Shown here piece after piece: positions 1 to 44,932 of a stretch of DNA of 44,932 nucleotides (its first letter is position 1; every line of letters starts with the position of its first letter). The notes below the pieces were generated by a model, which did no database searches, had not been told where the DNA came from, and was given only the letters and a program-made list of their open reading frames with translations. This stretch comes from a virus: IMG/VR virus record IMGVR_UViG_3300009285_000604, positions 1-44,932 of that record; one strand, given 5' to 3'. A program made the translations under genes and the position numbers.

Positions 1-1178
1 CCACCGCCAGTCTTTTCCACCAGTTTGGTCGGTATGGATACCAGTTGTCCCGGCTTGGCTTCACCGGCTTGAATATTGGGTACTGGTCGTGTCGCATCTT
101 GCCCCATTTTACCCCCATCCACCACCCTGGGTTTAGCCATGCCTGCAAGGTTGGGCGTCTCACCGGGGGCGTAGTTCGGCTCCACCTTCGGGGTGAACTT
201 GGGTATTTCCTGTTTCGGAATGGTAACCGTCGTGTCGAAGCCTGGGCCTACGCGCGGCGTGTACTTGGCGGCGGCTTTGGAGAATGCGTCGCGAGTTGCT
301 TCCTTGCCAACGGCGAGTTCCTTGGCGTAGCGCCCGATACCGCCTGCGCCAGCAATCACCATACCTGTCGCGACGGGATCGAAACTCGCAATCTGTCCAA
401 CGAGTTCCGTGGGGTTTACAAACGTGGCAACGTCCCTCATCCGCTGTTGGCCCGCCTCTGACTCTGCGCCAGCAGGTGGGTTGGACGCTTGGATAGTCTT
501 ATCTACTGCCCAGCGACCCGCGTTCACCACGGGGTCTTTGATGTACTTCTTTGCCAGCACCTGCAATGGATCGTTGGGGTTGTGATCGGACGTTCCCGGC
601 TTTCCGATGCCGAGCAGCCCCTTCATTTCAGTGCCCGTCACGGCTTGCGAGGCGTCAAGCGCCAGCACTTCCTCGGCAAGCGTGCCCTTGCCAGAGATGG
701 ACTTGGTTCTGAGTAGGCGGTTGCGCTCCTTGAGCGTCAACGGCTTCCCGTACACCCTGAAGTACGCCGCGTCGAGTTGGGCGGCACCCGTGTTCCGCGT
801 TGGCATGGGCTTGGCGTACGGACCCTTCTCGGGCAACAACACCTGTGCGCCCTTCGCCGCTTCCAGCAAGTCGCCCTTGAAGTCGGGACGCTCTGCAAGG
901 AACCTCTGAAGCGTGTACTTCAAAGCGTTCCGCGTGGTGTCGTCCATGCGGTCGCCGTACTCGGCGTTCAACTTCGCCATTGCGCCTTCGAGCGTGGACG
1001 GGTTGCGCTGGAGTATCTGCGTGCCTGACGGCTTGGCCTGGAACGGGGCCTTTACGGGCTTGGCGTACGGGTCTATCCCCTTCATGGGGTCGGCAGGACG
1101 GGACGTCGCCGTTAGGTCCGTGGAGGACGGGAGTTTCTTCTTCTTGTCGAACGTGATGCCTGAGATGAACTGTGGCAT
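1..1178 (-). CDS. N-terminal part of giant polyvalent virion protein (continues across the window ends)
   Basis: The frame starts at ATG 1178, one codon position past the stop of the upstream gene, and is open for 392 codons to position 1. Across the joined ends it continues in phase: the last two bases (GG) plus the first base of the reverse strand at 44932 make a Gly codon. The segment begins MPQFISGITFDKK and is rich in Lys, Pro and Gly. Around residues 250-285 there is a small hydrophobic Ala/Gly stretch (ATGMVIAGAGGIG) that could touch a membrane. No enzymatic motif is visible here; the domains lie in the second part (40804-44932). As the last late gene after internal-virion-like genes, it is likely packaged or injected. 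Being open and in frame is observed; injection is inferred. Confidence 0.85.
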   Translation of the reverse strand, partial: MPQFISGITFDKKKKLPSSTDLTATSRPADPMKGIDPYAKPVKAPFQAKPSGTQILQRNPSTLEGAMAKLNAEYGDRMDDTTRNALKYTLQRFLAERPDFKGDLLEAAKGAQVLLPEKGPYAKPMPTRNTGAAQLDAAYFRVYGKPLTLKERNRLLRTKSISGKGTLAEEVLALDASQAVTGTEMKGLLGIGKPGTSDHNPNDPLQVLAKKYIKDPVVNAGRWAVDKTIQASNPPAGAESEAGQQRMRDVATFVNPTELVGQIASFDPVATGMVIAGAGGIGRYAKELAVGKEATRDAFSKAAAKYTPRVGPGFDTTVTIPKQEIPKFTPKVEPNYAPGETPNLAGMAKPRVVDGGKMGQDATRPVPNIQAGEAKPGQLVSIPTKLVEKTGG

Positions 1179-1181
1179 GGC

Positions 1182-2666
1182 TTACTTGCCGCCGCGCATG
1201 GCAACGTATTCCTTGATCGTCATGTCGTTGTCCGCAATCTCGGAAGCGGTCTGGATTAGGAACTGGTAGAGTTCGGCGTAGGTTCCAGTCTTGCTGTTCT
1301 TGTCAACCCACCCTGGCACAGTGTCTCCCGGCCTTTTGCCCTTGCGCGTCTCGTCGTACAACTTGCGGAGTTGGGCGTGCAGTGTCCTCAACCCACGGTT
1401 TTCGGCCTTGAGTTTGATCTCCTTGCCCTTGATGTCCCCGTAGGCGCTTGCCGTGAGTGGCCTGCCGCCGCCAGCGGACGTGGTACTGGAACCGCCACGC
1501 GAACCACCGCCGCCGCCACGGCCCGCGCTGACGGGCTTGTCAATGGCCTTCTGTCGCGCATCGCGTTCCTGTTGCAACTTCTCAGGCAGGAACCGATTCA
1601 TCAACTCGGTCTTCTTCAGGCTCTCGTTCTTCAACTTCTCGTCGGGGGTCAAGACGGTGCGTGGGTTCAACCCGTAGTAGATGGAGGTTTCATCCTTGGC
1701 GTATGCCGCTTGCACCGTGGGGTCGAGTTTCCCGAAGTCTTGGGACAACTTCACGCGAGCCGCTTCTGACTCCTGCTTGCCCTTCTCGGTTTTCTCCAAG
1801 TCCTCGCGATCCCATCTCTGCTGAAGCGCGGCAGTTGCGCGTGCGTCACGAGCCTCGTCTCTAGCGACTCCACGCTGTTCACGGGCGTCCTCTCTGGCGT
1901 CCCCGCGCTGTTCCCTGCCGAGAATATCCTTCTGTCCCTGCTGGTACCGCGCCTCATCATCAGTGCGCCCCTGCTCGCGCACGGCGTTCTGCAACTCGAT
2001 CTTCAACTGCTCTAGCGACCCGTCGTGGGCTTCCTTCGCCTGTACGTAGCGTCGCTGGGCCTCTGCCGCCTTCTCGTTTCGCTGCATCAGAGCGCCTACG
2101 AACGGTTGGGCCAAAATCTCCTGTGCCTGACGCGGGTTTGCCGCCGCACCTAGCGCAGAGATGAGCAGCGCGATTCCGTTGAGTTTCGGCGCACTCGGTT
2201 CCTGGTACTGGGGTGCCTGTGAACGTGCCTGGTTCATGCGGTTCAGCACGTCTTGGATGCCCACGGGTTCGCCACGACTAACCTTGTCGGCAATCCACGG
2301 GCCGGTTTCCATGCCGTCATCCTGGGATTGGTTCTCGGCAAGCCCGCCAAACGATGCGGGGTCCTCAAACGTGGCTGGATCGGGCACGTCCTTCGGGTTC
2401 TTGTAACCACCGGCCACCTTCTGGATTTCGCCTTGGGTTTCAGCCTCGAACTGGGCCGCGTACATCTGCGAGATGCCCTTCTTCTGTTTGTTGAAGATGT
2501 CGCGTGGTCCGTTCCCCCGTGCGAAGTCCTGCACGTACTGGTCCACGTTCGCCTGAGCGCCCGCCGACTTGGCGAGTTGTTCACCGAGGTACCACTTGTG
2601 GGGCTTGTCTATCTCCGAGAGGATCGGAGGCAGGGGGATCGGGCCGAAGAACTGCTGATCTGCCAT
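1182..2666 (-). CDS. putative internal virion / core protein, coiled-coil
   Basis: A 494-residue protein starting MADQQFFGP at ATG 2666, placed right after the stop of the upstream gene (2668). The middle part (about residues 190-310) is highly charged, rich in Ala, Glu, Arg and Gln, with quasi-repeats such as REQRGDARED and REQRGVARDE, and should form long helices or coiled coil. A Gly/Ser/Arg-rich linker (SAGRGGGGG) follows, then a helical C-terminus. This composition and the position between a Gln/Gly-rich protein and the giant polyvalent protein resemble the internal core proteins of short-tailed phages. No specific family was recognised, so the role rests on position and composition. Confidence 0.6.
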   Translation of the reverse strand: MADQQFFGPIPLPPILSEIDKPHKWYLGEQLAKSAGAQANVDQYVQDFARGNGPRDIFNKQKKGISQMYAAQFEAETQGEIQKVAGGYKNPKDVPDPATFEDPASFGGLAENQSQDDGMETGPWIADKVSRGEPVGIQDVLNRMNQARSQAPQYQEPSAPKLNGIALLISALGAAANPRQAQEILAQPFVGALMQRNEKAAEAQRRYVQAKEAHDGSLEQLKIELQNAVREQGRTDDEARYQQGQKDILGREQRGDAREDAREQRGVARDEARDARATAALQQRWDREDLEKTEKGKQESEAARVKLSQDFGKLDPTVQAAYAKDETSIYYGLNPRTVLTPDEKLKNESLKKTELMNRFLPEKLQQERDARQKAIDKPVSAGRGGGGGSRGGSSTTSAGGGRPLTASAYGDIKGKEIKLKAENRGLRTLHAQLRKLYDETRKGKRPGDTVPGWVDKNSKTGTYAELYQFLIQTASEIADNDMTIKEYVAMRGGK

Positions 2667-2667
2667 G

Positions 2668-3261
2668 TTATTTGTTCCTGGGAATGCTGGAACCCGGCTT
2701 GTTGGCCATGCCGCCCATATTGAACCCACCGCCGCCGCCGCCGAATCCACCGCCCGAGGCGTACATCGTAGCCGCCTGAAGCAGAGGGTTGGGCGCGGAA
2801 GCCTGTTGCTGGTACATCTGCCCCTGCTGCCCGTACCCCTGAACCGCACCCTGCAACTCGCTGGGGTTGATCTGGTTGTACGCGTTCAAGAGGTTCTGCA
2901 TGGACTGCTGTCTGATGCCGAAGCTCTGCATCCTGCGCTGGAGGTCGAAGTCCTGCGAGGTGTTGCGATCCTTCGTGATGGGTTCGGTGTCACCGGGCCT
3001 GTAGCCCATCGTCCTTGCCGCACCGGCGTCCTGCTGACGCTTCAAGCCCTCGTTGCGGGTTAGCGACTCGTCGGCAAGCGCAATCTGCTTGTCCGCGTTC
3101 CAGAGCCCACCCTGTTCGGCGCTGCCGATCTTGCCGAGCTTCGTGTCGAACAGCCCGACGATCTTCTTGAAGATCTCGTTCTGATTGGCGTATGCCTTGT
3201 CAGCCGACTTTGCCGCGCGTTGCTGTGGCCCCCCGACGAGGCTGTCGAGTACCTGTCCCAC
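2668..3261 (-). CDS. putative internal virion protein, Gln/Gly-rich tail
   Basis: A 197-residue protein read from a GTG at 3261, just downstream of the previous stop (3263), with a GGAG ribosome site lying in the end of the previous gene. The N-terminal half is helical and charged (about residues 15-120). The C-terminal third is rich in Gln, Tyr and Met and ends in a Gly/Phe low-complexity stretch (GGGFGGGGGGFNMGG). Such tails are common in phage core proteins. No catalytic motif is seen. The start is chosen because the frame continues upstream without any better ribosome site. Confidence 0.55.
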   Translation of the reverse strand: MGQVLDSLVGGPQQRAAKSADKAYANQNEIFKKIVGLFDTKLGKIGSAEQGGLWNADKQIALADESLTRNEGLKRQQDAGAARTMGYRPGDTEPITKDRNTSQDFDLQRRMQSFGIRQQSMQNLLNAYNQINPSELQGAVQGYGQQGQMYQQQASAPNPLLQAATMYASGGGFGGGGGGFNMGGMANKPGSSIPRNK

Positions 3262-3262
3262 G

Positions 3263-3550
3263 TTATCTATTCTCCATGACGATCCCACGGCACGTCCCGC
3301 CAAAACGGGCGTACACCTTGACCAAACGTTCCATCTGAGGCCCGTAATCTACGACGATTCGCACACCCCTCTCACCCGCGTGCCTCATAACTTCACGACA
3401 AACCCGCAGGAATGTGCCGTAAGGTGCGCTAGAATCAACGGTGAGCGCACCTACGCACACCAAGCCGTCATTCTCCACGATGCGGCAACGAGCCACCTCT
3501 ACGTCGTCGTTTGTAACGCGGAGCCAGCCGTCTGAGATCACGAACTCCAT
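3263..3550 (-). CDS. small GNAT-like acyltransferase fold protein
   Basis: A 95-residue protein whose ATG overlaps the stop of the preceding gene (TGATG). The C-terminal half, with FLRVCREVMRHAGERGVR, then a hydrophobic strand, then LVKVYARFGG, has the helix-strand-helix pattern of the end of a GNAT acetyltransferase, where a Y/F-x-R/K-x-G motif is typical. It is shorter than a normal GNAT domain (about 140 residues) and the acyl-CoA pyrophosphate loop is not obvious, so enzymatic activity is doubtful. Similar short proteins lie among structural genes of many phages. The function is unknown. Confidence 0.5.
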   Translation of the reverse strand: MEFVISDGWLRVTNDDVEVARCRIVENDGLVCVGALTVDSSAPYGTFLRVCREVMRHAGERGVRIVVDYGPQMERLVKVYARFGGTCRGIVMENR

Positions 3551-3696
3551 CAGTCCTGTGCAACGATCTGGACAGTCGCCTCGATCTGGTTGCCACGGAT
3601 GACCGTCATGCCCACCAGTCCGCAGCGGAACTCCTTCGACGCCGCTTCGATTGCCCTGCCGAACCCTTCCTCGCGTTCGCGCTTGTCGGCTTCCAC
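3550..3696 (-). CDS. hypothetical protein, 48 aa
   Basis: A small protein read from GTG 3696 (MEADKREREEGFG...), lying between the stop of the 79-residue gene (3710) and the start of the next. It has a charged N-terminal helix and a beta-rich end (MTVIRGNQIEATVQIVAQD). The frame stays open further upstream through the neighbouring gene, but translation there is arginine- and proline-rich and unlikely. The start is uncertain because the ribosome site (AAGGCG) is weak. No function can be assigned. Confidence 0.4.
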   Translation of the reverse strand: MEADKREREEGFGRAIEAASKEFRCGLVGMTVIRGNQIEATVQIVAQD

Positions 3697-3709
3697 GAGC
3701 GCCTTGAGA

Positions 3710-3949
3710 TCAGTCGTTTCCGAGGGTGTTGCTGTAGGTTCCTGACTTGATGATGTTCGCTTGCTCAAAGTTCCGCACCTCCGCGCGCATTTCGTTCTGC
3801 CACCACCGCCTCGCCCATTGTGCGGGTGGTATGTTTGGCACCTGGTTCCCTGCTCCGTCGTCAACCGTTTCTGTGTATCCACGGCTAGAACACGTTGCCT
3901 CTACTACCTTTGCGACTTTCGCCGCCTCATCCCATTTGAAGATCGCCAT
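3710..3949 (-). CDS. hypothetical virion-region protein, 79 aa
   Basis: Starts MAIFKWDEAAK at ATG 3949, immediately after the stop (3951) of the fibre gene. The sequence has an amphipathic N-terminal helix and a conspicuous WARRWWQNEMRAE segment. It lies in the run of late genes between fibre and core genes, so a small tail or assembly protein is plausible. No family was recognised. Confidence 0.55.
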   Translation of the reverse strand: MAIFKWDEAAKVAKVVEATCSSRGYTETVDDGAGNQVPNIPPAQWARRWWQNEMRAEVRNFEQANIIKSGTYSNTLGND

Positions 3950-3950
3950 T

Positions 3951-4769
3951 TTATGACACCAGTCCCAAGAGTTGAAGATCGGCAACGAGCGTAGCCACTA
4001 CGTCAGCAAGCTCCTCCACCGTCGTTGCGTTGCAGTCCCACGCCCTGTCTGCCGTCACGTTCGTTGGGGTGTACGCCGATGGGCGCGTGGTGGGTGCGAC
4101 TCCAAAGAACCCGCACGTTGAGCCGTCGTGGTTCAGCGCACCGTCCAGTTCGACTTCGCCCCCGATTTGGAACTTGTCGGGCGTGTACCCAACGTCAGCC
4201 GCACTCCTGTATATCTGGACGTCCCCGCCGATGAGGATGCCTGCGCCTGAACCTGTGGTGGGGAGTGCGGCCTGCCCCGTATTGGCTACGCTGAACAAAG
4301 ATGTAGTGCCGCCACCCCAGAAGTTCCAGGCTCCCGTAGACCCCGAGTTATAGTTGAAGTCAAACGCCCCCGTGGTAGCGTTTGCGCTGATTCGGGCCTT
4401 GGTGGTACTCAGGTACATAGAGCCACCCGCGATGTTCAAGAAGATGTTCCCGACAACTTCCAGCGCGTGATTTATGGTTCCCGTCGTGTTGATGCCGATA
4501 CGTTTGTTTGTCGTATCGAACGTGAGAATGTTTGTCCCTGCAACGTCGGCAATGTTGAGGGCGGCAACCCCGTCTGCGGATGGCCTGATGTCACCGCCAG
4601 TCGGCAAGGTCAGGTTTGGCGAGACGAATGTGAACGTCGTCGCACCCGTCAGCGTGCTCGTGCCGTCGAAGTACGCAACCCTGCCCGACGCGCCAGAACC
4701 CGTCACCGTGGTTGCGCTGTACGCCTGAACCGTAACCCCTATGTCGGTAGTTATGAGATGTAAAGGCAT
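3951..4769 (-). CDS. tail fibre-like protein
   Basis: A 272-residue protein starting at ATG 4769 after an AAGGA ribosome site. It is rich in Thr, Gly, Ser and Ala, with repeated short beta motifs (GGDIRPSADG, GGDVQIYRSA, RIGINTTG) like the triple-stranded beta regions of phage fibres. The C-terminus, SAYTPTNVTADRAWD followed by a helical ELADVVATLVADL, is a pattern often seen at the ends of predicted phage fibres, where the helix can form a trimeric bundle. It likely contributes to host binding. The receptor and any chaperone domain cannot be told from sequence. Confidence 0.7.
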   Translation of the reverse strand: MPLHLITTDIGVTVQAYSATTVTGSGASGRVAYFDGTSTLTGATTFTFVSPNLTLPTGGDIRPSADGVAALNIADVAGTNILTFDTTNKRIGINTTGTINHALEVVGNIFLNIAGGSMYLSTTKARISANATTGAFDFNYNSGSTGAWNFWGGGTTSLFSVANTGQAALPTTGSGAGILIGGDVQIYRSAADVGYTPDKFQIGGEVELDGALNHDGSTCGFFGVAPTTRPSAYTPTNVTADRAWDCNATTVEELADVVATLVADLQLLGLVS

Positions 4770-4784
4770 TTGTCCTTCAGGGGA

Positions 4785-5399
4785 TCATAGTACGGGTTCG
4801 TTGGGGGCGCTCTCGGTTGTCCCGAGGTCAGCCGTCGTGAGTGCGCCGGTCGTGGCGATGGTTGCTCTCCACCAGTGTCCGGCAGAGTCCTTCCACTGGA
4901 TGCCCTTGGTGTCGTCTCTGAGGATGACGTCGGTTAGGGTGTACGTCTCGCCGCTGGAACCCGAGACGGGGACAACGGTAGGCCACACGTCAGCGCCGCT
5001 GGAGTTCTGAAGGGCCGGGATGTGCGCCCGCTGATACTGCTTCACCGTGGCAATCGTTGCAGCCGCCGCGTTCTTTACGGTGATAGCCGCCGTTCCACGG
5101 TTCTGAATCTCGATCCACGCGCCCGTGTAGCCGGTTGGGAGCGTCATGTCTGATGCAACGGTGCAGTTCACGAGGTGGACTTGGTTGAGGTCGCTCGTCG
5201 TGAGAACCACCGCCGCCACGAGGTCGTACTCCTGCGTCAGATTTGCGGGAGTCCATGAGCTGTCCGAAGCAATCGGACGTCTCTCCACCGACTCCAATCG
5301 GTCCTCGAGGTAGTTTATCCTCGCGTCGTAAACCGCGAAAACTCGGTCAAGTTCCTTCTGGAACACCGGGTCTAACCCTTGAATGTACGGGAGCCTCAC
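4785..5399 (-). CDS. tail fibre / tail appendage protein
   Basis: A 204-residue protein read from GTG 5399, which overlaps the stop of the large tail gene (GTGA), the coupling used throughout this genome. Residues about 10-45 (FQKELDRVFAVYDARINYLEDRLESVE) form a predicted coiled coil that could mediate trimerisation. The rest is beta-rich and ends with a WWRATIATTGALTTADLG segment like those of fibre tips. A longer version starting at GTG 5435 is possible but would overlap the upstream gene by 40 bases. Confidence 0.6.
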   Translation of the reverse strand: MRLPYIQGLDPVFQKELDRVFAVYDARINYLEDRLESVERRPIASDSSWTPANLTQEYDLVAAVVLTTSDLNQVHLVNCTVASDMTLPTGYTGAWIEIQNRGTAAITVKNAAAATIATVKQYQRAHIPALQNSSGADVWPTVVPVSGSSGETYTLTDVILRDDTKGIQWKDSAGHWWRATIATTGALTTADLGTTESAPNEPVL

Positions 5400-7969
5400 G
5401 AGGTCACCCGGTTCCCAAGTCGCGCTTCCTCCCACTCGAACCCGTCGAAGGACGCCATGGCTTCGTCAATGCCGATCTTGAACGAGTGTTCCCACCCTTC
5501 TGCCAGAATCCCCGGCCTCACCCAGTTGCGCTCGAACGTCAGTTCGTCAGAGGCGTGGCGAGTCGAATACACCCGAAGCGTCGGCTGATCCCCAGAGTCC
5601 GCCTTTTCAATGCGGCACCGCAAAATGCGTCGGTTCTTACCAGAAAACGTGCGGGAGTGCCAGTAGCCGACGGGCATGGCGCTCCCACCGTCGCGGTAGA
5701 TGCCCTCGATTGGTCGGTCGTCGTCGTAGGACGTGGATCGCCCTCCACCCCGCCGCCTGGAGATGGGGTCAAGTGCCTGGTGCTGTTCCACCCCGTCGAA
5801 GTTCGCGTCGGAACGAATCCACTTGAGCATCCGTCTGTTCGAGAATGCCAAATGTTTGATCGTCACAGTGTCGGAACCGGTGTTGTACTCGTAGAACTCC
5901 CAGTATCTGTTGCCGTCCACGATGGAGGGACGTCGTAGAACCATCGCCCTTTGCCCCAGGATGAGCCACAGGGCGTCTCTGGCCTCGTCTATGCCTAATC
6001 TGGCATGGGCCAACTTCTCCTCGTCTGTGCGTGCGCCCAAGGCGGTCCACAGACTGCGCTGCCCGTCAATGAGGAACGAACGGATGGTCCCCCGAACCGG
6101 TGCCGTAACCTCGTGTACCGCAAAGCCGGTGTTGGCGTCGAAGTCCTCGCGCACCGACGCGAAGTAAACGCCGTCGCCGTGCCGGGACAGCCACACCACG
6201 CCGGGGTTGCCCGAATCGTCCCGCCAAACGGCGGAAGCGAATCGGTTTGCGACACCGAACGAACCGGGTAAACGCTTGGGGGGCGTCGCGGTGTACGGCC
6301 TGTCTGGAACCACCTGTGCGTGGGCACCCTCTTTGCCCAGGATGATGAGCACGTTCCCCACCGCGTGCATGGCCTGGGGTTCGTCGGCTTGGTTGTCCGC
6401 AAGCGTGAACGAGTTGCCACGGTTCAAGTCCAAGTCGTCCTCGACATTCGCGAGTCGTTCTGGTTGGCCGACGTACGAGTGCTTGACGTTCGTGAGCCCG
6501 CCGCGAGCGCCCCACACCATCCAGCCCTTCATAGACGTGCTGCATACGATATTCGAGAATGTACTTCCCGTTACAGCAAACTCGTCCAGTGTTAGCAGTT
6601 CGGCGTAGGTGTGGCGGTAGATGGTGGTGTTCGTCTCGTGGACGGTTGCGAGTCTGCGCCAGTTCCCCTCAGCCATCTGTACGTAGAAGCGCATCTGATC
6701 CACGTTGGAATCGCCAGACGCCGTGCCCGTGAGTGTCACCCATACGCCCAGCCCGCCCAAACCAGCGTACGGGGACGAACCCTTGACTGAGGTATGGGGA
6801 AGGTACACGACCCCGCCGATGGCAGATTCCATCCGACCACCCGAGTAGTAGTGCGAATATCCGATGGGGATGTTCCGCATGGACAGCGGGTCGCGGGACG
6901 TGGGCCAGCCGTGGAGAATGTCCACACCGCCGAGAACCGGCTTGGCAATTGTCAGGCGATTCACCAGCGTCGTAGCCGCCGTGCTGGTCACACGGTACTT
7001 GAGGACGATCTTGCGTACGTTGTCCCAGTCGGCCCGAACCTTGCCGCTGAAGTCGGCACGGAACACCCACTGGTAAGCCGACGGTGATGCGATCCTCTCA
7101 CGCTGAATGGACGACGGGTTCAGGTTCACGGGCGTCCCGTCGTTGTTGATGAAGTACACCTCAAGCGAGTCCGTAGCCAACATGAGGGTGCTGATCGGAG
7201 CCGCCAGCGAGAACGCGAACACGTCGTTGTAAGACCAGTCGGCTACGCCAGCCGTACACTCGTTCAGGTCAATAATAACGGTGCATTCGGCACCCGTGCC
7301 AGAACCAGAGGGGAGCTTCGTGTGAAACAGGTTGATCTGGTTCGTGGAGTCAAGAAACGCGCCCGCGTTCTGCGCCAGCCCGGTTACCGCCATGTCGGTC
7401 GCACTTGTGGGGTCCATCCCGGCAAAGCTGTACTGGGGGTAGGACGTGGAGTTCCCCGCAAGCGTAACCTTGGGGACTAGCGTCGCAGTTGGCGGGGTCG
7501 GCACGTCCAGCAGACTCCACGAGTTGTTGTTCCCAACCTCGTGCCGGTAGACGTTCCCACCATCCCGGTCATTCGGATTCGTCCAGTACGAATCACCCGC
7601 AAAAACAGTAGCTTTCCACCCGCCGTCCGCCTTGATCCCCACCGCGAGCTGCTGAGACGTCCCGGCGTTCGTGATCTCAGCAATGCCGGTGCCGTTCCAT
7701 TCCCGGTGGAAGGGACGGATCGCCTGCCCGTCGTCCTCGATGGTGACGAACTCCTCTACGGTGTCCACACCCGAATAACCCTGTAGGTACTCGGCACCCC
7801 ACGCCGCCAGATGCCCGGTTCGCGCCGCCGAGATGTTCTCGTAACCCAGACGCGGACGAATCTTGCCGTCCTCGTAGCGCGTGTTCAGAACGTCCTGGGC
7901 GTTCTCGTTCTTGATGGAACCAGCGTCAATTCCAGTTACGGGGCCAAGGAAGGGTCCGATTCTAGGCAC
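5396..7969 (-). CDS. large tail / tail-tube-knob protein
   Basis: An 857-residue protein, started here at GTG 7969 (VPRIGPFLGPVTG), which overlaps the adaptor stop by 8 bases and follows a GAGG ribosome site. It is beta-rich throughout, with repeated W and Y strand motifs (WVTLTGTASG, YFASVREDFD, ALWLILGQRAMV, YWEFYEYNTG) in the style of beta-propeller or stabilisation proteins that plug the portal and extend the tail of short-tailed phages. It directly follows the head-tail adaptor and precedes the fibres, fitting a tail hub or nozzle role. The exact family was not recognised. It is the largest late protein apart from the polyvalent protein. Confidence 0.65.
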   Translation of the reverse strand: MPRIGPFLGPVTGIDAGSIKNENAQDVLNTRYEDGKIRPRLGYENISAARTGHLAAWGAEYLQGYSGVDTVEEFVTIEDDGQAIRPFHREWNGTGIAEITNAGTSQQLAVGIKADGGWKATVFAGDSYWTNPNDRDGGNVYRHEVGNNNSWSLLDVPTPPTATLVPKVTLAGNSTSYPQYSFAGMDPTSATDMAVTGLAQNAGAFLDSTNQINLFHTKLPSGSGTGAECTVIIDLNECTAGVADWSYNDVFAFSLAAPISTLMLATDSLEVYFINNDGTPVNLNPSSIQRERIASPSAYQWVFRADFSGKVRADWDNVRKIVLKYRVTSTAATTLVNRLTIAKPVLGGVDILHGWPTSRDPLSMRNIPIGYSHYYSGGRMESAIGGVVYLPHTSVKGSSPYAGLGGLGVWVTLTGTASGDSNVDQMRFYVQMAEGNWRRLATVHETNTTIYRHTYAELLTLDEFAVTGSTFSNIVCSTSMKGWMVWGARGGLTNVKHSYVGQPERLANVEDDLDLNRGNSFTLADNQADEPQAMHAVGNVLIILGKEGAHAQVVPDRPYTATPPKRLPGSFGVANRFASAVWRDDSGNPGVVWLSRHGDGVYFASVREDFDANTGFAVHEVTAPVRGTIRSFLIDGQRSLWTALGARTDEEKLAHARLGIDEARDALWLILGQRAMVLRRPSIVDGNRYWEFYEYNTGSDTVTIKHLAFSNRRMLKWIRSDANFDGVEQHQALDPISRRRGGGRSTSYDDDRPIEGIYRDGGSAMPVGYWHSRTFSGKNRRILRCRIEKADSGDQPTLRVYSTRHASDELTFERNWVRPGILAEGWEHSFKIGIDEAMASFDGFEWEEARLGNRVTS

Positions 7970-8681
7970 AGACGAACCTCGGATACGCGTCCCCGCTGTC
8001 GGTCCAAGGCCCTTCGATGGCGTTGCGGTTGTCCAGCGCGATGCCCTCGATGAGAGTGTTGGCACGCGCTAAATATCGGTTCATGATTGAAAGTTGTTCT
8101 TGGGTGGTGGCCGTAGGTTCCGCCACGTTCGCCGCGCACACCCACGCGAGGTACTCGTGAAGCTCCTCGGGGATGTCTGGCTCCTCGGCGTCGTCGGAAC
8201 CGTGCGTCATGTCGGCAGGCATGTACGTCCCGCTGATGAAATTGTTTGAGCCCGCAGACGACGGGGGCGGGGACAGCAGGAGCTTCCCGTTGCCGAGGTA
8301 AACGGCATACGACGGTGTTCCGGTGGACTCGGTGGGCCACTTCGGACGCAAGACGTTGAGTTGACTGAGCGATATAAGGCCGGGTTTCCCCTCATAGTCC
8401 TTGCACGCGTACTCGCTGATCCACACGACGTGGGGCTGCACCACCTTCCTTGAAACGACAGGCGTGTCCACGTCCCTGATGTTGAACTTCGCGGAGTTCG
8501 TGTTGGCAATCGCGGTCAGCGTGAACGTGATTCGCGGGTCGTACAGGTACAGACGCTTGCCCACCTCGCGGATCGCCCAGTTGAGCTGGGTGGTCAGGTC
8601 AGGGCCTGTAGCGTCGATCTTGGAGTTGTCCAAGAACACCAACGCGTCCGTGAGCGAGGTTCTAAGATCGGTTAGTGTCAT
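7962..8681 (-). CDS. head-tail adaptor (head completion) protein
   Basis: A 239-residue protein starting MTLTDLRTSLTDAL at ATG 8681. The N-terminal helices (about residues 1-60, including QLNWAIREVGKRLYL), the beta middle (VYLGNGKLLLSPPPS) and the C-terminal helix (NRYLARANTLIEGI) fit adaptor proteins that bind under the portal ring in short-tailed phages. It lies between the major capsid gene and the large tail gene, the usual place for an adaptor. No residue-level motif confirms it; the call rests on fold pattern and gene order. Confidence 0.6.
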   Translation of the reverse strand: MTLTDLRTSLTDALVFLDNSKIDATGPDLTTQLNWAIREVGKRLYLYDPRITFTLTAIANTNSAKFNIRDVDTPVVSRKVVQPHVVWISEYACKDYEGKPGLISLSQLNVLRPKWPTESTGTPSYAVYLGNGKLLLSPPPSSAGSNNFISGTYMPADMTHGSDDAEEPDIPEELHEYLAWVCAANVAEPTATTQEQLSIMNRYLARANTLIEGIALDNRNAIEGPWTDSGDAYPRFVCA

Positions 8682-8690
8682 GTCTGAGTT

Positions 8691-8711
8691 GGGGGGCTGG
8701 TTAGACCCCCC
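8691..8711 (-). terminator. hairpin after the major capsid gene
   Basis: GGGGGG and CCCCCC are separated by 9 bases, just downstream of the capsid stop (8738) in the leftward direction. There is no T-run, so it is more likely an attenuator or an mRNA-stabilising hairpin that sets the high capsid-to-tail ratio than a full terminator. Confidence 0.5.
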
Positions 8712-8737
8712 TTACCTTCATTCAGTGAGCACTACCG

Positions 8738-9769
8738 TCAGGAAGTACACCCGAGTAACATGCCGTTGATATTCGGCTGTTTGCAGTAGAAGCCCATCCA
8801 TGCTTCCCACGGCAAGACGTGCGTCGCAACCCGGCTGGGGTCTTGCACGATGCCCGAGGCGCTGAAGGGTTCGGTGTTCCTCCAGAGTTGCCACGAACTT
8901 GGGTCGAACAGTCCGACCGTGGTCGTTTCCTGCCGGTTCTCCAGGATGAACGTCGTGTTTCCGAACTTGACGTACTCGCTCCCGAACTTGCTCCACTTTT
9001 CGTCGTACGTGGTGTGGGTGTAAGCCCCGACGAGCGCCTGGATCTTGCCGTACAGCGCGAGTGCCGCGCTGCCAACCGTGGGGTTGCCGCCGTTCACCCG
9101 GATCGCGTTGATGCGCTCCTGGATCTTCGCGAGGGTCAAGTCGCCCACCGAAGTGGTGACCATGCCTCGGAAGTCGGCGTTGTCGTCCGTGTTGCGGTCA
9201 AGACCGTACGTTCGGTAGTTGGCGCTGTCCGCAGCCGTGCCCGTGGACAACTGATGCCGCCAGGGACAGACCGACGTGCGTCCCGGCTCGTTCGCGGTCG
9301 AAGTGTTGATGGCCGTACCGAATGTGTTCTCAAACGAGAGCATCAGGTAGTTCATCTTCTCTTCGATCCACGAGGTGCCGCGCACTTCGGGACCGGTGAA
9401 CCGCATCCGCTCGGACGACGGGAAGTACTCCGCGTCGGCAAAGTGGACGAGCGGCAACGTCACAGCCGCGAACACCGTGGTCGGGATGATGGTCCCAGTC
9501 CACGTTGTGGTTTCAGCCGTGCCGTCGGCTACCGTGGCAATCGTCTTGAGTTGGCCCATCAGATTCAACTGGATGTTGAGTCCGCTGACCTTGCTCTCGC
9601 GATTCCAATTCACCGACAGAGGCTCGGCACCCGGCTCGGCTTTGTCGAGGACCGCGTAGAGCAGTCCGTTCTTGCGTCGAATGATAGCGACAGATTTGCT
9701 CTGCCACAACTGGTTGATGAGTTTCGCTTCTGCGTAGCGCGAAGCGTATGCGCCTGCCCAAATGGCCAT
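8738..9769 (-). CDS. major capsid protein
   Basis: A 343-residue protein starting MAIWAGAYASRYAEAK at ATG 9769 after a GGAGGG ribosome site. It follows the acidic scaffold gene and precedes the adaptor, the standard place for the major capsid protein. Features consistent with an HK97-like shell are the long helix near the N-terminus, the beta-rich middle, a Gly-rich domain boundary and a C-terminal strand region (WEAWMGFYCKQPNINGMLLG). The length is typical. A small inverted repeat (CTCCC/GGAGGG) overlaps its ribosome site and could modulate translation. The call is by synteny, size and composition. Confidence 0.75.
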   Translation of the reverse strand: MAIWAGAYASRYAEAKLINQLWQSKSVAIIRRKNGLLYAVLDKAEPGAEPLSVNWNRESKVSGLNIQLNLMGQLKTIATVADGTAETTTWTGTIIPTTVFAAVTLPLVHFADAEYFPSSERMRFTGPEVRGTSWIEEKMNYLMLSFENTFGTAINTSTANEPGRTSVCPWRHQLSTGTAADSANYRTYGLDRNTDDNADFRGMVTTSVGDLTLAKIQERINAIRVNGGNPTVGSAALALYGKIQALVGAYTHTTYDEKWSKFGSEYVKFGNTTFILENRQETTTVGLFDPSSWQLWRNTEPFSASGIVQDPSRVATHVLPWEAWMGFYCKQPNINGMLLGCTS

Positions 9770-9813
9770 TACTTTCCCTCCAAGGGAGTGTCAAATGGCG
9801 ATGGGATGTCGAA

Positions 9814-10701
9814 CTAGTCAGGCAGAATGTCCATGACGCTGGTGATGTGCGCGGCTGTAAGGTCGGCGTAGTCCTCTGGTGCGATGTTCGGCAGGGCCAT
9901 GCCCTTTGACGAACTCCCACCGCTGGACGGCATCTCCGGTCCCTTCTTCGCGCTCTTGCCCGATTTGTGGGCAATGAACGCGTCGATGTGCGCCATCTTC
10001 ACGGCTTGGATCACGTCCACGTTTGGATGCTGTCGCATCGCTGTGGATACCATGTCCTTCGTGACCGAGAACCCTTCGGCTTTCCCGAAGTACCCGATCA
10101 CGGCAGGGGCTTCCTTGTCCACCTTTGAGGCGAACGCCCGTTCCTGCGCCGTCTGCGTCTGTTGTTCTGCAACTTGTTTGAGCGTGGGCCCGTACCGCCT
10201 CTCCATCTCGGCAAGTGCTCGTTCGTAGGCGAGCTTTTCACCGGGATACTCGAAGTCCTCCAGTTCCGTCTCCGCCGGGGCGTCTGGTGTGACGCCTGCC
10301 GGACGGTATCCGGTCGCCTGGAACAGTGCCTCGAACGCTTCAGCCTGGGTCTCAGGGTTTTCGAGCGCCTTGACGTACTTGTAATACGGCTGTACCGTAT
10401 CAAGCATGTTCTTGACGCCCTTCTGCGTGTCGAGCCACCGCTTGTGCGTGCCGGGATCGGCTGCGAGGTCTGCGGGGAGGTCGGGGAATCCCAACTCGTG
10501 CAATTCTGCGTCCAACGGCGATTCGTTCCCATCGGCTTCTGCTTCGGCTTCACCCAAGGGTTCAGCGTCGGCTACCGTCTCGTCGTTGGTTTGCTCCGTT
10601 TCGGATGTGTCGTCCAATTCGGCAGCGGGAGTGTCTTCCGTCTCAGGCTCGCTTGTGTCGAGCGTGGACATGTCCATCTCCAAAGGGTCGAAATCTGACA
10701 T
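9814..10701 (-). CDS. scaffolding protein
   Basis: A 295-residue, very acidic protein starting at ATG 10701 after an AGGAG site. The first 60 residues are almost entirely Asp, Glu, Thr, Ser and Ala. The middle (about 90-230) is helical and charged, and the C-terminus has a Ser/Gly/Lys stretch (SGKSAKKGPEMPSSGG) before a final helix (EDYADLTAAHITSVMDIL) that may bind the capsid protein. Acidic helical proteins directly upstream of the capsid gene are typical scaffolds of short-tailed phages. A hairpin (GAGGC/GCCTC) lies just upstream of its ribosome site. Confidence 0.75.
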   Translation of the reverse strand: MSDFDPLEMDMSTLDTSEPETEDTPAAELDDTSETEQTNDETVADAEPLGEAEAEADGNESPLDAELHELGFPDLPADLAADPGTHKRWLDTQKGVKNMLDTVQPYYKYVKALENPETQAEAFEALFQATGYRPAGVTPDAPAETELEDFEYPGEKLAYERALAEMERRYGPTLKQVAEQQTQTAQERAFASKVDKEAPAVIGYFGKAEGFSVTKDMVSTAMRQHPNVDVIQAVKMAHIDAFIAHKSGKSAKKGPEMPSSGGSSSKGMALPNIAPEDYADLTAAHITSVMDILPD

Positions 10702-10762
10702 TTGATCGTCTCCTGGGAGGCTTGTGGCCTCAGGTTCGCGGATTCGTGGTCCGCGTAGTGCA

Positions 10763-10790
10763 CCGACGTCGGCGCAAAATCGTGTATAAT
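10763..10790 (+). promoter_or_regulatory. promoter with overlapping palindromic operator
   Basis: A perfect -10 box TATAAT (10785-10790) lies about 17 bases before the ATG of the first rightward gene. No good -35 is present. The perfect palindrome CCGACGTCGG (10763-10772) sits where the -35 would be, so a repressor or activator could act there. Leftward scaffold transcription passes through the same segment. Confidence 0.55.
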
Positions 10791-10806
10791 CAGAACGAGG
10801 TGTAAA

Positions 10807-11097
10807 ATGACAGACTATTGCGATTCGGACCCATCAGACCCAGTGATCCGCTGGGATTCGGGTACCGCAACCATCACTAACTGCAACGCATTGGAGTTGC
10901 AGGTGCGACTTGGCAATCAGGTTCTTTTCTTGGCACCTGGCGAGACGCGCACGATTCGGGCGGTGCCATCCACACTCGAAGAAACGAAGGGGTATCGTAT
11001 CCATCGCTCGTTCAATCCGTGGCGCGAGTGGGTTGAAGAAGTACCCGTTGAAGAAATTCCCGCCACTGATCTGCCACCGTCTCCAGATCGAATCTAG
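10807..11097 (+). CDS. hypothetical protein of the rightward insert
   Basis: A 96-residue protein on the strand opposite to the surrounding late genes, with GAGGTG as ribosome site and its own TATAAT promoter. The first 70 residues look like a small beta-sandwich (ATITNCNALELQVRLGN, LFLAPGETRTIRAV). The last residues (PPSPDRI) come from a DNA segment that duplicates the 3' end of the GT4 gene in antisense, so its tail was acquired by recombination. It is unknown but likely independently transcribed from the late operon. Confidence 0.55.
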   Translation: MTDYCDSDPSDPVIRWDSGTATITNCNALELQVRLGNQVLFLAPGETRTIRAVPSTLEETKGYRIHRSFNPWREWVEEVPVEEIPATDLPPSPDRI

Positions 11098-11113
11098 GGT
11101 CTGGCCCCATCTC
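11012..11113 (-). pseudogene. remnant of the 3' end of a GT4 glycosyltransferase
   Basis: In the leftward frame this segment translates as GPDPRFDLETVADQWREF..., closely matching the C-terminus of the GT4 protein at 11652-12539 (GPDPRFDLETVAQEWRVF...). Only about 25 codons of similarity remain and no start is present. It lies antisense to the end of the 96-residue gene. It appears to be a duplicated gene end left behind by insertion of the segment between the two copies. Confidence 0.7.
11073..11113. repeat. 41-bp direct repeat, copy 1 (flank of rightward insert)
   Basis: This segment (GCCACCGTCTCC...CATCTC) matches 11695-11735 at 39 of 41 bases by eye, with weaker similarity for another 25 bases on the low-coordinate side. 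The two copies bracket about 580 bases carrying two rightward genes. Confidence 0.85.
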
Positions 11114-11124
11114 CGACAAAAGCG

Positions 11125-11133
11125 TGTTATAAT
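11125..11133 (+). promoter_or_regulatory. extended -10 promoter
   Basis: TGTTATAAT is a perfect extended -10 element (TGnTATAAT), which can work without a -35. It lies 17 bases before the ATG of the 100-residue gene, with GAGGTG between them. The layout (TATAAT, then CGAGGTG, then the start) matches the promoter at 10785. Confidence 0.65.
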
Positions 11134-11150
11134 GGGCGCGAGGTGCAAAG

Positions 11151-11453
11151 ATGACATTGCGTTCCCTGCTTCACTCCCTCTGGCTCGGCCTCGCCGGGTT
11201 GCTACCGTTAGACGTGCTCGACCACGCGAGGAACCGGAAACTAGGACTCTCCAAGACCATCACGCTTGGTTTTGACAAAGACGGGCACGGCGTCTACGAG
11301 GTGCGGAACACGCTAGGTGGCCCATTCTCCGTGGATGTGCATTGTCTGGCCTACACCCACGACACCGACACCGACGTTGACAATCTGTACGGCAGGATGC
11401 GCCTATCAGCGCCCTGCGCGGGTGACACAATGTCCATCAAGAGTGCGTTCTAG
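11151..11453 (+). CDS. hypothetical protein with N-terminal hydrophobic segment
   Basis: A 100-residue protein transcribed rightward from the TGTTATAAT promoter, with ribosome site GAGGTG. The N-terminus (LLHSLWLGLAGLLPLDVL) is hydrophobic and could be a signal anchor. The rest is a small beta-rich domain with two cysteines (HCLAY, APCAG). It lies inside the segment bracketed by 41-bp repeats, in the manner of a phage moron. Its stop (TAG) shares a base with the GTG of the next gene. Confidence 0.55.
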   Translation: MTLRSLLHSLWLGLAGLLPLDVLDHARNRKLGLSKTITLGFDKDGHGVYEVRNTLGGPFSVDVHCLAYTHDTDTDVDNLYGRMRLSAPCAGDTMSIKSAF

Positions 11454-11719
11454 TGACACGACGCTCACTCTTGCAGATGTTGCCCCTCGGGGCTCTAGGG
11501 TTGCTGTTCGGCAAGACCGTCGCCACGCCGAAGCCACAGGCCGCGATCATCCCGTACAACGGGGTTCACTGGATTCCGGATCAGCGCGTGGGAACCACAC
11601 CCCACGTCGGACTGCCCCTCCACCCAGGCTCGGAGAACTGCATTGAGTGGACTAGTTGTTGGCGATTCCCCGAAGAAACACACGCCACTCTTGCGCCACC
11701 GTCTCCAAATCGAATCTAG
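11453..11719 (+). CDS. small protein with Tat-like signal peptide
   Basis: An 88-residue protein starting at GTG 11453, coupled to the previous gene by a one-base overlap. The N-terminus, TRRSLLQMLPLGALGLLFG, matches the twin-arginine signal pattern (S/T-R-R-x-hydrophobic-hydrophobic-x followed by a hydrophobic stretch), which directs folded proteins across the inner membrane. The short mature part has no recognised motif (Trp, Pro, His and two Cys). The 3' end overlaps the GT4 gene tail-to-tail by 68 bases and lies in repeat copy 2. A role in changing the host envelope is inferred only from the signal. Confidence 0.55.
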   Translation: MTRRSLLQMLPLGALGLLFGKTVATPKPQAAIIPYNGVHWIPDQRVGTTPHVGLPLHPGSENCIEWTSCWRFPEETHATLAPPSPNRI

Positions 11720-12539
11720 GGTCTGGCCCCACCTCGGGGGGACTCTCCAGAATCTCCTGTATCCTGTCGCACCACTCGGTATTCGTGGAATGGAGCGGCA
11801 TTACCGACTCGGCACCCGCAACCTCACGCGCTGCACCGAGGTCTGTCGTCAGAACCGGTGTTCCTAGCGCCCTGGCTTCGCCGTACACGAGCCCGAACGT
11901 CTCGGGGAAGTCCTCATTGCACTGGAGCATCAGAGAGGCACTTTCGACGTGTTTCAACAAGCGTGGCTGCGGGAGGCTGTCGAGCGGCAGCACGTACTTC
12001 GTATGTACACGCGGTCCTTTCAGGTAGCCGGGGTTCGCCCAGTAGAACCGGTACGAGTCGTCCCGCGTGAGCAACTGCCCGAACACCTGGAGCGTCTTCA
12101 TGAAGCCCTTCCGTGGGCTTGACGTGAAGATTATCTTCTTTTTGTCCCTGTAAGGATGGGAAGATGTTGTTACCACCGGGTTATATATGCGCACGGCTGG
12201 GCGTTTGAAGTGCTTCTTGATGTTCGCCGCGTGGAAGTCGGACACCCCGACGAGTACGCAGTCCTTCACGCCGTCCCTGATCTCGTCTGTCACGTCGTCC
12301 GCTACGAGGTAGTCGTGCATCCACAGCACCTTCGGCCCTTCGATGCCGACAACCGACGTTGGATCTCGCAGGAACACAGCCACGTCGTAGCCTGGCTCCC
12401 ACTCCATGTTCACGTCAGCGCCAAGCATCCCGGCGATTCGGCAGACGGTAGCCTCTGTGCCACCCATCGCTATCTTGGTTTCGTCGCCGGGGGCATATTT
12501 GAATGGACTCACAGAGTCGATAAATTGGACGCGGATCAC
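11652..12539 (-). CDS. GT4-like (GT-B fold) glycosyltransferase
   Basis: A 295-residue protein from GTG 12539, overlapping the stop of the small membrane gene (GTGA). The C-terminal half carries the nucleotide-sugar motif of GT4 enzymes, DFPETFGLVYGEARALGTPV followed by TTDLGAAREV, with the usual E-x7-E spacing. The N-terminal half is short for the family (YDVAVFLRDP, VLWMHDYLVADD). It would transfer a sugar from a nucleotide donor. Its place just after portal in the head operon suggests glycosylation of a virion protein or of a host surface molecule. Its 3' end is duplicated at 11012-11113. Confidence 0.8.
   Translation of the reverse strand: MIRVQFIDSVSPFKYAPGDETKIAMGGTEATVCRIAGMLGADVNMEWEPGYDVAVFLRDPTSVVGIEGPKVLWMHDYLVADDVTDEIRDGVKDCVLVGVSDFHAANIKKHFKRPAVRIYNPVVTTSSHPYRDKKKIIFTSSPRKGFMKTLQVFGQLLTRDDSYRFYWANPGYLKGPRVHTKYVLPLDSLPQPRLLKHVESASLMLQCNEDFPETFGLVYGEARALGTPVLTTDLGAAREVAGAESVMPLHSTNTEWCDRIQEILESPPEVGPDPRFDLETVAQEWRVFLRGIANN
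11695..11735. repeat. 41-bp direct repeat, copy 2 (within GT4 3' end)
   Basis: Second copy of the 11073-11113 segment, differing at two positions. Here it is the authentic 3' part of the GT4 coding sequence on the minus strand and also forms the end of the Tat-signal gene on the plus strand. Confidence 0.85.
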
Positions 12540-12649
12540 ATGTTCCCGTCAAGGAATCGAAACTCGCCGTCCTTGAATCCGTGCCTGTAGCCACCGGCGT
12601 AGCCTACCAACGTCGCGATGAAGATCATTCCAACTGTTATCCACGTCAT
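12536..12649 (-). CDS. small membrane protein, 37 aa
   Basis: Starts MTWITVGMIFIATLVGYAGG at ATG 12649, after GAGGTGGTAG, which overlaps the region of the portal stop. It has a single predicted membrane segment at residues 3-19, then a charged tail (RHGFKDGEFRF). The stop overlaps the GTG of the GT4 gene. The function is unknown; it might anchor or assist the glycosyltransferase. Confidence 0.6.
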   Translation of the reverse strand: MTWITVGMIFIATLVGYAGGYRHGFKDGEFRFLDGNM

Positions 12650-12657
12650 CTACCACC

Positions 12658-14295
12658 TCACATCGGGGGCGCTTGTCCAGCCCCCATTGGACCCATCGGC
12701 AAGCCCATGCCCGCCTGTTCAGCGCCCATCTCGTCGCCCACGTTTAGCGCAACCTTCAAGTCCTTCTCGCCCATCGCCTTGAGGACTTCCTCGCCCCACC
12801 AGCGGGGGTTGAACAGCCCAATCTGCACCTGGGGGAAGATCGCCATGAGTTGTGCCACGCGCTGCGAACGCTTCGCTTCCACGTCGCGGTAGTTGAGCGA
12901 TTCCTCGCTCACCACGGCGTTTGCCGGTTCCTGGAACACCTGATCCAAAGCCGACTCTGGTGCTTCGGGGTTGTTCAGGAACGCCTTACCGTCGAAGAAC
13001 TCCACCCACACGGGTTCGCGGTCGAAGTCCTTGGCGATCTTCACCATGGTGTCGAACGAACGCTGTCGGAACTGGACCGTCTGGCGAATGCTCCACGAAC
13101 CCTGTGTCTGGCCCTGTTCTGCAACCATCTGGTTCTCGCCCAGGGTGCGCGTCTCCTCTGGCTGGATGCCCTTGTCGAAGTCCGTGATGCCCGATTCCGT
13201 GGTGAACTGTCTCTCAAGGTGCTGGAAGTAGTTGACCGCCGACGTGGAGATGTCCTGAGCAGGCACCCGCTCCCACGCATCGTGTGCGCCTTGGCGTGGC
13301 TGTGTGCGTCGTACAACACGGGTAGGACGCCCAGCACGGATCGCCTCTAGGTCGGCACGCTCGAACTGGCTGATGTCTGCAATGTCGAAACCCTTGCCAG
13401 CCAGGATGTTCTGGCGCATATACTCTTCGCACTCGTTCAGCGCCTCTTGCGTCGCCATCTGCAGGACAACCGCACCCACGGGCGTTCGCATCCCCGGCGC
13501 GAAGAAGTGGACGTAGTGGGAAAAGGGGAGACAACCGAAGGGGTTTGGCCCCTTTTCGATGGGCTTGTTGTGCCATGAGCCTGGAACAATTGCCCAAGTT
13601 GGGTCGTCGCCCCCTATTCCCATGTCGTAGTACTCGAACAGGCGCACCATCTCAAGCGGCTTGCCCGACACCTCGTCAAATAGCGGCTTCACGTACGGTT
13701 CGATGACGGCGCGGGGCCATCGCTTCAACGCCTCTTCTTTCGAGATGTAGTGAACGAACGTCACCCTTCGCCACCTGGAAGGATCGCGCTCCGTCGGGTC
13801 ACCGAGCGTCATCAGCGTGGGGGAATGCCGACACGCGAGCATCTGCTGTCCAGTCGGCCCCTTCTTCAATCCGTATTGCAAGAACCCGAGTCCGAAGGCG
13901 TGACCTTCGATGAAGGCCATCTCCTCCTGCCGTCCAAACCTGTCGTCTCCAATGGGCCATCCATTCCAACGGGCTTTGATGTAGCCCTTCCTAGCGTTCG
14001 CGTCCATGGCGTCAAGCTGGGGGAACTCGGGTTCTGGCTCGTTGTACATCACCTTGGAAAGCGTGATGAACGTCGTGTTCAAAATGCGGCGGCTCTGTCC
14101 TACGGCAAGGTACTTCGGCTTGATGTCGGGCCAGTACGGGAACTCGCCCTCGTCAAACCCTGGAACCGACGTCGCAGTCTGGTCCCACGCGTCACCGAAC
14201 GCGTAGCGCATCTGCCTGTACACCGACGACAGGTAGTCGGGCATGTAGCTCTCGTGGATGCGCTGTTCGATGTCGTCTTTCTTGGCTAGTCCCAT
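12658..14295 (-). CDS. portal protein
   Basis: A 545-residue protein from ATG 14295. Size, gene order (after the terminase region, before scaffold and capsid) and sequence features fit a portal of short-tailed phages: a helical N-terminus (IEQRIHESYMPDYLSSVYRQMRYAFGD), a beta-rich wing region (RRVTFVHYISKEEALKRW), a long stem/clip helix region (TQEALNECEEYMRQNILAG), a Q-rich part (ENQMVAEQGQTQGSWSIRQ) and a Met/Pro/Gly tail (GMGLPMGPMGAGQAPPM). It would form the dodecameric DNA channel and dock the terminase. Confidence 0.8.
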   Translation of the reverse strand: MGLAKKDDIEQRIHESYMPDYLSSVYRQMRYAFGDAWDQTATSVPGFDEGEFPYWPDIKPKYLAVGQSRRILNTTFITLSKVMYNEPEPEFPQLDAMDANARKGYIKARWNGWPIGDDRFGRQEEMAFIEGHAFGLGFLQYGLKKGPTGQQMLACRHSPTLMTLGDPTERDPSRWRRVTFVHYISKEEALKRWPRAVIEPYVKPLFDEVSGKPLEMVRLFEYYDMGIGGDDPTWAIVPGSWHNKPIEKGPNPFGCLPFSHYVHFFAPGMRTPVGAVVLQMATQEALNECEEYMRQNILAGKGFDIADISQFERADLEAIRAGRPTRVVRRTQPRQGAHDAWERVPAQDISTSAVNYFQHLERQFTTESGITDFDKGIQPEETRTLGENQMVAEQGQTQGSWSIRQTVQFRQRSFDTMVKIAKDFDREPVWVEFFDGKAFLNNPEAPESALDQVFQEPANAVVSEESLNYRDVEAKRSQRVAQLMAIFPQVQIGLFNPRWWGEEVLKAMGEKDLKVALNVGDEMGAEQAGMGLPMGPMGAGQAPPM

Positions 14296-14296
14296 A

Positions 14297-14620
14297 TCAC
14301 TTCTTCGGCGTGTACGTCCCGTCGTCGTTGTATTTCACTTGCACGTCAGCAGATAAGTAACCCAACTGCACCGCGAGCTTGTGCTTCCTCACGGCGTCCT
14401 CTTTGGTTTCGCGCCTTGCCATGAAGTTGGTCCACACGTTGCCAGCACCCCTGAGCAGAACGCCCTTCAGCACGTCGGGCACCTCTGGTCTGTATTCGCG
14501 AGGTCCGCACTCCTTTATCGCGAGGTCGCCTCTGAGGATGCGGTGGGCTTGGCTTTCCAAGTTCCGCTTGTTGTCCATCGCCATCTGATGTTCCAGACGC
14601 GCGGAAGTGTGCGGGTCCAT
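14297..14620 (-). CDS. hypothetical protein upstream of portal, 107 aa
   Basis: Starts MDPHTSARLEHQMAMD at ATG 14620, overlapping the GroES stop (TGATG). It is a charged, helical N-terminal half followed by KYNDDGTYTPKK. It may be a small assembly protein, but no family was recognised. It is tightly coupled between the co-chaperonin and portal genes, so it is probably expressed with head morphogenesis genes. Confidence 0.55.
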   Translation of the reverse strand: MDPHTSARLEHQMAMDNKRNLESQAHRILRGDLAIKECGPREYRPEVPDVLKGVLLRGAGNVWTNFMARRETKEDAVRKHKLAVQLGYLSADVQVKYNDDGTYTPKK

Positions 14621-14949
14621 CAGCAACCGCCTGGGGCTAGTTCATCGGGATCGGCACAAGCCAGCACCACACGCACATCGTCAATGCGGATCACGACGTA
14701 CTCGGAACCCCCGATCTTGAGTTCCTGCCCCGCGTACTTGCTGTACACGATCTCGTCACCGACATCCACGGGCATTGGTCCGACAATGCCGCATTCCATC
14801 ATCCGCCCTGGCCCTGTGGCGACCACGGTTCCACGACAACCACCACCCTCGGCGCGGTCGTTGCCGTCTGGGAGCCAAATGCCACCCGCCGACTGCTTCA
14901 CTACGGTCGGCGTCACTACTAGTTGGTCGAAAATTGGTCTTGGAATCAT
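14620..14949 (-). CDS. GroES-like co-chaperonin
   Basis: A 109-residue protein from ATG 14949, preceded by AGGAGAGGTG. It follows the Cpn10 pattern: an N-terminal strand (PIFDQLVVTPT), the mobile-loop region ending in GGIWLP, then RGTVVATGPG, VDVGDEIVYSKYAGQE and a final YVVIRIDDV strand. Cpn10 proteins cap the GroEL ring. A phage copy would retune the host chaperonin for its capsid protein, as T4 gp31 does. The usual mobile-loop hydrophobic triplet appears as I-W-L here. It sits between terminase and portal genes, supporting a role in head assembly. Confidence 0.85.
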   Translation of the reverse strand: MIPRPIFDQLVVTPTVVKQSAGGIWLPDGNDRAEGGGCRGTVVATGPGRMMECGIVGPMPVDVGDEIVYSKYAGQELKIGGSEYVVIRIDDVRVVLACADPDELAPGGC

Positions 14950-14960
14950 TTCACCTCTCC

Positions 14961-15584
14961 TTACGCGAACCTCACCATCGGCAACGGATCGGTGTTCTTG
15001 TACACCCACCGATGCGTCACTTTCGATGCGATAACCCCTTCTAGGCGCTTAATCTCGCATTTCTGATCGGTAAACACCTGCTTCCACTCCACGGGAATCT
15101 CGCGGCCTTCCCGGTTCGCACCCTGAATCGCTTTCGACGTCTGCGCGAATGCCGATACAACCAGGTCGAGCGCGTACCTCGCCGCCTTGGCCTGGAAGTC
15201 GTTCTCGTCGTACGTCAGCACAACGCACGACTCTGCGGTGTCCACGTCCATGCCAGTCTCGCCCACGCTCCACACGCCGCCCTTCTCATCGAGCTTCGTC
15301 ACGAACACGTCGCCAGCCCTGAGCCCCGAGTTCGGGTTGTTCTTGAACTGTCGAGCCCGAAGCAGGAGCATCGCACCCATTTCTTGCAACTCCAAGATAT
15401 GGTCGTCACACACGCCGGTCATCGATGCGTTCGTGCGCGGGTGCAGTTCATTGTATGTACACTTGAGATCTTCCGCCGTACGAAGGGTTTCCTCCGTCAC
15501 CGGGAACTGCACAGCATCGTTGCTTACCTTCGCAACCCTCTTCTCGGAGGGTTCCCTTGCCACTCTCTTCCTGTATTTACGCAT
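14961..15584 (-). CDS. hypothetical protein after large terminase, 207 aa
   Basis: Starts MRKYRKRVAREPSEKR at ATG 15584, overlapping the terminase end by 8 bases. It has a basic N-terminus, then mixed alpha/beta sequence with isolated cysteines (LKCTYNELHP, MTGVCDDHILEL). The C-terminal part contains a helix (AARYALDLVVSAFAQTSKAIQ). No motif was recognised. The basic start and its coupling to terminase suggest a packaging or head role, which is only inferred. Confidence 0.55.
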   Translation of the reverse strand: MRKYRKRVAREPSEKRVAKVSNDAVQFPVTEETLRTAEDLKCTYNELHPRTNASMTGVCDDHILELQEMGAMLLLRARQFKNNPNSGLRAGDVFVTKLDEKGGVWSVGETGMDVDTAESCVVLTYDENDFQAKAARYALDLVVSAFAQTSKAIQGANREGREIPVEWKQVFTDQKCEIKRLEGVIASKVTHRWVYKNTDPLPMVRFA

Positions 15585-17022
15585 CCCAGTCGTCCTCGCC
15601 GGGGGTTTTGAACCCGCCTAGCCTTCTAAAGTGTTCCCACGAGTTCGGGTGTACGGGAACATCGTCCTTTACGTACCCGCCCTTCATCTGAACCAGCAGC
15701 TTCACCGCACCTGAAACCGCGTCTATCTGATCGTCGTGTTTCCCGTATGGGAAAACCAGTGCCTCGTCAATGAAATCACGGTTCCACGCGCCAGCGCACA
15801 ATGCCAACTTCCCGTCAGCAGCACGAGCCGCCCATGCCATCGCGCGGGCGTACTTGTCGCGGTCTGGAGTCAACTCGTAAAGCGGCACCCGAAGGAACTC
15901 GTTGTTCCGTTTCAAGTCCTGGATCGCCGCCAACTGAAAACCCACCTTTTCGACGCCTACAAGCGTCCCTGCCGGGTCCTGGCGCACCGTCTCAAGAATC
16001 CTACGCCTCGCGTCGGGCCACTCCTCTCTGAAGCGCACAACGTCGGCAACCCAGATGCAACCGTTCTCGTCTACCCCCACCCTGGCTCCAACCGTGTAGT
16101 CGGCGTGTTCCTTGACCGATGCGGCCAAGTCCCAATACCGAATCCACCGTGCAAGCCTCGGAGTCGAGTCTGAAAGCCGCATCCAGTCGCGCTTGAACAA
16201 GGCCCCGGATGCAGGGACCGGTTCACCCTGGTAGAGCGCGGACCACACATGGGGGCCTACGTCTGTCTGTACAGCCTCGTAGTCTGACAGCGACCACCGT
16301 TCGGGCCACAGGGGGTTGTCGTCGTCGTCAATCGCCTTGAAGTGGAGGATCGTCCACTTACCAGGCTGTTCCTTCAGCAGCCGCCCGATAACGTCGTCGC
16401 TGTGCCAGCGAGTACATAGGATAATTGTCGGTACGTTCGCCCTGCGTTTGCGCGTGGTGATGACCGACTTCATCCACATCCACACCTTCTCCCGAATGAC
16501 CTCCGAGTACGCCTCTTCAGCGTCCTTGTAGAAGTCGTCCAGCACCGACAGGTCACTCGTGAAACCGGTTGACGGCCCGCCGATGCCCACGGCGTGGACG
16601 TAACCCATGCTCCCGGCGAACTTCCAGTGCGCCTTGCTTTTCGAGTCTGACGCCAAGGACAGGTGCGGGAACAGTTCCTTGAACTCGGCTGTCTGCGCCG
16701 CGTCCCGAATCTCACCCGACACCATCTCCGCACGGTCTGCGCCGTACGTGCCGTACACGATCCGCTTGTTCGGGTTCCTGGCTAAAGACCAGAGAATGTA
16801 CCGAATCAGCAGTTCAGTCTTGCCCTTCTGAGGCGGGCAAGTGATAATCAGGTGCGTTATCTCGCCTCTGTCCACCTGTTCCAGCGCCCTGGCGATCTTG
16901 ACGTGGTGCGCCGACACCTCGTAGTCTGGATACGTCCATCTAGTGAACGCGAGCAGATCGCTACGACACTGATCTAAACAGTTCTGCTGTGCTTCTTGCC
17001 CGTTCGATTGCGGTAACGCCAT
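15577..17022 (-). CDS. terL: terminase large subunit
   Basis: A 481-residue protein with the two terminase domains. The ATPase has Walker A at residues 62-70 (CPPQKGKTE), Walker B at 158-163 (LSVLDD) and coupling motif sequence around LCTRWHSDD (202-210). The RNase H-like nuclease has its first acid in RYWDLAAS (D298), a central E358 candidate (VGVEKVG) and the late HDDQIDA motif (429-435). It packages DNA into the prohead through the portal and cuts concatemers. It starts at ATG 17022 with AAGGGACAGG upstream, overlapping the GT2 gene by 62 bases, unusually long for this genome. Confidence 0.92.
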   Translation of the reverse strand: MALPQSNGQEAQQNCLDQCRSDLLAFTRWTYPDYEVSAHHVKIARALEQVDRGEITHLIITCPPQKGKTELLIRYILWSLARNPNKRIVYGTYGADRAEMVSGEIRDAAQTAEFKELFPHLSLASDSKSKAHWKFAGSMGYVHAVGIGGPSTGFTSDLSVLDDFYKDAEEAYSEVIREKVWMWMKSVITTRKRRANVPTIILCTRWHSDDVIGRLLKEQPGKWTILHFKAIDDDDNPLWPERWSLSDYEAVQTDVGPHVWSALYQGEPVPASGALFKRDWMRLSDSTPRLARWIRYWDLAASVKEHADYTVGARVGVDENGCIWVADVVRFREEWPDARRRILETVRQDPAGTLVGVEKVGFQLAAIQDLKRNNEFLRVPLYELTPDRDKYARAMAWAARAADGKLALCAGAWNRDFIDEALVFPYGKHDDQIDAVSGAVKLLVQMKGGYVKDDVPVHPNSWEHFRRLGGFKTPGEDDWDA

Positions 17023-17872
17023 CCTGTCCCTTCATGCTCAGGTGTCGATCCCACAGTTCCAGCATCCTGTCGGGGAACCGTTTCAAACCTGCCTCCAACA
17101 CCTCTTTCGCCCTGCGCTTCTTGCCGAGCTTCACGTACGTGCGAGCAAGATGCACGTACATTTCTGGAACCCACGCCATGTCGGCCCCGTCCCCCTGCGT
17201 CAGTTGGATCACGCGCTCTAGCCACTCGGCGCAATCCTTGTTGTTCCCGGCGTTCTGGAACTCCATCGCGATGTACTGCATCACAAGCGGAGTCGGGTTG
17301 TCCTCGTATTCGGCCTGCAACAGCCTCATGTTGCGCGTAGAACGCTTGTTCAGGGCCTCCTGGTCATATGCGGGGAACCCGTGGTGGAAGACCTCCCAGT
17401 GGACGCGCACGACCCCTGTTCCGTCCCCGTACTGACCGAAGGCTAGATACTCGTGAATCCGCTGCTTCCAAGGGATGAACGTCCGATACAGCCGAACGTG
17501 TTCCACAACGTAGTCGTTCGGGTACCTGTAGTCGCACAGGAAGCCCAGACAGTTGTCCTGGGCCTCGCTCACGTTCTCGTAGATCTGGTGGACGACATCC
17601 TCCTTGATTTCGTCGTCGCCGTCCAACCAGAAGATCCAATCGCACGTCGTGTTGTCCTTCCACACGTTCCGCGCCGCCGCGAAGTCGTCGCACCAGGCGA
17701 AGTCCACCACCCTGGCACCCAACTTGCGGGCTAAATCTTGGGTCCCGTCCGTGGAACCCGTGTCGATCAACAGCGCGTCGTCAAAGCGTTTCGCGAAGGC
17801 CAAGCATCGTCGCAGGTTTTCCGCCTCGTTCTTCGCTATGATACAGAGCGCGACCGTTGGAACTCGTTTCAT
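16961..17872 (-). CDS. GT2 glycosyltransferase with TPR-like C-terminus
   Basis: A 303-residue protein from ATG 17872 after AGAGGTGG. The N-terminal GT-A domain has VALCIIAKNEAENLRRCL, the acceptor/donor loop LLIDTGSTDGT and the metal-binding acids in IFWLDGDDEI. The C-terminal 120 residues contain helical pairs with spacing like TPRs (MYVHLARTYVKLGKKRRAKEVLEAGLKRFP). Such GT2-TPR proteins add sugars to peptides or glycans. Placement inside the terminase-head operon suggests a virion target, but host envelope or nucleotide targets cannot be excluded. Confidence 0.85.
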   Translation of the reverse strand: MKRVPTVALCIIAKNEAENLRRCLAFAKRFDDALLIDTGSTDGTQDLARKLGARVVDFAWCDDFAAARNVWKDNTTCDWIFWLDGDDEIKEDVVHQIYENVSEAQDNCLGFLCDYRYPNDYVVEHVRLYRTFIPWKQRIHEYLAFGQYGDGTGVVRVHWEVFHHGFPAYDQEALNKRSTRNMRLLQAEYEDNPTPLVMQYIAMEFQNAGNNKDCAEWLERVIQLTQGDGADMAWVPEMYVHLARTYVKLGKKRRAKEVLEAGLKRFPDRMLELWDRHLSMKGQDGVTAIERARSTAELFRSVS

Positions 17873-17891
17873 TTCCACCTCTGGAATTGTA

Positions 17892-17954
17892 GGGGACCCC
17901 CGAAGGAGTCCCCGTTAGCCCACTCGTGAATGGGCAGTCCGCATCAAGTGCGGA
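17892..17954 (-). terminator. three successive hairpins between decoration-type gene and GT2 gene
   Basis: In leftward order the RNA would form TCCGCA/TGCGGA (17938-17954), GCCCA/TGGGC (about 17919-17935) and a 9-bp stem with a TTCG loop, GGGGACTCC/GGGGTCCCC (17892-17913). There is no clear T-run after the last one. They may terminate partially or protect the upstream virion-protein mRNA. Confidence 0.55.
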
Positions 17955-17957
17955 GGG

Positions 17958-18701
17958 TTAGCCGGTGCCGTCCGTGAACGACGACCGCGCAGCGTACGCG
18001 TAGATCCAGTCAATGGTTAGGGTGTCGGCAGCCGCCGCACCCGTCTCCATCTGGATGACAGGGAAGATAACCACGTCGTCGGGGAAGTTGCCCGCAGCCG
18101 CAACCGTCCCGTGCGAACGGGTTCCGCCCGAGTGGGCCACGTACTTCACGTCCCCAATGTCCGTGGTGGACGATGGGACGTACTCGAAGAACACCCGACA
18201 GTAGGTGTCGTCGGCCAGAGTGGCGATCCCATCGGATGCCGTCTCAGTCGAGTCCTTGACGATGTTCAGGTTGAGTGTCGCGGCACCCTCTACGAGTTGG
18301 AACACGATGTGGTCCGCAGGGACGCCATCAATGTAGTCCGTGTCGTGGATGCCGAGTCCGATGTGGACGTGGGTGTCGTCGGCGTCGGTCGTCTTGAACC
18401 GACAGCCGAAGTAGATGGACTCCCCTGCCATCAAGTCGGAAATCTTGATCCCCGAGTTGGCGATGAGGGAGATGGTTTCGGCGTCCCCGGCGTTCTGGGT
18501 GAGGATCAAAGCCCCGCCCGTGGTCGTCAGGTCCAGTAGCTGCGTGGAGGCACCCTCTTCGTACTTCGTCCACTTCGCCAACGCCGAGGTTTCGGACATG
18601 TTGAAGTCGTTGAAGTCGTCCCAGAAGCACCAGGACGAGGGGCCGACACCGTGTTCCAGCAGTGTGATGTCGCGTCGGATTGTGTTGGTCGGTGTTGGCA
18701 T
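17958..18701 (-). CDS. beta-sandwich virion protein, paralogue A1
   Basis: A 247-residue protein starting MPTPTNTIRRD at ATG 18701 after a GGAGG-type site. It shares the whole layout with the next gene upstream: LEHxVGPxSW, FWDDFNDxN, YFGCRFKT, VEGAATLNL, HSGGTR, FPDDVVIFPVIQ, FTDGTG. The alternating beta strands resemble lectin-like or carbohydrate-binding sandwich domains common on phage capsids or fibres. The array of four related genes suggests decoration or surface-binding proteins. The role is inferred from composition and position. Confidence 0.65.
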   Translation of the reverse strand: MPTPTNTIRRDITLLEHGVGPSSWCFWDDFNDFNMSETSALAKWTKYEEGASTQLLDLTTTGGALILTQNAGDAETISLIANSGIKISDLMAGESIYFGCRFKTTDADDTHVHIGLGIHDTDYIDGVPADHIVFQLVEGAATLNLNIVKDSTETASDGIATLADDTYCRVFFEYVPSSTTDIGDVKYVAHSGGTRSHGTVAAAGNFPDDVVIFPVIQMETGAAAADTLTIDWIYAYAARSSFTDGTG

Positions 18702-18710
18702 GATAACCTC

Positions 18711-19448
18711 CTAGCCGGTTCCATCCGTGAACGCCGCGCGCGAGGCATAGGCGTAGATCCAGTCAACACTGGAAACGTCAGCGGCAGCCGCCCCGTTCTG
18801 AACCTGAATGACTGGGAAGATCACAACATCGTCAGGGAAGTTCCCCGCCGTGTTGATCGAACCCGTTACCCGCGTGCCGCCCGAATGGACGATGTACTCC
18901 AGCGTTCCGATGTCCGTAGTGGACGTGGGAGTGTACGCGAAGAACGCCCGAACCCAGGTGTCGTCGCTCACCGTGGCAATCGCCGTCGCAGACGTGATTA
19001 CCGAGTCCTTCGAGCAACGAAGGTTCAGCGTGGCCGCACCCTCCACCAACTGGAACGCCACGTAGTCCGCAGGCGCACTCGCCTGATAGGACGTGTCGTG
19101 GAGGCCCAACCCGATGTGGAGGTCAACGTCGTCCGCGTCCTCGGTCTTGAACCGGCAGCCGAAGTACAACGTCTCGCCAGCCTTCAGGTCGGACACCTTG
19201 ACGCCAGCGTTTCCGATCAGGGAAATCACGTCGTTGTCGGTCGCCGCCTGTGTCAGCGTCAGGACGCCACCCGTGAGGGTGAGGTTCAGAAGTTCGGTCG
19301 CGCCTGCCGTAGACTCCAACATCGTCCACTTCGCAAGTGCCGACGTTGCAGAGAAGTTCAGGTCGTTGAAGTCGTCCCAGAAAGCCCAGGAATCCGGTCC
19401 TACGTTGTGCTCTAGGAACGGAAGATCTCGTTCGATTCTTGTTGCCAT
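18711..19448 (-). CDS. beta-sandwich virion protein, paralogue A2
   Basis: A 245-residue paralogue of the 17958-18701 product, clearly similar from residue 5 to the identical ending FTDGTG. It starts MATRIERDLPFLEH at ATG 19448, overlapping the stop of the preceding gene by one base. Segments such as LAKWTxxE, GETLYFGCRFKTEDADD and TTDIGTLEYIVHSGGTR are shared. The tandem pair is best explained by gene duplication, which lets two variants be displayed on the particle or supports different ligand preferences. Confidence 0.65.
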   Translation of the reverse strand: MATRIERDLPFLEHNVGPDSWAFWDDFNDLNFSATSALAKWTMLESTAGATELLNLTLTGGVLTLTQAATDNDVISLIGNAGVKVSDLKAGETLYFGCRFKTEDADDVDLHIGLGLHDTSYQASAPADYVAFQLVEGAATLNLRCSKDSVITSATAIATVSDDTWVRAFFAYTPTSTTDIGTLEYIVHSGGTRVTGSINTAGNFPDDVVIFPVIQVQNGAAAADVSSVDWIYAYASRAAFTDGTG

Positions 19449-20233
19449 TATCTATCTACTCCCGCCCAGGCGTACTGGACCGTGATCGTGTCTGTGCCGG
19501 TGTCGTTCGGCGTCCCGCCAATCCCCGCTTGGAGAACAGCGTCAGCCGCCGCACCCGCAACTCCCAATGCCGTCAACTGCGCCGCGGTAAACGGTGTGGA
19601 TTCACCGTTGACCCACCAACGTCCCCAACTTGACGCCGCGTCCGCGCCACAGAAGAACTGGACGCCCAGTTCAATCGACGTCGCATCCACCAGGGTCGCA
19701 AGCGTGCCGGTGTCAGCGGATGCCCCCGTAGCCGTTCGCACCGTTCCGATGAGCGTGGCAACAGCCGCGCCGCTCTCGAAGTAGATGCCGTCGGCAGGTT
19801 CAGCCTGAGCAATCTCGGCGTCCCCGGATGTCCAGAACCCAAACCAGAACCCGTCCTGGTCTACGTCCTCGACAGCAACACGCGCAATTGCCGTGTGCAT
19901 CTTCCCGGCAACAACCGTGTTGGCGCGAGTCGATGTCACGAACGCGTCGTCGTTCTGCGCGTCACCGAACGTCAGCAGATGACCACCGGCAGATGCCGCC
20001 GACAACGAGATGACTCCCGTCCCATCCAGCGTCTCGGTGTACCAGTCCTTGTTGTACAGGTTCACGTAGTTCATGTCGAACAACGTCACCGTGCTCACAC
20101 CCCAGGCAGGAATGCTCCCCGGCATGAAGAAGTCCTGAGCCTGCTCCTGTGGCAGAACCAGTTGCCTCTCCCTACCGGGGGTAGACGCCTGCCCCGGATG
20201 GGTTTCAATACCCTTCCAGAGTGTTTTGGCCAT
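19448..20233 (-). CDS. beta-rich virion protein, paralogue B1 (full length)
   Basis: A 261-residue protein with an N-terminal module beginning MAKTLWKGIETHPGQASTPG (residues 1-72) and a beta-sandwich module (residues about 75-261) that contains FWFGFWTSGD, AEPADGIYFESG and a WGRWWVNGE strand. It is similar along its length to the two consecutive open frames just upstream (20818-21036 plus 20233-20817). Overall architecture and place match A1/A2, so it is probably another surface or decoration protein. Its intact form shows the upstream pair was once one gene. Confidence 0.65.
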   Translation of the reverse strand: MAKTLWKGIETHPGQASTPGRERQLVLPQEQAQDFFMPGSIPAWGVSTVTLFDMNYVNLYNKDWYTETLDGTGVISLSAASAGGHLLTFGDAQNDDAFVTSTRANTVVAGKMHTAIARVAVEDVDQDGFWFGFWTSGDAEIAQAEPADGIYFESGAAVATLIGTVRTATGASADTGTLATLVDATSIELGVQFFCGADAASSWGRWWVNGESTPFTAAQLTALGVAGAAADAVLQAGIGGTPNDTGTDTITVQYAWAGVDR

Positions 20234-20817
20234 TAGCGGTCACACCCCGCCCACGCGTACTGGACGTACACGTCGTCAGCGCCCGTGTCGCCAGCCCGCG
20301 CACCGATGAGCGCCGACAGACTCGGAGCCGTGGTCGTCACCATCGCCGTGAGTGCCGTGATCTGAGCAGCCGTGAAGGCGACAGCCGTCCCGTCAACCCA
20401 CCATTGTCCCCAACTCTTACCGGCAGTCGTGCTTGCACAGAACTGCATCCCGATCTCCACCGTGTTCGTGAGTCCACCAACCGAGTCGGAAATCGTCGCA
20501 AGAGTAGCCGTGTCAGCCGATGTACCGGCATTCGACACAACCGTCCCGATCAGAGTCGCAGCCGCTACGCCAGACTCGAAGTAAACGCCGTCGGCAGGCT
20601 CCGCCGAGAACACCTCGACCGTGCCATCGGTGCAGAACCCGAAGAAGAACCCATCCTTGTCCGCGTCCTCAAGCGAAATCCGCGCAATGGCCGTGAACAC
20701 CTTGTCCGTAGCCATCGTGTGGGCGCGAACCGACTCAACCGAACTGTCGTCACCCGACGTGGTACCCAAAAGCAGCTTCAGACCAGCCGCCTGCGCCGTT
20801 ACTGTTCCTGCTGCCAT
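20233..20817 (-). CDS. beta-rich virion protein, paralogue B2 C-terminal part
   Basis: A 194-residue frame starting ATG 20817 directly after, and in the same phase as, the TAA stop of the 72-residue gene. It matches residues about 75-261 of paralogue B1 (FFFGFCTDGT, AEPADGVYFESG, SWGQWWVDGT, VQYAWAGCDR). No convincing ribosome site precedes its ATG, so expression would rely on reinitiation, or on readthrough that would restore a 267-residue protein like B1. Confidence 0.6.
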   Translation of the reverse strand: MAAGTVTAQAAGLKLLLGTTSGDDSSVESVRAHTMATDKVFTAIARISLEDADKDGFFFGFCTDGTVEVFSAEPADGVYFESGVAAATLIGTVVSNAGTSADTATLATISDSVGGLTNTVEIGMQFCASTTAGKSWGQWWVDGTAVAFTAAQITALTAMVTTTAPSLSALIGARAGDTGADDVYVQYAWAGCDR

Positions 20818-21036
20818 TTATGCACCATCCACGGTCACGGTGTAGTGATCCAGGTTGTAGAAGTTCAGGTAGTTGATGTCCATGAGCGTGATCGTCTGAG
20901 TGCCCAACGCAACCAAGTTCCCAGGCATGTATGCGTCCTGAGCCTGCGTCGGATGAACCATCATCGCCCGCTCTGCACCCGGAGTCGTCGCCAACCCCGC
21001 GTGTGTCGGAATCCCTTTCCAAATTGTCTTCGCCAT
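20818..21036 (-). CDS. beta-rich virion protein, paralogue B2 N-terminal part
   Basis: A 72-residue protein, MAKTIWKGIPTHAGLATTPG..., from ATG 21036 after AAGGAGGG upstream. It equals the N-terminal module of paralogue B1 and stops with a single TAA before the ATG of the C-terminal part. It may be a free small protein (for example a cement or assembly module) or half of an interrupted gene. Confidence 0.6.
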   Translation of the reverse strand: MAKTIWKGIPTHAGLATTPGAERAMMVHPTQAQDAYMPGNLVALGTQTITLMDINYLNFYNLDHYTVTVDGA

Positions 21037-21322
21037 GTTACTTGTTGGCCCTCCTTAGGTACCGTTGTTCACGCGGAATTGGCTAACCGCGATTGGGCTC
21101 GACTCATTGGCGCGAACCCGTGACCAATTCGTGGCTGATCTGCGCGGATACAACCCATAAAACAGGTGCTATCTGCACAGAACCTCAAACTTGAGGGGGC
21201 CAACCCGTGGGAGGTGGACCAGGCGGGCGACCCCCAGGGTGCAAGTTGCTCGACGGTGTTTCAGGCTAGCGTCGCCTACACGAAATATTGCGGGTTCTCC
21301 CCGCGTACCATGCCGCCGATAT

Positions 21323-21395
21323 TGGGTGCGGGCGTTGGAGTCGAACCAACCACCGCAGGTTATGGGCCTGCGTCACACACCGGTGTCCGCCCACG
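21323..21395 (-). tRNA. tRNA with CAT anticodon (initiator-like)
   Basis: The T arm is canonical (GTTGG-TTCGACT-CCAAC), the anticodon stem is GCAGG/CCTGC with loop CCCATAA (anticodon CAT), and a 3' CCA is encoded. The acceptor pairs GTGGGC with GCCCGC, while position 1 is C facing A72, a mismatch that marks bacterial initiator tRNAs. Oddities are C instead of T at position 33, GG instead of TA at 8-9, a short D loop (CGGTGT) and C73. It could be an initiator Met, elongator Met or Ile2 tRNA, or a decaying copy. Confidence 0.7.
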
Positions 21396-21514
21396 TAAAC
21401 TCGATAAACTCACTATAACCCCGCTCGGGAAGATACTGGCGTCCAGGGCACGCGTCCCGACGGCTCATTCCCGTTCGGGAACTAGGGCCAGTCAAAGACT
21501 CGCCAGCGTGAAAC

Positions 21515-21532
21515 TACTCAATGCGTTGAGTA
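21515..21532 (-). terminator. hairpin after the 105-residue gene
   Basis: TACTCAA and TTGAGTA form a perfect 7-bp stem around a 4-base loop, two bases past the stop of the leftward gene at 21534. There is no strong T-run, so it may be a partial terminator or a processing site before the tRNA. Confidence 0.5.
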
Positions 21533-21533
21533 C

Positions 21534-21851
21534 CTAGAGACCCTCGTACACGATGAACCCACTCGTCACAGATGCGCCAATAGCCCGCACCTTCCGAGCC
21601 GCCGCCTGGGTCATCACCTTGGCGTAAGGGTCGGTATCCGTGTTGGCCCCGAAGTTCAAGCCCGTCGTCGCAGTCACGACGCCACCGTTGAAGCGCATCG
21701 TCAACGTCCCACCCACGTTCGTCCAAGACACCCGCATCGTGCCAGGAGGGGCGTTGGCGAAGATTTGGGTGCTTGCCGCTGATACCGTTGGCATCGGCTC
21801 TTCAAGCAACAGCTGGAAACCGCCCTGCTGGGCCTCTCTGTACATATCCAT
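21534..21851 (-). CDS. hypothetical virion-type protein, 105 aa
   Basis: Starts MDMYREAQQGGFQLLLEEP at ATG 21851, with a second ATG two codons in. After a helical start it is beta-rich with Thr, Gly, Ala and Val (MRVSWTNVGGTLTMRFNGG, AIGASVTSGFIVYEG), like small head or fibre-associated proteins. It heads the run of structural genes after the terS cassette. The function is not known. Confidence 0.55.
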   Translation of the reverse strand: MDMYREAQQGGFQLLLEEPMPTVSAASTQIFANAPPGTMRVSWTNVGGTLTMRFNGGVVTATTGLNFGANTDTDPYAKVMTQAAARKVRAIGASVTSGFIVYEGL

Positions 21852-21855
21852 AACT

Positions 21856-22449
21856 CTAGTGTCCTCTCCGCGTCATCCGATAACCGTTCCCGACCATCAG
21901 GTACCTGTCCCCAGATGGCATCCCCCCCATCCTCGCCACGTCGATATCTATCTCGACCCAGACCGCATCAATGTACGGCAACCCGCCACCAGCCGCAGGA
22001 TCGTCGTCCCGATGAATCTTCAGCGCAACCCCGAACGTCGCAGCCTGAACGTCAGCCGTCGTCAGCGCAAGCGTAGCCAACTCCGCAGCCGTGAACGTGA
22101 ACGTGAACGTCGTGGGCGTCTCCGTCAACGCCTCGTCCTCCGCCCCGTTTATCAACGAGAGCGGACCCGTCGCGTCGCATAACTCCACTACCTCGAAGTG
22201 ACAGTCCGTTACCGCGTCGTCCTGCCACGCGCGTACCTTCACCCTCACCGCCTGAATGTCACCCTTCGGCAACGACTCCACCAAGTCCAACCCCTTGAGG
22301 TAGTCGCTCGTAACATCCGCCCCGGCAAGCGGTGGAGGAGCCAACGTCGCAACCGTACCGTCCAACACCGCACAGTTACCAGGCGTGTCCCAGTCAGCCC
22401 CAGCACCCGCTACCTGGGAAAACGTCGTCAATGCACTGGTGATAGTCAT
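21856..22449 (-). CDS. hypothetical virion-type beta protein, 197 aa
   Basis: Starts MTITSALTTFSQVAG at ATG 22449 with a weak ribosome site. It is a single beta-sandwich-like domain (AVRVKVRAWQDDAV, FTFTFTAAELATL, YIDAVWVEIDIDV), acidic and Thr-rich, with a short basic tail (YRMTRRGH). It resembles predicted jelly-roll or fibre-like structural proteins. Its upstream flank holds a remnant of the terS 3' end, so this gene marks the end of the cassette inserted after terS. Confidence 0.55.
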   Translation of the reverse strand: MTITSALTTFSQVAGAGADWDTPGNCAVLDGTVATLAPPPLAGADVTSDYLKGLDLVESLPKGDIQAVRVKVRAWQDDAVTDCHFEVVELCDATGPLSLINGAEDEALTETPTTFTFTFTAAELATLALTTADVQAATFGVALKIHRDDDPAAGGGLPYIDAVWVEIDIDVARMGGMPSGDRYLMVGNGYRMTRRGH

Positions 22450-22475
22450 ATGCGAAGCCTATACTGAATTAGCCG

Positions 22476-22501
22476 TCTAGAATCAACGCACACGCGTTCT
22501 G
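22476..22501. repeat. terS 3'-end direct repeat, copy 1
   Basis: Matches 23855-23880 at 24 of 26 bases (TCTAGAATC...CGCGTTCTG), with looser similarity for about 15-25 bases on each side. In the leftward frame it reads EQNACALILDG then stop, against DQDACASILEAEY in the terminase small subunit. It follows the metallopeptidase-like gene and marks one edge of a five-gene cassette. Confidence 0.8.
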
Positions 22502-22502
22502 C

Positions 22503-22835
22503 TCATGCCTCGGGTGTCTTATGACCCAGTGACCGAACACCAAGGCTCTCCAACGCTTCGGCCAGACCTAGCGCCAACTGGTGGATGGCAGCCTCGGAGT
22601 GTTCCCCGTCATCGCCTATCAACTCGCGTACGTGCTGTGCCTCGATAACCCCGTGGAGGATCTCGTGCAACAGCGTGCGGATGGTCTGCTCTGGCCCTTC
22701 GTCGCAGACCCGGATCGAACGGCGCTCATACGATATCTGCCCGTGCAGCCGCTCATCGTCGCCATTGTGGGCCACGTCGTGGATGCGCTCCACAAATGTC
22801 ACATCGTACGGCACGCCAAGTATCCGAACCGTCAT
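22503..22835 (-). CDS. small zincin-like metallopeptidase
   Basis: A 110-residue protein from ATG 22835, directly after the stop of the previous gene. It carries the zinc-protease signature HEILH (residues 57-61) in a helix (TIRTLLHEILHGVIEAQHV), and downstream acids (E78, E81 in GEHSEAAIH) could give a third ligand. The size is typical of phage minimal zincins. Possible roles are regulatory cleavage or a structural zinc fold. Its final codons overlap the homology to the terS end. Confidence 0.7.
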   Translation of the reverse strand: MTVRILGVPYDVTFVERIHDVAHNGDDERLHGQISYERRSIRVCDEGPEQTIRTLLHEILHGVIEAQHVRELIGDDGEHSEAAIHQLALGLAEALESLGVRSLGHKTPEA

Positions 22836-22952
22836 CTACCCTTCTCCCTCGTCGAACTCCTCTGGCGTGATGACCTTGATGGGCTGACCGTCTAGCAACA
22901 GACACCACAGCCGAGCGTATGCCTCAGCCAACTGCGTCCCCAAGTCCATCAT
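22836..22952 (-). CDS. hypothetical protein, 38 aa
   Basis: MMDLGTQLAEAYARLWCLLL... begins at ATG 22952, overlapping the stop of the upstream HTH-like gene (ATGA), and its TAG is immediately followed by the ATG of the metallopeptidase gene. Tight coupling on both sides supports a real gene. It has one amphipathic helix and an acidic tail (TPEEFDEGEG). The function is unknown. Confidence 0.55.
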   Translation of the reverse strand: MMDLGTQLAEAYARLWCLLLDGQPIKVITPEEFDEGEG

Positions 22953-23197
22953 CGGCACCGCTCGCATGAACACCTGAAGACACCGACCGGGATCATAACT
23001 GCCCCGTCCACCCCGTCCGTCCCCGTTTGTTCCCCATCGGTAACTACCGGGACCGTGATGGGTGCAGGCATCCTCTCGCGTGCGCGTTCCTTATCTATAG
23101 CACCCGACGGCACCTTGCCTCTGCTTGCCCATGTCCGCAGCGTGCTTTGCTTCACACCGTGGCCGGGGAACTCCTTCACGAACTGCTCTACCGTCAT
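22949..23197 (-). CDS. small HTH-like DNA-binding protein
   Basis: An 82-residue protein from ATG 23197 (overlap ATGA). The N-terminal segment MTVEQFVKEFPGHGVKQSTL followed by RTWASRGKVPSG resembles the winged-helix start of MerR/excisionase-type or replication-adaptor proteins, where the second helix (STLRTWASRGK) enters DNA. The C-terminus (FRCSCERCR) has three cysteines. It belongs to the cassette after terS. The DNA target is not known. Confidence 0.5.
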   Translation of the reverse strand: MTVEQFVKEFPGHGVKQSTLRTWASRGKVPSGAIDKERARERMPAPITVPVVTDGEQTGTDGVDGAVMIPVGVFRCSCERCR

Positions 23198-23496
23198 GCC
23201 GTGCCCCTCGTGTGCTTCCACCGAATCACCAACGTGTCGTACTCCGATTGCGTCATGGCGCACTCGCTATACGCGCCGTGAACGTTCAGCATCACCCCGA
23301 ACATCGTATCACCGGGGAACAGGTTGCTCCGGCCTATGGCGCTCACCTCGCGCAAATCAACCGCGCCGCGCTTGTGTTCGAAGATAGGCCCCGCATCCAA
23401 CAGTGCCAGGAAATCATACGCGCTGTCAGGGGCCGGGTAACCCAGCGCCATAGAGTCCTCGATGTACGCCCGCAACTCGTCCCTTAGCTCACTCAT
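23194..23496 (-). CDS. hypothetical protein, 100 aa
   Basis: Starts MSELRDELRAYIEDSM at ATG 23496, overlapping the stop of the zinc-ribbon gene. It is mixed alpha/beta with no catalytic motif (YDFLALLDAGPIFEHKRG, MFGVMLNVHGAYSEC). It is co-transcribed with the cassette genes after terS. Not recognised. Confidence 0.55.
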   Translation of the reverse strand: MSELRDELRAYIEDSMALGYPAPDSAYDFLALLDAGPIFEHKRGAVDLREVSAIGRSNLFPGDTMFGVMLNVHGAYSECAMTQSEYDTLVIRWKHTRGTA

Positions 23497-23726
23497 GCCT
23501 CACCCCTTGCACGTCTCGCACGCATCCATTCCCGCCGGTACTCCCGTCGCGCGTCCATGTCCGCATAGGCCCCGTGGCGTGAACTACCACTGTGAACTAC
23601 CATATCGGGGGTGTGAACTACCATTGCCTCGTCGTGAACTACCATTGGGGCCGCGTGGACTACCACGCACTTGTGGTCCTCACGGTGCCCGTACACCGTC
23701 CCGCACTTGTCGCACCTCAATGTCAT
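23493..23726 (-). CDS. zinc-ribbon protein with MVVH heptad repeats
   Basis: A 77-residue protein from ATG 23726, with GGAGG upstream. It begins MTLRCDKCGTVYGH (a CxxC knuckle), continues through four VVHxxxM heptads (about residues 20-45), and ends in an Arg-rich helix (REYRREWMRARRARG). The basic tail and zinc knuckle suggest nucleic-acid binding. The heptads are encoded by 21-bp DNA repeats that continue out of frame, so the repeats may matter as DNA rather than as protein. Confidence 0.6.
   Translation of the reverse strand: MTLRCDKCGTVYGHREDHKCVVVHAAPMVVHDEAMVVHTPDMVVHSGSSRHGAYADMDARREYRREWMRARRARGEA
23579..23666. repeat. five iteron-like direct repeats
   Basis: Five copies of GTGRACTACCAY start at 23579, 23592, 23613, 23634 and 23655. 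Four are spaced exactly 21 bases, two helical turns; the fifth is 13 bases away and in another reading frame. They lie just downstream of the terminase small subunit gene, where phage packaging (pac/cos) sites often are. Confidence 0.8.
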
Positions 23727-23829
23727 TCGCCAACCTCCAATTGCCGTGAGCCCCCGCCCACGCAGAGGCTCCGGCGTCGTCTCTCAGGGGAACCGTTAGG
23801 TTCAAAACCGCGCGTGCGCGCTCCAGATA

Positions 23830-24360
23830 CTACGGAACCTCCGTGTATTCAGCCTCTAGAATCGACGCACACGCGTCCTGGTCCAGTGCCGGGGTATCTA
23901 TGACCCCCCGCTCTAGAGCCTCGCTCTCCTTGCGCACAAGCTCCTCGTAGGCTATGCGGATGAGCCTGGGATCAACTACTTTTGAACCTGCGGCTACCTC
24001 AATCGGGCCACCACCGGGGCCTGATACCTCCTGGGAGATGCGGTCCCCGTAGACCTTCGGCCTTAGCTTCCCGGCCATCCATTTGCGCGTGTCTACCTGC
24101 AACCTGGCCTTAGCCGGGTCCTCGCACGTGTCCGCTATCTCTAGAGCCTGCGCAGCGAGCGTGTCCGCTTGCCGTTCCCGTGCCTGCGCGTATCTCTGCA
24201 CGAACTGGGGATAACGCTCAGAGTCTGCAAGCCACATGTACACCGTCCTCTCCCCCGGCATGGCATCATCACGGCAGATAGCTAGCAGGCTCTCACCTAA
24301 CGCTAGCCTCTCACAGATTCTCTCTGCTGTCTCCTCTGTGTACTCGCTTGGGCGTCCCAT
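23830..24360 (-). CDS. terS: terminase small subunit
   Basis: A 176-residue protein starting MGRPSEYTEE at ATG 24360, preceded by GGTGGAG. The N-terminus (about residues 8-45, EETAERICERLALGESLLAICRD then MPGERTVYMWL) is the HTH of the terminase-small-subunit-like family, followed by a helical oligomerisation region (ARERQADTLAAQALEIADTC) and VDTRKWMAGKLRPKVYG, a hallmark of this family. It recognises the packaging site and feeds DNA to TerL. A longer start at 24420 lacks a ribosome site. It is far from terL (about 7 kb), which is unusual. Confidence 0.87.
   Translation of the reverse strand: MGRPSEYTEETAERICERLALGESLLAICRDDAMPGERTVYMWLADSERYPQFVQRYAQARERQADTLAAQALEIADTCEDPAKARLQVDTRKWMAGKLRPKVYGDRISQEVSGPGGGPIEVAAGSKVVDPRLIRIAYEELVRKESEALERGVIDTPALDQDACASILEAEYTEVP
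23855..23880. repeat. terS 3'-end direct repeat, copy 2
   Basis: The authentic copy, inside the terS coding end (DQDACASILEAEY). Its partner lies at 22476-22501, and the pair brackets about 1.35 kb with five small genes. Confidence 0.8.
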
Positions 24361-24414
24361 CCTCAACTCCACCTGGTAAAATTGCTGTATCTGCTCAAAA
24401 TCTCGCGTGGCCCC

Positions 24415-24443
24415 TTGCATTCGCGCAATAAGTGTCCTATACT
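24415..24443 (+). promoter_or_regulatory. sigma-70 promoter of the 24481-26486 operon
   Basis: TTGCAT (24415-24420) and TATACT (24438-24443) are separated by exactly 17 bases, giving a start near 24450 and a 30-base leader with GAGGAG and AGGAG before ATG 24481. It diverges from the terS gene. Confidence 0.75.
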
Positions 24444-24480
24444 CTCTGTAGGTTCCATTGAGGAGCCTAGGAGATACGAG

Positions 24481-25266
24481 ATGACACGCAACTACTGGGG
24501 AGCCATCGAGGGGCCTAGAAGCCCCTTGCTCGCATCCGCCATCGCCGCCGGGCTATTGCCGGCCGAGTACATCGACACCGACCGCAAGGGCCGAGGCTCT
24601 TGCCTCAACTACGACGACTACGACGTGTCGGCCTCGCCCAAGCGCCTTCTGGTGCAGAGGCGCGAGACGACGATCACCAAGTACGGCTCATCCCCGCGCA
24701 AATCCTACGCGTTGGTGCAGCTGCGCAACCGCAAGGTCGAGGTCATCAACATGGACGCCCACAAGGCGCTCATCGTCAAACTGGCCAAGGCCGCGACGCG
24801 CCCCGGCCAGGTCATCGCCACCTTGCTGGGCGAGACGGCGCGCCCAGTGAAACTGCCGAGCGTGGCCGACGCCGAGTACGGTTACAAGGCGTTGGCGCTG
24901 GTAGACGGCGAACTGCGCTCGGTCTACAGCGGGCGGGCGTACCGCACGGGCGGCACGTACCGCGAGTCGGCTAAATCCGACCACGGCGGCGGGTACTACT
25001 ACTATCGCTCAGAGGCAGAGGCCATGGATGCGAGCGTTCCTGGCGGCAGCAAGCTCCTCGATGCTCCCCGCGTTATCGTTCGGGTAAAGGTCGGGGGTGG
25101 GCGGCGAGTCTACGGCTCCAAGCGGTCGGCCTCGCGTATGACGGTCCTGGAGATCGTCCGTTATTCGAGGCTGATGGACGACGACGAGATGGAGCGCAAC
25201 TACCTCTCGCCGGGCCACGATAGCCCTCTGGCATGGGTGCCTGTGCCGTTCCGGCCCACCGTATGA
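24481..25266 (+). CDS. hypothetical protein, first gene of early rightward operon
   Basis: A 261-residue protein starting MTRNYWGAIEGPRSPLL, preceded by AGGAG. It is basic and Tyr-rich, with a central GKALALVDGE-like segment (YGYKALALVDGELRSVYSG), a DHGGGYYYYRSEAEAM stretch and a C-terminal RVIVRVKVGGG. I recognise no family, but the pattern 'query value, then GGGYY..., then DAPRVIVRV' recurs in small uncharacterised phage proteins. As the first gene after a strong promoter it may act early on the host. Confidence 0.65.
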   Translation: MTRNYWGAIEGPRSPLLASAIAAGLLPAEYIDTDRKGRGSCLNYDDYDVSASPKRLLVQRRETTITKYGSSPRKSYALVQLRNRKVEVINMDAHKALIVKLAKAATRPGQVIATLLGETARPVKLPSVADAEYGYKALALVDGELRSVYSGRAYRTGGTYRESAKSDHGGGYYYYRSEAEAMDASVPGGSKLLDAPRVIVRVKVGGGRRVYGSKRSASRMTVLEIVRYSRLMDDDEMERNYLSPGHDSPLAWVPVPFRPTV

Positions 25267-25271
25267 CCGCA

Positions 25272-25323
25272 CCCGCCCCGCAAGGGGCCTCCCGAGCGCG
25301 TGACGTTGGGGAGGCTCAGGGGA
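25272..25323 (+). repeat. structured-RNA repeat, copy A
   Basis: About 50 bases: CCCC-GCAA-GGGG (a GNRA tetraloop hairpin), then GCCTCCC and GGGAGGC forming a second stem around a variable loop. It follows the stop of the 24481 gene and is repeated at 25593-25643 with only the loop changed. It could be a processing or stability element in the operon mRNA. Confidence 0.75.
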
Positions 25324-25350
25324 ATATAACCTGAACCGAGGAGATACACG

Positions 25351-25572
25351 ATGAGCACAACTACAATCAGACTTGACGACGGGCGCGAAGTGTGCCTATC
25401 CTATGGCGTCCCCGTTGCGGCATTCGTGCCAGGACGCGGTTACATCAAAACGGCGCGGAAGTTCAGCGTTACAACCTCGCGCCACGCCAACGCATTCGCC
25501 GGGGACAGCGCCAAGGTTCTCGACGATGCCGAATTCTGCTCCCTCGTCGCGCCTATCGCCACCAAGCGCTAA
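25351..25572 (+). CDS. hypothetical small protein, 73 aa
   Basis: Starts MSTTTIRLDDGREV after CGAGGAGATAC. It has a compact beta-rich fold with YGVPVAAFVPGRGYIKT and FSVTTSRHANAF, a combination I associate with small uncharacterised phage proteins, without a known activity. It is bracketed by the two structured-RNA repeats (copies A and B), so it may be a single-gene insertion. Confidence 0.6.
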   Translation: MSTTTIRLDDGREVCLSYGVPVAAFVPGRGYIKTARKFSVTTSRHANAFAGDSAKVLDDAEFCSLVAPIATKR

Positions 25573-25592
25573 CCCTGCCCCAACACTGCCAA

Positions 25593-25643
25593 CCGCCCCC
25601 GCAAGGGGCCTCCCGAGGCATAAAGCTTGGGGAGGCTCAGGGA
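25593..25643 (+). repeat. structured-RNA repeat, copy B
   Basis: Second copy of the element at 25272-25323: the same GNRA hairpin and the same GCCTCCC/GGGAGGC stem, with a different loop sequence. Conservation of both stems while the loop differs suggests that the RNA structure is selected. Confidence 0.75.
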
Positions 25644-25661
25644 GCCTAGGAGCAAACCAAG

Positions 25662-25898
25662 ATGAACGCTAAGACCCTTTACCAGATATGCACCGAAGAG
25701 GGCATACCGACGAAGAACCATTATTCGGACCTGTACATCCCAGTCACACCGCGCACCCGCGAACTCGTGAAGGGGTACCACGCCCACGTTTTCACAAACG
25801 CAGTCGAGGGCGGCGCGTGGTTTGATGTACCCTTTGCGTTTGATCCGTACTGGGACGCGCGCGGCGTCCTCCCCGTCAAGTACGCTTCCCCGTCCTAA
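25662..25898 (+). CDS. hypothetical small protein, 78 aa
   Basis: Starts MNAKTLYQICTEEGIP with CCTAGGAGC upstream. It is mixed alpha/beta, aromatic-rich (HYSDLYIPVTP, WFDVPFAFDPYW) and not recognised. It is co-transcribed with its neighbours in the early rightward operon and followed by a hairpin at 25921. Confidence 0.55.
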   Translation: MNAKTLYQICTEEGIPTKNHYSDLYIPVTPRTRELVKGYHAHVFTNAVEGGAWFDVPFAFDPYWDARGVLPVKYASPS

Positions 25899-25920
25899 CC
25901 CCGTAACTTTCCACCCAACC

Positions 25921-25958
25921 GCCCCCACAACGCCTGTGCGCGTCTCCTGGGGGCCTTT
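25921..25958 (+). terminator. GCCCCCA/TGGGGGC hairpin with CTTT tail
   Basis: A 7-bp GC stem with a 20-base loop is followed by CTTTACT. It resembles an intrinsic terminator with a weak tail and starts with the same AACCGCCCCC as repeat copy B. It may reduce transcription into the last two genes of the operon. Confidence 0.5.
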
Positions 25959-25986
25959 ACTGACACTTTCTCAATGGAGGAACAAC

Positions 25987-26205
25987 ATGAACACCAGACA
26001 ACTCGCTACCCAATTCGTCTCACAGGACGGTACCCGCGCGTTTCTACGGGAGTCAAACCCGCGTGCCAAGCTCCCCGCCCCTGGCCGTTGCGTCGTCGTG
26101 TGCTACCCGTGTGCCACGTCGTTCTATGAAGTCTCCAAGACGCTGCACACTGACGAACGCGGCAAGCCTGTTTATGAGGTCAAGACGCTGGAGGTTGCCC
26201 GATGA
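25987..26205 (+). CDS. hypothetical small protein, 72 aa
   Basis: Starts MNTRQLATQFVSQDG at ATG 25987 after TGGAGGAAC. It is beta-rich, with CVVVCYPCATSFYEV (two close cysteines) and a charged C-terminus. Its stop overlaps the next start (ATGA). The frame is open further upstream but without a ribosome site. Not recognised. Confidence 0.6.
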   Translation: MNTRQLATQFVSQDGTRAFLRESNPRAKLPAPGRCVVVCYPCATSFYEVSKTLHTDERGKPVYEVKTLEVAR

Positions 26206-26486
26206 AGATTCTATGGAAAGACGAACACTTACCGATCACCCAGACGTTCCGCGCCATTACTGACGTGCCGGACCTGGGGCCATTCATCTTGGCTCACGGG
26301 TGCACCCCGAAGTTCAAAGAGTACGTCGAACGACTGGAGGGCGCTCTATCCCTAATTGCCGCGTTGCGCGGCAAGTGTCTCTTACAGCCCAATACCCTTT
26401 ATGCGTCCGAAGCGCAGTACCGCGAGGCATCCTGTGAGGCGTTCAACCAAGCCGCAGACATTGCAGACGCGGCACTGAGTCCCTAA
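26202..26486 (+). CDS. hypothetical protein, 94 aa
   Basis: Starts MKILWKDEHLPITQTF at ATG 26202, coupled to the previous gene (ATGA). It is mainly helical (YVERLEGALSLIAALRG, CEAFNQAADIADAAL). It is the last gene of the early rightward operon and meets the leftward lysis operon tail-to-tail with a 4-base overlap. Not recognised. Confidence 0.6.
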   Translation: MKILWKDEHLPITQTFRAITDVPDLGPFILAHGCTPKFKEYVERLEGALSLIAALRGKCLLQPNTLYASEAQYREASCEAFNQAADIADAALSP

Positions 26487-26647
26487 GCCGCCTCCACCGT
26501 CACGCGTCCCACAATCGTAACCCTGAACCAGAGGATCTTCACCGTCCACCTAACCGGCACCTCGCCGGGGATGAGGACGGTTGCCTCTGTTACCAACTGC
26601 TCGCCCACCCTGTCAAAACGCCCATATACCTTGATGCGTACATTCAT
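26483..26647 (-). CDS. hypothetical protein, 54 aa
   Basis: Starts MNVRIKVYGRFDRVGEQLV at ATG 26647 after GAGAGGTGA. It is basic and beta-rich, with an amphipathic C-terminal part (VRWTVKILWFRVTIVGRV) that could be membrane-associated. It is the last gene of the leftward unit that carries the lysis genes, so it may be an accessory lysis protein, but no motif proves this. Confidence 0.55.
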   Translation of the reverse strand: MNVRIKVYGRFDRVGEQLVTEATVLIPGEVPVRWTVKILWFRVTIVGRVTVEAA

Positions 26648-26675
26648 TTCGTCACCTCTCGCAACGTGCCAAGGC

Positions 26676-26867
26676 TTACCCCTTCTTGCGTCTGTGCTTG
26701 CGCTTCTTCGTCGCAGAATTGTACTCGCGTGCGCCTAGCCCGCCCAACCCTGCCGATGCTGCACCTACCAGGAGCACAACCCAATCCCTATCGGTTGCTG
26801 GCGTCACCGACAACGACGCGCCTAGCGTGGCAAGGAACGGGCCAAGGAACGCGATAGTGTACTTCAT
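26676..26867 (-). CDS. putative holin
   Basis: A 63-residue protein, MKYTIAFLGPFLATLGASLS..., from ATG 26867, overlapping the previous stop (ATGA). It has two hydrophobic segments (about residues 3-20 and 28-46, WVVLLVGAASAGLGGLG) and a strongly basic tail (KKRKHRRKKG), the pattern of small two-segment holins. It lies two genes from the amidase in the same unit. Holins form membrane lesions that release the endolysin. The call rests on topology and context. Confidence 0.65.
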   Translation of the reverse strand: MKYTIAFLGPFLATLGASLSVTPATDRDWVVLLVGAASAGLGGLGAREYNSATKKRKHRRKKG

Positions 26868-27145
26868 TTCAGTAGCCTCGCCTCGATGCGTGCCAAGCGT
26901 TCGCGAATCTCGGCCCAACGCTCATCAGACTTCGCCCGGTACCGTTGCTCATCCTCTAGGAACGTGCCAAGGGCCGATGAACCGCCATTGTCAATTGTCC
27001 TGATGCTGCTCCTGACGTCTGACAACGTGTTGACACTGTAGGCCGTCGCCATGACGAGGCACAACACCACGCTCCAACCCCAGCGCAGGTATTTCACCGC
27101 GATGTCTACTTTTTCCCTGGTTGTTTCTACGTGTGGTGTGCTCAT
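26864..27145 (-). CDS. membrane-anchored coiled-coil lysis accessory protein
   Basis: A 93-residue protein from ATG 27145. It has a transmembrane segment at about residues 22-40 (WGWSVVLCLVMATAYSV) and then a helical, charged C-terminus (DEQRYRAKSDERWAEIRERLARIEARL) predicted as coiled coil. This is the layout of single-pass spanin-like or holin-partner proteins. It overlaps the holin gene, supporting a lysis role. A lipobox is not seen. Confidence 0.6.
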   Translation of the reverse strand: MSTPHVETTREKVDIAVKYLRWGWSVVLCLVMATAYSVNTLSDVRSSIRTIDNGGSSALGTFLEDEQRYRAKSDERWAEIRERLARIEARLLK

Positions 27146-27158
27146 CTCAAACTCTAAG

Positions 27159-27205
27159 CGCAGGGGCCGACGGTGTACCGTCGGCGTGGTATGTCCTGCC
27201 TGCGC
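27159..27205 (-). terminator. strong hairpin between phosphoesterase and lysis genes
   Basis: GCCGACGGT and ACCGTCGGC form a perfect 9-bp stem around GT (27166-27185), nested in an outer GCGCAGG/CCTGC..GC pairing. It lies just after the phosphoesterase stop in the leftward direction. It may attenuate transcription into the holin genes, delaying lysis. Confidence 0.6.
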
Positions 27206-28216
27206 TCAAACCGTCCTGCGCCACCTCAGATACTCAGCGCCTCTGTCCACGTCCCAGAAGCCCTGTACACGCGACTCCTCGGGGGCTAGCGGATCTATCA
27301 CCGCGAGCCAAGCTGGGCCAATCGTGTCGGCGTCGAACCCGTGCGCGTCGGCGTAATCATCGTGCCGCTTGTACGCGCCCACCCTCACCGCGTGGCTCAA
27401 CTTGCCGGTGACACCGTTGCGAATCACGGTTTGGGCTGAGGTGTGGATGTGTGCGCCTATGATGATGTCGCAGTCCGAACCTCGATACGACTGCTTGATT
27501 TGCCCGTGACTCGGGTTGTACATCGAATTGCCCTTGTGGTCGTGCCGAGCGTCTACCCGAATCTCACACGACGGGCATTTGAAGATGAGCTTGGCACCGT
27601 GGGAAGCGTACGGTACGCCATACTGCTTGCATAACAATTCCGCAACAGGCCCCCATTTGTCATGGTTCCCCAGGATCAAAAACGCCCAATGCACCTCTTG
27701 GAGCAACCACCGGCATAGCTCGATTTCCTCGTCGTCCGTGACGTGCTGGTGAGCGTACAACCTGCCGAGCCGACCGACCCAGAAGTTCGCCAAGTCGCCC
27801 ATGTTGATGGCTTCGAGGCCGTCAGTCTCTCTCACCACCTCCAGATGATGCGCCAGCGTTTCGATGTCGCAACCGGGATCGCCAAGGTGTGGATCACCCA
27901 CGAACAACAGCCCGAACGGTAAATCGTCGTCCCGCTTGAGAGTTACGCCCTCGCGCTTTGCAGAATGATGCGCGGCCTTGCGCTTGTAGTCCTTAGCCGC
28001 ACCCGCCAGGATCTCAGATAGCGGACGGTTCGCGGTCGGGATCTCGCCCCTGTTCGGGCCGCGCCATTTCAGACCCAACACTTGCGCCCTCTGAGATGTG
28101 GCGGTGGTCGTTCTGCCCAACCGCACAGCCAGGTCCTCTACCGAATCGCACGTCTCGTACTCGCGGAGCAGGGTGTTCCGCTCGTCGTCAGTCCACGGTG
28201 CCCGTAGTTTTCGCAG
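27206..28216 (-). CDS. HTH plus calcineurin-like metallophosphoesterase
   Basis: About 336 residues if started at CTG 28216, behind GGGGG six bases upstream; the first conventional start is GTG 28126 (306 residues). The N-terminus reads RAPWTDDERNTLLREYE then RLGRTTTATSQRAQVLGL, a SANT/Myb-like HTH often found in phages. The rest has the metallophosphoesterase motifs GDPHLGD, GD, GNHD, HDH and GAHIHT in order, so it should hydrolyse phosphodiesters or phosphomonoesters with two metal ions. The target (nucleotide, DNA or RNA) is unknown. The HTH lies wholly before GTG 28126, supporting the upstream start. Confidence 0.82.
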   Translation of the reverse strand: MRKLRAPWTDDERNTLLREYETCDSVEDLAVRLGRTTTATSQRAQVLGLKWRGPNRGEIPTANRPLSEILAGAAKDYKRKAAHHSAKREGVTLKRDDDLPFGLLFVGDPHLGDPGCDIETLAHHLEVVRETDGLEAINMGDLANFWVGRLGRLYAHQHVTDDEEIELCRWLLQEVHWAFLILGNHDKWGPVAELLCKQYGVPYASHGAKLIFKCPSCEIRVDARHDHKGNSMYNPSHGQIKQSYRGSDCDIIIGAHIHTSAQTVIRNGVTGKLSHAVRVGAYKRHDDYADAHGFDADTIGPAWLAVIDPLAPEESRVQGFWDVDRGAEYLRWRRTV

Positions 28217-28226
28217 AGGCTACCCC

Positions 28227-28319
28227 CTATTGTCGTCGGCGCAAAGCGTACCAAGCCACGAATCCGATCATGACCAGCACCAACACGTCCCCAATCGAAC
28301 TAGGCACAATTCGTTTCAC
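28227..28319 (-). CDS. tiny membrane protein, 30 aa
   Basis: GTG 28319 overlaps the previous stop (GTGA) and gives MKRIVPSSIGDVLVLVMIGF..., a single membrane segment with a basic end (RRRQ). Its TAG overlaps the GGGGG ribosome site of the phosphoesterase, so its translation could drive the unusual CTG start. It could be a small lysis or regulatory protein. It is supported only by coupling and topology. Confidence 0.45.
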   Translation of the reverse strand: MKRIVPSSIGDVLVLVMIGFVAWYALRRRQ

Positions 28320-28516
28320 AGCATCCCCAGCGTCTCTGCTAGAGCACCCTTGACGGCGTAGATGTCACCGTCGAACATATGGAACGCTGTCGCCTCGTCA
28401 ACGACAACATCATAGCCCGTCACCACGCAACAGATGGACACGTCGAACCTGGCCCTGAACCACCGGATGAACGCCTCGGCGTTATCCTGCATCTCGTCCA
28501 ACTCACTCGTTTTCAT
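28316..28516 (-). CDS. hypothetical protein, 66 aa
   Basis: Starts MKTSELDEMQDNAEAF at ATG 28516, overlapping the amidase stop (ATGA). It has an acidic helical start and a VSICCVVTGYDVVVDEATAF stretch with paired cysteines. It sits between the amidase and a tiny membrane protein, so a lysis-timing role is possible but not shown. Not recognised. Confidence 0.55.
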   Translation of the reverse strand: MKTSELDEMQDNAEAFIRWFRARFDVSICCVVTGYDVVVDEATAFHMFDGDIYAVKGALAETLGML

Positions 28517-29001
28517 TTGTGTCCCACCCACAGGATCGTAGCCGGGTGATTTACGAGCAGCCACTTCCACAGCGTGCTCATCGGGTATGCCCTCGGATCT
28601 GTCTTGCGCCCCGGCGAGATGACAGCGTGCGTCGTTACGTACCGCAAGGACTTCTCAGAGTCCATGAGCGCGTCGCATAGCACAAACAGCGCGTCACACT
28701 GGGCTTTCGGGTACGCGTCTCGCCCGTCGTTGCGGTTCACGAGGCTGATGCCGATGCTGTACTGGTTCACGTTCGACCCCTGGGGGCCGAGCGACTTGCC
28801 AGCGTGCCACGCCACACGCGAGATGGGGACGCACTTCGTAACCGTGCCGTCCTTCTCGATGATGTAGTGGTAGCTCAACTCGCGCTGTCGTAACGCTGAG
28901 AGCGCACCTGAAAGGCTGGAACCTGCCGTCGCGTGGACGACGATCGTGGTGCAAGGCTGTTTGCGCGGCCCAGACATGAGCCACTTGGGGAGGATACTCA
29001 T
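28513..29001 (-). CDS. endolysin: N-acetylmuramoyl-L-alanine amidase (amidase_2 type)
   Basis: A 162-residue protein from ATG 29001 after GAGGTGA. Zinc ligands are visible: H23 in VVHATAG, H125 in TTHAVISPGRKTDP, and D135, with K133 in the catalytic RKTDP motif. WHAGKS and YSIGISLVNRNDG complete the family core. It cuts the amide bond between N-acetylmuramic acid and L-alanine of peptidoglycan. There is no signal peptide, so it needs the holin. The basic, Trp-rich C-terminus (LWKWLLVNHPATILW) may bind the cell wall. Confidence 0.93.
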   Translation of the reverse strand: MSILPKWLMSGPRKQPCTTIVVHATAGSSLSGALSALRQRELSYHYIIEKDGTVTKCVPISRVAWHAGKSLGPQGSNVNQYSIGISLVNRNDGRDAYPKAQCDALFVLCDALMDSEKSLRYVTTHAVISPGRKTDPRAYPMSTLWKWLLVNHPATILWVGHK

Positions 29002-29045
29002 AGCATCACCTCACGAGGCATAATAACCCCCAAATCAACAGACGT

Positions 29046-29077
29046 AGTGTACCACGGTTTAGGTTCCAGCGTGTCAA
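29046..29077 (-). promoter_or_regulatory. weak promoter candidate before the amidase
   Basis: In the 266 bases between the amidase and the next gene upstream, TTGACA (29077-29072) and TACACT (29051-29046) face leftward but with a 20-base spacer. A second TTGACA lies 14 bases further upstream. The spacing is poor, so it would need an activator. No gene is seen in this gap. Confidence 0.3.
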
Positions 29078-29267
29078 GTGGAAACTGTCAACCGCCCGAT
29101 TATTTCTCATTTTGAACCTGAGATTGTGGACAGCCATTTTAGCCGAACGTACTATAAGATTTCCTTGGTCGGCGTATGGGCCGTCTCCGCTTTATCGGAT
29201 ACCATGTCCCGTCGTCCCCACATCTGTGTCCCGTGAGCATCATCACCACCCCCAGCCCTCAGCCATC

Positions 29268-29642
29268 TTAACGCTGCGACCTCCGACGCTTTACCTCAAG
29301 TATCGCGGCATCGGCTATGCACATCTTGTCGAACCGTGCGTCGCGTTCCATCGCCCTTGCCACGGTGTCCCAAAGTTCTCCGCGGTGACGGTGTGCGGTT
29401 GGGCGCGTCATCTCGCCATGCCGTAGATACAGCCGCTCTGCCACTCGGCGCATCATCGGGTAGCCCTTGAGCGCCGTCTCCACCTGGAGAATCACCCACG
29501 CTATTTTGGGATCGTCCACCGCGATGTCTGCCGATGTCTTGGCACCCGGTTTGTAGCTCACGGCTTTGACGCCTGGTGTCACGCCTTGCCACTCTGCCCA
29601 GATGTCTAGGGCCTTTTGGGCTGTCCATCTAGAAACTGCCAC
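29268..29642 (-). CDS. hypothetical protein, possible antiterminator or regulator
   Basis: A 124-residue protein from GTG 29642 behind the strong site GGAGGTGA. It is helical and basic; the segment ALKGYPMMRRVAERLYLRHGEMT has the 'R-x-x-x-L-Y-L-R' pattern seen in sigma-like and phage late-regulator (Q/ArpU-like) proteins, and the end is KRRRSQR. Its place just before the lysis genes and a 266-base gap fits a late-gene regulator. That function is inferred from position only. Confidence 0.5.
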   Translation of the reverse strand: MAVSRWTAQKALDIWAEWQGVTPGVKAVSYKPGAKTSADIAVDDPKIAWVILQVETALKGYPMMRRVAERLYLRHGEMTRPTAHRHRGELWDTVARAMERDARFDKMCIADAAILEVKRRRSQR

Positions 29643-29908
29643 GTCTCACCTCCGCTAACCGACACTTGAAAACCGCAGCGCACGATCTCCGATCTGGTTC
29701 GTAGTCCCTGTACGCCTCCCACTCGGTCGGTTTGGGCACAGCGGGCTTCTCCGCCAACGAACACGCCCTTGGGGTCCGATGCTGTCTTGTCGTGGGTGCT
29801 CCCGTTGGGTAGTGAATACTTCGCGCACTTCGCCCAAGAGATGTCGTCCATGTGGTGGTCGGCCCATAGCGCAATCCACCCAAGTGCGGTTGTCTTGGAT
29901 ATCTTCAT
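29629..29908 (-). CDS. protein with apparent +1 frameshift and DYEPDR tail
   Basis: From ATG 29908 (MKISKTTALGWIALWADHH) one frame gives a sensible N-terminus. The next frame gives PKPTEWEAYRDYEPDR then SCAAVFKCRLAEVRRGSF, ending at 29629 just after the GGAGGTGA site of the following gene. That tail matches the C-terminus of the methyltransferase at 30559-31299 (EWARYTDYEPDR, ADVFKARLRE). A +1 shift near 29750 would join them. Without it the first frame ends at 29606 in unfamiliar sequence. It could be a sequencing error, a broken gene or programmed frameshifting. Confidence 0.5.
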
Positions 29909-29916
29909 CCCCTCGC

Positions 29917-29937
29917 CTCCCTTAGTCTTGCCTTGAA
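29917..29937. repeat. 21-bp direct repeat, copy 1 (after the Mom-like gene)
   Basis: Identical at all 21 positions to 30574-30594 (begins CTCCCTTAGT, ends CTTGAA). On the minus strand it encodes the FKARLRE end of the methyltransferase, but here it is an orphan piece followed by a stop. With its partner it brackets exactly the Mom-like gene. Confidence 0.85.
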
Positions 29938-29942
29938 CCTAA

Positions 29943-30569
29943 TCAAGATTCCTCCCCGAACAATAGCAACGGTTGCTTCTCAACCTGGCACGATGCGTCG
30001 TACCTCTCTGTTTTCCCTTTGGGGTAGGGCAACACTGGGTACATCAGGGACTCACGTAGCCGACGCCTGTCCCACTTGCTCCCAACAAACGTCACGTACC
30101 GATGCTTCGCTGAACGCGCAACTCTTTGCGTCGCGTCCCCAAGGGGGTGTCTTGCATGGCGTCCATCCCCAGCATCTATGTCGGTGCGCTCCTTTGTCGT
30201 CCCCGTGAACAGGAAGTTCGTGGCTTGGTAGATGTACCCAATGTGCCCCTGCGCCGTATCCGCGTAGGACACCACCACCGTTGGGCTCGGGAGCATCTTC
30301 AGGCTGCGCCCAACAAGCGTGGACGCGCCGTTGCTCACCCCATCCTCCACGCACAAGCGGTTCAGTTCCAGCACGGCACTGGCGTTCTCGTCACCACACA
30401 CGCCACGGCACAGGTGAACGCTTGCCGGGACACCGTAGGTTACGACGCCTATGAGGTTCGCCCCGTCGTACAAGCCGAACGCGTGGCTGATGGGTGGGAT
30501 GCGTCTTGCGTAGTGTCGCTTCAACAACCACGGGAGCAACTCTGTCCTGTTGATTGCGCTAACTTCCAC
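29943..30569 (-). CDS. Mom-like DNA adenine modification protein (GNAT fold)
   Basis: A 208-residue protein from GTG 30569, whose start overlaps the end of the methyltransferase gene. It shows the pattern of the Mom family: LLKRHYARRIPP near the N-terminus, IGVVTYGVPAS, ELNRLCVEDG, and VVVSYADTAQGHIGYIYQATNF. Mom of phage Mu changes adenine to an N6-carbamoylmethyl form, protecting DNA from many restriction enzymes. The same chemistry is likely here but not proven. It is bracketed by exact 21-bp repeats, indicating recent arrival next to the methyltransferase. Confidence 0.82.
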   Translation of the reverse strand: MEVSAINRTELLPWLLKRHYARRIPPISHAFGLYDGANLIGVVTYGVPASVHLCRGVCGDENASAVLELNRLCVEDGVSNGASTLVGRSLKMLPSPTVVVSYADTAQGHIGYIYQATNFLFTGTTKERTDIDAGDGRHARHPLGDATQRVARSAKHRYVTFVGSKWDRRRLRESLMYPVLPYPKGKTERYDASCQVEKQPLLLFGEES

Positions 30570-31299
30570 GGGACTCCCTTAGTCTTGCCTTGAATACGTC
30601 TGCGCAGGTGCTTCTATCTGGCTCGTAGTCAGTGTACCGTGCCCATTCTGGTGCTGTTGGCATTGGACCGTCACCCTTGTTGCATTTTCGGCATACGCCG
30701 TGGCCGTCGTGCTTGTGTTCTGTCGTCCCGCACTTGACACAGGCGTCGAACTTCATCGCCCAGCGTTTCGGCGTGGTGGGCGCGAGCTTGCGGCGCTCCT
30801 GCTGGTAGCACCTGCTACACAGCGGCACTTGCACGTTGGCGCTTTTCAACACCATCGCGTCGTCGTGGCAGATGCGGCACTCAGTGGTCATAACCTTGCC
30901 CTCCCGCCTGAAGATGAGCAACAGCGAGTCAAACGGGGCGCTTGTGCTAGCGCCACCAAACTTCAGCCGCCCGCGAATGAACCGAACCTCGGCACCCTGC
31001 CTCATCGCGTCGTGGAACCACTGCGAACCCGTGCGACTTGGAATCAGAAACACCGCGACGTCGGTTCTACTCGCTTCGATCTCAAGTCTCGCCTTGTCAA
31101 TCCATACCGGGATCTCTGAGTACGGCGGGTTCACGAAACACCGCGTCCCCCATCCCTCCAGTAGTCCCCAGTCCCCGTACAGTGGGCACGGGTCGTGCGT
31201 GAACCTGAACTCAGCATCAAGGTGTTTGTAGGCGTCGTGTGGCGTTGTCCAGTGGTCGGTGCGATCAGCGTGGAAGTGGTTTAGAGTCGTGGTCCTCAT
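30559..31299 (-). CDS. Dam-type N6-adenine methyltransferase fused to zinc ribbons
   Basis: A 246-residue protein from ATG 31299 (ATGA overlap with the helicase stop). Residues 15-120 match the phage Dam family: WTTPHDAYKHLDAE, DPCPLYG, the catalytic NPPY (57-60), and FIRGRLKFGG. Two zinc ribbons follow: C141/C144/C161/C164 and C187/C190/C203/C206. The tail is EWARYTDYEPDR with FKARLRES. The zinc part may bind nucleic acid; in phage Mu a zinc protein (Com) activates mom translation, and here the ribbon domain precedes an overlapping mom-like gene. It methylates adenine in an unknown site. Confidence 0.85.
   Translation of the reverse strand: MRTTTLNHFHADRTDHWTTPHDAYKHLDAEFRFTHDPCPLYGDWGLLEGWGTRCFVNPPYSEIPVWIDKARLEIEASRTDVAVFLIPSRTGSQWFHDAMRQGAEVRFIRGRLKFGGASTSAPFDSLLLIFRREGKVMTTECRICHDDAMVLKSANVQVPLCSRCYQQERRKLAPTTPKRWAMKFDACVKCGTTEHKHDGHGVCRKCNKGDGPMPTAPEWARYTDYEPDRSTCADVFKARLRESRGS
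30574..30594. repeat. 21-bp direct repeat, copy 2 (methyltransferase 3' end)
   Basis: The authentic copy, encoding FKARLRE near the methyltransferase C-terminus on the minus strand. Its exact duplicate is at 29917-29937. Confidence 0.85.
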
Positions 31300-32462
31300 A
31301 CCTTGCCCTCCCTGTAGCACTCGTGCTGCTTGTCCCACTTGAACCACACCCGATTACCCGAACCGCCGAAGCGGGAGTACACGCTCCGCACCTCCGTCTG
31401 GTCCGAACCCTCGTCGCGCTTCAAGCGTATCACCCAACCCGCGTTTTCTTCCCATGCCCTTGACGACTTCGTGGTGTCCCGTCCTTCCTTGCCACCCTCG
31501 GTGATCTGCGAACCCACGATGATCGGCAGGTGCGTCGCCGCCGCCAGCCGCGAGAGTTGGCCCGAACAGATGGTGTGCGTCATGTACTCGCTCGTCGCCC
31601 GCTTGTCCCTTGTGCTCAGTTTGCCCGCGTAGTCCACGTACACCGCGACCAGAGGGGACTTGGCATGTTCGGCACGCACAACGGCGCAGAACGTCTCCAC
31701 GTCGCTTCCAGACGTCAATTCGGCGGCATCGTACACGTCGAGCGGGATCTTGTCCAGCGACTCAAGCGCGTCGTCGAAGGGATCGGGTTCGCGAACCCCG
31801 GCGAACATCATCATCCAACGACGCTTGATGTCGTCCCTGTCAAGGTCTGCGAACGTGGCGTAGAGGACTCGTCCGATCTTCTGCGCGACGTGAAGCGCCG
31901 ACTGGAGCATGAACACGCTCTTGCCCGTCTTGGTGTACGCGCTGACAACCGTCTGTTGCCCTATGGCGTATCCCCCGGTTTGCACGCAGGCGTCGAGTCC
32001 TGCCCAGCCCGTACAGATTCCACGTCGCTTGCCGAAGGGACGGATGTCAGCGATGTTCACCACCGGGGGAGACTGTGAGGGCGCGGCAAGGAGCGCGGCC
32101 TCCATCTGTGCGCGGATCTCGTCGGGCGTGGCGTCGTCATCTGAATTCGCGATACGCGATGCAGCTTGGATGAGCGCCCGTTTCTCGGCGTGCTGGCGGA
32201 TGATCGGAGCGTAGATGGAAACCTGAGAGGGTCCTACCGCCGACTCGAAACACGTCAGCAGGTACTCGCGCCCGCCCACTTCGTTCAGGTCGTTGCCCAA
32301 CGTGTTCGCCACCAGCACGATGTCGCAGGCGTGGTGCGCTTGCATGGCTCGCCAGATGAGTTGGTGGGCGTGACGCTGGAAGTCCTGTGGCTGGATTGGC
32401 ACGCCGTCTGCCGAACCCTTCCGCATCGTGGCACCGATGAGTACCTGTTCAGCTTCGATCAT
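31296..32462 (-). CDS. DnaB-like replicative helicase
   Basis: A 388-residue protein from ATG 32462 (ATGA overlap with the methyltransferase stop). The N-terminal DnaB-type domain (residues about 3-125) starts MIEAEQVLIGA and has ILTN-like helices. The RecA-like core has a P-loop at about 174-182 (AYTKTGKS), a Walker B-like VAVYVDY at about 273-278, and IIVGSQITEGG. It unwinds DNA at the fork as a hexamer and would be loaded by the phage initiator encoded upstream. The P-loop begins with Ala rather than Gly, a mild variation. Confidence 0.88.
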   Translation of the reverse strand: MIEAEQVLIGATMRKGSADGVPIQPQDFQRHAHQLIWRAMQAHHACDIVLVANTLGNDLNEVGGREYLLTCFESAVGPSQVSIYAPIIRQHAEKRALIQAASRIANSDDDATPDEIRAQMEAALLAAPSQSPPVVNIADIRPFGKRRGICTGWAGLDACVQTGGYAIGQQTVVSAYTKTGKSVFMLQSALHVAQKIGRVLYATFADLDRDDIKRRWMMMFAGVREPDPFDDALESLDKIPLDVYDAAELTSGSDVETFCAVVRAEHAKSPLVAVYVDYAGKLSTRDKRATSEYMTHTICSGQLSRLAAATHLPIIVGSQITEGGKEGRDTTKSSRAWEENAGWVIRLKRDEGSDQTEVRSVYSRFGGSGNRVWFKWDKQHECYREGKV

Positions 32463-33130
32463 GGTTCCTCCGTGAATAAGTTGTCTTGCGCCAGCCTGAG
32501 CGCCGCGATCTCGCAGTACCGCTCTTCGATCTCTATGCCGATGGCGTTTCGGCCAATAGCTTTCGCTGCCCAAAGTGTTGTGCCAGACCCCATGAACGGA
32601 TCGAGTATCGTCTGCCCCTCTAGCGTGAGTCTCGCCACCAGCCACTTCATCAGCTTCGGTGGCTTTGGGCAAGGGTGCCCGTTCTCCTCTGTTGCGTTGT
32701 TCTCAACTGTCCCCGTTGGGCGCGAACCCAGCCCCGCGCCCAAGTAAGGACACTTGCCGTAGTACAGTATCGGGTGCGACGTCTGGAATCCCCACGGGCT
32801 ACACCCTGCGCCAGCTGGCGACCACACCGCGCCGATCTCAGCAGATGGCGGGTACGCCCACAGGTTGCGCGCCCCCGGCGTCACCGCGCCGGGTTTGCCA
32901 GAAGTGATGCACTGGCGTATGACGGGCACCACCACTGACGCCACATACTCGGGCGTGTCATCAAACTGGGTGTATGAACCCTCGCGGGTGCTGTGCTTCG
33001 TCACCCTGGCACTCAACCCCACCCCGTATGGGGGGTCTGCAAACCACGCGTCTGCGTCGCACAGCGGCAGGATCTCGCGGCAGTCCCCGTGGTAGATCGT
33101 GATGCCCGCGTGTTCGTAGTATGGCTTCAT
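32459..33130 (-). CDS. DNA methyltransferase (beta class, DPPY)
   Basis: A 223-residue protein from ATG 33130 (ATGA overlap with the initiator). Catalytic motif IV, WFADPPYG (30-36), comes before the SAM-binding motif I, DPFMGSGTT (177-185), the order of class beta. HPCPKPPKLMKWLV between them is typical of N6-adenine or N4-cytosine enzymes, and D in DPPY favours adenine. No restriction partner is visible nearby, so it probably protects phage DNA or regulates genes. It lies between initiator and helicase, suggesting that it is expressed with replication. Confidence 0.88.
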   Translation of the reverse strand: MKPYYEHAGITIYHGDCREILPLCDADAWFADPPYGVGLSARVTKHSTREGSYTQFDDTPEYVASVVVPVIRQCITSGKPGAVTPGARNLWAYPPSAEIGAVWSPAGAGCSPWGFQTSHPILYYGKCPYLGAGLGSRPTGTVENNATEENGHPCPKPPKLMKWLVARLTLEGQTILDPFMGSGTTLWAAKAIGRNAIGIEIEERYCEIAALRLAQDNLFTEEP

Positions 33131-33747
33131 GCCGTCACGTCGTTCCATTCGCGTTCACCCTTGGGCTTGGTGATGTTCCGTTCCCAGTTGCGAACCGCCG
33201 CCTTCCAGTCCTTCATCGGCACCTTGCCCACGAGCCACCCCTTGGATGTGTAAAAGTCGTGGAACTTCTTCGACTCCATGCCTGGGTCCGGTACGTTCCG
33301 TTCCCTCATGTATCCAAGGACGTCCTCATATGTCGGTCGCGTGAAGCGACATATACCTTCATTGGGTCTAGTTCCAGTGGTTATAGTTAGTGGGTCGTTT
33401 CGTTCCGCACCCGTGGTGTCGTTTCGTTCCGCACCCTGGGGAAACAGATTCCCCACCTTTGGTACTGTGTTCAGGTGGTACATATGGGTGTCGGGGTCGC
33501 CAGACGGAGTGGTTCGCTTAGTCACGGTGAGCGCCCCCGCGTCCATGAGTTCCTTCGTCCAGTTGCGAACCGACCGCTGGGTGGCGTTGATGTCGGCGGC
33601 GAGTCTCACCTGTCCAGGCCAACACACGCCCTCTTGGTCTGCGTAGAGATAGATGGCGAGGTAGAGCGTCGTGGCCCCGTGGGAGAGTCGTCCCATCAGG
33701 GACTTGGGGAAGATTGCAAACTTCCCGATATCGGTGGTTACGTTCAA
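33127..33747 (-). CDS. replication initiator (O-like, winged helix)
   Basis: A 206-residue protein, started here at TTG 33747 behind AGGAGG with 5 bases spacing. Residues about 1-75 (GKFAIFPKSLMGRLSHGATTLYLAIYLYAD, then AADINATQRSVRNWTKELMDAGALTV) are a helix_turn_helix_36 winged domain. The C-terminus (KFHDFYTSKGWLVGKVPMKDWKAAVRNWERN) is the helicase-loading end common in phage initiators. Between them lies a repeat region (AERNDTTGAERNDP). It would bind the origin and recruit DnaB. An alternative start, ATG 33828, has no comparable ribosome site. Confidence 0.8.
   Translation of the reverse strand: MNVTTDIGKFAIFPKSLMGRLSHGATTLYLAIYLYADQEGVCWPGQVRLAADINATQRSVRNWTKELMDAGALTVTKRTTPSGDPDTHMYHLNTVPKVGNLFPQGAERNDTTGAERNDPLTITTGTRPNEGICRFTRPTYEDVLGYMRERNVPDPGMESKKFHDFYTSKGWLVGKVPMKDWKAAVRNWERNITKPKGEREWNDVTA
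33394..33455. repeat. iteron-like repeats and hairpin inside the initiator gene (candidate origin)
   Basis: Two identical 19-bp repeats (GTCGTTTCGTTCCGCACCC) at 33394-33412 and 33418-33436, 24 bases apart, are followed at 33437-33455 by TGGGGAA/TTCCCCA with a 5-base loop. An AT-richer stretch precedes them. In phage lambda the origin iterons lie inside gene O in the same way. Confidence 0.65.
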
Positions 33748-33879
33748 GTGGTCCTCCTGTGTAGAGATGAGCCGCCGTCCGCGCACAGGAATGAGGAATG
33801 CTCGCGAAAACATCCCCGCGACTGTCACGGCTCATAAGTTAAGACGTCGCCGGGACGCTAAAAGGTTCCGCCATTGGCA

Positions 33880-34065
33880 TCAATAGTCGCCATACACCTT
33901 CGGTGGGCGTGGCGGCATCGGGGGCATTGGCACCTTGATGCCCCTCCTGCTGTACGAGTTCGCGGCCCTCGCGTTGTCGATCACGCCGTTATAGACCGTC
34001 CATCCCAGGTAGCCAGCCGCCAAAATGACGAGCAGCGCCTTCCAGTTCGTGTTCATCCAGTTCAT
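33880..34065 (-). CDS. small membrane protein, 61 aa
   Basis: Starts MNWMNTNWKALLVILAAGYL at ATG 34065 after GGAGGAG, overlapping the HNH stop (ATGA). It has one membrane segment (residues 8-25) and a basic, Pro-rich tail (MPPMPPRPPKVYGDY). The 130 bases between it and the initiator carry no gene I can support. Early small membrane proteins may act in superinfection exclusion, but that is only a possibility. Confidence 0.6.
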   Translation of the reverse strand: MNWMNTNWKALLVILAAGYLGWTVYNGVIDNARAANSYSRRGIKVPMPPMPPRPPKVYGDY

Positions 34066-34460
34066 AGCATCTCCTCCAGCCGTTCGTAAACCTCATCGAA
34101 CCGTATCCCCTTGCCGAGCGTGTGCTTGTTGGCTATCACGTAGGCGCAGTCCTCGGGCCTTGCCTTGGCGAACCACTCCCAGAACGTGTGCGCCTCTGTG
34201 TTGTGCAGCCTCATATGACAGGCAGTACAAAGGCAACAGCCGTTCTGCAGGTTGTGGCGCAGGAACGTCTGGTGTCGTCCTACGGCGTGATGGGCGTCGC
34301 GGCCCGGTTGCCCGCACATCTCGCAGATGCCCCTGGCGCGGTCGCGGACGAGTTGCGCCCACAAAACGTCGCACTTGGCTTTGGCGACAACTTGTATCCT
34401 GGCCCTGAGTTCGGCTGGCGTCATCTCCGTAGCCTTCTTCCTAACCTTCCGCTTTCTCAT
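34062..34460 (-). CDS. HNH / NinG-like nuclease
   Basis: A 132-residue protein from ATG 34460. A zinc-bound HNH module is visible: C47/C50, then DAHHAVGR (H57/H58), N73 in HNLQNG, C78/C81 in CLCTACHM and H86. The N-terminus is strongly basic (MRKRKVRKKA). HNH proteins of this size cut or nick DNA in recombination, replication or packaging. It lies near the replication genes rather than terminase, favouring recombination or replication. The upstream TTG at 34481 is less likely as a start. Confidence 0.78.
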   Translation of the reverse strand: MRKRKVRKKATEMTPAELRARIQVVAKAKCDVLWAQLVRDRARGICEMCGQPGRDAHHAVGRHQTFLRHNLQNGCCLCTACHMRLHNTEAHTFWEWFAKARPEDCAYVIANKHTLGKGIRFDEVYERLEEML

Positions 34461-34629
34461 GTTCGACCACCCCTTTGTCAAGAACCGTCACAACCCCTGT
34501 CCGAGTGTCCCGTTCCATCAGCACCCATGTGTCATACGTGCCGTAATCCACGCCCACAATCCACTCCTTGCGGAGCAGTCGCTTGCGAAGCCACGCACAG
34601 AACCGCATCCACCATTTAGGTTTCTTCAT
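34441..34629 (-). CDS. hypothetical basic protein, 62 aa
   Basis: Starts MKKPKWWMRFCAWLRKRLLRK at ATG 34629, coupled to the previous stop (ATGA). It has a basic amphipathic helix, then a beta-hairpin-like IVGVDYGTYDTWVLMERD. The N-terminal helix could associate with membranes or nucleic acid. Not recognised. Confidence 0.55.
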   Translation of the reverse strand: MKKPKWWMRFCAWLRKRLLRKEWIVGVDYGTYDTWVLMERDTRTGVVTVLDKGVVEHEKAEG

Positions 34630-34898
34630 TCCTTCCCCTTGATGTATGCTTCGAGTTCGGGTGCGTGTCCAAGATTCCACACCGTCCCCGTTGCTTGCAT
34701 ATACGGGATGGGTGCGACGATCGCGATGCCCGCCCAAAGGATAGCCTGGTCCAGCGCCTTCACCGTTGCCTCGTGGATGTCGGCGCGGACGTACTCAACT
34801 TCATCCTCAAGGTGCTTCACCTTGCGCCAACCAGCCAAGTCCGTACCTCCAAATAAAGCGTACTTCCCCGCCCAAATCCTCTCTGGCATCTCGTTCAT
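34626..34898 (-). CDS. hypothetical phage protein with EYVRADI motif
   Basis: A 90-residue protein from ATG 34898. It has the IWAGKYALFGGTDLAGWRKV start and EYVRADI stretch common in small uncharacterised phage proteins. Its end, KALDQAILWAG with APELEAYIKGK, is shared with the product of 39722-39982 (KALDQAIEFAG, YPELAAYLKSK), so the two genes have a common C-terminal module. The function is unknown. Confidence 0.6.
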   Translation of the reverse strand: MNEMPERIWAGKYALFGGTDLAGWRKVKHLEDEVEYVRADIHEATVKALDQAILWAGIAIVAPIPYMQATGTVWNLGHAPELEAYIKGKE

Positions 34899-35098
34899 GG
34901 GGTATCCTCAGACGTTGGGGCGTCACACGCCTGGGGGCCGTTTTCATCGGCGGCCCCCCTCCTCAACAGGTATTGCACGGTGCGGCGCGAACAGCCGAAC
35001 TTGTCAGCCGCCCACGCGGTGCCCTGGACACGAGCGCAGGCAATGAGCGCGTTTTCCTGGTCAGGGGTGAAGAGTCGGGGTCGTCCAGTCGGTTGCAT
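34895..35098 (-). CDS. small HTH regulator, probably leaderless
   Basis: A 67-residue protein from ATG 35098. An HTH is seen at about residues 10-45 (FTPDQENALIACARVQGTA, then AADKFGCSRRTVQYLL). No ribosome site precedes it, and the -10 box of its promoter (35110-35105) places transcription start at about the ATG, so its mRNA looks leaderless, as with lambda cI from PRM. It sits between divergent early promoters and starts the leftward unit, so it probably controls them. It is much smaller than cI and lacks a visible dimer or protease domain. Confidence 0.7.
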   Translation of the reverse strand: MQPTGRPRLFTPDQENALIACARVQGTAWAADKFGCSRRTVQYLLRRGAADENGPQACDAPTSEDTP

Positions 35099-35104
35099 GG
35101 AACC

Positions 35105-35134
35105 ATGATACACGGTTTTTTCACCCTGGGTCAA
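35105..35134 (-). promoter_or_regulatory. leftward sigma-70 promoter (HTH gene)
   Basis: TTGACC (35134-35129) and TATCAT (35110-35105) with an 18-base spacer; predicted start about 35098, the first base of the HTH gene. The AT-rich stretch up to 35160 may hold operators shared with the rightward promoter. Confidence 0.65.
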
Positions 35135-35163
35135 AAGATTTTCGACTTTTTTTCGCAAACCCC

Positions 35164-35191
35164 TTGACACAGCGCAAAAACCGCCTATAAT
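35164..35191 (+). promoter_or_regulatory. strong rightward early promoter
   Basis: Perfect TTGACA (35164-35169) and perfect TATAAT (35186-35191) with a 16-base spacer and TGAGG after. It drives the unit from 35228 to 40842. Confidence 0.85.
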
Positions 35192-35227
35192 GAGGTTGTC
35201 GGGTTCAACGCCGACAGGAGAACAAAG

Positions 35228-35305
35228 ATGACGAAGGCAGAATGCAACGGGAGCCGCGAGATCCGATGGGCGCGGTGCAAGCGGCACAAGAGGCGACGGC
35301 GATGA
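35228..35305 (+). CDS. possible leader peptide, 25 aa
   Basis: MTKAECNGSREIRWARCKRH... starts at ATG 35228 after ACAGGAG, about 30 bases from the predicted transcription start, and its TGA overlaps the ATG of the next gene. The product is very basic (KRHKRRRR at the end). It may be a small RNA-binding antitermination-type peptide (like an N protein's basic arm) or simply couple translation. Confidence 0.45.
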   Translation: MTKAECNGSREIRWARCKRHKRRRR

Positions 35306-35547
35306 GCGGATGGAATATGCCCCCTGGGGTGACGACGAACGATATCCCCGGCAACGACGACGACATTGAGTGTCCCGACTGTGGGGATGTGTTCCCGCTG
35401 AACGACGCGAAGTGCCCCGACTGTGGTTGGCACAACGTGGACTCGCCCAACTACGACCCGACGCCAGCAGACGGCCCGCTGGGTGGCTACGACTCGTACC
35501 CTGAGCCGCTGACCAAGGACCAGATCAGGAGGGGTGAGGGACTATGA
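35302..35547 (+). CDS. zinc-ribbon protein, 81 aa
   Basis: Starts MSGWNMPPGVTTNDIPG at ATG 35302. A zinc ribbon CPDCG-x9-CPDCGW at about residues 24-42 is followed by an acidic, Pro/Tyr-rich tail. Such ribbons bind nucleic acid or proteins. It is the first sizeable product of the right early unit. Function unknown. Confidence 0.65.
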   Translation: MSGWNMPPGVTTNDIPGNDDDIECPDCGDVFPLNDAKCPDCGWHNVDSPNYDPTPADGPLGGYDSYPEPLTKDQIRRGEGL

Positions 35548-35753
35548 GACAGATCGACTACAAACTGGCGCTTGATCAGCTTCTCAAGTTTGCCGAGGTG
35601 TCGTTCAGCCCAGAACGCGACGAGGACGAGTACGGTCCGTGGGAGCCAGAGGGCCTGTCCTGCGACGGGAACGAAGAGTGGCCCCCGGTTGGCTGCGACG
35701 AACTGCTCCGCTACATCGAGAAGGAGCGCCCCGACCTGGAGTGCCCCCGATGA
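35544..35753 (+). CDS. hypothetical acidic protein, 69 aa
   Basis: Starts MRQIDYKLALDQLLKF at ATG 35544 (ATGA). An N-terminal helix is followed by a highly acidic Trp/Pro-rich region (ERDEDEYGPWEPEGL). Strongly acidic early proteins can mimic DNA, but there is no direct evidence here. Not recognised. Confidence 0.6.
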   Translation: MRQIDYKLALDQLLKFAEVSFSPERDEDEYGPWEPEGLSCDGNEEWPPVGCDELLRYIEKERPDLECPR

Positions 35754-35884
35754 GGCCCGACGTGTGGGATGACCCCACCCCCGAAGAACTGAACGAGGAC
35801 GAGATGGTCAAGGTGCTGTGCGACCACGGTCGCGTAACCTGCGACGAGTGTGAGGCGAGAACCGCCGAGGAGAACGAACGATGA
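35750..35884 (+). CDS. hypothetical acidic protein with CxxC, 44 aa
   Basis: MRPDVWDDPTPEELNEDEMVK... from ATG 35750 (ATGA overlap). It ends CDHGRVTCDECEARTAEENER, a small zinc-knuckle-like pattern with four Cys/His. The EENER end and the following start codon are repeated at the end of the next gene. Confidence 0.55.
   Translation: MRPDVWDDPTPEELNEDEMVKVLCDHGRVTCDECEARTAEENER
35866..35884. repeat. 19-bp gene-junction repeat, copy 1
   Basis: CGAGGAGAACGAACGATGA occurs here and at 36258-36276. It spans the last codons (EENER), a GGAG ribosome site and the next start. The two copies bracket the hendecad-repeat gene. Confidence 0.75.
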
Positions 35885-36276
35885 AAACAACCACGACATT
35901 CGGGGAGTTGCGCGAGGCTGGTGCTTGCCGGGAGCGATACCGCTTCTTGGCGAAGGCCCTCGGCGGTGTGAAGGAGTACGGTGAACGCGCGCCAATTTCA
36001 GTCGCGACGATCTTGGAGAAGAGCGGGCTGGACGACGCTGGGTGGGCGATGTCCGACGTTCCCTCGCTCAAGCCCCTCTACGACGCGTACTGGGCGCAGC
36101 TCGAGCCCCTCTACGACGCGTACCGGGCACAGCTCAAGCCCCTCGACGACGCGTACCGGGCACAGCTCAAGCCCCTCTACGACGCGTACTGGGCGCAGCT
36201 CGAGGCACTCGACGACGCGTACTTGGCGCAGCTCAATGCACTGATTGTGAGACTATGCGAGGAGAACGAACGATGA
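35881..36276 (+). CDS. hendecad-repeat helical protein
   Basis: A 131-residue protein starting MKTTTTFGELREAGACRERY at ATG 35881. After a folded N-terminal part (FLAKALGGVKEYGER) come five 11-residue repeats of type LxPLYDAYxAQ (residues about 63-117) and a helical end (LIVRLCEENER). Eleven-residue repeats form long, slightly right-handed coiled coils. No enzyme motif. It may be a scaffold or inhibitor; the array length may vary between relatives. Confidence 0.65.
   Translation: MKTTTTFGELREAGACRERYRFLAKALGGVKEYGERAPISVATILEKSGLDDAGWAMSDVPSLKPLYDAYWAQLEPLYDAYRAQLKPLDDAYRAQLKPLYDAYWAQLEALDDAYLAQLNALIVRLCEENER
36067..36231. repeat. five 33-bp tandem repeats
   Basis: Units start at 36067, 36100, 36133, 36166 and 36199. 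Units 1 and 4 are identical and the others differ at a few positions. Each encodes one hendecad, so copy number can change by slippage without breaking the frame. Confidence 0.9.
36258..36276. repeat. 19-bp gene-junction repeat, copy 2
   Basis: Exact second copy of 35866-35884, at the end of the hendecad-repeat gene and the start of the next. Confidence 0.75.
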
Positions 36277-36533
36277 CGATTGAAGAACTGAAAGCAGATG
36301 TCCTCTTCATGCATAAGGTGGAGCGATTGGCCAAGTCGGTGGGGAAGGACGCCGTGTGGAAAGACCACGGCGGCGACGTCATCGGCGTGAAGTTCGGGAA
36401 CACGTCGTGCTTCCTCTATTCGGGGGCCGACTTGTGGGAGAGCCGCTGGATGTTGGACACGTTCATCGACGGCGTGCATCTTGGACGATGCCTCGCCACG
36501 GACGAGATTTTGGCGAAGATGGGGGCAATGTAA
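36273..36533 (+). CDS. hypothetical protein, 86 aa
   Basis: Starts MTIEELKADVLFMHK at ATG 36273 (ATGA). It has mixed helical and beta segments (VIGVKFGNTSCFLYSGAD, MLDTFIDGVHLGR). It lies directly before the recombination genes in the right early unit. No family was recognised. Confidence 0.6.
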   Translation: MTIEELKADVLFMHKVERLAKSVGKDAVWKDHGGDVIGVKFGNTSCFLYSGADLWESRWMLDTFIDGVHLGRCLATDEILAKMGAM

Positions 36534-37234
36534 TGGGATTCAACACCGACGAACTAAACAAACCGCTCGACCCAAGAGTGGTTGCGACGCGGAGCATGAG
36601 CGGACGCACGCTGTCCTACGTGGAAGCGTGGTACGTGATCGACCGGCTGAACCAAGTGTTCGGCTTCGACGGCTGGCACCGCGAGACGATGGTGATGAAC
36701 CTCGTCCAGCAGGAGGAACGCGAGAACGACAAGGGCCGCAAGCTCCAGTACGTCGGCTACGTCGCCAAGGTGAAGATCCTGGTTCGTGGCGATGACGGGT
36801 GGACGATGCGCGAGGGCACGGGTTTCGGGCAGGGGCAGGACGCCGATCTTGGCAGGGCGCATGAGTCGGCGGTGAAGGAAGCCGAGTCAGACGCCATGAA
36901 ACGCGCCGCCATGACGTTCGGCTACCAGTTCGGGCTTGCGCTGTACGACAAGACGCAGGAACACGTAGCCAAACCCTCGGTAACGCGCAAAACCAGCGAA
37001 TCACCGTCTACCGGGGTGCAGGACGACCACACCGCAATCGCGGCCCGACACCTGAAGCTCGTGTACCCCGACGTCAGCAAGAACCAGTACGCCGACAAGA
37101 GGCGCGAGGCCTGGAAGGACGCGCTTGCCAAGTGCGGGAACCCCGAGGACGCCTGTGCAACCATCCTGGCAATGCCGCTTGAGGGTAAGGCGTTGCGGGA
37201 TGCGCTTGAGGTTGTGGACGGTGGAGTGGAATGA
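36534..37234 (+). CDS. Rad52/22-like single-strand annealing protein
   Basis: A 233-residue protein from ATG 36534, directly after the previous stop. Residues about 20-150 follow the Rad52 core: GRTLSYVEAWYVIDRLNQVF, GFDGW, YVAKVKI, GTGFGQGQD and HESAVKEAESDAMKRAAMTFG. It anneals complementary DNA and drives phage recombination with the nuclease encoded next. The C-terminal region (HLKLVYPDVSKNQYADKRREAW) is variable in the family. It could explain the many short-repeat-flanked insertions here. Confidence 0.88.
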
Positions 37235-38100
37235 AACATCCAATCACCCGCGAAACCGACAAGTACGGCAAGCGAACCTACTTCCGTGGCACCCGTGAGG
37301 AACCAAGCGTCACGACCGTGCTGGACAAGTTCTACAGCGACTACGAGTACGCTCGTGGTGTGGAGGTTGCCAAGCACGCCGCCATGCTCGCAAGCGTGGA
37401 CGTCTGGCACCGCGTCTCACGGACCTACGACCCCGTTCAAGGACAGATTGTGGAGTCGTGGGAGGACGTAGACCCCAAGCCGTTCCTGCTGGACAGGGAC
37501 TACCTCGCAGGAAAGGGCAACAGCTACGGTGCCAGGGACAGAGGCACAATCGTAGACACGTTCTGCAAGGAATGGGCTGGGGGGTTGAGGTGCGATCTGA
37601 GCGACCTGCACGATTGGCTGGACCAGGTTCTACAGGAGGGCAAGCCTCCGATGAACGACCAGTTAGACCCGTGGGCATGGGCCTGCGAGTATCAAGACGT
37701 GATGCCGCACCTCGTGTCCGCGTGGAAGTTCTTTGACGAGCAGCCGGTGGAACTGGTGGTTTGTGACCAGTGGGTGTTCTCGTCGTCGCTGGGGTGCGGG
37801 GGCGAAGTGGACGCCATCGGCAACTTCAACGGGCAAGCAGCCGTGTTCGACTTCAAAACGTCGAAAGGGCCGTCGCGCCGGGACGCCATCCAAATCTCGG
37901 TCTACAGGAAGTGCCTGAACGCGCCTCTCGCGGCATACCTGATCTATTTCACGGCAGACGGCTACCGCGTCGTGGGCGTGGACGTGGAGGGGCAAAAACG
38001 ATGCCTTTCCGAGTGGCGCCGATTACGCAAATGTTGGGACTTCCAGAAGGCTGGGGTTCCTTGGACGAATATCAAGACAGATGTCTTTGGAGTGAGGTAA
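37231..38100 (+). CDS. PD-(D/E)XK exonuclease (recombination partner)
   Basis: A 289-residue protein from ATG 37231 (ATGA overlap with rad52). The nuclease core is GGEVDAIG (D194), then AVFDFKTSKG (D207, K209), then Q221 in AIQISVY, matching the RecB/Cas4-type PD-(D/E)XK family. It would resect double-stranded ends to give single strands for Rad52. No iron-sulfur cysteine cluster is evident. The pair corresponds to the exonuclease and annealing pair of lambda-type recombination. Confidence 0.85.
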   Translation: MKHPITRETDKYGKRTYFRGTREEPSVTTVLDKFYSDYEYARGVEVAKHAAMLASVDVWHRVSRTYDPVQGQIVESWEDVDPKPFLLDRDYLAGKGNSYGARDRGTIVDTFCKEWAGGLRCDLSDLHDWLDQVLQEGKPPMNDQLDPWAWACEYQDVMPHLVSAWKFFDEQPVELVVCDQWVFSSSLGCGGEVDAIGNFNGQAAVFDFKTSKGPSRRDAIQISVYRKCLNAPLAAYLIYFTADGYRVVGVDVEGQKRCLSEWRRLRKCWDFQKAGVPWTNIKTDVFGVR

Positions 38101-38309
38101 TGGAAATCATCACTTTACCAGCAGGTCCCGTTTACGACGCGTTCAACGCTTTGCGAATTGCGTACATCGCGTCAAAGGGAGATTGCGCATGGGGCCCCAA
38201 GGAGCTTGGGGAATACGCTCGTGTCACGGCGATGAACGCCTTGCGCGAGGATGAGCGACGTGTATTGGAATATCGCATCGCCCTGATGGGGATGCCGGAG
38301 ACAAAATGA
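38100..38309 (+). CDS. hypothetical protein, 69 aa
   Basis: Starts MEIITLPAGPVYDAFNALR at ATG 38100, sharing a base with the previous stop (TAATG), and ends coupled to SSB (ATGA). It is largely helical (MNALREDERRVLEYRIALMG). It could be a recombination accessory by context. Not recognised. Confidence 0.6.
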   Translation: MEIITLPAGPVYDAFNALRIAYIASKGDCAWGPKELGEYARVTAMNALREDERRVLEYRIALMGMPETK

Positions 38310-38635
38310 ACAACATTAGCATCGTCGGGCGCTGTGGTAGCGACCCCAAATCAATCACCAACGGCTGCGCCTTTTCGGTGGCGGTCAACAAGTACAAGAA
38401 GGACGCCGAGCCGGACTGGTTCGACTGCGCTTGCTTCGGCAAGACAGCTGAGTTCGTCACGAGCTACATCACCAAGGGCCGACTCGTCAGCGTCACGGGG
38501 AGAATGGACTCCCGCAAGGTGGACGGCAAGACGTACTGGAGCCTGGTTGCAAGCGACGTGCAGGGCTTGGACAAGGGCGACGCGAAACCCACGGCGACGA
38601 AGGATACGGTCGAGGAGTTCGATCCCTTCGATTGA
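38306..38635 (+). CDS. ssb: single-stranded DNA-binding protein
   Basis: A 109-residue OB-fold SSB from ATG 38306: NISIVGRCGSDPK, FSVAVNKYKK, WFDCACFGKTAEFV, GRLVSVTGRMDSR, YWSLVASDV, ending in the acidic tip EEFDPFD that recruits partner proteins in bacterial SSBs (usual form DDDIPF). It is shorter than host SSBs because the linker is short. It protects single strands during replication and Rad52 recombination. Confidence 0.92.
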   Translation: MNNISIVGRCGSDPKSITNGCAFSVAVNKYKKDAEPDWFDCACFGKTAEFVTSYITKGRLVSVTGRMDSRKVDGKTYWSLVASDVQGLDKGDAKPTATKDTVEEFDPFD

Positions 38636-38654
38636 GTCACAAGGAGCAACAACG

Positions 38655-39005
38655 ATGAAAACACCAAGAGAACTGGCAATAACGTCGCTGGTGCGGGACT
38701 ACAAGGAGTCCCTGTTCAGCGAGAACGAGGAAGACCGCGAACGCATCAACGCCGAGATCAACTCGCTGGAGGTGGAGGACCACATCTTGTTCGTGATGGA
38801 ACTTGACGAGATGGAACAACGCGAGTACCTGCACGTCGTCGGGATGCACGGCCCGCAGTTGGTGGCTGACGGGGATACAGAGGTACCCTGGGACGCTACA
38901 GTCCCCCCTACGGGTATTCTCATCCCTTGGTGGGTCATGGGTGCATTGACAGCGTGGGGGCTCGTCTCTCTGGCCGTGTGGGTGTTGTGGAAGGTGTTGA
39001 GTTGA
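38655..39005 (+). CDS. membrane-anchored acidic protein, 116 aa
   Basis: Starts MKTPRELAITSLVRDYK at ATG 38655 after AAGGAGC. An acidic helical cytoplasmic part (ENEEDRERINAEINSLEVEDHILFVMELDEMEQ) is followed by a C-terminal membrane segment (IPWWVMGALTAWGLVSLAVWVLW). It is a tail-anchored layout; it may act at the membrane early in infection. The function is unknown. Confidence 0.6.
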   Translation: MKTPRELAITSLVRDYKESLFSENEEDRERINAEINSLEVEDHILFVMELDEMEQREYLHVVGMHGPQLVADGDTEVPWDATVPPTGILIPWWVMGALTAWGLVSLAVWVLWKVLS

Positions 39006-39277
39006 AGCGGTTGATCCTAAACGACATCCCCGCGTTCCTCTTGTGCGCGGCAATCATGGGCATCATTGGGGGCCTTACATGGCCGTGGATGCCCTGGGTG
39101 ATGGTCGGCAGACTCAACGCACAGGACGCCCGCATCACCGCACTAGAAGCCAAGTACAGCAAAGCCTACGACGTGATAGCAACTGCGGCACCGGTCATCA
39201 ACGGGCAGACCGTGCGGTCCGATGCTGCGCGGCGGCTGGACAGGGGCGAGTTGCCCCACGTGGAGGGGACGCCGTAA
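39002..39277 (+). CDS. membrane protein with C-terminal coiled segment, 91 aa
   Basis: Read from TTG 39002, which overlaps the previous stop (TTGA); an in-frame GTG 15 bases upstream is an alternative. It has one or two membrane segments (IPAFLLCAAIMGIIGGLTWPWM) and a soluble tail with a helix (QDARITALEAKYSKAYDVIATA). Coupling to another membrane protein suggests that the two act together. Confidence 0.55.
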   Translation: MKRLILNDIPAFLLCAAIMGIIGGLTWPWMPWVMVGRLNAQDARITALEAKYSKAYDVIATAAPVINGQTVRSDAARRLDRGELPHVEGTP

Positions 39278-39567
39278 TGAGCGAAGAACGAATCCAATAT
39301 GGACCAGAGTTTTGCGACGCTTGCCACAAGCCGTGGCGCTACCACGCGAATCCCGAGGACGTTTGCGAGGACCTACTGGCGGCACAGGCAGAGGTAGCCC
39401 GCTTGCGAGCGTGGATCACCGAGACGTGCGAGCGCACAGGGGTTGCCCCCAGGTGCTACGCCTGCGGCGGCCTCGGCGCGTTTGGGCACGACAAAGAGGA
39501 GCCGTGCCAGGAATGCAACGGCACAGGATTTTCCCCGCCTGCGGGGTTGGAGGAGACGACGAAATGA
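39277..39567 (+). CDS. zinc-finger protein (DnaJ-type CxxCxGxG)
   Basis: A 96-residue protein from ATG 39277. An N-terminal CDACHKPWRYH pattern is followed by a helix and a C-terminal pair CYACGGLGAFG and CQECNGTGF, matching the CxxCxGxG repeats of DnaJ zinc domains, which bind unfolded protein or mediate disulfide work. The stop region (EETTK) and ribosome site resemble those of the next gene (EETT). Confidence 0.65.
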   Translation: MSEERIQYGPEFCDACHKPWRYHANPEDVCEDLLAAQAEVARLRAWITETCERTGVAPRCYACGGLGAFGHDKEEPCQECNGTGFSPPAGLEETTK

Positions 39568-39725
39568 GCGAATACGACGACGCAGATTTTGGGCGTTCTG
39601 ACGATGAGAGCATGGCTCCAGGACGATACCCCGACGTGGCTTCGCGCGGCAACATGACGGCCACCATCGAGAGCGTGGTGTACACGGCTCCGGTGGCGGT
39701 TGGGAGCAAGGAGGAGACGACGTGA
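39564..39725 (+). CDS. hypothetical protein, 53 aa
   Basis: MSEYDDADFGRSDDESM... from ATG 39564 (ATGA overlap), acidic at the start and beta-rich at the end (IESVVYTAPVAV). It ends EETT with GGAGGAGACGACG, the same 13 bases that end the previous gene, so the gene may be a junction-flanked insertion. Not recognised. Confidence 0.5.
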   Translation: MSEYDDADFGRSDDESMAPGRYPDVASRGNMTATIESVVYTAPVAVGSKEETT

Positions 39726-39982
39726 ACCTAGACCTAGAACGCATCAAAGAACTCTACGATGATTGGGACATGTGCGCCCTGGCGCAAGGTCCAAGCGCAG
39801 AGGGCAAGGCGTGGGACTTCATGGATGAGGTTCCCGAACTCATCGCAGAGGTGGAGACGTTGCGGAAGGCATTGGATCAGGCTATCGAGTTCGCGGGGCC
39901 AGTGGAGATGCAGATGGGACCACAGGACATGATCGACTATCCCGAACTCGCCGCCTACCTCAAGAGCAAGAAAACCCCATGA
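39722..39982 (+). CDS. hypothetical protein, 86 aa
   Basis: GTG 39722 overlaps the previous stop (GTGA). It is helical and acidic with a LxxxVETLRKALDQAIEFAG stretch and a YPELAAYLKSK end. The last 35 residues match the end of the 34626-34898 product, showing a shared C-terminal module on opposite strands of the genome. Function unknown. Confidence 0.6.
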   Translation: MNLDLERIKELYDDWDMCALAQGPSAEGKAWDFMDEVPELIAEVETLRKALDQAIEFAGPVEMQMGPQDMIDYPELAAYLKSKKTP

Positions 39983-40365
39983 ACATCCCCATCGAACTCA
40001 CACCCGAGGAGCAGGCCCAGCACCGGGCAGGGACGCTGGCCCAGATTCGGCGGGAGGCGACGCAAACTGAAGTTGAGACGCTCAATTCGATGCTTATCAT
40101 AGCCCCCGAAGCCGTCTCGCTCAATGGGCTGACCTATACGGTCCACTATGCCCCCTATCCATGTCCATGCGGCGCACCCGGCGACGTGCTGTTTCCCTAT
40201 TGCCAGACCTGCGGCGGTATCGGACACGACGTGGACGCCGATGACTGTCACGATTGCGACGGCACGGGGTTCATGGATGACAACCACCACCTCACCCGCG
40301 TTGGCCCTGCCCGTGTCGAGCGCGACGGCGAGAAATGGATGTGGGTTGTGGGGGTTGAGCGATGA
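39979..40365 (+). CDS. zinc-finger protein (DnaJ-like), 128 aa
   Basis: Starts MNIPIELTPEEQAQHRAG at ATG 39979 (ATGA). After a helical start come CPCGAPGDV, CQTCGGIGHD and CHDCDGTGF, a DnaJ-type zinc centre like that of the 39277 gene, then WMWVVGVE. The two proteins may be distant paralogues. A role in folding or RNA binding is possible; nothing shows the target. Confidence 0.6.
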   Translation: MNIPIELTPEEQAQHRAGTLAQIRREATQTEVETLNSMLIIAPEAVSLNGLTYTVHYAPYPCPCGAPGDVLFPYCQTCGGIGHDVDADDCHDCDGTGFMDDNHHLTRVGPARVERDGEKWMWVVGVER

Positions 40366-40655
40366 GGACTGACACCGTCACGCTGGCTTCTGCCCTCGAC
40401 GTCCTGGCCCGCGAGATCGAAAGCGGCGACGGCGTTGCGAACGCCGCGATTGCCGAGGCGGCTGGCAGGCTCAGGGAGTTGGCCGCGCTGTTGGAGGGCT
40501 ACATTCGATCTCGCGACATCCTGGGCGAGATGCTCGCAGAGGCGGAGGAGCGGATGGATCGCGTGCGCGCCATCGTAGACGATGCGGTTGCAAACGGCCT
40601 CACGCAAATCCAAACGCGTCTTCTGGTGGAAGCGTTGGAGGTGGACCTTGCCTGA
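40362..40655 (+). CDS. helical coiled-coil protein, 97 aa
   Basis: MRTDTVTLASALDVLAREIES... from ATG 40362 (ATGA). It is almost fully helical and acidic, with heptad-like spacing (LLEGYIRSRDILGEMLAEAEERMDRVRAIV). It probably oligomerises. No function can be given. Confidence 0.6.
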   Translation: MRTDTVTLASALDVLAREIESGDGVANAAIAEAAGRLRELAALLEGYIRSRDILGEMLAEAEERMDRVRAIVDDAVANGLTQIQTRLLVEALEVDLA

Positions 40656-40842
40656 TATTGGGATGTGCCTCAACCACGAATGCCCACTCAGGGACGCCTG
40701 TTACCGCTACAGGGCCATTCCAAGCGAGTGGCAGTCATATGCTGCGTTCAAGCCGGTAGACGGCGCGTGTGAGTCGTTCTGGCCTATAGAGGGCAGGGCT
40801 GTGTTACCCGCCGCTCTTGCTGGTCTTGGTCTTGGAAGATGA
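40648..40842 (+). CDS. small cysteine-containing protein (CPLRxxCYR type)
   Basis: Read from TTG 40648 overlapping the previous stop; ATG 40663 is an alternative. Its pattern MCLNHECPLRDACYRY then PSEWQSYAAF and CESFWPI recurs in small phage and plasmid proteins, with four conserved cysteines likely binding metal. The last 13 residues overlap the end of the giant polyvalent gene tail-to-tail by 39 bases. Confidence 0.65.
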   Translation: MPDIGMCLNHECPLRDACYRYRAIPSEWQSYAAFKPVDGACESFWPIEGRAVLPAALAGLGLGR

Positions 40843-43800
40843 AGAACCCCTCTTTGGATAACGGTTTACCGCCGTTCCAACGAACTCCTTGATGTAGGAG
40901 TCGAATGCGGACACCGCACCGTGCCCGCCCTGCAATTCTGCAAGCGTCGCTTGATAGATGAGGGGAAGAGCCGTTTGCCATCCCTTCTCGTGCGGGTCGA
41001 GTTTGTAACCAGTCCACACGTCCTTGATGTCATCTTCTGCGACTCCGTGTTTGCGTTGGTAGATCACGCTTGACTGGGTTGTCGGGGTGGTGACAGCGGG
41101 ACTGATCGAACGCTTCGCCGCCTTGGCGATCTCGCCCTGCCACGTCTTCTCGCTATCAGTGTTGAAGTATGCGTCCACAAGGTTGTAGATGGTCATCAGG
41201 CGCGGCGAAATACCCGCGTCAACGGCCCATACCTTGTCACCCTTGCGAAGTTTCAACCCGTCGCTTTGGAATTCGAACTCGTAGCCAAACTGGTTCGCGA
41301 TCTTGACTGTGGCGTAGAACTCGGCTGCTGTTACCGCCATGTCCTTCATGTTCCGCAACGCACCCACGTTCAAACCCTTGCCAGTTGCTAGATCGGACAC
41401 CACCAGGGCGCTGTTCCGCATCGGCTCAAAGATCGTCTCCCACCTGGAAACCTCGTACCGTGGAGACGTGAAGACCAGTTGCGCGGCGTCTCCTACCCTC
41501 TTCAGGTTGCTCCTGCCGGTAACCGCGTTGAGATAATGAGCCCGTACCTGGAGAGCCCGGTCGGCATCCCCGGCGTTTATGGCGCGTAGCATGACGTCGC
41601 GTCGAGCGGTGTTGATGAGCGCGGCTTGGAACCTGTCGAACGTACCAACCCTGTCAGACACCCACTCGCCAACCCACGGGATATGGTCGGCAATGCCACG
41701 GATCGTTCTTCCAAGTATCATCTCCTCTGGGTCTACGAGGTAGTCTGACGTACTCACCCCTACGCGTTTGAAGATGGGTTCAGCCATGCGCCCGTCGTCC
41801 GTCACCATGTGGCGCATCTGCGTTTCCAGCGTCGCCATTGCGGTGTCCGACCTTGCGGCCTTCAGCGCATTCGTGAATCCCTTGCCCCACGACTTCGGTT
41901 GTGCCAAGATGGCTGCGCCTTGTCGGAACATGATTCCAAGGTCTTGACCCAGAATGGTTCCGCGCACAAGTTGGGCCGAGCCCCGAATGACTTTCGATGT
42001 TCTCGAAATACCAGCTTCAGCGATTCGCCGTCTGGCCTGTCCCTTCAGCAACATGAGGTATGCCCTCGCCGCCTCAAGTTCGTCGCTGGCTTTGCGTCTT
42101 GTCTTATCTCCCCTCACGAGTTTTTCGAGTTCTTCTGGCGTGCCCGATTCCAGCACCCGTTCGGCATCGGAGGTCTTGACCTTGACGTCGGCCAGCTTCT
42201 TTGCCTCTGCCACCGCATCTGCCGCCGCGTCTGGGCGTAACTTACGGGCCTCGCGAACGATCTTCGCGCCCGTCTTTGCGGCTTCCGAAGGCTTCTTGTC
42301 AGAACGGTGCGCCAGCAGGTCTAACGCGTCGTCGTCTGTGATGTTTAGGAGTTTCGCTATCTCCTTGGCAATGACCTTGATCTCGGTAATGCCGGTGTCG
42401 TACAGGTTCGCGGCCAACCGACGCGCAATGTGAACAGCCGCCCCCATCTTTGCGGGGTCAATGTTCATGCTTATCTCGGTTGTCAGTTTGGCAAACTGAG
42501 AAACCAAGTCCGTTCGCTCTTTCGACAGCCGTTCAAGCCTTGCCGCGGGGGCCTCGTTTGCTGGCGTACGAGCACGGCGCGTGGCGCGGATGTATGCCGC
42601 CGCGTCAGCTTCCTTGAGTGCTGCCTCCTTGAGCGCAACCGCCGCCTCGCGCTCCTCGATCTTCAGCGCCATCTCGTCAAAGGCGGCAGACTCCTTGGTG
42701 GTGAGCGGTCCCAAGTCCCCCGTGCGCTTGTTTGCCGATGCGCGTGACTTCATCCCCAGCGCCGTGAAGTCGTCGTCAATGTCCTCTCGCCTGAACGCCA
42801 TGCGTCTCGCGATGTCCGTGCCTTGCGACTTGGATGCGTCGGTGAGTGATTCGTACTGCGATCTCAGCACGTCGCGCTCGGCGTTCAACCTCTCCAATTC
42901 CACCTTGTCCCCACGGCTGTTCGCGATCTTGGCGGTGAGGTCGTTGTACTTCTTCGTCAACTGCTTCCGCGCCACGAGGTTGTCAGCGTCCTCGGCTATC
43001 GTGAGCGGTTCTTTGGATCGCCCCGTGTTGATGTCGTCGGCACGAGACAGGGCTTTCTCATGGGTTGAAGGATCACTCTTGGCGCGGTCTGCCGCATCGT
43101 CCACCGCCCTTGCGAAACTCATCCTGTCCGCTTCTGGCACATCCTCAAGTCCCATAGCGCGACGCGTCTCGTTGGCGACCTCGTTACGAAGCGCCTGCGT
43201 TGAAGGGATTGCGCCGGGTGTGGTCGTTTTAGGCCCCTCTGCGCCACGCACAGGCGTTTCAGCCGCTTCCCTGGCAGTAATGCCCACCCGCTTCGCAATC
43301 GCCTCCATGTGCGGTCGTATGGCTTCGCCAAACTCGTCCACCATGTGCTTCGCGAGCGTCTCTACCGTCTTGGCACCCTTGATGACGTAGACCTCTGCAA
43401 ACTCCACGGCGATGTCAATGTCCGCTTTGCCGATGGTGCCGCCGCCGCGCTTGGCGGTTCGTCCCTTCGCCGCACTTGACGCCGCCGATGCACGCAGGTT
43501 CCTGAGCGCCACGATGCGCTCGTCTTCGCTCATGCCCTTCTTCGCGGCGCGGTACTCGGCAATGTTCTTCGGTGCCTTTGCCGGTACGCCCAGCCCCGCC
43601 TTGTGCGCCGCGAACTCCTCGGGCGTCATGTCCACGATGCTCTTGGGGCCCGTTTTCGGCTGCGGGGCTTCTAGGGGCTTTTCGGCCACGGGTTTACTTG
43701 TGGGCACATCTGCTGACTTGGGGGTTCCCTTTACGGGTGTCGGAGATTCTACTCCTACCGTCTTAGAGGGCTTGACGTTCTGTGCGGCAACAGGTGGCTC

Positions 43801-44932
43801 TACCTTCGGTGGAGGATTGCCTGTATCTGCTCCTACGGTTTGCACATCCAGACCCACGCCCCCAACCTTCCGTCGGGCCATCGGTCCTCCGCTTGCTCCG
43901 CGTCGTAGAATCGCCTCTTCAGCCATACGGGCATTGGCGTCGGCAATTGATTTGACGGGGTTGTCACCCAGCCATTCTCTTGCGATACGATACAGGTCGC
44001 GGTGCTCATGTTCAAGCCAATTCGGGCTAATAGCATACGTCCTCCCGAGGTCCATAAGCGCCTCAAGGGCACCCTCTCCTGGTTCCTCACCATAATACCC
44101 GCGCAATGCCTTCATCGCACGGTGCCCGGCATCCGGGTCCGCGCTGAAATACCCGTGCATCACTTCGTGCGCTTCGGTCAGTGATTCACCATTGAACTTC
44201 CCTGGGACGTCAGCAAAATCCAACCCCCCAGAGGTCTTCACGATAAGCGAGTGCGTACTGGGCCGTCCAGGGGCAATGTTCAACTGGCCGTTGATAGATG
44301 TTGATTTCCCCGGGTGCGTGGTCCTGTCCCACGTCGCAAGGTCCGTCTCGAACTCCCGGTGTTTAGTATTGACCCCGGCCTGGTCACCGACTTTCGCCGT
44401 GATAGCAGGTTCCGGGGAATAACCTTTGACGTTCTGTGCGGTAACCACCGGGGTTGGCGTTTCCACCACCTTGGCTGATGATTGCGTCGCTTCGTCCGCC
44501 GCGTCCCAGGCTTCGTCCGCCGTGGCGTGGCGGGATACGATGTCCCCGGCGTTTGACCTGCCCTCTGGATGCACGGCAAACTTGTCGCCCATCTTGCTGA
44601 CAGTAAACGTCGGCGGGGATTCTTTGACGACCATTGCCGGGAAAGACTTCTTCCCCATCGCCCGCAATGCTGCCAGACGATGCGCGCCCTCTATGATCTC
44701 AACCGTGCCGTCGCGCCCGATGGCTACGATGAGGGGGTCAATTCGTCCCGACTCACCTATCGCGGCGGCGAGGTTTCTGGCATCGGCTGCGCGGTGGTAC
44801 GGCTGGGTGATGTCACCTAACGGGATCTCGTAAACCCCTGGCAGGGTTTTTTGACTGTTGAACCATCCATCAGCGGATGAACGGTTGCTTATCTTCTCGC
44901 CAACTGTCAATCCGTCTACAACGGTGCCAGCC
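40804..44932 (-). CDS. C-terminal part of giant polyvalent protein (ParB-like + HExxH + polyvalent-type C-terminus)
   Basis: Open from 44932 to the stop at 40804, about 1375 residues, continuing the frame at 1-1178 to give about 1768 in all. Numbering the joined protein, a ParB-like domain spans about 424-495 (DITQPYHR, DPLIVAIG, IEGAHRLAALRAMG). A zinc-protease signature HEVMH is at 648-652, with later acids (EEPGEGALEALMD) as possible third ligand. Long charged helices fill the middle. The C-terminus has the RQGAAILAQPKSWGKGF stretch and the AVDAGISPRLMTIYN-like end typical of phage polyvalent proteins. Such proteins are thought to enter the host with the DNA and counter defence. The TTG at 44910 has no ribosome site. 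Confidence 0.85.
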   Translation of the reverse strand, partial: AGTVVDGLTVGEKISNRSSADGWFNSQKTLPGVYEIPLGDITQPYHRAADARNLAAAIGESGRIDPLIVAIGRDGTVEIIEGAHRLAALRAMGKKSFPAMVVKESPPTFTVSKMGDKFAVHPEGRSNAGDIVSRHATADEAWDAADEATQSSAKVVETPTPVVTAQNVKGYSPEPAITAKVGDQAGVNTKHREFETDLATWDRTTHPGKSTSINGQLNIAPGRPSTHSLIVKTSGGLDFADVPGKFNGESLTEAHEVMHGYFSADPDAGHRAMKALRGYYGEEPGEGALEALMDLGRTYAISPNWLEHEHRDLYRIAREWLGDNPVKSIADANARMAEEAILRRGASGGPMARRKVGGVGLDVQTVGADTGNPPPKVEPPVAAQNVKPSKTVGVESPTPVKGTPKSADVPTSKPVAEKPLEAPQPKTGPKSIVDMTPEEFAAHKAGLGVPAKAPKNIAEYRAAKKGMSEDERIVALRNLRASAASSAAKGRTAKRGGGTIGKADIDIAVEFAEVYVIKGAKTVETLAKHMVDEFGEAIRPHMEAIAKRVGITAREAAETPVRGAEGPKTTTPGAIPSTQALRNEVANETRRAMGLEDVPEADRMSFARAVDDAADRAKSDPSTHEKALSRADDINTGRSKEPLTIAEDADNLVARKQLTKKYNDLTAKIANSRGDKVELERLNAERDVLRSQYESLTDASKSQGTDIARRMAFRREDIDDDFTALGMKSRASANKRTGDLGPLTTKESAAFDEMALKIEEREAAVALKEAALKEADAAAYIRATRRARTPANEAPAARLERLSKERTDLVSQFAKLTTEISMNIDPAKMGAAVHIARRLAANLYDTGITEIKVIAKEIAKLLNITDDDALDLLAHRSDKKPSEAAKTGAKIVREARKLRPDAAADAVAEAKKLADVKVKTSDAERVLESGTPEELEKLVRGDKTRRKASDELEAARAYLMLLKGQARRRIAEAGISRTSKVIRGSAQLVRGTILGQDLGIMFRQGAAILAQPKSWGKGFTNALKAARSDTAMATLETQMRHMVTDDGRMAEPIFKRVGVSTSDYLVDPEEMILGRTIRGIADHIPWVGEWVSDRVGTFDRFQAALINTARRDVMLRAINAGDADRALQVRAHYLNAVTGRSNLKRVGDAAQLVFTSPRYEVSRWETIFEPMRNSALVVSDLATGKGLNVGALRNMKDMAVTAAEFYATVKIANQFGYEFEFQSDGLKLRKGDKVWAVDAGISPRLMTIYNLVDAYFNTDSEKTWQGEIAKAAKRSISPAVTTPTTQSSVIYQRKHGVAEDDIKDVWTGYKLDPHEKGWQTALPLIYQATLAELQGGHGAVSAFDSYIKEFVGTAVNRYPKRGSSSSKTKTSKSGG

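Follow-up and report, generated by a model that had tools for sequence, protein, structure and literature searches.

The window analysed here is the entire viral record IMGVR_UViG_3300009285_000604 (44,932 bases), and its longest reading frame lies on the minus strand at 44931-40804, with 1375 codons, a stop, and an open 5′ end. At the opposite end of the record, 392 minus-strand codons start at an ATG at position 1178 and run off base 1 (3..1178). When the end of the record is joined to its start, the 392 codons, one spanning codon, and the 1375 codons form a single frame of 1768 residues that contains no stop; residues 1-392 are then encoded by 3..1178 and residues 394-1768 with the stop by 40804..44931, while codon 393 would be made of bases 2, 1, and 44932 if the record is circular. 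The earlier note on this DNA had described a late protein of about 1768 residues, a length equal to that of the joined frame, and had therefore tacitly closed the circle. The long minus-strand frame of 1375 codons is present as described, whereas the full-length protein (hereafter the giant) depends on a putative circular join, with which strand, frame, and the absence of a stop agree.

Two smaller genes precede the giant on the same strand, the first encoding a protein of about 197 aa (2668..3261) and the second a 494-aa protein (1182..2666). The ATG of the second gene (2666) comes immediately after the preceding stop (2668), and its own stop (1182) lies 3 nt before the ATG of the giant. Neither product matches a protein family, and they are assigned from sequence and order to slots resembling those of gp14 (197 aa) and gp15 (494 aa). 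Similarities of both to proteins of DC1, ctsTn925, and Pam1 were considered and judged too weak, being insignificant or compositional. Because homology of these small genes is not demonstrable, the likeness to an ejection operon is an argument from position. A neighboring 95-aa gene (3263-3550) was also evaluated as an acetyltransferase and set aside, as Pfam support was absent. DC1, JC1, and Pam1 have an acetyltransferase in a similar slot.

The remaining structural genes are likewise encoded on the minus strand. The terminase large subunit (15577..17022; phrog_38, E 9e-107) and the portal protein (12658..14295; phrog_156, E 8.7e-5) were recognized by profile matches. A 343-aa protein (8738..9769) is the probable major capsid protein from its position and size, and position and sequence style suggest a probable head-tail adaptor (239 aa, 7962..8681; no PHROG or PDB match) and a probable tail nozzle or stabilization protein (889 aa, 5396..8065; no PHROG or significant PDB match). 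Searches of IMG/VR returned no close relatives of the nozzle-like and capsid-like proteins, and searches of GenBank phages returned none of the portal and nozzle-like proteins. Since the capsid, adaptor, and nozzle are known by order and style and no obvious tape-measure gene is evident in the record, the short tail is a property that we infer, and the source, an uncultured phage, was probably short-tailed and not a myovirus.

Beyond the two segments discussed below, the giant contains a Pro/Lys/Thr/Ala-rich linker, recognized by composition, at residues ~761-820 (43651..43830), and a C-terminal region with a basic tail at residues ~1381-1768 (40807..41970; both minus strand). The latter had been described as a polyvalent-type C-terminal domain, an assignment that no family model supports. 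The region matches no Pfam family, and its identity as LPD38 was ruled out by HMMER (hmmscan) and by hhalign profile comparison, both of which were negative; for comparison, LPD38 was readily detected near the C-terminus of three other giants, from ctsTn925, Vibrio D60, and Burkholderia DC1. The ends of the giant share no sequence similarity with known ejection proteins, and no close relatives of the giant were found in IMG/VR or GenBank phages, nor relatives of its C-terminal region in GTDB genomes. Records reached through relatives of the terminase (~35% identity at best) lack the giant.

The ParB/sulfiredoxin module and its homologues

A ParB/sulfiredoxin-like module occupies residues ~400-509 (44584..44913, minus strand), with the domain itself placed at residues ~399-500, and includes the motif GAHRLAAL; the sequence GAHRLAALRAMG that the earlier note had singled out as a ParB-like core is located at residue 475 of the joined protein. 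Several lines of evidence uphold that description. Pfam domain PF02195 (ParB_N) matches 44626-44784, corresponding to residues 50-102 of the right-hand part (the 44931-40804 frame), with scores of 19.2 to 23.7 bits that exceed chance (best E 1.6e-6 for this record) but fall under the Pfam curated cut-off of 26.3. Five ParB-like PHROG families match the same stretch, along with one methyltransferase family. The structure prediction that had been proposed as a check, run with AF2 from a six-sequence alignment, yielded an alpha/beta ParB/sulfiredoxin fold with elements in the order beta-alpha-beta-beta-alpha-beta and a mean pLDDT of 70. In Foldseek searches, the best hit of this model was the Noc structure 7nfu (E 2.8e-5), and it also matched ParB, sulfiredoxin, PadC, and SbnI/free serine kinase structures as well as many phage ParB proteins.

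Searching IMG/VR for a codon pattern of GAHRLAAL recovered 77 stretches, many of which are chance frames, and revealed true homologues of the module at five loci (L169, L139, L119, L107, and L150; 40-46% identity). In L169 and L139, whose contigs are 297 and 150 kb long, the module is C-terminal in a 1519-aa protein that also carries two HExxH motifs. The other three loci encode 652-aa proteins (truncated in L150), of which that of L119 is a fusion of ParB to an ADP-ribosyltransferase of the PolyVal type (ART-PolyVal). Relative to the giant, all five have the same ParB module in other domain combinations and with unrelated flanks. Similarity among the copies reaches N-terminally past ParB_N into a shared extension, and GAHR, an instance of the conserved Gx(H/R)R-type motif of the superfamily, is invariant in alignments of homologues that were themselves collected by a pattern containing GAHR. 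The ParB alignment, when used to search GTDB genomes, gave no confirmed relative.

Together, the profile matches, the predicted fold, and the existence of these copies firmly support the presence of a real ParB/sulfiredoxin-type domain in the giant. A broader proposal, which we offer tentatively and consider doubtful as it stands, is that the copies represent an undescribed ParB/sulfiredoxin subfamily, non-DdrB-like, defined by the conserved N-terminal extension and an EGAHRLAAL...FPA.VV signature. Such a subfamily would be a mobile effector module that very different phages attach to ejected giants with zincin or ADP-ribosyltransferase domains, where it might act as a nucleotide-dependent enzyme in the first minutes of infection.

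The HEVMH segment

The earlier note had also reported an HEVMH zincin signature. The motif is indeed present at residues 648-652 (44155-44169), within a segment that was recognized by this motif and modelled separately (43840..44475, minus strand), and E679 and E683 are candidate third ligands downstream. The zincin part of the claim did not find similar backing, as no Pfam family matches the region, including MPTase-PolyVal and M91. The structure prediction proposed for this region, a single-sequence AlphaFold model, places a helix over the motif and contains no strands, where a zincin would have a three-stranded sheet, an active-site helix, and a third-ligand Glu; its mean pLDDT of 38.5 is too low to use, and the model is uninformative. 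A zincin metallopeptidase is plausible but unproven from this sequence.

There is a considerable chance, somewhat short of even, that HEVMH is instead a fortuitous motif in a helical stretch, in which case the giant would be an ejection protein with a real ParB module as its one recognizable enzymatic domain and no protease. HExxH occurs by chance in 2.3% of shuffles of the giant protein, and a PROSITE-type zinc-protease pattern fails at the Glu located two residues before the first His. The negative searches against MPTase-PolyVal, M91, and all other Pfam families point the same way, and no homologue in which conservation of the motif could be read emerged from the searches for close relatives described above. 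Countering this, the motif lies in a helix, predicted at low confidence, that is followed by further helices with the candidate glutamates, and a phage giant with the same ParB module also has HExxH motifs. In addition, polyvalent proteins contain zincins more often than any other domain (PMC5512222).

Role of the giant protein

The reading that we favor, with a probability of roughly 0.6, is that the giant is an ejected protein of a short-tailed phage, the third member of an ejection set, with a ParB-type nucleotidase or nuclease module and perhaps a self-processing zincin. The profile matches, the predicted fold, the recurrence of the module, and the gene order all favor the suggestion in the earlier note that a giant late protein with a ParB-like domain is probably ejected with the DNA. 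Under this model, the giant would be the largest product of a three-gene ejection set (197, 494, and 1768 aa), packed in the head and then leaving by way of the tail before the DNA does, while its unassigned N- and C-terminal regions would presumably function in packaging, in crossing the envelope, and in contacting DNA. Inside the host, the ParB module would bind or hydrolyze nucleotide and/or nick DNA, as known families suggest, which could help early takeover or protect the entering genome. The HEVMH segment, if it is a zincin, may cleave the giant into fragments, either prior to packaging or once entry has occurred, in line with a proposal for P1 DdrB; alternatively, it may cut a host target. 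Both self-processing by the HEVMH segment and a counter-defence role of the giant are speculative.

An unlikely alternative is that the giant is not ejected and that its ParB module serves phage DNA in the infected cell, in packaging, genome maturation, partition, or transcription. The gene for the module-bearing protein of L119 directly adjoins those for the terminase large subunit and portal, a terminase small-subunit-like gene lies near the module genes of L107 and L150, and partition is the annotated function of many ParB-fold proteins from phages. A partition role specifically is made unlikely by three absences: the DdrB-like ParB model PF18763 does not match the giant, profile searches detect no helix-turn-helix family on it, including that of ParB, and a ParA-type ATPase (AAA_31) is absent from the record but was found in all 14 control genomes. 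The gene also comes last in a late-type triad, and the best-studied protein in the equivalent position is a virion component, which favors ejection over an intracellular role.

It is least probable, and in our judgment quite improbable, that joining created the 1768-aa protein artificially, from a linear record whose ends are two separate truncated genes: no terminal direct repeat of 11-300 bases and no close relative spanning the join were found, but both ends lie on the same strand and in frame without a stop, with a start on one side only and a stop on the other side only. Further support for the join comes from a phmmer alignment of the joined protein to an unrelated phage giant, which already starts ten residues ahead of the join (residue 383); this support is mild because those ten residues are only weakly similar.

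Little is known about the proteins that phages inject, many of which are giant and include regions of no assigned function. A ParB/sulfiredoxin module common to a podovirus-type giant, the 1519-aa protein of phage contigs of 150-297 kb, and a terminase-linked ADP-ribosyltransferase protein is short (~110 residues) and testable, and could tell whether ejected ParB folds are nucleotidases, nucleases, or switches.

Comparison with known ejected and polyvalent proteins

The order of the giant and its two upstream genes resembles the gp14-, gp15-, gp16-like order of ejection operons (PMC8954989), in which the giant occupies the last position and is the largest product. T7 gp16 and P22 gp16 (PMC8954989) similarly follow gp14-like and gp15-like genes as the largest of the series, and a basic C-terminal tail is shared. 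Unlike these proteins, the giant has an extra ParB module, and neither detectable sequence similarity to them nor a peptidoglycan-hydrolase domain was found.

The order and sizes of the three products (197/494/1768 aa) also match the ejection-type series of JC1 (196/510/4515 aa), whose giant, gp69, is a virion protein detected by 51 unique peptides (PMC9144972). In the Bcep22-like podoviruses (Lessievirus), which include the DarB-like JC1 gp69 (4515 aa) and DC1 gp67 (4650 aa), a multidomain protein is likewise the final and largest product of the series, its gene following those for smaller virion proteins, which in JC1 have ~200 and ~500 aa. DC1 gp67 contains LPD38 near its C-terminus together with transglycosylase, methylase, and helicase domains, none of which were found in the giant, and the giant has no sequence similarity to these DarB-like proteins.

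The closest parallel in domain content is DdrB of phage P1, listed as 108.7 kDa (PMC9024508), which combines a DdrB-like ParB domain with a C-terminal zincin-like peptidase and for which self-processing has been proposed (PMC5512222). Both are late phage proteins that combine a ParB/sulfiredoxin-superfamily domain with an HExxH segment, and DdrB is head-packaged. In contrast to DdrB, the ParB domain of the giant has a weak match to ParB_N and none to the DdrB-ParB model, its peptidase is putative and non-terminal, and the protein is far longer and comes from a phage that is probably not a myovirus. Polyvalent proteins are recognized by two or more disparate catalytic domains, of which the giant has one secure (ParB/sulfiredoxin) and one putative (HEVMH), and the ParB/sulfiredoxin domains of such proteins have been proposed to act as NTP-regulated DNases or nucleotide sensors (PMC5512222). 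Fusions of zincins to a ParB domain were described by Iyer et al. 2017, as was the same pair in P1 DdrB (PMC5512222); the pair is therefore not new, as it has been described for a packaged phage protein. What appears to be new here, judging from sequence comparison, is a highly divergent sequence with a ParB subfamily other than the DdrB-like one and the occurrence of the combination in a gp16-like slot.

Structural region, tRNA and repeat array

The structural gene region of the window holds two glycosyltransferase genes that differ from each other, both on the minus strand (11652-12539 and 16961-17878). Two pairs of neighbouring paralogous genes lie on the same strand at 17958-20817, the first formed by 17958-18701 and 18711-19448 and the second by 19448-20233 and 20233-20817; these paralogues are perhaps decoration proteins of the head or tail. 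A minus-strand tRNA-Met gene (anticodon CAT) is located at 21323-21395. Amid plus-strand genes, a 33-base unit is present in 5.2 tandem copies (36066-36236); this array possibly acts as an origin or in regulation.

Large proteins on other phage records

The uncultured phage contig L169 (2576-7132) encodes a 1519-aa protein, also present in contig L139, in which RVASRFRRMEAG-like stretches recur between several segments. This protein has a ParB module at its C-terminus, contains HExxH twice, and looks like a string of modules, processed or shuffled. Record MW202426.1 (L088:8529-17966) is titled Myoviridae sp.; its adaptor and stabilisation-protein genes, together with a 3145-aa giant protein carrying the LPD38 domain, suggest a podovirus.

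Gene preceding the probable ejection triad

Immediately ahead of this probable triad, a minus-strand gene (3263-3550) encodes a 95-aa product without a match in a Pfam search. In phages DC1, JC1 and Pam1, a similar slot is occupied by an acetyltransferase.
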